DNA of 34,839 nucleotides from an uncultured Lachnospiraceae bacterium. Its GTDB lineage: Bacteria; Bacillota; Clostridia; Lachnospirales; Lachnospiraceae. Positions 1 to 34,839 of this stretch are shown here, one piece after another. The position numbers were made by a program, and so were the translations under genes. The stretch lies in contig CAMNTM010000010.1 of assembly GCA_946558465.1 (NCBI GenBank), positions 65,574 through 100,412 on the forward strand, given 5' to 3'. Every line of letters starts with the position of its first letter. Position 1 is the stretch's first letter. The notes below the pieces were generated by a model. It searched no databases and was not told the DNA's origin. It saw only the letters and a program-made list of their open reading frames with translations.

Positions 1-508
1 TTACAGACGAATAAAAGAAATCATCCATACACCATAATAATGGATAAACTGAAGAACCAAAACAAAAAACTTCTAACAAAAACCCCCGTACTGAAACAGT
101 ATTCTTATTAACAAAAAAATTTTCTTTAACAATTAGGGGACTGTTTTCAATTCTAAAAAATCTAAAAAGTACTATAAGCACCTGTATAGTTAGAATTGCT
201 GTAAATACTACCACTAGAAAACGAATATATCTCTTTATAATGTATTTAGGCAGCTCAAATTCTTCTTTAAATGAAGAAGCTGCTGCAAAGTAGCCCAAAA
301 GCACTGCAAACATAGAGACTGCCAATTTTCCTGACATCCCACACAACAAAAAACGACTGAAGCCTTCGTGCCAAAATCTGGCTCCCTCCGGATAAAACAC
401 AACAATAAAATGTGTCAAAAACACAAGCGATATGGATAAAAACCGAATAGAGTCTATCCACATTTCCCGTCCATTCCCATTTTCTGCTTTGCCTACTGTC
501 TTTCCCAT
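1..508 (-). CDS. Acyltransferase-3 family membrane protein, 5' part (runs off left edge)
   Basis: The reading frame opens at an ATG at 508 and stays open to the window edge, giving about 169 residues. I translated it by hand: the protein has a [18 protein letters not shown]-type first helix and a later [17 protein letters not shown] segment. This is the usual start of acyltransferase-3 (OafA/WecH-type) proteins: a conserved Arg after an I/L-D-S-I motif, then a His at the end of helix 1. An AAAGGTG Shine-Dalgarno lies about 10 nt upstream. Such proteins O-acylate (often acetylate) sugars at the membrane. Its place at the downstream end of the glycan operon suggests a polymer-modifying role. 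The C-terminal two thirds are outside the window, so completeness cannot be judged. The family is inferred from the N-terminus only. Confidence 0.72.
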
Positions 509-557
509 AATTAACATACACCTTTATAATTCTATTACTAAATCTTCATTTTGTCAG

Positions 558-1754
558 CTATTTTATTGTTGCTTCTGCAAACTTCATCCCTACAAAGGTC
601 GTTTCGAAAAAATAAAATATATTTGAAATAAGCGAAGCAACAGCAAAACCTTTTAATCCTCCCTGTATAGTAAACACAATTGCAGTTACTAAGAATAATC
701 CGGTATAGCTAATCTGAATTCTAAGCTGCCATTTTGCATCACACTCAGTAAGTACAATGACCAAAAGGAGTGTTGTCAAAAAATATAAAATCTGTGCAGA
801 ATTTACAATAACATTTAGCCGCTTTATTCCGGCATATAAATTGGGATATAAAACTTTAATATATATAGGCGTTATAATAGATGTTACTGCTAAAAAGATA
901 CTCCCTACAGCAATCATAGCCATAATTATTTTACTGAATTCTTTTTTGTTAAGATGATAATTATCTTTTGATATATATCCAATAATAACGCTGCTTAGCG
1001 GCCCTCCAATAATTGCAATTGTTTTTCCGAGAAGAGATAATACGTAATACTGTGAAACAGCTTCATTCCCGACTCCGTATCTTAATACAATTCTGTCCAA
1101 ATTCAACATTAGGTTAGTTAAAAGATATGCCGCAGCTAAAACCAAAGAATTCCTGCCAACATCTTTTCTATAAAAGGTATTTTTCTCTTTTATTCTATAT
1201 ATTTCACCCGTTAAAGCAACATATAGGACTGCTATAGTCTCCCCTATTATAAAGGTCCCAAACCACGAATTTGTAACCATACAGACAAAAGCTCCAAGCA
1301 TATATCCAACAGATAATATAAAATAAAAAACAAACTGCCTTTTATAATTAAGATTCAACCGATACTCGACAGTAGAATAATTTCGAAATACAGAAACTAA
1401 CATGATATACATAAGTGCAACGCTTTTTGTAATTCCACTTCCTTGAAATATGCATAATATCATCACCGCGAGCATAGATACCCCTGCAAAAAAAGATACT
1501 ATTACCATATAATCCCTATTGCTTGTCTTCTCTCTCTCCGGAAAGACTAGTCGAGTATTATTTGCCGCCATACCAAAAGAAGGTGCAAAAATACTGACCA
1601 CCCCAATCCAGAAAAGCATGTCTCCAAAATCACTTCCTCCAACCTGATGATTCACCAGCGGATACACAACAAACTGAAGTACAATATTCATCAGCCCTGT
1701 TGCACCTATACAATATAATAAATCTACAACAATCTTCCTTTTTTCATTTCTCAT
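558..1754 (-). CDS. Flippase-like polysaccharide export membrane protein (second Wzx-like)
   Basis: This 398-residue, strongly hydrophobic protein has about 11 to 12 predicted membrane segments spread along its length, as in the MOP/PST exporter superfamily. It opens with a short basic stretch (RNEKRKIVVD) before helix 1. A LMLNLDRIVLRYGVG segment near the middle resembles the mid-protein motif of oligosaccharide flippases (D..lL...g). Members move undecaprenyl-linked repeats across the membrane. It is shorter than the 498-residue flippase at 6139-7635 and quite different from it, so the locus has two candidates. No strong Shine-Dalgarno is visible at 1754 (AAAGAA only), and a 102-nt gap with no obvious hairpin separates it from the gene upstream. 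An unrelated MOP transporter is the main alternative. Confidence 0.65.
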   Translation of the reverse strand: MRNEKRKIVVDLLYCIGATGLMNIVLQFVVYPLVNHQVGGSDFGDMLFWIGVVSIFAPSFGMAANNTRLVFPEREKTSNRDYMVIVSFFAGVSMLAVMILCIFQGSGITKSVALMYIMLVSVFRNYSTVEYRLNLNYKRQFVFYFILSVGYMLGAFVCMVTNSWFGTFIIGETIAVLYVALTGEIYRIKEKNTFYRKDVGRNSLVLAAAYLLTNLMLNLDRIVLRYGVGNEAVSQYYVLSLLGKTIAIIGGPLSSVIIGYISKDNYHLNKKEFSKIIMAMIAVGSIFLAVTSIITPIYIKVLYPNLYAGIKRLNVIVNSAQILYFLTTLLLVIVLTECDAKWQLRIQISYTGLFLVTAIVFTIQGGLKGFAVASLISNIFYFFETTFVGMKFAEATIK

Positions 1755-1856
1755 ATATATTATTATGTTCTTTCTTAATCCTTCTCATCTAATAACACTA
1801 TAGTTATATTCTATGAAGCATTATTTCAACCACATTTCCCTAATTTTGATATCTCA

Positions 1857-3551
1857 TCATTTTCCTGGTTCATATATACAATACCATTCATTTTCATAAT
1901 ATTTCACATAATTTCCCTCTCGCAACATATTATGAATTATATCAAGCTTTTCCATGCTCATATACTGCCCATTTTGCTCCAGATCTGCTATTAACACCAC
2001 TGGATAGCCTTTTTCCTCTATGGCATTCTCCAACTCCGCCTTAAACGTATGCACAGAATAATTATCCAGATCTATCCAAACCCGTCCAAGAAACGGCGGC
2101 ATATCTGCAATTACATGCCCAATATTAAAACGTCCAAAAGACAATAACTCCTGTCCTTCCAATTCCTTCAGAACCTCATCTAGTTCACTCAGATATTCTG
2201 CACGTTCTCTGGAAGTGCAAATTCCCTTATATTCCTCCGCGCTGACAAAAAACCGAAGTTCCTCATTCGGTGCATCTCTATATACAAATTGAGTTGCATA
2301 CTGTCCCCCTACAACAAATAGTATTGCAGCAACAAATTCTGTACATAATATCAAATTTCTTTTTAAGCAAACATTCTGACAATTGTATACTCCTTCAATG
2401 CAGACACAAAGTGGAAAGATCAAAAAAACAGTTTGATAATACCAGCCGTTGTTTGTTCCAATACACAATACCGCCTCTGCACAAAATGCTATGAAACACA
2501 TTGTACTCATCAAAGCATTTATTTTCTTATAATAAAATATCCCTGCAAACATTACGCCTAAAATACATGGACCTATCATTTGAGGAAACTGCATAAATTC
2601 CAATTTGCATCCAACATAAATACCATACAATATCAAGCCTCCGCTCAACATAAAATATATTATACGTTCTTGCATAGATATACGCTCTTTTTTTCTGATT
2701 ATCAGATTCCACACTACCAAAATAAAAACAAGCAAAATGCCATAACGTATCCAATCCTTGATTCCTTGTTTTGCACTCAGATAAAGCGTCAAAAGCATCT
2801 TTTTTATTCCATGGCTGCTCTGGGCATCCCCAAACGTATTGGCTGTTTTAAAAAAATAAGAAAAAATCTTTTCTTTCCCAAGAATAGAAAAAGCAAGCGC
2901 TCCTCCCGCAATACATCCCCCCAATACACCCAAGCTATATGTTCCGATGCCATACAATCCCTTTCTCCACTCTTTCTTACAAAATGCAAAATACCAGAAA
3001 ATACTTGCGCCTATACAAACTTGCAAAATATTAGGCAAACGAAAAAAGATATTCAAACCGAAAACAAAACCTGCAAATATATAATACCGGGCATTCTCCT
3101 GTTCCAGCCCTTTTATCAAAATACAGATTGCTACTGTCTGTACAAACATAGATGTCGCATTATAATTCATTACATGAACCCATGTCAATGAAAATAAACT
3201 TCCCCCTAATACAGACAGAATCAACAATACTCTAGGCACATACTTCTTCAATTGTTGAAAGACTATAAGACCACTTCCCATATATAGCAGCCAGCTGCTA
3301 AAAGATAACAAAAATACTTGTCCGACATTACTCAAATGATAAATACCTGTCCCCAGCAAATCTGTCAGAAAGGTACCCACATTTACCACTTCCATATTTA
3401 ACACAAAACCATATTTGTATTTAACAAAATAATACGCCGAATCTGTCACATCAATCCCTTTATTTATAAATAAAAAAAACCAAAAAATAGTTATCCCCAA
3501 CAATATCCAAAAACATATCTTCTCAATATCTTTGTAATTTAACTTAATCAT
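1857..3551 (-). CDS. Large multi-pass membrane protein, possible GT-C type glycosyltransferase
   Basis: This 564-residue protein has roughly 10 to 12 hydrophobic segments over residues 1-410, followed by a soluble C-terminal region of about 150 residues. Just after helix 1 there is a short loop with GIDVTDSAYY. An acidic loop in this position followed by aromatic residues is typical of GT-C (PMT/ArnT-like) enzymes, which use polyprenyl-phosphate sugars outside the membrane. An AAGGA Shine-Dalgarno precedes the ATG. I do not recognise a specific family. The architecture (multi-TM plus C-terminal soluble domain) and its place beside the O-acylation genes and a flippase suggest addition of a side sugar or another substituent. 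A scaffold or transport role is also possible. Confidence 0.55.
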   Translation of the reverse strand: MIKLNYKDIEKICFWILLGITIFWFFLFINKGIDVTDSAYYFVKYKYGFVLNMEVVNVGTFLTDLLGTGIYHLSNVGQVFLLSFSSWLLYMGSGLIVFQQLKKYVPRVLLILSVLGGSLFSLTWVHVMNYNATSMFVQTVAICILIKGLEQENARYYIFAGFVFGLNIFFRLPNILQVCIGASIFWYFAFCKKEWRKGLYGIGTYSLGVLGGCIAGGALAFSILGKEKIFSYFFKTANTFGDAQSSHGIKKMLLTLYLSAKQGIKDWIRYGILLVFILVVWNLIIRKKERISMQERIIYFMLSGGLILYGIYVGCKLEFMQFPQMIGPCILGVMFAGIFYYKKINALMSTMCFIAFCAEAVLCIGTNNGWYYQTVFLIFPLCVCIEGVYNCQNVCLKRNLILCTEFVAAILFVVGGQYATQFVYRDAPNEELRFFVSAEEYKGICTSRERAEYLSELDEVLKELEGQELLSFGRFNIGHVIADMPPFLGRVWIDLDNYSVHTFKAELENAIEEKGYPVVLIADLEQNGQYMSMEKLDIIHNMLREGNYVKYYENEWYCIYEPGK

Positions 3552-3618
3552 TTTGTCATCCTTACATTTCTATATATAAATCATCTTGCCACAAAGCAAT
3601 ATTGCCTCTATCGCACTT

Positions 3619-4574
3619 TCATCTATACGACAATATTCCTATATTTCCCAAATCTGTAAACAACTGTTTGGAAAATATATTTGCCCCATCTGTATTTAAA
3701 TGGTCAGCGTCTTTAAAATAATTTAAATTTCCAGAGAATTTTTCTTGACTCGAATAATCTAAATAAACCAGTCCCTGGTAATCTATCAAAACGTCATTAC
3801 AATTTTGATAAAAATCCGCTTTGAATTCTTTCGAAAACAAAGAGAGTAATTCTTCAGTCATAGGTAATGTAACTAAGACCGGTTTATACCCTTCATTATA
3901 ACAATAATCGATTATCTTTTTCAAATAATACATATTTTTTTCTTACACTCTTCACGTTTTTGTCCCTCTGTTGCCATAACTTCATTTAGCCAGCTGTTAT
4001 ATTTATAATCTGCCACAACGTCAATATTGGTTACTTTAGCATGATTGTCACTCTGCTCTATCCAAGAAACATCTTCAAAAATATAGCCCATATTTTTTCC
4101 CGCAGTCAATAATGCTAACTTATTATATAAAATATCCTTCTTTAAATCATAATTCATAATATGTTTTTTATCTAAAATAGAATAATATCTTTCATTATAG
4201 GTTGAAATCTCACTCATATAGATTTCTTCGTAATTATAATACCAATCAAAATAAGAAATTGGAATTATCACAACTGCTCCATCAGCTAAGCAGGAGGCAT
4301 ACGAATCCAAAATATAATAATCATATTCAAAAGGCTGAGAACCCAGTGCAAGATTATATCCTCTCTTATTCGTATTATTTAAATAGATGATCCCTGCCTC
4401 TTCATGTGAATTTCCAAGATTCAAAATCTGAATATCTTGTGGGATATTGCGAAACTTTCCCAAACCATTCAATTGTTTATAATAATTTGTATTTTTATAT
4501 CGATAATTTAAACAGCCAAACGGTAAAATTATCATGAACAAAAACAAACAGCTTTTTAAAAACATCTGTTTCAT
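3619..4574 (-). pseudogene. SGNH-like partner of the MBOAT O-acyltransferase, frameshifted in an A7 tract
   Basis: Two adjoining frames make one protein of about 318 residues if one A is added to the A7 run (T7 on the plus strand at 3935-3941). The first frame starts at 4574, nine codons inside a longer open frame, because GAGGAG sits 10 nt before this ATG. It carries a hydrophobic N-terminus (possibly a lipoprotein or anchor, ending FGC) and LGNSHEEAG, a GxSH-like nucleophile motif with Ser56 and His57. The second frame carries FKDADHLNTDGA near its end, which fits the Asp-x-x-His of SGNH/AlgJ-AlgX-DltD-like proteins. The 3' part has its own ATG at 3933, but that would yield only 104 residues without the nucleophile. 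It sits directly downstream of the MBOAT gene, as such partners normally do. Inactivation, phase variation or a sequencing error are all possible. Confidence 0.7.
3935..3941 (-). other. A7 homopolymer at the frameshift of the SGNH gene
   Basis: Seven consecutive A (minus strand) follow a TGTAAG sequence. With seven, translation stops within five codons. With eight, the two halves of the SGNH-like protein join in frame. Confidence 0.75.
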
Positions 4575-4594
4575 TTGTATAACACTCCTCGTTA

Positions 4595-6077
4595 TCAAAA
4601 CTGAAAATAAATAAACTCTTGAGACGCAAATCCGAACCCCTGTATTAACAATATTCCCAAAATGCTATATACCAATCCCAAATACATAGTCCACCTGAAA
4701 ACCACATGCTGTTTCCCCAATTCATCTAGAATATTGATTCTGCACCTTAAAAAGCTTACTAAACAAAGTCCCTCCATCGCAATACATAAAAACAAAAATT
4801 CTCCTTGTGCTAATCCCAATGTATATAATTCTCCATTCCAGAAAATTTCCACATTAAACTCTGAAAACATCTGCTTTAACACCAAACCTACATCATTCAA
4901 ACTTGCCGCACGAAAGAAAATCCACGCAATATCTACTAATGTAAAAGTTATTATCACCCTAAAAAGCTTATGTGCAAACGTATTCGTATCTATATGCAAT
5001 AATTTAATGACGGATTCCTTAACAGGAGCAAGTACTTCTCCCAAAATCTGATAGACCCCATGAACCCCCCCAGGCCACATATGTCCAATTTGCCCCATGC
5101 CATAAACCACTGACTAAAAATGTAATCATTAGATTCCTATATTTTTTAACTCTGGAACATCTGCTTCCACCAAGTGGAATATACACATAATCTTTTAACC
5201 ATGAACTTAAAGAAATATGCCAGCGTCTCCAAAACTCTTTAATAGATTGTGAAAAGTACGGCTGTCTGAAATTTGTCATAAGGTGGAATCCCATAACTCT
5301 GGCCGCACCAATTGCAATATCCGAATACCCACAAAAGTCACAATAAACTTGTACTGCAAAAAATATTGTTGCTACAACTATCTCAAATCCTGTATATTGT
5401 TCTAAATTATTATATACTTGATTAACAATAATTGCCGTACGGTCTGCTATCACTATCTTCTCAAATAATCCCCAAAGCATCAATAATAATCCACTTTTCA
5501 CTCTTTGATAATCAAAATAATGCTCTTCATAAAATTGAGATATTAAGTTCTCTGAACGTTCTATTGGTCCAGCTACTAACTGTGGAAAAAAGGTAACAAA
5601 CAACGCATATTTTCCCAAATGCCTTTCCACTTTAAAATTTTCTTTTCTATAAACATCAATTGTATAACTCAAAGCCTGAAAAGTATAAAATGATATCCCT
5701 ACCGGAAGCAGAACATCAAAAGAAGGGGTTAACAATTTTAAATTTATCATTCCCAATAAATAATTTATACTATCAATTACAAAATCAAAGTACTTAAAGA
5801 AAAACAAAATTGTTAAATTTGATACAACAGAAAATATTGCAAACATTTTCTTCTTCAACAATTTTTTCTCTTTATCTGCTTTACTTATACCTATACCGCT
5901 CAAATAAGTAATTATAATTGTTGTTAAAATCAGAATCACAAATTTGGGATTCCAGCTCATATAGAAATATAGGCTTGCAGCTAAAAGCCATATCCACCGA
6001 TACTTATGTGTTATTAAAAAATATCCCAAGACCACAATGGGAAAGAAAATCATAAAATGAATCGAATTAAATACCAT
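4595..6077 (-). pseudogene. MBOAT family O-acyltransferase (AlgI/DltB-like), frameshifted in a G7 tract
   Basis: The first 338 or so codons encode a typical MBOAT protein: FFPIVVLGYF helix, VGISFYTFQALSYTIDVYR, FFPQLVAGPIER, CGYSDIAIGAARVMG, FRQPYFSQSIKEFWRRWHIS, and SGLWHG with the catalytic His at residue 327. Right after this, a run of seven G (plus-strand C7 at 5065-5071) shifts the frame, and the original frame ends at 352 residues. Removing one G restores VAWGVHGVYQILGE and a continuous protein of about 493 residues ending at 4595, the normal family length. MBOATs transfer acyl (often acetyl) groups across the membrane to a glycan with an SGNH partner, which is the next gene. A good Shine-Dalgarno (AAGGA) precedes 6077. 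The truncated form keeps the His but loses about 30% of the protein, including several helices. Confidence 0.85.
5065..5071 (-). other. G7 homopolymer at the frameshift of the MBOAT gene
   Basis: A run of seven G on the coding strand lies in the Trp-Gly-Gly codons just after the catalytic-His motif. Six G give the full-length MBOAT protein and seven give the truncated one. Tracts of this kind are classic slipped-strand sites. Confidence 0.75.
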
Positions 6078-6138
6078 ATATTCTTCCTTTTCATATATAC
6101 TTTCTAAATATTCTCAACCCCAAAAAGAAATATCTATC

Positions 6139-7635
6139 TTATTTTTGATTATATCGTATACTTTTAAAAAACTTGCTGCCTTCTATTACCGACAATGCAT
6201 AAGCAAATGATTCATCTTTTTTCATATAAAGTACAAGAAAATAGTAAACGGCACACAGCCCTATAGTACATCCTAAATACAGAAAAAAGCTAATATTAAA
6301 CCTATACTCTACTTGGAACAAATTACGAAAAACATATTCTGCTGGAATAAACAATATACAAAGAGCCAAATATTTCCAATAATGGCCTTTTAACGTCGAA
6401 ATTGAAGAATCTAATTTTGTTTTTATCAAATACTGTTCTATTATTACTATTATGATTTCAATACATGCAGTTGAGATAATGGCTGTTTCTGCCCTTAATA
6501 TACCCAGAAAAGCTAAAACACTTTTTATTACTAAATTTCCAATACCAAAAATCAAATAAAGCTTTGTCAGCCACGCTTCTTTTCCATAAATAAACAGAAC
6601 CTGATTAGCAGAAGTATAATCAATCATCCACACAAGCATCCTAAGTGCAAACAATCCAAAAGTAATACCTGCCCCTAAATATTTGCCTCCTCCATATATA
6701 AACATGATAGACTTGGACAAAACAAAAAAGCCAAAACATACGGGGATAGAAATCATATAAAATAATCCTGACGACTTCCTGAGCAAAAGCCGATAATCTT
6801 CTTTTCTATTTTCTCCCAAATACAAAGACAATCTTGGAATGGTTACTAATACAATTGCATTAATGACATTTGTTAAAATATTAATAATAGCTTGACTAAA
6901 AGTATAATAACTCACAAAAACGCCTTCAGAAAATATTGACAAGAACAACTTATCAAGATACGTATATAACATTCCCGCATTCATAAGCACAAACATAACA
7001 ACGAGCGCTTTCAGTCTCTTTTTCACATCCTCTACACTTACTTTTATAAATTTTACACGAGATTTTATATATATAAAACTAACCAGATAATTCAGCAGCT
7101 GAATACACGATACAATAATTGCATATTTCAGAATATCGCCAGGATGTCTCACAATAAACAAAATTAGAATAATATTAAGTAATCGAATAAGAACTGTCTT
7201 TATAAGAATAAAACTATAATTTTCAAAGGCTTCATTCATATATTCCACCCAAAACATACATGCTAAAATTTGCAATGAAAGCACCACATATATGGGGAGA
7301 ATTTTGGGCTCTATTACATTAAAAACATACATAAAATAAAAAACTAATACTGTAACTGTACTTCCAGCCCCAACACAAAACAGAACAGAAAACATCTTCG
7401 ATATCTTATCTGGATTATTCCTTACCCTGCTTACCTCTCTGATACCATAATTATAAATACCACAACCTGCGAATGGAATAAGAAATGATACTACAGACAA
7501 TGCCTTATTATACTCCCCATACAAATACACATCCAGGGTACGCGCCAAATATGGTCCTGTGATGATAGGAATAATAATATTAAAAATATTGAGCAACATT
7601 TTCCAGACGGTATTCTTTTTAATTGACTTTCCCAT
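6139..7635 (-). CDS. wzx: Oligosaccharide flippase (Wzx/RfbX-like)
   Basis: This 498-residue protein has about 12 to 14 hydrophobic segments. Its start, NTVWKMLLNIFNIIIPIITGPYLARTL, closely matches the opening of Gram-positive repeat-unit flippases (conserved 'iP..t.pyla' with the basic stretch before it), and it has the following GIYNYGIREVSRVR region. Such proteins carry the undecaprenyl-PP-linked repeat from the inner to the outer leaflet for polymerisation. Length and topology are normal for the family. AAGGA lies just upstream of the ATG at 7635, and LicD ends 20 nt before, so the genes are probably co-transcribed. I treat this as the main flippase of the locus. The protein at 558-1754 is a shorter, more divergent second candidate. 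Confidence 0.88.
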   Translation of the reverse strand: MGKSIKKNTVWKMLLNIFNIIIPIITGPYLARTLDVYLYGEYNKALSVVSFLIPFAGCGIYNYGIREVSRVRNNPDKISKMFSVLFCVGAGSTVTVLVFYFMYVFNVIEPKILPIYVVLSLQILACMFWVEYMNEAFENYSFILIKTVLIRLLNIILILFIVRHPGDILKYAIIVSCIQLLNYLVSFIYIKSRVKFIKVSVEDVKKRLKALVVMFVLMNAGMLYTYLDKLFLSIFSEGVFVSYYTFSQAIINILTNVINAIVLVTIPRLSLYLGENRKEDYRLLLRKSSGLFYMISIPVCFGFFVLSKSIMFIYGGGKYLGAGITFGLFALRMLVWMIDYTSANQVLFIYGKEAWLTKLYLIFGIGNLVIKSVLAFLGILRAETAIISTACIEIIIVIIEQYLIKTKLDSSISTLKGHYWKYLALCILFIPAEYVFRNLFQVEYRFNISFFLYLGCTIGLCAVYYFLVLYMKKDESFAYALSVIEGSKFFKSIRYNQK

Positions 7636-7655
7636 TATTTCTTTTCCTTATCTTT

Positions 7656-8465
7656 TCAGTCTTTCAAAAAAAAGGTGTAGCCGTGAGTAAGTTTTCTTTC
7701 TTTCTCTGGAGGAAGCTCCATATAATTTCCATACCACTTTTTTAAACATTCCTCATATTTTTCCGGAGCACAAAACTCAATTCCTTCAAAAGAAATCTCG
7801 GTTCCTTTCGCAAACCATGCTTTTTTTACAATCCATCTTACTTCCGGTCCCCACGGTTCTCCCGCAAACTTTGATTCATCATACTTATATTTCGTCGATA
7901 ATGTTTCTATCTTTTTGCATATTCTTTTTTGGCCATATAAACGTAAAACAGGAATGCAGATTTTTTTTTGCAATGCTTTCGATTTATTAGAACTTCCTGG
8001 ATTTTTATAAACTAACAAACTATTTAATTTTTTGAGCCATAAATGTTTTCTGAGCATTTCTGATAATTCTTCTGATTCCGGTCTTCCGTCAAGCGGAAAA
8101 ATGTCAATGTATACTCCTAAATCATTAATATATTCCTGCCTTACCACATCATGGGTCATTCCCGTATTTGTATTAATAAGCATTGCATATGGTCCAAGAA
8201 AATGTTTACAATTATCCATGTGTACTATCTTAATATACGAGTGATTATCTTCCAACATCAATTTTAAAAAGTTTTCATAATCGTTTCTTGGCATTACTAC
8301 ATCAATGTCATCATCCCAAGGTATATATCCTTTATGACGCACTGCTCCCAGAAGCGTTCCATAGGCCAAGTAATATCTTAAATTATTTTCCATACATTTT
8401 TTCTTGAAATACACTAGCATTTCAATCTGAATTTTTCGTACATCCTCAATCGTCAATATCTTCAT
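7656..8465 (-). CDS. licD: LicD-family phosphotransferase (phosphocholine transfer to glycan)
   Basis: This 269-residue protein matches LicD throughout. RYYLAYGTLLGAVRHKGYIPWD leads into the DDDID metal-binding motif at about residues 51-55 (nucleotidyltransferase-like fold), followed by a GVYIDIFPLDG block. LicD enzymes move phosphocholine (or sometimes another phosphodiester group such as ribitol-, glycerol- or ethanolamine-phosphate) from a CDP-linked donor to a sugar hydroxyl. Because this window also has a choline transporter and LicA/LicC-type enzymes, CDP-choline is the most likely donor. It sits inside the glycan operon about 14 kb downstream of the lic genes, between the polymerase-like gene and the flippase, which suggests decoration of the lipid-linked repeat before export. 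Substrate specificity cannot be read from sequence. Confidence 0.9.
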   Translation of the reverse strand: MKILTIEDVRKIQIEMLVYFKKKCMENNLRYYLAYGTLLGAVRHKGYIPWDDDIDVVMPRNDYENFLKLMLEDNHSYIKIVHMDNCKHFLGPYAMLINTNTGMTHDVVRQEYINDLGVYIDIFPLDGRPESEELSEMLRKHLWLKKLNSLLVYKNPGSSNKSKALQKKICIPVLRLYGQKRICKKIETLSTKYKYDESKFAGEPWGPEVRWIVKKAWFAKGTEISFEGIEFCAPEKYEECLKKWYGNYMELPPEKERKLTHGYTFFLKD

Positions 8466-8492
8466 CCTACCCCACTCTCCACATTATTATAA

Positions 8493-9878
8493 TTAAAAAG
8501 TCCCCTGATTATAAACACGCTTTTTTTTTAATGCTGGTGCTACTACTATCCACACTACTAAATGCATAATTTCCTGATGGGGAGAATAATTTGAACCAAG
8601 CATCATCTGCAGGCCACTGGCAAGCAGAAAAGCTAAAAACATCATACTTTCCAAACTTCCCACCCTTTCCTTAAGCGCCATAATACCCAAAATACACCAT
8701 AATACAAAAAGACTTATTCCCGCAAGCAAACCACCAGAATATGCAAGCTGTAAAAATGAGTTATGTGCATAACACCACTTGGGCTCGCTGTAATATTCTT
8801 TTTTGACCAATCGATTTTCTTTGCGATGTCCGATGATTCCTATATTCTTAATATAATCTTTCCAAATATCTACACGTCCAGAAGTAAAACTGGCCTCTCC
8901 CTTAACTCCTTTTCCCATTCTCGTAAAAATCCGTTCAGACATATCTTCGACATCAACCTCACTGACATCTCCTTTTTTACCATTCCCACCTGGAGTGTAT
9001 AAAGGTGTTGTCACAGTATAGCTATTACCAAATAAGTTTTCTTCTATTTGTAAAACAACATTTGTCCCTTTCGTAAACAAAAAGAAAATCAAAAAATAAA
9101 AAATGCAAGATAAAATTACCATACTGCCTAATTTGAGCACATTATTTTTTACACTCTTTATATTTTTAAATAAATAAAACATATAAACTATAAATATCAA
9201 TACCATACTTAACATCCCGGTTCTGGCAGCCGAATAAAAACACAATATAAGTGATATCACAGAAAATACCATGTATTTAAAACATTTTGTCCCCTCTTTT
9301 TTCTCCAGCAAATATAATTGCGTTATCAATACAATTGACAGAAAATTGCTAAGTGCATTTGGATTGCCAAATATGGAACAATATTGTGCATTAAGAATTG
9401 GAGCTATAAAAAAAGCAACTATCAATACAATACAAAATACCTTTGATATAGCTTCACTTATCTCCATATATAACCTTTCTCTTTCTAAGCTGCTAAACAC
9501 CATAATAACAGTTGGAATAATCACAAAAAATATCACACTGTAGACAATATATCCCGTTGTTTTAGTAATAATACCTGTAACCAAAAATGAACACGCAATA
9601 ATATATACAGGGCATATAAATATTTTATTATATTCCTGTATCTCCAGAGCTTCGGGTATGGCAAAAATCAATACTATTCCAAGCAACATTGTAAAAAGTA
9701 TTATTTTTACCATAAAGCTTAAGACAAATAAATAAGAGATAAGAATTTGTATCAAAAACAATAATACTAAAATAGTTTTAAAAAGTTTTTTTCGTTTCTG
9801 CTCCGAAATCACCCTATTTCTTATTCCAATGACAAAATTTAAAATTTTTGATGTTATTTCTTGTTGAAGTATAATCAT
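8493..9878 (-). CDS. O-antigen ligase/polymerase family membrane protein
   Basis: This 461-residue protein has about 10 to 11 membrane segments and one large external loop (residues ~285-375). The loop includes SFTSGRVDIWKDYIKNIGIIGHR and a YAHNSFLQLAYSGGL motif. The combination of 'R...W......i...p..G.G' and 'HN..L' marks the Wzy_C/WaaL-type O-antigen ligase domain family, which includes both polymerases and ligases. GAGGAG lies 9 nt before the ATG at 9878, and the stop of the upstream gene is 6 nt away. A second, unrelated polymerase-like protein is the neighbour at 9885-11378, so one of the two probably polymerises repeats while the other may polymerise a second glycan or transfer it to an acceptor. 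Which is which cannot be decided here. Confidence 0.78.
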   Translation of the reverse strand: MIILQQEITSKILNFVIGIRNRVISEQKRKKLFKTILVLLFLIQILISYLFVLSFMVKIILFTMLLGIVLIFAIPEALEIQEYNKIFICPVYIIACSFLVTGIITKTTGYIVYSVIFFVIIPTVIMVFSSLERERLYMEISEAISKVFCIVLIVAFFIAPILNAQYCSIFGNPNALSNFLSIVLITQLYLLEKKEGTKCFKYMVFSVISLILCFYSAARTGMLSMVLIFIVYMFYLFKNIKSVKNNVLKLGSMVILSCIFYFLIFFLFTKGTNVVLQIEENLFGNSYTVTTPLYTPGGNGKKGDVSEVDVEDMSERIFTRMGKGVKGEASFTSGRVDIWKDYIKNIGIIGHRKENRLVKKEYYSEPKWCYAHNSFLQLAYSGGLLAGISLFVLWCILGIMALKERVGSLESMMFLAFLLASGLQMMLGSNYSPHQEIMHLVVWIVVAPALKKKRVYNQGTF

Positions 9879-9884
9879 ACTAAT

Positions 9885-11378
9885 CTACTCCTCATATTTT
9901 TCAGAATATAATTTTAATTTTTTAAATATTTTTTGCAAGCCTTTACACCTGCTCAAAATAAATCCACCAAAATAGCACCCCGCGATACATGCCCAAAACT
10001 GCACTGTTACTATAAATGTAAGCCAACCGGTTGCTTCCGCCCGTGGAATCAAGAAAATACTTGTTAAAGCTAAAAGTACAATCGTAGTCAAAAAAGTTCT
10101 ATTTCCAAACCAATAAACAAAATATATCAGCAATATACCTATTATTAACCCGAATATCAGAACACCCACATATCCATAATCAACAAAAGTCTCTAAGAGA
10201 TAAGATGAACCCCAACCTCTTCCGTTTAAATAACTATCTCTTAAAGATACATAGGATAAATGATGAGATAAATTATGACTATACTGCGCATTTTCCAAAC
10301 AATTTCCCACTGGAAGCGCTTCCGTCCCCCAAATTTTCTGTCCTATTGTCCCATAATATATATAATCAACAATTCCCCCAAATGTATAAGGAGATATATG
10401 CAGCCGCAAACTTCCCACATATCCATATGCCGCTTGAATCACATTAAAGGTAACACCTTGAGAATAAAAAAAATCTACTATATATTTAAAAGGATTTATT
10501 AAACCTATAGAATGTCCTCCTCTAATGTAAGCATACGCAGTCATAAACATAAGCACAAATGGAGTCGCCACGCTTATTAAAATTTTTTCTATCTTTCCCA
10601 GCCATTTTTCTCTATTTTCTACAGCATCTCTTAATAAATAATAGACCAAAATAAACAGACTGTTTAACATAAGTGGATTTCTCACACCAATAATCAATGC
10701 AGGAATTGCTGATAATTCATACAATGCCAATGGCATAAATGCCCTTCTTTTTCTTGGACAAGTCGAGAGAAAAACACACAAACTTATTTTCATAAATGAC
10801 GCAAAAGTATGAAACAGCCCCGGAAGCTGGCTTTCGAACTCGGAATAATAAGATAAATACCCTTTTCCAGATGCAAAAATTAAAGGTTCTATTTCCTGTA
10901 ACAAAAAAAACGGCAACGAAATATAAAACACTAACATAGAAACAACTTGAAGATGTTCTTTAAATCCCTGCCCAGTAACTTTAACTTTTTTCTTTCTACG
11001 AACCTGCAGCATTTTCTTATGTATAATAACAGCAAAATATCCGCCCAAAAAAATTGTGTATAAACCAATTGATACCAGCCATAATGCAAACCAAATATAT
11101 TCATCTGCATCAGTTACTGCTCTCCACCATATCTCTCCTCTTAACATTCCAATCACAGGACGAGACATCAAAAAAGTAAAATAAGTAACATTAAATAAAA
11201 AATATATAAACCTTTCGGCATAATCTTCAAAAGAAAACAAAATATTATGCACCATAACAAGTAACATTCCACAAGTAAACAGATTAAACCTGCCCGCTTT
11301 GTATGAAATAAGCTGTATACTTATACCCATAAATAAAAAAATAAATTTCAAATATCTGAAATATTTTTTTTCAATCAC
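9885..11378 (-). CDS. wzy: O-antigen polysaccharide polymerase Wzy-like
   Basis: This is a protein of about 497 residues with 10 or more membrane segments and a loop rich in aromatic residues (about 330-410). It has a C-terminal SSYLLETFVDYGYVGVLIFGLIIG segment like that of Wzy-type polymerases. I place the start at the GTG at 11378 rather than at an upstream ATG at 11423: AAGGAG lies 10 nt before the GTG and the upstream gene stops at 11393, whereas the longer form would overlap it with no Shine-Dalgarno. The expected role is joining lipid-linked repeats on the outer face of the membrane. Wzy proteins vary greatly, so this rests on topology, context and short motifs. Confidence 0.72.
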   Translation of the reverse strand: MIEKKYFRYLKFIFLFMGISIQLISYKAGRFNLFTCGMLLVMVHNILFSFEDYAERFIYFLFNVTYFTFLMSRPVIGMLRGEIWWRAVTDADEYIWFALWLVSIGLYTIFLGGYFAVIIHKKMLQVRRKKKVKVTGQGFKEHLQVVSMLVFYISLPFFLLQEIEPLIFASGKGYLSYYSEFESQLPGLFHTFASFMKISLCVFLSTCPRKRRAFMPLALYELSAIPALIIGVRNPLMLNSLFILVYYLLRDAVENREKWLGKIEKILISVATPFVLMFMTAYAYIRGGHSIGLINPFKYIVDFFYSQGVTFNVIQAAYGYVGSLRLHISPYTFGGIVDYIYYGTIGQKIWGTEALPVGNCLENAQYSHNLSHHLSYVSLRDSYLNGRGWGSSYLLETFVDYGYVGVLIFGLIIGILLIYFVYWFGNRTFLTTIVLLALTSIFLIPRAEATGWLTFIVTVQFWACIAGCYFGGFILSRCKGLQKIFKKLKLYSEKYEE

Positions 11379-11392
11379 AAACTTTTCACTCC

Positions 11393-11923
11393 TTAAAGAA
11401 ATGTAGAGCCACATTGTGCACAATGACCATTTCTATCAAGCTTATACCCACATTTACACACAGTTCCTACCCGTTTTGCCGGATTTCCAACTACCAGCGC
11501 ATGAGGCGGCACATCTTTGGTAACAACACTTCCTGCACCAACCATAGCATATTCTCCAATTGTTATTCCACAGACAATTGTTGCATTTGCCCCAATAGAA
11601 GCTCCCTTTTTAACCACTGTCTTATATACTTCCCACTCTTCTGAAAAAGCTCTGGGATAAAAATCATTCGTAAAAGTCATAGAAGGACCCAAAAAGACAT
11701 CGTCCTCTATAATAACACCATGGTAAACATTTACATTATTTTGCACCTTAACATTATCTCCCAAACTAACATCACTATCTATATAAACATTCTTGCTAAT
11801 TATACAATTTTTTCCGATATGAGCATTTTCTCGAATTTGAACCTGGTTCCATATTTTTGTGCCTTCTCCAATTACAGCTTTCTCAGATACCTCCGCTGTT
11901 GGATGAATGTACATATCCTTCAT
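11393..11923 (-). CDS. Left-handed beta-helix acetyltransferase, WbpD-like (second copy)
   Basis: This 176-residue hexapeptide-repeat protein has repeats from [13 protein letters not shown] through [19 protein letters not shown] and [30 protein letters not shown], then GNPAKRVG. The CoA/UDP-sugar-binding core is intact and the length is normal. At the C-terminus there is a small Cys cluster (CKCGY...CAQC) resembling a zinc knuckle, also seen in the copy at 15166-15756. The family 3-N-acetylates UDP-sugar uronates (WbpD/WlbB) or related amino sugars. AGAGG before the ATG at 11923 supports that start. It sits between a GT4 gene and the polymerase. Two such enzymes in one locus suggest two different acetylated amino sugars or two steps, but the substrate is not known. 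Confidence 0.82.
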
Positions 11924-11942
11924 AATATTCCTCTCTTTTACT

Positions 11943-12998
11943 TTATAATCTTTGTTGTTGATTTACTAAGTCAAACATTTCTTTAGACAATAAAGAGTTC
12001 TGCTTACCCATATATATTTTTTTCAAAATACAACAAACTTTGTTATTATCATGATATTTACATGCATACTCGCGCCCCCTGACTCCCAATTCATGTCTTA
12101 AAGAAGCATCCATAATCAACCTTTCTAACACTTGTTTAATGGAAGACACATCCGCCTCTACTATTGGCAACTCCTCAGGAAAACTCTTTCTCATTTCTTC
12201 AGTGATATGTGTCACAACGGGCTTGCCCATAGCCATGGCCTCTATTGCAAATACACCATAGGACCCTATCAGAAGCTGATCTACAATAATATCCGCTTTG
12301 GAATACAGTTCAAAAGCCTCAGCCTGCGTTTTATTTTCAACCAAAATCAACTCATAATCCAGATCTATTTCCTGTAAAGCACGTAAAATATACTCTGTTC
12401 CCTTGATTTTTCTTGCACTGGGAGCATGTACAATAACAGGTTTTTTTACGGCTTTATCCGGATATACTGGCATGAAATCATTCACTGACACCCTTAATGG
12501 AACAATGTAAACGGGAATCCCGACATCAGGCAAATGATTAACTAACTCCTCATCATGGAGTATAATTCCATCTGCAAATGTAATCTTACGTTTGAGTTCT
12601 TTTCTATACTTTTCATTCACAGAAGGCATATCCATATATGGATATTGCTTTCTGCAAAATACCCATCTTATATCTGAACCATGAAATTCGAAAAACACCT
12701 TCTTCTTTAAGAGTTTCAGTATCAACAAATCTATTCCTAAAGGCATTAAAGTATGTGCAAAATGAAAATGGAAACAATCATATTTAAACATAGCTGGAAC
12801 AGCAAATCTTAACACCTTTAATATATACAACGGATAAAACCATTTACAATGCCCAACCTTCAAATCATAATCCACATCATATTTCATTCTATTTGTTCTG
12901 TAGGTAACCATTTCGGCTTTTATACCCAATTTTCTCAAGCCCTTAACAGAATTTGAACCTTGTCCAGCCACTTCTGAAATACCGTGTAAAACTCTCAT
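11943..12998 (-). CDS. Glycosyltransferase, GT4-like
   Basis: This 351-residue cytoplasmic protein has a GT-B layout. The N-terminal half contains a glycine-rich start ([13 protein letters not shown]), [12 protein letters not shown] and a [10 protein letters not shown] block. The C-terminal half has an [17 protein letters not shown] donor-domain entry and [20 protein letters not shown], the E-x7-E-type nucleotide-sugar region of GT4 enzymes. AGAGG lies 6 nt upstream of the ATG and the aminotransferase gene stops 12 nt before it. It should add one sugar to the growing lipid-linked repeat. No membrane segment is evident, although a hydrophobic patch could sit against the membrane. Donor and linkage are unknown. 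Confidence 0.82.
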
Positions 12999-13010
12999 AC
13001 ATACCTCTAT

Positions 13011-14171
13011 TTATCTAATCATTACCTTTATAATCTCATTCTGATTCTTTTCAGACAACTCTGGGAACATCGGTATCGCAAAGATATTCTTACATACCTC
13101 CTCTACAATAGGTAAATCACCTTCCTTATATCCTAATTTCAAAAACACCTTTTGTAAATGCATCGGAACGGGGTAGTATGTTCCCGTCGCAATCCCCTTT
13201 TCGTGCAAACAATCAATAATTTTATCCTTATTCTCACTTTGCACAGAAAAAATATGATATACCATCTCTGAATTTTCTGTTTCTTTCTGAAATACAAATT
13301 TTTTATTTAATCCTTTTTTATATTGTACGGCAACATTTCTTCTTTTTTGATTCCATTCATCAATATACTTTAATTTAACATTCAAAATCGCCGCCTGCAT
13401 TTCATCTAATCTTGAATTATATCCAATTAAGTAATTATAATATTTTTCAAATCCTTCCACAAACTCGGCATCATCCTTAAAATCTGGGTTTAATAATTTC
13501 AATGCCTCCCTTCCCAAAACACCACTGCCATGATTTTTAAGTGCCTTTACAATTTTTGCAATATCGTCATTATTAGTTGCAACAAGGCCTCCGTCCCCCA
13601 TTCCTCCAAGATTCTTCGTTGGGAAAAATGAAAAACAAGACACATCTGACAGTGTACCTACCTGCTTCCCTTTATATTTCGCACCGATTGCCTGGCATGC
13701 ATCCTCTATGACATAAAGATTATGTTTCTTTGCAACTTCATTAATTGCATCCATATCACATGGATTCCCAAAAATATGCACCGGCAAAATTGCTTTTGTT
13801 CTTTCAGTTATCTTTTTTTCCACTAAAGCTGGGTCTATATTTAATGTCTCTTTGTCTATATCCACAAAAACCGGAACCGCTCCTACTCTTTCAATACTTT
13901 CTGCTGTAGCAAAAAATGTAAAAGGTGTGGTTATTATTTCATCCCCTTTTTTAATTCCAAGTGCTGCCAGGGAAAGAATTAAAGCATCTGTCCCATTTGC
14001 CACACTAATTGCGTGCTTAACACCCAGATACTTTGCAATGTTCTCTTCAAAATTCTGGACTTCCTGCCCCATTATATAATTCGTAGAGCGCATTACGTTT
14101 ATAACGCTTTCTTCTACTTCTTTTTGAATCTCATTATACTGCCCTGTCAAATCAATTAATTTAACACTCAT
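13011..14171 (-). CDS. wbpE: PLP aminotransferase, DegT/DnrJ/EryC1 family (WbpE-like)
   Basis: This 386-residue sugar aminotransferase has all DegT landmarks: ISVANGTDALILSL (phosphate-binding loop), EDACQAIGAKYKG, and FFPTKNLGGMGDGG with the PLP lysine at about 186. Its length matches the family. WbpE/WlbC enzymes convert UDP-3-keto-GlcNAc uronate to the 3-amino sugar using glutamate. The presence of the other four Wbp-type enzymes within 5 kb supports this rather than a 4-aminotransferase role. AAGGGA precedes the ATG, and the upstream oxidoreductase stops about 18 nt before. It differs from the aminotransferase at 29061-30263, which pairs with the 4,6-dehydratase. The 3-keto sugar is made by a Gfo/Idh enzyme, two of which are encoded upstream. 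Confidence 0.87.
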   Translation of the reverse strand: MSVKLIDLTGQYNEIQKEVEESVINVMRSTNYIMGQEVQNFEENIAKYLGVKHAISVANGTDALILSLAALGIKKGDEIITTPFTFFATAESIERVGAVPVFVDIDKETLNIDPALVEKKITERTKAILPVHIFGNPCDMDAINEVAKKHNLYVIEDACQAIGAKYKGKQVGTLSDVSCFSFFPTKNLGGMGDGGLVATNNDDIAKIVKALKNHGSGVLGREALKLLNPDFKDDAEFVEGFEKYYNYLIGYNSRLDEMQAAILNVKLKYIDEWNQKRRNVAVQYKKGLNKKFVFQKETENSEMVYHIFSVQSENKDKIIDCLHEKGIATGTYYPVPMHLQKVFLKLGYKEGDLPIVEEVCKNIFAIPMFPELSEKNQNEIIKVMIR

Positions 14172-14189
14172 TTTTCGTTCCCTTCCATT

Positions 14190-15182
14190 TTAAAGTTCTT
14201 TATCAGCTTGTTCCAATATTTTCAGCATCCGAATAGCTGACTGTGCGTTTGTGATAGATTCTTTATCTTGTATGACACATTGCCGAAAATGCTCCAAACT
14301 ATTGTAAAGGGCATCTCCTTGAGTTAATTTAGGAATTATCGCATCTCCAGATCTTGTCTTTATGACAAATTCATCATACTCCATATTTACTGGTTTTTCT
14401 ATATCAAATCCTTTATCATATACAATCAGCTTATTTAATACATCCACATCATCATATACAAGCATTTTTTTGCTTCCCGCAATAATCAATCTTCTTTCTT
14501 TAATTGGAGATAACCAGCTTGAAGTAATATTTGCAAGAAATTTTTCATATTTTAGCGTTAAAAATACAATAGATTCTTTACAGCTATATGCCTTTTTTCC
14601 CATCGCCATTACATCTAAAGGTTCTGCCCCTCCTGTCAAATAATCAATAATAGACAAATCATGTACGCTCAAATCCCACATAGAACTTACATCGTTTTTT
14701 ATATTACCTAAATTAATTCTCGAACAATCAAAATAAATTATTTCTCCTAAATCTCCACTATTTATAATCTCTTTTATTTTTTTGATGACCGGATGATATA
14801 CCATAATATGGTCTACGTGTATTCTCAGATTCTTTTCTGATGCCAGCTCGTAAAGTTCTTGTGCATCCTTTACATTATCTGTAAATGGTTTTTCAACATA
14901 TACATGTTTTCCAGCTTGCAAGACTTCTTTAGCTAATATATAGTGTGCACTGGTTTCAACAGCTAATGCTACCGCGTCTATTGTAGCATCTGACAATATC
15001 TCTTTATAGTCTTCTGTATATAAAACAGCATTTGCATAAACCTTCTTCGCAAGTTTTATTCTGTCGTTTCGTTTATCACAGATTACTACAAATTCATATT
15101 CTTCATTTTTAAATAAATTTCTCGCAACATTAGGCCCCCAATATCCATAACCTATTAACGCAATTTTAATCTTCCTGCTCAC
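14190..15182 (-). CDS. Gfo/Idh/MocA family sugar oxidoreductase (second copy)
   Basis: This is a protein of about 330 residues with an N-terminal Rossmann motif ([16 protein letters not shown]), [14 protein letters not shown] (the EKP catalytic Lys region) and a [17 protein letters not shown] segment carrying the usual active-site His. The best start is the GTG at 15182, because AGGAGG lies 9 nt upstream. A longer frame from 15218 would lack this support. The start overlaps the end of the acetyltransferase gene by 17 nt, so the two are probably translationally coupled. Such enzymes oxidise or reduce a sugar carbon with NAD(P). It is clearly different from the WbpB-like enzyme at 15758-16831, so it may act on another substrate or position. 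The exact reaction is unknown. Confidence 0.82.
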
Positions 15183-15756
15183 AATAGGACACCTCCTCCA
15201 ATCCATCTTTTTCCGCAATATATTTGTAAATTCTATTGCACTTTCTGCAAACTAAAGATTCACCTAATCTTTCACCGCACTCACATACATACCCCATCCT
15301 CTTTGCCGGCACACCTGACATAAGTGCATAATCAGGAACATCTTTAGTTACTACAGCTCCTGCCGCAATCATTGCCCATTTCCCAATTGTATGTCCGCAC
15401 ACAATAGTTGCATTGGCCCCGATTGTAGCGCCTTTTTTCAAAACAGTCTTTTTATATCCTTGATTTCCCTTTGGATATTTGGCTCTGGGTGTCAAATCGT
15501 TTGTAAACACCATAGAAGGACCACAAAAAACATAATCTTCCAATTCTACTCCTTCATAAATAGATACATTATTTTGGACCTTAACACCATTCCCAATTTT
15601 CACATGATTAGATACATTTACATTTTGACCAAAGGAGCAATTATCTCCGATAACTGCCCCACTTTGAATATGCGAAAAATGCCAGATTTTTGTGCCTTCC
15701 CCTATGGTTACATTTTTATCAACATAGCTGCTTTCATGTACAAAATACTTGCTCAT
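15166..15756 (-). CDS. wbpD: UDP-sugar N-acetyltransferase, left-handed beta-helix (WbpD-like)
   Basis: This protein of about 196 residues has long hexapeptide repeats: [16 protein letters not shown], then [31 protein letters not shown] and [30 protein letters not shown], ending SGVPAKRMG. This is the WbpD/WlbB pattern for 3-N-acetylation of UDP-GlcNAc3N uronate. A Cys-rich C-terminal tail ([16 protein letters not shown]) looks like a zinc knuckle. I start it at the ATG at 15756, since AGGAG lies 9 nt before it. A frame from 15789 would overlap the oxidoreductase gene by 32 nt without a Shine-Dalgarno. It lies directly behind the WbpB-like gene and overlaps the next one. Confidence 0.88.
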
Positions 15757-15757
15757 T

Positions 15758-16831
15758 CTAAAATTCTCCTGCCATATCTGTACTTGCAAACTCCACTAAC
15801 GGTAATTTCACTGCCTGTCCTTCTTTTTGGCTCTTATATATTGCTAATACAAGTTCCAAAGCATTTCTTCCCGCATAAGCATCTACATAAGGCGCTCTAT
15901 CATTTTTTATTGCATCAATTACATCTGCATAAAGACTTGTATGCCCGTTCCCATAAACATTGCTTGTTGCCTCTTCCAGTCCCTTATTTGCCTGATCCTC
16001 CTCTGTCTCATCAGAAAAATTCCACACATCGATATTATTGGTTGATTTTCCGCCCAGCTTTACAGTACCGTTTTCACCAAATAAATACAATGTCTCTTCC
16101 AGATTCTGAGGATAAACATTAGTTGTCCCCTCAATAGTAGCCACTGCTCCATTTTTAAACTTTACAACTGCCATGCCAATATCTTCGGCTTCCAGATAAT
16201 CATGAAATTGCTGTTTTGTCACCCCGTATACTTCATCAATCTCGTTCCCCATCATCCAACGCAGTAAATCAATTCCATGAATACACTGATTCATCAACGC
16301 CCCTCCATCTTGCGCCCATGTTCCCCTCCATGGCGCCTGAGTATAATAACTTTCATTTCTGTTCCATCGTACATGGATAGAACCATGGGAAAGACGTCCA
16401 AATCTTCCAGCTTCCAATGCCTTTCTCATCTCCTGAACTGCAACATTAAAACGATTCTGATGACACGCTGATACTTTGACACCCTTCTTCTCCGAACGTC
16501 TTATAATTTCCGTTGCATCCGTCATACTCATAGCCATTGGTTTCTCAATAATAAGATTAATACCTTGGTCAATGCAATATAAAGCAATCTCTGCATGTAT
16601 TCCACTCTCCGTCGCAATTCCTATAAGTTCAATATCATTTTCTTCAATCATTTTTTTATAATCTGTATAACGTTTTATACTTGTATCTGTCTGAAGTCCA
16701 TGTTTTTTCAGTAACTCCTCCATATGCTCCGGTATTACATCACATACCGCAACAAATTCAAGGTTATTATTTATAACTGCCTTTATATGATTTGTAGCAA
16801 TTCTCCCACAACCGATAAGTGCATATTTCAT
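15758..16831 (-). CDS. wbpB: Gfo/Idh/MocA dehydrogenase, WbpB-like
   Basis: This 357-residue protein has an N-terminal Rossmann fold ([13 protein letters not shown]), [12 protein letters not shown] with Glu96-Lys97-Pro98, SACHQNRFN, and [16 protein letters not shown] with the expected active-site His. The closest match I recognise is WbpB/WlbA, which oxidises C3 of UDP-GlcNAc uronate and passes the 3-keto product to the aminotransferase. Its neighbours fit: the epimerase WbpI lies 3 nt upstream, WbpD directly downstream, and WbpA two genes upstream. AGAGGA precedes the ATG. The NAD cofactor and cyclic regeneration with 2-oxoglutarate are known for the family, not seen here. Confidence 0.88.
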
Positions 16832-16834
16832 TTT

Positions 16835-17926
16835 TTATATCCTCTCTTTCTCAATTAACTCACATATTTTCTCCGACGCATTGCCAGTGCCATAATAATT
16901 TTCTTTTTTTCCATAATCGATCACAGTATTCATAACCTTGTTTATAATATCTTCAGCAATAGGTTTTGCAAGAATGTTATGATTCCCAACCAAAGTTTCT
17001 ATCCATTCCGTCTGCTCTCTAACAGTTATGCACGGCGTATTTAAAATGTATGTTTCTTTTTGAAGGCCTCCTGAATCAGTAATTACCTTTTTAGCTTTTT
17101 TTACAAAATAGAGCATCTCCAAATATCCCATGGGTTCAATAAACAGGATATTATCATAATTATGTGTCTTTTTTAGAATCTTTACCAAGTTTTTTGTTCT
17201 TGGATGGACCGGAAAGATGACAGGTGCATCTAACTGCTCAAAAGCATCTAATACCTCCCCTATTTTATCAATACTATCTGTATTCTCAGCTCTGTGTATA
17301 GTCGATAAATACCATTTTTCTGTAAATTCAATTTCTCCGAACAATCCTTGCAAACGTGAAAAATAATATTCTGTCGGCTTCTTATCAAGTAATCCTGAGT
17401 AGTATAATACTGCATCACACATCACATCTCCGACGTTATACACCCCTTCTGTAAGTCCTTCTCTTCTCAGATTTTCAACAGCTGTATCCGTAGGACATAA
17501 CAACAATTTTGATATTCTATCTGTCAGAATTCTATTCTGCTCTTCCGGCATGCACATATTAAAAGAACGAAGCCCTGCCTCCACATGAATAATCGGAATA
17601 TGAATTTTAGCTGCCGCCAATGCTCCCGCTAAAGTCGAATTTGTATCCCCGTACACGAGCAAATAATCTGGATTTTCTTTTAACAAAAGCTCTTCAATAC
17701 CTATCATCATTTCAGCTGTTTGTTTTGCATGTGAACCAGAACCTACACCGAGATTAATATCCGGTTTCGGAATATGAAGCTCCTCAAAAAACACGTCTGA
17801 CATATTATTGTCATAATGTTGTCCCGTATGCACTAAAATCTCTTTATTTTTTTTCCTAATCACACGCGAAACTGCAGCCGCTTTAACAAACTGTGGCCTT
17901 GCTCCTACAATTGTAACTATCTTCAT
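16835..17926 (-). CDS. wbpI: Non-hydrolysing UDP-GlcNAc 2-epimerase family enzyme (WecB/WbpI-like)
   Basis: This 363-residue protein has the family start VTIVGARPQFVKAAAV, HTGQHYDNNMSDVFFEEL, VYGDTNSTLAGALAA, HVEAGLRSF with the catalytic region and PEEQNR, and ITDSGGLQKE in the C-terminal half. It is cytoplasmic and the length is normal. In E. coli WecB inverts C2 of UDP-GlcNAc. In the Wbp pathway, WbpI acts on UDP-2,3-diacetamido glucuronic acid to give the manno form. Because WbpA, WbpB, WbpD and WbpE types all occur here, the WbpI reaction is more likely, though plain WecB activity feeding WbpA cannot be excluded. It lies 11 nt downstream of the dehydrogenase. Confidence 0.88.
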   Translation of the reverse strand: MKIVTIVGARPQFVKAAAVSRVIRKKNKEILVHTGQHYDNNMSDVFFEELHIPKPDINLGVGSGSHAKQTAEMMIGIEELLLKENPDYLLVYGDTNSTLAGALAAAKIHIPIIHVEAGLRSFNMCMPEEQNRILTDRISKLLLCPTDTAVENLRREGLTEGVYNVGDVMCDAVLYYSGLLDKKPTEYYFSRLQGLFGEIEFTEKWYLSTIHRAENTDSIDKIGEVLDAFEQLDAPVIFPVHPRTKNLVKILKKTHNYDNILFIEPMGYLEMLYFVKKAKKVITDSGGLQKETYILNTPCITVREQTEWIETLVGNHNILAKPIAEDIINKVMNTVIDYGKKENYYGTGNASEKICELIEKERI

Positions 17927-17937
17927 TATTATTTCTC

Positions 17938-19251
17938 CTATAATACCTCAATATTATTTCTACTTTTGATGTTCTTCATTACATTCTTCGTATCAAAGAT
18001 AGCAATTGCATTCTCCTGCACCATATTATAGTCAATATTGCTGTGGGCTGCAGTTATCATAACTAAATCGTAAGTTGCAATACTCTCCGGTGTAATTTCA
18101 GCAATTCCCTGATATTTCCGTCCTTTATATTTATATTCCGCTATCCAGGGATCATAATATTCTACATCTGCCTTTTCACGCTGTAAAATATCAATCACAC
18201 GTAGCGCCGGACTTTCTCTATAATCATCGATATCCTGCTTATATGCAACACCCAGCACAAGCACTCTTGCACCATTCATTGCCTTGGCCTGACGATTCAA
18301 AATTTTGCTCGCACGTTCTACACAATATTCAGGCATCTGATCATTTATCATCATAGAACTTTCAATCATAGAGGTATGAAACCCATATTCTCTTGCCTTC
18401 CATGATAAATAATAAGGATCGAGAGGAATACAATGTCCACCTAATCCCGGTCCCGGGTAAAATGCCTGAAATCCATATGGTTTCGTTTTTGCGGCATCAA
18501 TAACTTCCCACATGCTTATCCCTAATTTATTACACAGCATAGTGAGTTCATTCACTAAACCAATATTAATATTTCGATATGTGTTTTCAAGTATCTTTTC
18601 CATCTCCGCAATTGCCGGTGAAGATACTTCACATACATCTCCGTCTAATACTGCTCTATACATGGCTGCAATCACCTCTGTTGCATCTCGTCCAACAGCA
18701 CCCACTACTTTCGGAGTATTTTTAGTTTTATAAATCAAATTACCTGGATCAACACGCTCCGGAGAAAACCCCAAATAAAAGTCCTCTCCACATTTTAGTC
18801 CAGAACCCATCTCAAGAATAGGCTTAATTAATTCCTCAGTTGTTCCTGGATAAGTTGTAGATTCCAACACAACCATAGTACCTCTAGTAAGATATTTTGA
18901 GATTTCCTCTGTAGAAGATTTTACATAACTAATATCTGGCTGTTGATGAGAATCCAGCGGTGTAGGTACACAAATAGCTATAAAATCAACCTCTTTAACA
19001 AAACTAAAATCAACTGTTGCCTTAAGCATTCCTTTTTCGACAAGCTCTTTTAAATCATTGTCTACAACATCTCCAATGTAATTGTGTCCTTCATTTACTA
19101 ATTTCACTTTCTCAGCTTGAACATCAAAACCAATTGTTTTAAATCCTGCCTTTGCTTTTTCTACTGCAAGCGGCAAGCCAACATATCCCAGTCCAACTAC
19201 ACCCACTTTAATCTTTTTGTCTTCAATTTTCTTTAGTAATTGCTGCTTCAT
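17938..19251 (-). CDS. wbpA: UDP-N-acetylhexosamine 6-dehydrogenase (WbpA-like)
   Basis: This 437-residue nucleotide-sugar dehydrogenase has a Rossmann motif VGVVGLGYVGLPLAV (residues ~16-30), VPTPLD, ESTTYPGTTEE, GFSPERVDPGN and PGPGLGGHCIPLDPYYL with the catalytic Cys at about 274. A C-terminal UDP-binding domain includes VLGVAYKQDIDDYRESPAL. The group is the WbpA/WecC/TviB type that oxidises C6 of UDP-N-acetylhexosamines to uronates using two NAD. With WbpB, WbpD, WbpE and WbpI nearby, it likely makes UDP-GlcNAc uronate as the first step of that route. AAAGGAG precedes the ATG. Its start overlaps the upstream glycosyltransferase by 29 nt, so translation is probably coupled. Confidence 0.9.
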   Translation of the reverse strand: MKQQLLKKIEDKKIKVGVVGLGYVGLPLAVEKAKAGFKTIGFDVQAEKVKLVNEGHNYIGDVVDNDLKELVEKGMLKATVDFSFVKEVDFIAICVPTPLDSHQQPDISYVKSSTEEISKYLTRGTMVVLESTTYPGTTEELIKPILEMGSGLKCGEDFYLGFSPERVDPGNLIYKTKNTPKVVGAVGRDATEVIAAMYRAVLDGDVCEVSSPAIAEMEKILENTYRNINIGLVNELTMLCNKLGISMWEVIDAAKTKPYGFQAFYPGPGLGGHCIPLDPYYLSWKAREYGFHTSMIESSMMINDQMPEYCVERASKILNRQAKAMNGARVLVLGVAYKQDIDDYRESPALRVIDILQREKADVEYYDPWIAEYKYKGRKYQGIAEITPESIATYDLVMITAAHSNIDYNMVQENAIAIFDTKNVMKNIKSRNNIEVL

Positions 19252-20395
19252 TACAATTCTCCTTTAAGTCTTCTTTTACTTGATAAGCACGCTGTACCCA
19301 AGTATTTTCTTCTAAACACACTAAGGTTTTCCGATGCTTCTCCAACAACACTTTCTGCTGATGATAAATATCTTTTAGAACCTGAACAATATCTTCCTCA
19401 TTGTAGTCGACACAAAATCCACATTGAAATTTCTCCACAAAATTACCAGCCTCTGTTCCCTTCGTTACAATTATTGGGGTCACATATCCTATGTATTCCA
19501 ATAATTTAATTGGCATCGCAAAACTACGGTATTCTGATGCCTCAAAACAACAGCTGCAAATATCTGCTTTCAAGTAACACTCCGCTAAATCATCTCCCGA
19601 AAGATGAACTATTTCAACTCTTTCTGTCAAATACGGTTTATATCTTCTTTTTTCCGACTCCCATTCATCTTTTTTGCAACAAATTGTTAAATATACATAT
19701 TTTTCATTGTATATCGCCTTCAAAAAAACTGTCAAATCATAGAGTCCTTTTACTCCTCCAACATAAAATAATTTAAGATTTCCATCTTTCCGTGTCTCAT
19801 AATATCTTTTCCTTTCAGCAATAATCCTCCTATTTTTTATTGCTCCTGGCGGAAGCGCTTTTATATTAGAAATATTATATTCTATAATTTGATCTCTCAT
19901 TTGTAATGATGGCAAGTATAAAACGTCTGTCAACCTTCTGTACTTTCTTAAATCATATTTATACATGGGAATTGAAATCATTTGTTTATATTTTGAAACT
20001 TCTTGTTTGTATTCTTCAAACTTCCAGTAAATATCTCTGTAAAAAATCCCAATTCTTATTCCTCTTATTTTACAAAATCTAAAAAAACCAAAATCTAATA
20101 AAGGGTATAAGGGAATATGATTTTTTTCCGTTAACAAAGTAGGCATTGTACTACTTTCTGAATATAAAAAATCATATTTTTGTCCGCAAAGAATCTTTTC
20201 TTTTATTTTCTTTATTTGCTCTTTACGTTCTCTGCCATATCCCATCACAATATCCACTTGATAGCCAATTTCTCTAAATGCCTCTAACATCTTAATTGGG
20301 CGAATCTGTGAACCTGATTTGACATTAGAGTCTATATAATTAGGAACATGAAAAATACAATTTCTTACACCCTCTATATGACAATTTCTATACAT
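19223..20395 (-). CDS. Glycosyltransferase, GT4-like (divergent)
   Basis: This 390-residue protein has a GT-B layout. The N-terminal half is divergent (VPNYIDSNVKSGSQIRPIKMLEAF, then SESSTMPTLL), while the C-terminal half has LKLFYVGGVKGLYDL and MPIKLLEYIGYVTPIIVTKGTEAGNFVE, the donor-binding E-rich loop of GT4 enzymes. A hydrophobic stretch at LYPLLDFGFFRF may help membrane contact. AAGGA sits about 6 nt before the ATG. It lies between another GT4 gene and the dehydrogenase, and its 3' end overlaps the latter by 29 nt. It probably adds an early sugar of the repeat. The donor is unknown. Confidence 0.78.
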   Translation of the reverse strand: MYRNCHIEGVRNCIFHVPNYIDSNVKSGSQIRPIKMLEAFREIGYQVDIVMGYGRERKEQIKKIKEKILCGQKYDFLYSESSTMPTLLTEKNHIPLYPLLDFGFFRFCKIRGIRIGIFYRDIYWKFEEYKQEVSKYKQMISIPMYKYDLRKYRRLTDVLYLPSLQMRDQIIEYNISNIKALPPGAIKNRRIIAERKRYYETRKDGNLKLFYVGGVKGLYDLTVFLKAIYNEKYVYLTICCKKDEWESEKRRYKPYLTERVEIVHLSGDDLAECYLKADICSCCFEASEYRSFAMPIKLLEYIGYVTPIIVTKGTEAGNFVEKFQCGFCVDYNEEDIVQVLKDIYHQQKVLLEKHRKTLVCLEENTWVQRAYQVKEDLKENCNEAAITKEN

Positions 20396-20436
20396 TGTTT
20401 TCCTTCCCCCGCTGCTATATTATAATTCTTCAGCTT

Positions 20437-21684
20437 TTAATCTGCTGCTTTTTTTAATACCAGTTCTACTTTTTTTCCTAATACTGAATAATCATATAGT
20501 TTAGCCGCTTTTTTCGCATTTTCACATTGCTGTTCATATATTTGTTTTTCCATATTCTTATATTTTAATATCGTTTCAACATATTCACCCGGAGTCGTAA
20601 TATTTCTTTCTTCCCCGCAATCGTATTTCCTGATTATAGAATGACCCATCTGTACATTAGAACAAATAGGCTTTCCACTTGCAAGATATTCGAATTGTTT
20701 ATTTTGGCTTCCGCCATACCTCCATGTACTAGCTTGCTGATAATTAAGTATATTCAAATCGCTTTTTGAGAGGATGTAAGGAATAAACTTTTTCTCAACT
20801 TTCCCTTTAAACACAATATTATCAATTTCTTCTCGAATGCACTGCCTTTCTAACGCTTTTCTATTCGTTCCTTCTCCATAAATCAAGATTTTTATATCTT
20901 TTTCTTTCAGATTCTTCAACTCTCTCGCCACATTTACCAACATACCTATATTATTAGCATAACGTATAGAACCTACATATACTACTTTAAATGATTTTGT
21001 ATCTTCCAAATCTTTATCTTCTATAACATAATTATAAATATTTTTTTCAAATTCCTCTATATCGACACCATTATTAACATAATTCACTTTATCTAAATCA
21101 ATTTTTCTATCCCACTTTTTATCACAAATATAATCTTTACCTCCTGGCATTGTAAAAATCAACTGATGTGCTTTTTGATACATCCATTTTTCTAGTTGAT
21201 AAAGAATCTGTATAATAAGATTTTTCTTAGACATATCACCATATTCAACAATAGACTCTGGCCACAAATCCCTAACTTCTACCACAATAGGCGTCCTATG
21301 CCTCTTTCCAAAACACAACGCAGAGAATGCCACAAACAAATCTGGTGATGATGTATATATTACATCAGGCTTTTCATTCTTATAAAACACCTTCATAGCT
21401 TTCCACATTTTAAAAGGGAGCTCAATCATATTCCAAATTCTATCTAATCCATTTCCTTTATAATCTCTACTTTTAACAAAAGTATACTCCACCCCGTCTT
21501 CCATTTCTTCTTTATAAAGGGATTTATCTCGAATCATATTAATATCCGTATTATGGATTTTGCTAGACGTAAATATTTTTACCTTATGCCCCTTTTGTTG
21601 AAGGTATTTAGAAAAATAAAAATGTCTTACTAAACCACCCATACTTGGCGGAATCGCATAATGATTAACAATCCATATATTCAT
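20437..21684 (-). CDS. Glycosyltransferase, GT4 family (WbuB-like)
   Basis: This 415-residue protein begins NIWIVNHYAIPPSMGGLVRHFYFSKYL, the hallmark of WbuB-like GT4 enzymes, and continues with PDVIYTSSPDLFVAFSAL and VEVRDLWPESIVEYG. The C-terminal domain has VVYVGSIRYANNIGMLVNVA and KQFEYLASGKPICSN. This subgroup often transfers N-acetylated 6-deoxy amino sugars right after the initiating sugar. GAGGAG lies 8 nt before the ATG and the gene follows the phosphoglycosyl transferase by 21 nt, so it is a good candidate for the second sugar-adding step. Donor identity is inferred only from family tendency. Confidence 0.85.
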   Translation of the reverse strand: MNIWIVNHYAIPPSMGGLVRHFYFSKYLQQKGHKVKIFTSSKIHNTDINMIRDKSLYKEEMEDGVEYTFVKSRDYKGNGLDRIWNMIELPFKMWKAMKVFYKNEKPDVIYTSSPDLFVAFSALCFGKRHRTPIVVEVRDLWPESIVEYGDMSKKNLIIQILYQLEKWMYQKAHQLIFTMPGGKDYICDKKWDRKIDLDKVNYVNNGVDIEEFEKNIYNYVIEDKDLEDTKSFKVVYVGSIRYANNIGMLVNVARELKNLKEKDIKILIYGEGTNRKALERQCIREEIDNIVFKGKVEKKFIPYILSKSDLNILNYQQASTWRYGGSQNKQFEYLASGKPICSNVQMGHSIIRKYDCGEERNITTPGEYVETILKYKNMEKQIYEQQCENAKKAAKLYDYSVLGKKVELVLKKAAD

Positions 21685-21705
21685 TGGATTTTCTCCTCTT
21701 CTACC

Positions 21706-22386
21706 TTATCTCATCACCGCAAGTACCGTTATAAACATTGTCTTAATATCACCAAAAAAACTGAAATTTTTGATTGCTCTTAGATTGTGTTTCATTTTTT
21801 CAGGCAAGATCTGATTAATATAAATATCATCTGCATCTTCTGCATCTTCTAATAGTCTTTCTTCGTCTTTATAATCTATACTTGTTCTAGATGTTACCCC
21901 TGCCGGAAGCAATAAAGTTGCTTTCATTTCATTTGTATAATATCTGACATATTTCTCAACTTCCGGACGTGTTCCTACAAATGTCATATCACCTTTTAGG
22001 ATATTTATTAGTTGAGGCAATTCATCTAAACGACATCTGCGAAGTAACCTGCCACTCCTGGTTACTCTTGAATCCCCTTTCACAGTTACCTGTGTTCCCG
22101 ATTTATCTGCCTTATTTACCATTGTACGGAACTTGTATATTTTGAATTTTCTTCCATACATAGTAACGCGAGTTTGTTTAAATATCACAGGCCCTGGAGA
22201 ATCTAACTTTATTACAAGACATAAAATCAGAAATACCGGTGATAAGACACCCGTCAACATTCCAGCTACAATTATATCAAATACTCTCTTTGCAAGCAAG
22301 CCTTTCTTATTGTGCACTAAAATATCATAATACTCTTTTACTTCCGGAACTCTCATATCTTCCGGAAGCTCGTCCCACTTTTTCAT
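21706..22386 (-). CDS. Initiating phosphoglycosyl transferase (PglC/WcaJ-type small enzyme)
   Basis: This is a protein of about 226 residues of the bacterial sugar transferase family. It has one re-entrant hydrophobic segment (residues ~35-60), LDSPGPVIFKQTR, FKIYKFRTM, a RRCRLDELPQL box with the Asp121-Glu122 dyad, and GDMTFVGTRPEV. It moves a sugar-1-phosphate from a UDP-sugar to undecaprenyl phosphate at the inner membrane, starting the repeat. The short form fits PglC-like enzymes, which accept amino-dideoxy sugars, consistent with the dehydratase and aminotransferase at 32206-29061. I start at the ATG at 22386 (AGGA 8 nt upstream). A GTG at 22422 would add 12 residues but has poorer spacing. 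It is the first gene of the glycan operon, after a promoter. Confidence 0.85.
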   Translation of the reverse strand: MKKWDELPEDMRVPEVKEYYDILVHNKKGLLAKRVFDIIVAGMLTGVLSPVFLILCLVIKLDSPGPVIFKQTRVTMYGRKFKIYKFRTMVNKADKSGTQVTVKGDSRVTRSGRLLRRCRLDELPQLINILKGDMTFVGTRPEVEKYVRYYTNEMKATLLLPAGVTSRTSIDYKDEERLLEDAEDADDIYINQILPEKMKHNLRAIKNFSFFGDIKTMFITVLAVMR

Positions 22387-22484
22387 ACTTATAATCCTAC
22401 TCCGTAAAATCTTTGCTATCACAAATCCTATAATTTATCTCTATAAAATAAAACTTCCTCCTCAAATTTTAGAGACTTACCAAT

Positions 22485-22513
22485 ATATTAAATCATTCAG
22501 TATTTTTTGTAAA
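22485..22513 (-). promoter_or_regulatory. Putative promoter of the glycan operon
   Basis: On the minus strand, TTTACA (22508-22513) and TAATAT (22485-22490) are separated by exactly 17 nt. Transcription would begin near 22478 and give a leader of about 90 nt, which holds an AGGAGG with no start codon nearby. It lies between the terminator at 22616-22638 and the first glycan gene. Confidence 0.5.
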
Positions 22514-22615
22514 CACCCATTCTCATGTCTCTATTTTAATTCACTTAAACTCTGTATTTATAAGTATACCCTCTTGCATCTATAAGATTCTCGGTTAAAT
22601 TTTCTAATCATAAAA

Positions 22616-22638
22616 GCAGGGCGGAAAATCCACCCCGC
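22616..22638 (-). terminator. Rho-independent terminator after the choline unit
   Basis: A GC-rich hairpin with arms of about 10 nt and a loop of about three nt (two internal mismatches) is followed on the minus strand by TTTTATG. It lies about 130 nt behind the BCCT stop codon and would separate the choline genes from the glycan operon. Confidence 0.7.
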
Positions 22639-22743
22639 AGCCAAGTTCACACTTTGTGTGACAAAACACATACTTATAACTATCGCTTGGGCTAAAATAA
22701 GCCCTCTTACAATCGCTGTCGTCAAAAATCAAAACATTTTTGG
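22639..22743 (-). other. Structured intergenic element with several stem-loops
   Basis: Between the BCCT stop codon and the terminator lie several inverted repeats: CAAAAAT/ATTTTTG (22723-22742), GGGCT/AGCCC (22689-22704) and TCACAC/GTGTGA (22647-22661). An AGCCAAG/CTTGGGCT pairing (22639-22645 with 22686-22693) would exclude the GGGCT hairpin. The stretch is more GC-rich than its surroundings and contains no convincing open frame. It may be a transcribed 3' element, a dispersed repeat or a small RNA. The sequence does not settle which. Confidence 0.45.
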
Positions 22744-22767
22744 CTATCTTCTTCCACTTGCAGTGTC

Positions 22768-24315
22768 CTAATCCGCAATATCACTATCAATCTCATCCAA
22801 ATATTTCTTCGCATCTTTAATAAAACTTGCAACAATCAGGAGAAGCACTACACCAATCGGAAATGCTGCAATAATACTTACCGATTGTAGATTACTCATT
22901 GAACTATCTGAAAAAACAAGCGCAATAGGTAGCAAAATCAATAAAACACACCACATCAATTGAATTATTTTATTTGGATTTTCATTAACCTTCAACCTAT
23001 GATAACTATAACAAGATGCCGTCAGGGCAATCGAATCAAATGATGTTGCATAAAACGCCACCATGGTAACAAGTAAAAGTATAAACACAAAAGGAGCACA
23101 CGGCAATGTGTGTATAATAGCTATAATTACATCATAGAGATCCCCCGATTGTTCATAAATCGCCAAAAAATCTACTTTTCCGGATACTTGTACTCCAAGC
23201 GAGTAATTACCCAAAATAATAAAACTAACAATTGTTGAGCCCACACCAAATATATAGCCTCCAAATATTGTCTGACGAACGGTTCGCCCTCTGGAAATGT
23301 TTCCAATGAAAAATGGAGCTGCTATACACCATACCATCCAATAAGCCCAATAAAAAATAGTCCATGTCTGTGGAAAGGAAGTTATACGCTCAGGGTCTGT
23401 ATATGTTGCCATCACAAAAAAATTTTGGACCAACCTGCCAAATGCTGAAAAACCTGTCTCAACAATATACCTGACCTCTCCTCCAAAAAACATCACAAAT
23501 ACAAGCAGACCAAAAAACAGATAGACACAAGACTTGGCTAAAATACTGATACCTCTAAATCCATGCAAAAGAGAATATGTATAGATAATACAGGTTACAA
23601 TCAAGATTACAATTGTGATTATAGCCCGACTAAACTCTATATGAAATAATTCACCAATGATACTTGCCATCAACGGAGTAGCCAGACTGAATGTGGTTGC
23701 AGTACCTGCTATCAGCGCAAAAATAGCCAGAAGATCTATCATTTTTCCTCCAATTCCATCTGTATGTTTCCCCAAAATCGGGCGGCATGCTTCCGAATAC
23801 TTCTGGCGCTCTTTTTTTCTCACATGCAACATAAACCCAAAGGCTACTGCAAGAACCAAATAAAATCCCCAAGGAATCAAACTCCAGTGGAAAATCGGAT
23901 ATACACTTGCCCAATCTTGAATACTCCCTAATTCTGCAATATAAGGATCTGTCGCATATAAAACCCACTCTGAAAAAGAATAGAATAAAATATCCGCCGC
24001 AAGTCCTGCTGTAAACATCATAGAACCCCATGCAAAAAAAGAATATTTCGGTTTTTCGTCTTTTCCTCCAAGTACTATATTTCCATATCTTGAACTGGCA
24101 ATATAAATCGAAAGCAAAAATATACCTAATCCAATTATCAGATAATAACTTCCAAAAGTATCACCAAGCACAAATCGAATCCGACTCAATACCTCATTAG
24201 ACTGCTGAGGCATACAAAAAAACAAAACACATAAAACAACAATAATTCCTAATGGCAGCAAAGTGATTATCCAATCAATTCTACCGCCCTCAAATTCTAC
24301 CTGTTTCTTTTTCAT
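22768..24315 (-). CDS. BCCT-family transporter (choline or betaine uptake)
   Basis: This 515-residue protein has about 12 membrane segments and BCCT landmarks: FFAWGSMMFTAGLAADILFYSFSEW, PIFHWSLIPWGFY, a short basic loop (VRKKERQKY), and WTIFYWAYWMVWCIAAPFFIGNISRGRTVRQ, the aromatic-rich core of the substrate site. Members import choline, betaine or carnitine using an ion gradient. AGGAGG lies 9 nt before the ATG, and the LicC-like gene ends 2 nt before it. With LicA- and LicC-like genes in the same unit, choline is the likely cargo. It takes the place of the LicB permease of classic lic1 operons. The C-terminal tail is short and lacks a long osmosensing extension, which fits nutrient uptake rather than stress response. 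Confidence 0.88.
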   Translation of the reverse strand: MKKKQVEFEGGRIDWIITLLPLGIIVVLCVLFFCMPQQSNEVLSRIRFVLGDTFGSYYLIIGLGIFLLSIYIASSRYGNIVLGGKDEKPKYSFFAWGSMMFTAGLAADILFYSFSEWVLYATDPYIAELGSIQDWASVYPIFHWSLIPWGFYLVLAVAFGFMLHVRKKERQKYSEACRPILGKHTDGIGGKMIDLLAIFALIAGTATTFSLATPLMASIIGELFHIEFSRAIITIVILIVTCIIYTYSLLHGFRGISILAKSCVYLFFGLLVFVMFFGGEVRYIVETGFSAFGRLVQNFFVMATYTDPERITSFPQTWTIFYWAYWMVWCIAAPFFIGNISRGRTVRQTIFGGYIFGVGSTIVSFIILGNYSLGVQVSGKVDFLAIYEQSGDLYDVIIAIIHTLPCAPFVFILLLVTMVAFYATSFDSIALTASCYSYHRLKVNENPNKIIQLMWCVLLILLPIALVFSDSSMSNLQSVSIIAAFPIGVVLLLIVASFIKDAKKYLDEIDSDIAD

Positions 24316-24317
24316 GG

Positions 24318-25043
24318 CTATTGTCCTCCTACTTTAAGATAAATTTGATAACTCTCATCTATTTCTGCTAAATCCGACAGAGCATCTATTTCTATAACAT
24401 CATTCTGTTCCATCTTACGAATTTCAAGCTGATATTCTTCTGGATAACAAAAAAGTGCAATATCATCCCAATATATTTGAGTATTTCCTTTTTCTTCAAA
24501 TTCATATTCAAGATGTCTTTTCAATTTCTCCCCATCCGCTTTCGTCCATCTGGAAATACTAAAAAGTTGCCATCCTTTTTTCCCACCAGTCCGACTACAC
24601 CCTTTTATAATATGATCCTCAACCGTAAGTAACCACTCCCTTGTTTCTTTCTCAATCCAGACGCAGTTATAACCAGATTTTTCAAATTCCGGTAATAAAA
24701 TTTGTGGATTGTTTATAATCTGATCACCATCAATAATCATAACATCATCTATATATTCTCTTGCCACATAGAGAGATGATATATTATTACAACTGGCATA
24801 ATATGGGTTTTCAATCAGCTTCACCTCTGAATACTCCTGCTCTAATACTTGGAACTGTTCTTTTAAATACCCTACCACAACTATAATTTCTTTGATTCCA
24901 TTCATTCTGAGTCCTTGAATTATAGTATCTATCATACGTACTCCGTGAACTTTCACTAATGGTTTTGGCGTATTCAACGTAACGGGAAACATTCTTTTTC
25001 CAATACCTGCCGCCATAATTATGGCTCTTTGTACTTTATACAT
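24318..25043 (-). CDS. licC: LicC-like CTP:phosphocholine cytidylyltransferase
   Basis: This 241-residue nucleotidyltransferase starts RAIIMAAGIGKRMFPVTLNTPKPLV, the signature loop with Gly-x-Gly-x-Arg and a Lys. It continues with IVVVGYLKEQF, NPYYASCNNISSLYVARE, DGDQI (metal-binding Asp), TREWLL and IYWDDIALF, ending EIDALSDLAEID. These blocks line up one after another with the pneumococcal LicC I know from memory, including the GYLKEQF and YWD motifs. It makes CDP-choline from CTP and phosphocholine. The ATG follows the fusion gene's stop by a single nucleotide. A second LicC-like domain lies in the protein just upstream, so the two may be redundant or act on different substrates. Confidence 0.87.
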   Translation of the reverse strand: MYKVQRAIIMAAGIGKRMFPVTLNTPKPLVKVHGVRMIDTIIQGLRMNGIKEIIVVVGYLKEQFQVLEQEYSEVKLIENPYYASCNNISSLYVAREYIDDVMIIDGDQIINNPQILLPEFEKSGYNCVWIEKETREWLLTVEDHIIKGCSRTGGKKGWQLFSISRWTKADGEKLKRHLEYEFEEKGNTQIYWDDIALFCYPEEYQLEIRKMEQNDVIEIDALSDLAEIDESYQIYLKVGGQ

Positions 25044-25044
25044 A

Positions 25045-26796
25045 CTACCACTCGCCTTCCTTTAATTCCTGCTTCACTATCTTGTAAAATTCTTTTGCAT
25101 ACCGATATTGCTTTAAAGAATATTCACCAAATTCAACCCCACATATCCGTTTGTATTCACACCAATTGCTCCATAAAAATCCACATATTGCAATATAACA
25201 ATATATCTTCAATTTCACCCTTAACGATACGCCGCCATCAAAATAGCACTCTATCAATCTATCAATCTGGCACTTATCATACATAGCATAAATCGCAAAC
25301 ATTGCAATATCCACATGCACATCCTGCATTCCGGCATATTCCCAATCAATCAAATAAATATGTTCCTTTTCCATTAAAAAATTATCATAAACTGCATCAA
25401 TATGTGTCAATGAGACTTGTCTCGGTTGTCTGTCAACATATTCCTTCAGCTCATACATTTTTTCTTTTGTTTCCGCATAGTCTCTATATATCGAAGATTC
25501 ACCACCCCATAAAGACTCATAATACTCTATCTGTTCGAACAAATCAAAATAATGTTCTACCTGGATATTTAATTCATGGAATTTTTTCAAATACTGCATG
25601 CACTTTTTTACATCTTCAAAATCCTTACTATTACATGTTCTAGCTTCTTCAATATATTTGGTAATTTTATATCCATTTTCCGGAGAAATGAAGATCACTG
25701 GATCCGTTATATTTTTTCCATTTAACTGTCTATACACAGAATATTCATTTCTCCGATTAATCATCTGGCCGGTACCTTCTCCCGGTACTCTCATAATATA
25801 ACGCTGATCCCTGCATTGAAATTGAAATGACCGGTTAGTCATACCCTTCTTCAACGAACGAATTCCTATAATCTCACTTTTTCTACAATGAAGCACCTCA
25901 CAAATCAACCGGATAATAGCTGACTGCAAATGATTCGAATCACTGTCTAATTCCCGTAACTGCTCATAAGTATTAATCTCATGAACCTCTTCTCCATTCA
26001 CTTTTCTAGGTTTTGTCATCATACGTTTCTTATCAAACAACACCTCTTCCCAAAATGACTGGTCATATTCTTTTTTACTCGCAAAATCTTGAATTTTATA
26101 CTTCAAAACTTTAGCTTCTGCACGTAAAACATAAGCTATTCCAATCATGACATTTCCTTTTTCTTCTTTTTTTACTCTGACCAATTCTTTTTTTCTATTA
26201 ATTCGTATACAGCTTCTTTCATCTTCTTCATCTGTAACCATATACCATGAATACCATTCATGAACAGAAAATGGATTTTTTTCGCACCAAATATCACAGG
26301 GAATAATATAAGTATTTCCTAATTTATGCGAAACACATTTTAACGAATGCAAATTGTTTTTAGTGTTATATTCTTTGTTAAACACTAAATTCACATTATA
26401 TTTATCAATTAAATATTCATATTGTTCCTTCATAAAGCCAACAACAATGTCTATCTCTTCAATTCCAACCTCATGTAATTGGCGAATAGTTCTTTCAATC
26501 AGAGATTCTCCTTTTATTTCTAAAAGCCCTTTTGGCACTTCAGCATTAATCGGCACCATTCGCATCCCAAATCCTGCTGCAAGAATTACTGCATTTTGAG
26601 GCCTTTTTTCCTTCATCTCCATAAACGCCTTATCTGTCAGCTGTCTTTTCGAATCCAAATATCCTTTTTCCGATAAGTTCTGCAAAGAATGATTCACCTT
26701 TCCCAAAGAATAACCTGTGCATACTGCAAGTTCCCTTTGATTCATATCTTGTTTTTTTACAATGACGTTCATTAAATCATATTCCTGTATGTTCAT
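25045..26796 (-). CDS. Winged-helix / LicC-like / choline-kinase (LicA-like) fusion protein
   Basis: This is a three-part protein of about 583 residues. Residues 1-60 form a MarR-like winged helix (NQRELAVCTGYSLGKVNHSL recognition region, then LSEKGYL). Residues 67-290 are a nucleotidyltransferase with NAVILAAGFGMRMVPI, VPKGLLEIKG, GFMKEQYEYL and PCDIW. Residues 305-583 are a choline-kinase/APH-type domain with KGMTNRSF, the Brenner motif LTHIDAVYDNFL (His465, Asp467, Asn472) and LIDWEYAG. The start is the ATG at 26796, since AAGGAG lies 9 nt upstream. A longer frame from 26859 would begin inside the promoter. The kinase domain should phosphorylate choline, and the middle domain may add CMP. 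It is the first gene of the choline unit, so the winged helix may control its own operon. Confidence 0.87.
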   Translation of the reverse strand: MNIQEYDLMNVIVKKQDMNQRELAVCTGYSLGKVNHSLQNLSEKGYLDSKRQLTDKAFMEMKEKRPQNAVILAAGFGMRMVPINAEVPKGLLEIKGESLIERTIRQLHEVGIEEIDIVVGFMKEQYEYLIDKYNVNLVFNKEYNTKNNLHSLKCVSHKLGNTYIIPCDIWCEKNPFSVHEWYSWYMVTDEEDERSCIRINRKKELVRVKKEEKGNVMIGIAYVLRAEAKVLKYKIQDFASKKEYDQSFWEEVLFDKKRMMTKPRKVNGEEVHEINTYEQLRELDSDSNHLQSAIIRLICEVLHCRKSEIIGIRSLKKGMTNRSFQFQCRDQRYIMRVPGEGTGQMINRRNEYSVYRQLNGKNITDPVIFISPENGYKITKYIEEARTCNSKDFEDVKKCMQYLKKFHELNIQVEHYFDLFEQIEYYESLWGGESSIYRDYAETKEKMYELKEYVDRQPRQVSLTHIDAVYDNFLMEKEHIYLIDWEYAGMQDVHVDIAMFAIYAMYDKCQIDRLIECYFDGGVSLRVKLKIYCYIAICGFLWSNWCEYKRICGVEFGEYSLKQYRYAKEFYKIVKQELKEGEW

Positions 26797-26809
26797 GTTC
26801 AATCGCTCC

Positions 26810-26823
26810 TTCATTTTTATGAA
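26810..26823 (-). promoter_or_regulatory. Palindrome between promoter and start: candidate operator
   Basis: A perfect TTCAT-N4-ATGAA palindrome lies at the expected transcription start, between the -10 box and the Shine-Dalgarno of the winged-helix fusion gene. A related GAACATGAACAT direct repeat overlaps the start codon. This is a plausible binding site for the protein's own winged helix, by inference only. Confidence 0.35.
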
Positions 26824-26830
26824 CATTTTA

Positions 26831-26859
26831 ATTGTATACTTATATCGCAAATAATGCAA
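26831..26859 (-). promoter_or_regulatory. Promoter of the choline unit
   Basis: On the minus strand, TTGCAT (26854-26859) and TACAAT (26831-26836) are separated by exactly 17 nt, a near-consensus sigma-A promoter. It sits 35 nt before the start codon of the fusion gene and downstream of the lysozyme terminator. Confidence 0.7.
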
Positions 26860-26899
26860 GCTCTATTTCAATTTTTATTTTCTTTAACATAAAGAAAGA

Positions 26900-26941
26900 G
26901 TTGTTACTCCATAGATGAGTGCTCATCTATGGAATAACAAC
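26900..26941 (-). terminator. Strong hairpin terminator after the lysozyme gene
   Basis: The stem is 20 bp with one mismatch and a 2-nt loop (GTTGTTA... paired with ...TAACAAC), about 11 nt past the lysozyme stop codon. On the minus strand the sequence after it is T-rich (TCTTTCTTTATG). It separates the lysozyme gene from the choline promoter. Confidence 0.72.
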
Positions 26942-26951
26942 CCTTTACTCC

Positions 26952-28799
26952 TTATCTTAAACTTCCATCACTTTCAAAATAATAATATTTTCCATCAATA
27001 TATTGCCGCCCCGTGAGCATAACTCCGGCATTATTCAGGTAATATCTTTTCCCTCCAGTTTGCAGCCAGCCTTTTACCATAGCCCCTGAACTACTTAGAT
27101 AATACCATTTGCCACTATCCCTAAACCAGCCGGTTACCATAGCTCCTGAACTATTCAGATAATATCGGCTTCTCCCGATATTTTGCCAGCCCGTCTGCAT
27201 CACTCCTGAACTATTCATATAGTACCATGTCGTACCCCAAAGTTTTTGCCAACCTGTAAGCATAACCCCTGAGCTATTCAGATAATACCATGCGCCTCCA
27301 ATTTTTTGCCAGCCTGTCTGCATCACTCCCGAACCATTCAGATAATACCAACTACTTCCAACTCTCTGCCAGCCTGTCTGCATCACTCCCGTACTGTTCA
27401 GGTAATACCAGCCGCTTCCAAGCTTTAACCAGCCTTTTACCATAGCTCCCGAACTACTCAGATAATACCATTTGCCACTATCCCTAAACCAGCTGTCGGC
27501 TACCATAGCCCCCGAACCACTCAGATAATATCGATTTCTCCCGATATCCTGCCAGCCTGTCTGCATCACTCCTGTATTATCCATATAATACCACAAACCA
27601 TAAATCTCCTGCCAGCCTGTTGTCATATATCCTCGTTTATCAAACCAATACCACTTACCAGATATCCGTTCCCATTTATTCGCAGGATATCCTCCTCCGT
27701 TATATTGATACCATTTTCCTATACTGTCTTCCATCCATCGTCCGCCCGATTTTGTATATCCTGATACAGCTTCAGTTCTCGGGGTTACAATTTTTGTATA
27801 ATCTTTATACCCAAAATCAATATCCACATTCCCAGAAATCCCATTCACGCGACTCTCGGAACTGCTTTGCCAAATTCCCCTAGTAATGGCAGTATCATAA
27901 TAATAGTTGTACCTCGCAATCCAAAATTCTTCTCCTGATAATGCATTCATATTTATGTAATTCCTGTACCAATTCTCATTAGTATACAGCATTGGCGTAT
28001 AGCCTGCTGCCCGAATTTCATTACAAAATGCCTTTATAATCTCCGCAAGTTTATCTTTTCCCAAATTCTGCTGCACTGCATCTTCTATATCAATAACGAC
28101 TGGATACGATACAAGATATCCACTCATATGGTCAATAGTAAACTGCGCCTCCTTGATTGCTGTCTCCACAGTTGTAGCTTTACTGTAATAATATACTCCT
28201 ACAGGAATACCCGCTGCTTTTGCTTCTCGCATATTCTTTTCGTAATATGGGTCCAAATTTTGATAATTAACAGTATAGCCCAACCTCACAAATGCAAATT
28301 GTATGCCATCTTGTTTCACGGACTGCCAATTAATATCTCCCTGCCACTTTGATACGTCGACTCCTTTCAGTGTCCCATTTTCATATCTGCTGTACTTGCT
28401 TTGATCTATCCAGTATCCATTAGACGTGAAATAATGCCAAGAGCCTTGAACCTTACGCCACCCTGTGGCCATATATCCATCTGCCTCAAACCAATAATAA
28501 TTGCCATCTGTATGTTTATACCATCTACTTCTCAAATATTGTCCACTGCTGTCATAATACCGCCATCCGACAGTATTTTGAACCCATCCTACTGCTCTGG
28601 CAGCTCTAAACGGTCCATCAGAATACGCGTCAAAGTCTTCTCCCTCTATTTCTTTCTCTAACACTTCTTTCCCCAAAGATGAACCCGCTGTTTCTGTCTC
28701 CTCTTCTGCATAAGCCGGAAAGGATACAAAAATCCAAACCGATAATACAGCTATTATTACCCATATTAATCTTTGAAATACTCTTTCCTGTCTTTTCAT
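26952..28799 (-). CDS. Secreted GH25 lysozyme with choline-binding-type repeats
   Basis: This 615-residue protein has a signal peptide (residues 1-31, basic start, hydrophobic core, PAYA before EEE). After a short linker come about three repeats (residues ~70-135), then a GH25 muramidase domain (~145-335) with KGVDVSKWQGDINW (Asp148), VVIDIED (Asp237, Glu239) and GNVDIDFGY. A tail of about a dozen 20-residue aromatic/Gly repeats of the GWYYLNSSGVMQTGW type (about 350-615) follows. GH25 enzymes cut the MurNAc-GlcNAc bond. The repeats have the Trp/Tyr/Gly pattern of choline-binding modules, so the enzyme probably attaches to phosphocholine-bearing glycan. AGGAG lies 7 nt before the ATG. No LPXTG motif is seen. 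Specific choline binding is inferred, since related repeats may bind other ligands. Confidence 0.92.
   Translation of the reverse strand: MKRQERVFQRLIWVIIAVLSVWIFVSFPAYAEEETETAGSSLGKEVLEKEIEGEDFDAYSDGPFRAARAVGWVQNTVGWRYYDSSGQYLRSRWYKHTDGNYYWFEADGYMATGWRKVQGSWHYFTSNGYWIDQSKYSRYENGTLKGVDVSKWQGDINWQSVKQDGIQFAFVRLGYTVNYQNLDPYYEKNMREAKAAGIPVGVYYYSKATTVETAIKEAQFTIDHMSGYLVSYPVVIDIEDAVQQNLGKDKLAEIIKAFCNEIRAAGYTPMLYTNENWYRNYINMNALSGEEFWIARYNYYYDTAITRGIWQSSSESRVNGISGNVDIDFGYKDYTKIVTPRTEAVSGYTKSGGRWMEDSIGKWYQYNGGGYPANKWERISGKWYWFDKRGYMTTGWQEIYGLWYYMDNTGVMQTGWQDIGRNRYYLSGSGAMVADSWFRDSGKWYYLSSSGAMVKGWLKLGSGWYYLNSTGVMQTGWQRVGSSWYYLNGSGVMQTGWQKIGGAWYYLNSSGVMLTGWQKLWGTTWYYMNSSGVMQTGWQNIGRSRYYLNSSGAMVTGWFRDSGKWYYLSSSGAMVKGWLQTGGKRYYLNNAGVMLTGRQYIDGKYYYFESDGSLR
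26985..27620 (-). repeat. Tandem 60 to 66-bp coding repeats in the lysozyme tail
   Basis: About ten related units encode the aromatic/Gly repeats of the lysozyme. A core around GCCAGCCTGTCTGCATCACT is shared exactly with the repeats at the right edge, so the two genes could recombine. Confidence 0.75.
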
Positions 28800-28821
28800 A
28801 AATACTCTCCTGTCTTTTCAT
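28780..28821 (-). repeat. Short direct duplication covering the lysozyme start
   Basis: ATGAAAAGACAGGA appears twice, 22 nt apart (starting at 28821 and at 28799), each followed by AGAGTATTT or AGTATTT. The first copy supplies the AGGAG that serves as Shine-Dalgarno for the second, which is the real start: the first ATG opens a 63-codon frame without family features. Confidence 0.7.
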
Positions 28822-28827
28822 AATATC

Positions 28828-28833
28828 ATTATA
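28828..28833 (-). promoter_or_regulatory. Possible -10 box of the lysozyme gene
   Basis: A perfect TATAAT lies on the minus strand 28 nt before the lysozyme ATG. No good -35 box is found at 16 to 18 nt, so the evidence is weak. The 260-nt gap between this gene and the aminotransferase upstream is AT-rich with no clear terminator, so some read-through is possible. Confidence 0.35.
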
Positions 28834-29060
28834 CTACTTCAATATATGCTAGTTTGGCAAATCAAAATAAGACCTCTATTGCTCAGATAAATTATACTTC
28901 CGCCTCCCCTCTTTTCTATTAATAAAGACATAAAATCTATACTTTCAAACAATCTTATAGCCTTATATCATATCTTCTCTCTTCCAAGAAAAGCTGTATT
29001 TCATTCTAACATATTTTTTTTACTCTTACTACATTTTACAAAAATTTCATTTTCTTGCTT

Positions 29061-30263
29061 TTATCCTATGCATTTCTTAAATACCTCTATAACATACTCC
29101 ACTTCTTCATTTGTAAGTTTTGTATGAAGAGGCAAAGTAATCGCATTATTAAACAAATCACGAGAATTAGGATAATCTTTAATATTGAATCCCAGTTCAC
29201 GATATGCAGTCAATAACGGTAACGGTTTATAATGTACATTCGCAGCCACTCCCTCTTCAGCCATTTTTATAATAATTTTATTACATTCGTCTCTGTTTTT
29301 CCCTTGTATTCTTACCAAATATAAATGCCCACTCGACGAAAAATTTGGCCCATAATGCGGAAGAACAGCCACTGGTACATTCTCCAATCCCTTATTATAT
29401 CTTTCAATAATTTCTTTTCTCCTCCCTAATATCTCAGGATATCTTCTTAACTGTACCAATCCCAATGAAGCCATAATATCCGTCATATTACATTTATAAT
29501 AAGGAGAGACAATATCGTACTCCCATGCCCCAAGCTGCGTTTTTGCAAGAGCATCCTTTGACTGGCCATGAAGAGATAAGAGCATAAACTCTTTATACAA
29601 TGCCTCATTATCCACGTTTTCTATATCCTTCCATACAACTGCACCCCCTTCTGCTGTTGTTAAATTTTTTACTGCGTGAAAAGAAAAAGTAGTAAAATCT
29701 GCCACCTCTCCACATCGTTTTCCATTTCTCACCGCACCTATCGCATGAGCTGCGTCTGCAACTATAACAACACGGCCAATTTTCTTTTGTATTTCATTAT
29801 TTGCCCTAAATAAATTTTTTTTCTTATTTACAATTTCATATATTTTATCATAATCACACATCACTCCAGCTATATCCACCGGAATAATCGCTTTTGTCTT
29901 TTCAGTGATTACGTCCTCAAGCTGCCTGTAGTCCATCTCATAAGAATCTTTTTGTGTATCCACCAAAATTAATTTAGCTCCCACATGGCACACTACACTT
30001 GCCGAAGCCGAATAGGTATACGCGCTTGTAATTACTTCATCTCCCGGCCCAATTCCCAACACTCGAAGCGTCATTTCGGCACATGCCGTCGCAGAATTTA
30101 AACAAACTGCCTTGCTTGTACGGCAAAATTCAGCAATTTTGTGTTCAAACTTTTTTGTTTTCGGCCCCGTCGTTATCCAGCCACTCTTTAAGGTATCCAC
30201 AACCTCTGCAATTTCTTCCTCTGTAATATCCGGTGGCGAAAAAGCTATATGCATACTTTTCAT
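29061..30263 (-). CDS. UDP-4-keto-6-deoxy-sugar aminotransferase (DegT family, PglE-like)
   Basis: This 400-residue PLP enzyme has FSPPDITEEEIAEVVDTLKSGWITTGPKTKKFE at its start (the signature of 4-aminotransferases such as PglE/ArnB), CLNSATACAEMTLRVLGIGPGDEVITSAYTYSAS, VADAAHAIGA, and FSFHAVKNLTTAEGGAV with the PLP lysine at about 199. It transfers an amino group to C4 of UDP-4-keto-6-deoxy-HexNAc. Its ATG overlaps the stop codon of the dehydratase gene by 4 nt (ATGA), so the two are coupled. GGAGG lies just upstream. No PglD-like 4-N-acetyltransferase is next to it, which suggests that the 4-amino group may stay free, as in the pneumococcal teichoic acid sugar AATGal. That point is inference. 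Confidence 0.88.
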   Translation of the reverse strand: MKSMHIAFSPPDITEEEIAEVVDTLKSGWITTGPKTKKFEHKIAEFCRTSKAVCLNSATACAEMTLRVLGIGPGDEVITSAYTYSASASVVCHVGAKLILVDTQKDSYEMDYRQLEDVITEKTKAIIPVDIAGVMCDYDKIYEIVNKKKNLFRANNEIQKKIGRVVIVADAAHAIGAVRNGKRCGEVADFTTFSFHAVKNLTTAEGGAVVWKDIENVDNEALYKEFMLLSLHGQSKDALAKTQLGAWEYDIVSPYYKCNMTDIMASLGLVQLRRYPEILGRRKEIIERYNKGLENVPVAVLPHYGPNFSSSGHLYLVRIQGKNRDECNKIIIKMAEEGVAANVHYKPLPLLTAYRELGFNIKDYPNSRDLFNNAITLPLHTKLTNEEVEYVIEVFKKCIG

Positions 30264-32206
30264 TTTCTTTCCTCCACTACTGCACTTTCATGACTTGCTT
30301 GTCCCAAACTATTTAGTGCCTTATAATTGGCCTCATCACGTTTCCTGTCCTCAGGTCTGATATGATAAGTTGTTACAATTCCTGCAACGATTTCCTTAAC
30401 TTTTTCTTCTTCACTCATTGCAGCCTCCTCCAACCTTCTCAGCTCGCTCAAAAAGTGAACTTCATCAAATTCCAACGGCTCACCAATATATATTAAATCA
30501 TTTGCTGTTTTTTGTAAACCTTCCTCAGAAACTAATAATTCTTCATATAATTTTTCTCCAGGTCGTAAACCCGTATACTCTATTTCCATATCTACACCAA
30601 GAGTGTAACCTGATAAGCGAATAAGATTTTTTGCCAGGTCTACTATTCTTACAGGCTCTCCCATATCCAAAACAAAAATTTCGCCACCTTTCGCATACGC
30701 TCCTGCCTGTAACACAAGAGATACAGCTTCCGGTATTGTCATAAAATAACGAATTATATCCGGATGTGTAACTGTTACCGGGCCCCCAGCTTCCATTTGC
30801 TTCTTAAATAGTGGAATGACACTTCCATTACTTCCTAAAACATTGCCAAATCGAACTGCCACATATTCTGTCTTTGAATATTTATTAAATGTTTGAATAA
30901 CCATTTCACATAAACGTTTCGACGCTCCCATAATATTAGTAGGATTAACAGCCTTATCCGTTGATATCAATACAAATCGTTTTACACCATATTTATCTGC
31001 TGCACGTGCTGTTTTATATGTCCCAAAAACATTATTTTTTATAGCTTCATTTGGACTGTCTTCCATCAATGGCACATGTTTATGCGCTGCGGCATGATAT
31101 ACTACATCCGGTCTGTAATGCGAAATTACCCATTCTATCCTTTTCGTATTACGCACAGATCCAATTAACACTTCTAAATGCATCTGTGGATACTTTTTTT
31201 TAAGCTCTTGTTGAATGTCATAAGCATTATTTTCATATATATCAAATATAATAAGACATTTTGGATTATAATTCGCAACCTGCCGACACAGCTCACTTCC
31301 AATTGAACCTCCTCCACCGGTTATTAAAACAATCTTGTCTTTAACATATCCAGCCACACTATCTAAATCGATATCAATACTATCTCTGCCAAGCAAATCT
31401 TCTATAGATACTTCTTTTAATTTTGAGACGCTTACTTCCTCCGTAATCAACTGATACATCCCCGGGAGAATTTTCAGCTTGCATTCCGTCTGATTACAAA
31501 TCTTCAAAATCTCTCTTGTTGTCTTCGCTGTTGCAGAAGGAATTGCAAGAATGATTTCCTCTACTTCATACTTATCCGTACAAAAAATTATCTCCTCTCT
31601 TCCTCCATATATTTTAACTCCTTGAAGATATTTTCCTTTTTTGGAAGGATTGTCATCAATTATACATACCAGATTTCTATTAAGATGGCGACTTGTTCTT
31701 AACTCATGGACAATCATGCTGCCTGCTTCGCCTGCTCCAATTACCATCGTATTAATTGGATGTTTACCAGATTTGTTCACATTCCTTTGCAATGCGCGGA
31801 GCAATCTATATGAAAATCGTGTAAATGTAGTTGTCATAACCATCAAAAAGAAATAAATAATATAGTAACTTCTAGGCACAACAAGATTCAACATCAAAAA
31901 CCCCATTGCCTGAAATACAGTTGACAAAACACACGATGCAACAATAAGAGTAACTTCATGCGTTCCAGCGTATGTCCATACGCTCCTATACAGATTTAAA
32001 ATATAAAAAATAATAATTGTTGTAATTATATTAACTACCGCATATTTCTCAATACTCACAAGATACTTTTGCTCTATCCAGACATGATGTCCTTCATACC
32101 GAATCAATAGAGAAAGATATGAATTCAATAAGATTGTAAAAACATCTACTACGCATAACAAAAACATTCTTGTTCTGGAACTTTTCAAATTAATAATATT
32201 TTTCAT
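30260..32206 (-). CDS. pglF: Membrane-bound NDP-sugar 4,6-dehydratase (PglF/CapD/WbpM-type)
   Basis: This 648-residue protein has four N-terminal membrane helices (to ~residue 130) and a first nucleotide-binding domain (MVIGAGEAGSMIVHEL). The catalytic SDR domain has TGGGGSIGSELCRQ (~296), HAAAHKHVPLME, STDKAVNPTNIMGASKR (Thr416-Asp417-Lys418, with Met replacing the usual Tyr, as in WbpM/PglF) and RFGNVLGSNGSVIP. It forms UDP-4-keto-6-deoxy-GlcNAc from UDP-GlcNAc. The short C-terminal tail is charged. AGAGGA lies 7 nt before the ATG. It starts the unit that also contains the aminotransferase, and supplies the sugar that the initiating transferase at 21706-22386 probably uses. Confidence 0.92.
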   Translation of the reverse strand: MKNIINLKSSRTRMFLLCVVDVFTILLNSYLSLLIRYEGHHVWIEQKYLVSIEKYAVVNIITTIIIFYILNLYRSVWTYAGTHEVTLIVASCVLSTVFQAMGFLMLNLVVPRSYYIIYFFLMVMTTTFTRFSYRLLRALQRNVNKSGKHPINTMVIGAGEAGSMIVHELRTSRHLNRNLVCIIDDNPSKKGKYLQGVKIYGGREEIIFCTDKYEVEEIILAIPSATAKTTREILKICNQTECKLKILPGMYQLITEEVSVSKLKEVSIEDLLGRDSIDIDLDSVAGYVKDKIVLITGGGGSIGSELCRQVANYNPKCLIIFDIYENNAYDIQQELKKKYPQMHLEVLIGSVRNTKRIEWVISHYRPDVVYHAAAHKHVPLMEDSPNEAIKNNVFGTYKTARAADKYGVKRFVLISTDKAVNPTNIMGASKRLCEMVIQTFNKYSKTEYVAVRFGNVLGSNGSVIPLFKKQMEAGGPVTVTHPDIIRYFMTIPEAVSLVLQAGAYAKGGEIFVLDMGEPVRIVDLAKNLIRLSGYTLGVDMEIEYTGLRPGEKLYEELLVSEEGLQKTANDLIYIGEPLEFDEVHFLSELRRLEEAAMSEEEKVKEIVAGIVTTYHIRPEDRKRDEANYKALNSLGQASHESAVVEERK

Positions 32207-32256
32207 AAATATATCCTCTTTATTTGAATTTATTACAATTCCTTTACACTTTTTTC

Positions 32257-32285
32257 ATAATACCAAACTTTCTCCAAAAATACAA
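32257..32285 (-). promoter_or_regulatory. Putative extended -10 promoter of the dehydratase gene
   Basis: On the minus strand, TATTAT (32257-32262) is preceded by TGG, an extended -10, and TTGTAT (32280-32285) stands 17 nt upstream. It lies in an AT-rich 184-nt gap. No GC-rich hairpin is seen behind the nucleotidyltransferase gene, so read-through from it is possible. Confidence 0.5.
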
Positions 32286-32390
32286 TCTTTATGTAATGCT
32301 TCATCAAAATAGCTAAATAATATTATTATAAAACTCCGCCAATTTCACTAACAATCCCGTTTTAAAATTACAAATGTACTTATAATTATA

Positions 32391-33311
32391 TTATTTATAT
32401 AATTTCATAGGATATACTCCACTACTAATTAGATTAGAAATCTCTCTCTTTACCCTTTCTTTATCTTCCTTATATGTAACACCAAACCACCTATCCCTTG
32501 ATTTTAACACCTCAACTTCCACTTTACCTTCTTGCAACAACTCTCCTATAATTTTAGGCAATAAATACTCTGTCGTTTTATCATCTTCTCTTAAATTTTT
32601 CAAAAATTCAACAAATCCTTCTTCCAAAACATCTATAAATCTTGCCGGCATCCCCCACATATTCATAGATACTACCGAATCTAAATTCAACTCAATTTTC
32701 TCCCCTTCTTTCTCTGCTCCTGCTATATTTCCATTCTTTTTAATCTTATAAGTCTCTTCAATTTCAGTCAACATATGGTTTTCATTTACTTTACAGATTC
32801 CTCTGGTCACCGTACCATTTTCACTTAATGTATTTCTTAAAACAAACCCCACCATGCCAATACAAATCTTATCCTTTTTTTTCCACTCTCCTTCTAAATA
32901 ATAATACATCATCCTATAGGCTTCCCGTCCATAATAATCATCCGCATTAATCACTACAAACGGCTCACATACTACATCTTTACAACAGAGAATCGCTTGT
33001 CCCGTTCCCCATGGTTTACTTCTTCCCTCTAGTTTGCCATCATATAAATTAGGAATTCCTGATAACTCTTGATAGACATAGTTTGTCTCTATTATCTTTT
33101 CTATCCTTTTTCCAATTACATCTCTGAAATCTTTTTCCAATTCTTTTCTAATTACAAATACAACCTTATTGAATCCAGCTTTTATTGCATCATATATAGA
33201 ATAATCCATAATTACCTCTCCGTTCGGACCCACCGGAGTTAATTGTTTAATTCCACTGCCAAATCTACTGCCAATTCCTGCGGCCATAATCACCAATGTT
33301 GCTTTTTCCAT
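32391..33311 (-). CDS. Nucleotidyltransferase family protein, substrate unknown
   Basis: This 306-residue protein starts TLVIMAAGIGSRFGSGIKQLTPVGPNG, the nucleotide-binding loop of sugar-phosphate nucleotidyltransferases (Gly-x-Gly-x-Arg, then a Lys-Gln-Leu). It has SKPWGTGQAILCC and FVVINADDYYG (metal-binding Asp-Asp) and later LLPKIIGELL. It differs from both LicC-like domains in the window, having the KQL and NADDYYG forms rather than PKPL and DGDQI. AAGGAG lies 10 nt before the ATG. It should activate a phosphorylated sugar or alcohol with an NTP, but I cannot name the substrate. It is separated from the glycan genes by the dehydratase promoter, and its upstream side is transposon debris, so its own promoter may have been rearranged. 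Confidence 0.75.
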   Translation of the reverse strand: MEKATLVIMAAGIGSRFGSGIKQLTPVGPNGEVIMDYSIYDAIKAGFNKVVFVIRKELEKDFRDVIGKRIEKIIETNYVYQELSGIPNLYDGKLEGRSKPWGTGQAILCCKDVVCEPFVVINADDYYGREAYRMMYYYLEGEWKKKDKICIGMVGFVLRNTLSENGTVTRGICKVNENHMLTEIEETYKIKKNGNIAGAEKEGEKIELNLDSVVSMNMWGMPARFIDVLEEGFVEFLKNLREDDKTTEYLLPKIIGELLQEGKVEVEVLKSRDRWFGVTYKEDKERVKREISNLISSGVYPMKLYK

Positions 33312-33336
33312 ATATACTATACTCCTTTAAAAACTC

Positions 33337-33450
33337 TTATTCATTATTATTAATGATACTATGTTTTACGCTAACTGTATACCTGATTTTAGATTTTTCA
33401 ATAATAGAGCGCCAGTTAGCGATACGGATTTCATGTATAGTTTTGTCCAT
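33337..33450 (-). pseudogene. Truncated fragment resembling IS66 TnpA (37 codons)
   Basis: An ATG at 33450 with a strong AGGAGG 9 nt upstream opens a 37-codon frame. It starts MDKTIHEIRIANWRSIIE, which matches, from memory, the N-terminus of IS66 accessory protein TnpA in Clostridia, and then diverges (VSVKHSIINNNE). It stops 26 nt before the nucleotidyltransferase gene. It is a remnant, probably fused to unrelated sequence. A GTTTTTAAAGGAG-type repeat occurs before both this start and the next gene, which may mark the rearrangement. Confidence 0.55.
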
Positions 33451-33463
33451 GATAGTTAGCCTC

Positions 33464-33498
33464 CTTTAAAAAACTATTAGTTTTATGAGTTTTTAAAG
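33464..33498 (-). other. AT-rich inverted repeat in front of the TnpA remnant
   Basis: CTTTAAAAAACT and AGTTTTTAAAG face each other about 12 nt apart just upstream of the TnpA-like start and include part of its Shine-Dalgarno region. Such a stem could limit transposase translation. Confidence 0.35.
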
Positions 33499-33515
33499 TA
33501 TGGCAGAAAAACTAG

Positions 33516-34323
33516 CTATGGTAAAGGGTAAGCGTCAAATAAAACAGTGTATAGATTCCTGCACTGGCTTCCGCCCCTTTCGGGCTGCCGGAAAACAGCC
33601 AGTTCTTTCTGCCTATTTAACGCGTAATGAAAAACTTTTGAAAGTTTGGATTTCGGCAGTTCTCCGATGGCATTTTTTTCTGCCCATGGCCAAAGAGCCT
33701 CGATAAGCGGCTTCTCGCGGATGAAACGTTCTTTTTTCTTCTGGTCAGGAGAAAGTCCCACCAATTCTGACTCTATGTCAAAGAGCTGATTCAGGCGGAG
33801 GATTGCTTCTGCAGATTTTGATGCTTCCGGATATTTCCCTCCCCGCCCTGGCTGGTACTCGAAATAGCGGATGGGATTTCCAGCATCCTTGATGCTGCAG
33901 TAAACCCACATATAGGAATCTGACGTGTTTTTCCGTCCCGGTTCTTTCAGCACCTGTACATGTGTTTCATCGATATGAAGATATCTTTGTTTCAGTAGTT
34001 CCTGTTTAAGGCGGTGAACGATAGGTATGGAGTACTTTGCTGCGAGGAAGATTTTTAACCAACTCCTCCCGCTGACCGGCGTATTTCTTTTTGCGGAGAT
34101 GTTTTTCTACTTCAACAAGATCTGGTTCGTGTAAATCAGGTTCCGCACAGGTTTCGATTTCATTAAAAAGAGACATCTGCCCTTCGATTTCGAGAGTAGA
34201 TGTCTTCTCGGATTTTGTTCCATAAAGTTTACGGGTCAGGAAATCAACCTGCTCTTTCAGGAGCCGGATCTGCTGTTCACGAAAACGGGCGCCTCCAATG
34301 GCCGCGAACCGGCGAAGAAGCAA
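33516..34323 (-). pseudogene. Decayed IS66-family transposase (TnpC)
   Basis: Two frames belong to one IS66 TnpC. The 5' piece (34006-34323) has IRLLKEQVDFLTRKLYGTKSEKT, the Lys-Leu-x-Gly-x-Lys-Ser-Glu leader, and an AGQREELVKNLP segment. Reading on in another frame gives VHRLKQELLKQRYLHIDETHVQVL, with the catalytic Asp-Glu-Thr region, joined to LKEPGRKNTSDSYMWVY in the 3' piece. About 150 codons of zinc-finger and linker sequence between them are missing, and the 3' end after ALNRQKELAVFRQP is also lost. GC content is visibly higher than in the flanking genes. It is certainly inactive. Confidence 0.85.
33528..33548 (+). repeat. IS66-type terminal sequence (one end)
   Basis: GTAAGCG, the typical tip of IS66-family inverted repeats, starts at 33528 at the far side of the transposase remnant. 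No matching copy is found near 34330-34510, so the other end has been lost and target duplications cannot be identified. Confidence 0.5.
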
Positions 34324-34423
34324 AACAGATCTCTGATCAGCAGCTCCGCTGGCTTCTGGAAGAAGAGCTTCCCTCCTCTTGCATAGCAGGGGGTGGGGTT
34401 ATTTTTACTGTGACACAACAAAA

Positions 34424-34463
34424 ACCGTTTCAAGTTTTGAGTTTACACAAATCTTGAAACGGT
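34424..34463 (-). terminator. Rho-independent terminator after the right-edge choline-binding gene
   Basis: ACCGTTTCAAG and CTTGAAACGGT form an 11-bp stem (with extra TTTG/CAAA pairs inside the loop), followed on the minus strand by TTTTTGTTG. It lies about 45 nt past the stop codon of the gene at the right edge. Confidence 0.75.
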
Positions 34464-34507
34464 CTCTTTGCTGTCAAGAATAGAATTTTACAGTATCTAT
34501 CGTATTC

Positions 34508-34839
34508 TTATTTTCCGTTTACCATAGAACCACTGCTATCAAAATAGTATCGTCGACTCCCTATTGTCTGCCACCCGGTCAGCATCTCCCCACTTCCATT
34601 CAGATAATACCAATGGCCTTTTATCTGCAACCAGCCCGTCTGCATCACTCCGCTTCCATTCAGGTAATACCATTTGTTCCCTACTCTCTGCCACCCCGTC
34701 TGCATCACTCCATTTCCATTTAGGTAATACCATCTTCCTCCAACTCGCTGCCAGCCTGTCTGCATCACTCCGCTTCCATTCAGATAATACCATCTTCCTC
34801 CAACTCGCTGCCAGCCTGTCTGCATCACTCCGCTTCCAT
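34508..34839 (-). CDS. Choline-binding-repeat protein, C-terminal part (runs off right edge)
   Basis: The frame is open to the window edge, so the N-terminus and any catalytic domain are missing. The roughly 110 visible residues consist of five 20-residue repeats of the form GWQRVGGRWYYLNGSGVMQT, with conserved Trp, paired Tyr, Gly-Ser-Gly and Met-Gln-Thr-Gly, and a final degenerate repeat ending GSMVNGK. This is the cell-wall/choline-binding repeat type also found in the lysozyme at 26952-28799. The protein is probably a secreted wall hydrolase or adhesin. The apparent start at 34828 is only an in-frame GTG inside a repeat. The DNA repeats are nearly identical, so the copy number could vary. 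Confidence 0.85.
   Translation of the reverse strand, partial: GSGVMQTGWQRVGGRWYYLNGSGVMQTGWQRVGGRWYYLNGNGVMQTGWQRVGNKWYYLNGSGVMQTGWLQIKGHWYYLNGSGEMLTGWQTIGSRRYYFDSSGSMVNGK
34541..34839 (-). repeat. 60-bp tandem coding repeats
   Basis: At least five units with an exact 60-bp period. The last two visible units (34741-34800 and 34801-34839) are identical over the shared 39 bp. They encode the choline-binding repeats. Confidence 0.85.

Follow-up and report, generated by a model that had tools for sequence, protein, structure and literature searches.

We propose that the 34,839-nucleotide stretch of DNA analysed here (the window), from an uncultured Lachnospiraceae bacterium, encodes a Lic-1-type phosphocholine pathway together with a Wzx/Wzy surface polysaccharide, and that its LicA is a NadR-like self-regulating enzyme, a reading to which we give a probability of roughly 0.57. 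A BCCT transporter would import choline, the kinase domain of a fusion protein would phosphorylate it, a standalone LicC would make CDP-choline and LicD would transfer phosphocholine to the repeat unit of a glycan, on which repeat-bearing proteins, e.g. a lysozyme, may dock. The sequence shows the gene content, the domains, the conserved repeat with its link to the HTH and the divergence of the fused LicC-like domain, whereas substrates, head group, DNA binding, repression and the ligand are inferred. The choline-activating fusion, a three-domain LicA (HTH, LicC-like domain and kinase), probably controls its own operon by repressing it through a conserved inverted repeat located at the operon start, and its LicC-like domain is most likely a ligand-sensing module.

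Phosphocholine lets bacterial surfaces resemble molecules of the host and serves as an anchor for enzymes of the wall; its best-known bearers are respiratory pathogens and oral streptococci. The gene set described here recurs in many gut-derived Bacillota, and the source bacterium itself belongs to a gut-dwelling family.

Organization of the locus

The original prediction listed a BCCT transporter, a LicA-like kinase, two LicC-like domains, LicD, a choline-binding lysozyme and a second choline-binding-repeat protein, all in the same orientation. Domain and sequence matches recovered every one of these genes, and all lie on the minus strand (Table 1). The second repeat protein does carry the repeats, but only its C-terminal piece lies in the window. 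Positions 22768-26796 form a three-gene unit consisting of an HTH–LicC-like–choline kinase fusion, the standalone LicC and the BCCT transporter. The fusion gene runs from an ATG at 26796 to a stop at 25045 and matches HTH_24, NTP transferase and Choline_kinase in Pfam; its best matches among solved sequences are LicC (1jyk, E 3.9e-28) and LicA (4r77, E 1.5e-27). The lysozyme gene is located directly upstream of this unit, but the terminator-like stems on either side of the unit suggest that it is transcribed separately and that the operon comprises the fusion, LicC and BCCT; an operon including the lysozyme gene was set aside because of the stem between the two. LicD, the sole LicD match across the 3.12 Mb genome, sits between Wzy and Wzx genes. 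It lies in the window, but 14 kb from the three-gene unit and inside a polysaccharide cluster.

Table 1. Features of the proposed phosphocholine locus (window positions)
Feature	Position	Strand	Evidence or remark
Wzx-type polysaccharide flippase adjoining LicD	6139..7635	-	PF01943
LicD-family transferase	7656..8465	-	PF04991, E 1.7e-46; single genome match
Wzy_C / O-antigen-ligase-type protein adjoining LicD	8493..9878	-	PF04932
Wzy O-antigen-type polymerase	9885..11423	-	PF14296
Terminator-like stem-loop 3' of BCCT	22616..22638	-	Pattern scan
BCCT transporter, proposed choline importer	22768..24315	-	PF02028, E 2.6e-123; LicB homologue instead in some relatives
Standalone LicC-like CTP:phosphocholine cytidylyltransferase (predicted)	24318..25043	-	1jyk, E 6.1e-33; LicC-like residues
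Choline kinase (LicA-like) domain of fusion	25048..25932	-	PF01633, E 2.7e-19; LicA-choline top Foldseek match
Fused LicC-paralogous nucleotidyltransferase domain, diverged choline pocket	25933..26607	-	Structure match, clade, residues
N-terminal winged helix-turn-helix of fusion, about residues 1-63	26608..26796	-	PF13412 HTH_24, E 1.5e-5
Inverted repeat GTTCA-N24-TGAAC in fusion gene leader/RBS/start codon; candidate operator	26791..26824	-	Exact here
Terminator-like 20-pair stem, gap between lysozyme gene and fusion operon	26898..26943	-	Pattern scan
GH25 lysozyme with choline-binding-type repeats	26952..28799	-	PF01183, PF01473, PF19127
Second choline-binding-repeat protein, C-terminal fragment, open at window end	34508..34837	-	PF01473, PF19127

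A proposed choline pathway with genes conserved across relatives

Based on its sequence, the kinase domain is predicted to be a LicA-type choline kinase: LicA is its best structure match and the choline cage is kept, each of its four aromatic residues being present in 81-83 of 83 sequences. It departs from LicA at Glu213 (Tyr in 82/83), Asn201 and Trp205. The standalone LicC has the residues of LicC at positions 105, 107, 136, 190, 192 and 216, choline-pocket residues included, and Trp136 is found in 82 of the 83 standalone LicC ORFs; the remaining ORF is truncated at the end of a contig. The transporter belongs to the BCCT family (it also scores over the cut-off of TIGR00842), but it falls far below the cut-offs of the curated BetT, betaine and carnitine models and so passes none of these as choline-specific; among solved proteins it is closest to DddT, which transports DMSP. 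The repeats of the lysozyme and of the second protein, matched by two Pfam models, are likewise predicted to be of the choline-binding type.

Gene content was compared across related genomes, a check proposed with the original prediction. The fusion-LicC-BCCT layout recurs in 52 of 80 related loci, and the unit is conserved in many Bacillota and at two Treponemataceae loci. The prediction that a BCCT protein replaces the usual LicB permease is supported: the window operon has BCCT in the place of LicB and, over the 80 loci, BCCT is present at 61, a LicB homologue at 8, both at 1 and neither at 10, so that a LicB homologue (E 1.3e-33 for a probe against solved LicB, 7b0k) takes the place of BCCT in some relatives. 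LicD is present in 25 of 26 fusion genomes hand-picked from a larger match list and, in the order sample, in 19 of 28 genomes matching the fusion or its kinase vs 57 of 267 others. Choline-binding-type repeat proteins are encoded near 21 of 79 fusion loci (within the flanking DNA covered) and are modestly enriched in the order sample (12/28 vs 51/267). The proposed decoration of a surface glycan with phosphocholine fits this recurrence and the co-occurrence of LicD and repeat proteins; that both LicC-like domains make CDP-choline is not supported (see below). A comparable locus is the EPS locus of the Lacticaseibacillus paracasei plasmid pE1-2 (NZ_CP110216), which likewise carries LicD, the fusion, LicC and BCCT, here in a single run; it differs from the window in that LicD is adjacent and the locus lies on a mobilizable plasmid beside IS elements. 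Partner genes of 285-290 aa, first read as kinases and then as HTH-bearing LicC, are actually LicC-like proteins without an HTH.

The BCCT, LicD and kinase families include members with other substrates. Together with the change at the kinase rim (Glu213), this could indicate a head group other than choline, e.g. ethanolamine or another amine. We consider this quite unlikely: the quaternary-amine cage of the kinase and Trp136 of the standalone LicC are almost invariant, BCCT and LicB alternate, and choline-binding-repeat proteins accompany part of the loci.

Two unequal LicC-like domains

The fused LicC-like domain resembles LicC in structure (1jyk is among its best matches, target TM 0.88), but it forms a separate clade with 100/100 support and a stem of 0.85 changes per site. 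Where the choline pocket of LicC has Asp105, Trp136 and Asp192, the window's fused domain has Pro, Ile (at the ungapped 136 position) and Glu. The window's type comprises 83 of 102 fusions, those with Pro at 105, Pro105 being the residue that defined the group; within it, position 136 is V, I or L in 70 of the 79 scored and position 192 is Glu throughout the 83. An apparent deletion of Trp136 in the fused domain proved to be an alignment gap artefact, since counting from the conserved WY motif shows a substitution, mostly by Val, Ile or Leu. The diverged fused domain was never the sole LicC candidate in 14 genomes or records checked, and in 8 of 8 checked genomes where no LicC lies directly beside a window-type fusion, one with Trp or Tyr at position 136 was found elsewhere or further along. 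We thus consider that the fused domain is most likely no longer a CDP-choline synthase but a ligand-sensing module, like the nucleotidyltransferase domain of NadR.

The two LicC-like domains might instead be redundant CTP:phosphocholine cytidylyltransferases in a plain Lic-1 cluster, as pneumococcal LicC is the best solved match for both and five Lactobacillaceae fusions keep Trp at position 136. This is quite improbable for the window, where positions 105, 136 and 192 differ together, the stem amounts to 0.85 changes per site and the genomes of the window's type that were checked all have a Trp/Tyr-136 LicC as well; with one of the two domains in a diverged clade, a reading with two CDP-choline makers is not supported. 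The situation may be different in 14 fusions that share this layout but have retained Trp or Tyr at position 136 (e.g. L004, L078, L084 and L091-L094). As in the window, these combine the fused LicC-like domain with the kinase, several with an HTH, and the inverted repeat is exact in 8 of the 13 scored; unlike the window's fused domain, they retain the choline-pocket aromatic. No other LicC was found in the genome of L078 or in the replicon of L004, so the fused domain can be the enzyme there. Similarly, no other LicC candidate was found for G303, whose fusion keeps Trp136.

The fused domain also keeps residues for catalysis and metal binding (Asp107 and Glu216, present in 83/83 and 95% of window-type fusions, as well as Lys27 and the glycine motif) and may therefore have enzymatic activity instead of a sensing role. 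In this case, it would be a nucleotidyltransferase for a second head group, and the operon would make CDP-choline through the standalone LicC plus another nucleotide-linked compound. The domain is strongly conserved, its alignment columns averaging 65% identity in 34 sequences, and its choline-pocket strand often shows the signature S-x-V-R-V-N-R-K. This speaks for the possibility, and so do 6 of the 80 loci, where a canonical-looking LicA kinase, LicC and a LicB homologue lie beside the fusion, which there looks like an extra module. However, (i) at five loci of the order sample, the window's kinase subfamily accompanies LicC and BCCT while the fused domain is absent, and its choline cage is intact in 9 of 9 sequences, (ii) we identified no second transferase or substrate-making gene and, (iii) fusions and two LicC-like proteins bear an HTH, whereas all of 17 stand-alone kinases lack one, a distribution consistent with the nucleotidyltransferase part acting as the sensor. 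We therefore regard a second head group as unlikely, if far from implausible, and favour the ligand-sensing module.

A conserved inverted repeat linked to the HTH

The HTH and the inverted repeat, which were absent from the original prediction, are the most unusual parts of the locus. In 67 sequences, residues Q20, R21, G32 and N35 of the HTH are invariant and S30 and L31 nearly so. The repeat, with the consensus GTTCA-N24/25-TGAAC, spans the RBS and the start codon of the fusion gene. Allowing at most one mismatch, it is present in 85 of 89 HTH-bearing fusion genes when the search is anchored at the HTH (an earlier count of 81/89 included start-site errors), and in 3 of the 110 fusion, LicC and kinase genes without an HTH; because the pattern was derived from loci where it was first counted and the genes are related, a p-value for this association overstates independence. 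The exact repeat occurs in 59 of 96 leaders, against a mean of 0.045 and a maximum of 1 in dinucleotide shuffles, and the repeat is missing from 11 of 12 fusions in which the HTH is absent or diverged. New loci of the window's type carry it in 4 of 6 independent cases; it was not found in the other two, nor in the HTH-bearing distant relatives L160, L164 and L165. A search for perfect short palindromes in the leaders returned none that is widely shared. The genome of the source bacterium contains two further matches to the repeat. The conservation of an HTH-linked repeat is indirect evidence for operator binding and repression as in NadR.

The repeat could also act at the RNA level, or reflect a constraint on the N-terminal coding sequence, instead of being bound by a protein. 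Its halves pair as RNA in 72 of 85 loci with 3 flanking bases and in 59 of 85 with 12, placing the RBS in the loop; the commonest right-half variant, TGAAT (9/85), keeps a G-U pair; and in many loci the start codon and an Asn codon share bases with the right half. Yet when the halves were kept and the rest was shuffled, pairing was about equally frequent (67 and 50 of 85 with 3 and 12 flanking bases) and the energies were no weaker (-5.35 against -5.27 and -7.28 against -7.37 kcal/mol), so nothing beyond the halves themselves seems tuned for a hairpin. An Rfam search of the window returned no match, and the absence of the repeat from nearly all fusions with a missing or diverged HTH also speaks against this reading. 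As for coding, a spacing of 24 or 25 is not frame-locked and, in L004, L078, L084 and L095, the repeat precedes the coding region. The reading of a TTCAYRAA motif as an in-frame N-terminal peptide was likewise rejected, since there were spacings that are not multiples of three and sites located entirely 5' of the coding region. This explanation is thus rather improbable, and we retain the repeat as a candidate operator of the fusion protein.

It is tempting to propose, at odds slightly short of even, that these proteins form a widespread and apparently undescribed HTH/LicC-derived/choline kinase family, convergent with NadR. On the branch to which the window belongs, this LicC-derived domain would have ceded CDP-choline synthesis to a separate LicC and would now act as a sensor (or as a synthase for a second head group), controlling surface decoration via an operator at its own start. 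We found no description of the fusion, of its regulation or of this gene set in Lachnospiraceae in the open-licence literature.

Comparison with known systems

The window shares choline kinase, phosphocholine cytidylyltransferase, LicD and choline-binding proteins with the Lic-1 pathway (LicA, LicB, LicC and LicD) of Haemophilus and pneumococcus. It differs in having BCCT for LicB, a LicA that carries an HTH and a diverged LicC-like domain in the same protein, and a conserved inverted repeat at the operon start.

For the fused domain, a parallel is offered by the AEP cytidylyltransferase PntC, a LicC paralogue with an altered pocket, one form of which is fused to a partner enzyme (PMC6697681). 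In the window, by contrast, the fusion partner is a choline kinase, and no phosphonate gene was recognised among the part of its ORFs scanned.

The closest likeness in layout is to the trifunctional NadR of Enterobacterales, whose single chain combines an HTH, an NMN adenylyltransferase and a kinase and binds ligands through its middle domain (PMC12421817); the order HTH, nucleotidyltransferase, kinase is the same in the window's fusion. The folds and substrates are different, the domains of the fusion being LicC- and LicA-like, and we claim a likeness of layout rather than homology; the ligand-sensing and repressor roles are proposed here by analogy. Whether the diverged fused domain is a sensor or serves a new head group is a sharply defined, testable question. 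Should the fusion prove to be a self-regulating enzyme, this would account for how such bacteria might couple the phosphocholine on their surface to the supply of choline, and the NadR layout would have a second example, reached by convergence.

Gene content of the window

All identified genes of the window (C10:65574-100412 of its own 3.12 Mb genome) lie on the minus strand, in a polysaccharide cluster with a Wzy polymerase, a Wzy_C protein, LicD and a Wzx flippase, which bears out the original observation of choline genes gathered in one window and sharing one orientation. Within this cluster, a fusion protein (HTH, LicC-like domain and LicA-like choline kinase), a standalone LicC and a BCCT transporter are separated by gaps of 1-2 bases and flanked on either side by a terminator-like stem. 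Among the matches listed and in the tree, the closest relatives of the fusion are Lachnospiraceae proteins. LicD has a single match across the genome; Choline_bind_3 matches occur on five contigs (C10, C11, C13, C23 and C28), some at contig ends, and the choline-binding repeats are locally concentrated in the window because both C10 sites lie there.

Features of the window and their positions
Feature	Position	Strand	Remark
BCCT transporter	22768-24315	-	after standalone LicC
Standalone LicC	24318-25043	-	between fusion and BCCT transporter
Fusion	25048-26796	-	inside polysaccharide cluster
Exact inverted repeat	26791-26824		spans RBS and ATG at 26796
GH25 lysozyme with choline-binding repeats			directly upstream of fusion
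Second choline-binding-repeat protein, tail part			at window end
MBOAT O-acyltransferase	4595-6077		frame 5019-6077 runs into overlapping second frame 4595-5110; frame break or sequencing error
NTP-transferase-like protein	32391-33311		306 aa, weak matches to known models
Two IS66-type transposase pieces (PF03050, PF13007)	33516-34323		lie between cluster and choline-binding-repeat fragment

Conservation of the unit and the proposed choline transporter

The genomes behind the counts are related to one another, and many are metagenome bins. A public-genome scan confirmed at least 445 fusion loci, and the comparison of gene content across relatives that had been proposed, made on the best 80 of these, found the fusion-LicC-BCCT layout in 52 (genes at most 400 bases apart, choline-binding and LicD genes omitted, some short layouts cut by contig ends). 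The other layouts among these best 80 were fusion alone (9), fusion-LicC-kinase-LicB (6), fusion-BCCT (5), fusion-LicC (4) and four further layouts seen once each. The trio is also found in Lachnospira eligens and on a Lacticaseibacillus paracasei plasmid, where LicD immediately precedes it within an EPS cluster. This plasmid set (L003, LicD-fusion-LicC-BCCT) adjoins IS elements and the plasmid is mobilizable, so the pathway can move.

The sequence of the transporter leaves its substrate unsettled, because the general BCCT model alone passed the cut-off among curated models and the nearest solved relative is DddT, a DMSP transporter. The best support for choline import, which thus remains a prediction, is alternation among loci: the locus DNA of the same best 80 of at least 445 contained BCCT in 61 cases and a LicB homologue in 8, plus 1 locus with both and 10 with neither (the probe for LicB came from locus L004 and matched solved LicB 7b0k at E 1.3e-33). 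This alternation supports the proposal that BCCT replaces LicB.

Two unequal LicC-like domains and a conserved kinase

Two LicC-like domains are present as originally noted, but they are not equivalent. From alignment to pneumococcal LicC, we take Asp107 to be a metal binder and Trp136 to be part of the aromatic box. Trp136 is present in 82 of 83 standalone LicC ORFs, the remaining one being cut by a contig end. Among 102 fusions, 83 combine Pro105 with the lack of an aromatic at aligned column 136, which defines the window's type; 14 have Trp or Tyr at 136 and 5 fit neither group. When position 136 was recounted ungapped from the conserved WY motif, the 79 scorable fusions had Val (60), Ile (7), Leu (3), Trp (5) or others (4). 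Of the 83 window-type domains, 39 entered a maximum-likelihood tree of 112 domains, where they formed one group with locus L068 (support 100/100, stem 0.85 changes per site). From the genomes in which no LicC directly adjoins the window-type fusion, eight were selected (G295-G302), and each encodes, elsewhere or further along, a LicC whose residue 136 is Trp or Tyr; another LicC candidate was found in 14/14 when G305-G308 and records W02 and W03 were added; G303, whose fusion keeps Trp136, has no other candidate at E 1e-8.

According to PMC6697681, pneumococcal LicC relies on an aromatic box, on Asp105 and Asp192, and on Glu216, a metal residue. The 83 window-type fusions have Asp107 in all cases, Glu216 in 95% and Glu at 192 throughout (rounded). 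The preserved catalytic residues would suit a nucleotidyltransferase for a second head group, a reading we consider less likely than a sensor role of the fused domain. The sensor is favoured because the HTH occurs in fusions and in two LicC-like proteins, whereas all 17 lone kinases lack it. The AlphaFold model of the fusion is confident (mean pLDDT 91, pTM 0.72) and its best PDB matches are LicA and LicC structures.

The kinase domain keeps the choline-holding residues of pneumococcal LicA, as defined in PMC4364537: Tyr197 in 83/83 fusions, Trp251 in 81, Trp254 in 82 and Tyr268 in 81. The rim residue Glu213 is Tyr in 82/83, and likewise in 9/9 stand-alone kinases of the same subfamily; a second group of nine kinases, mostly adjoining LicB, has the LicA residues in 8.

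The HTH and its candidate operator

The N-terminus of the fusion is a winged HTH with a conserved recognition region. Exact GTTCA-N24/25-TGAAC occurs in 59 of 96 fusion gene leaders (51/83 of the window's type, 8/13 aromatic-keeping), the same leaders from which the pattern was derived, and in at most one of 96 in 200 dinucleotide shuffles. Any other spacer is limited to two loci or fewer, with one exception: 13 loci show spacer 0, corresponding to the inner palindrome GTTCATGAAC. Beyond the halves of the repeat, the stretches common to the leaders are short; a -10-like hexamer (at most one mismatch) lies at most 10 bases upstream in 42/75, versus about 14 expected.

With the HTH scored by an HMM built from 30 of these fusions, and with the search anchored at the HTH, the repeat (at most one mismatch) accompanies 85 of 89 HTH-bearing fusions, 66 exactly. 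The exceptions are L088, L105, L110 and L081, the last with a one-mismatch copy before the preceding LicC gene. It is found at 3/110 HTH-less fusion, LicC and kinase genes, 1/12 fusions with no or a diverged HTH, and 53/2000 random 220-base stretches from the same loci, true sites included (association with the HTH, Fisher 1e-40, uncorrected for kinship). Two LicC-like genes scoring HTH-bearing have no repeat within 200 bases; one, L111, has an exact copy about 170 bases before it, partly beyond the scanned stretch. Elsewhere the repeat occurs at BCCT (1/75), LicB (0/10), LicD (1/23) and choline-binding genes (2/50), the LicD match (L069) and one choline-binding match (L004) being divergent neighbours of the fusion gene.

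Class and phylum samples gave seven fresh window-type loci, one (L156) dropped as a near-copy of L056. Of the six, L149 and L152 are exact, L153 and L157 have one mismatch, L158 has two and L155 has no repeat. Three distant relatives with an HTH (L160, L164 and L165) lack the repeat; L164 and L165 have a differently spaced version, GTTCA-N5-TGAAC, immediately ahead of the gene. Nothing points to a wider regulon, because the two other matches in the window's genome are equalled by two for a reversed-pattern control.

The halves of the repeat could also pair in RNA around the RBS, as they do in 72/85 cases folded with short flanks. When the halves were kept and the rest shuffled, 67/85 paired at the same energy; the palindrome by itself thus accounts for the pairing, and the result speaks neither for nor against RNA pairing. 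The link with HTH presence favours the repeat as a candidate protein-binding site.

Partner genes

Of 295 genomes sampled evenly across the order, 28 gave a match to the fusion or to its kinase domain; LicD occurs in 19 of these vs 57/267 others (Fisher p 9e-7) and Choline_bind_3 in 12 vs 51/267 (p 0.007), kinship ignored in both. A LicD match, one a fragment, is found in 25/26 fusion genomes hand-picked from the best 80 of at least 445 loci, and proteins with at least three choline-binding-type repeats (regular expression) in the locus DNA of 21/79 fusion loci among these. Five order-sample genomes (L096, L097, L100, L101, L104) carry a stand-alone kinase-LicC-BCCT run; as LicD is present in one alone, CDP-choline may there serve another transferase or phosphatidylcholine. 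Fusion-unlinked LicC-like genes adjoin genes matching the window's choline-binding protein at L129, L131, L133 and L139, and the Collinsella replicon L004 has six such proteins around a Trp-keeping fusion and LicB.

Proposed mechanism

We consider the following most likely. Choline would enter via BCCT, be phosphorylated by the kinase domain of the fusion and be activated by standalone LicC, and LicD would put phosphocholine on a repeat unit of the polysaccharide. The HTH of the fusion would bind the inverted repeat, covering its own operon start, and a ligand of the middle domain would decide whether the fusion stays or releases. A comparable layout is known from NadR, where, according to PMC12421817, ATP and NAD bound by the nucleotidyltransferase domain govern DNA hold and release. 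By analogy, the ligand sensing performed by that domain in NadR may be the role of the middle domain in the fusion.
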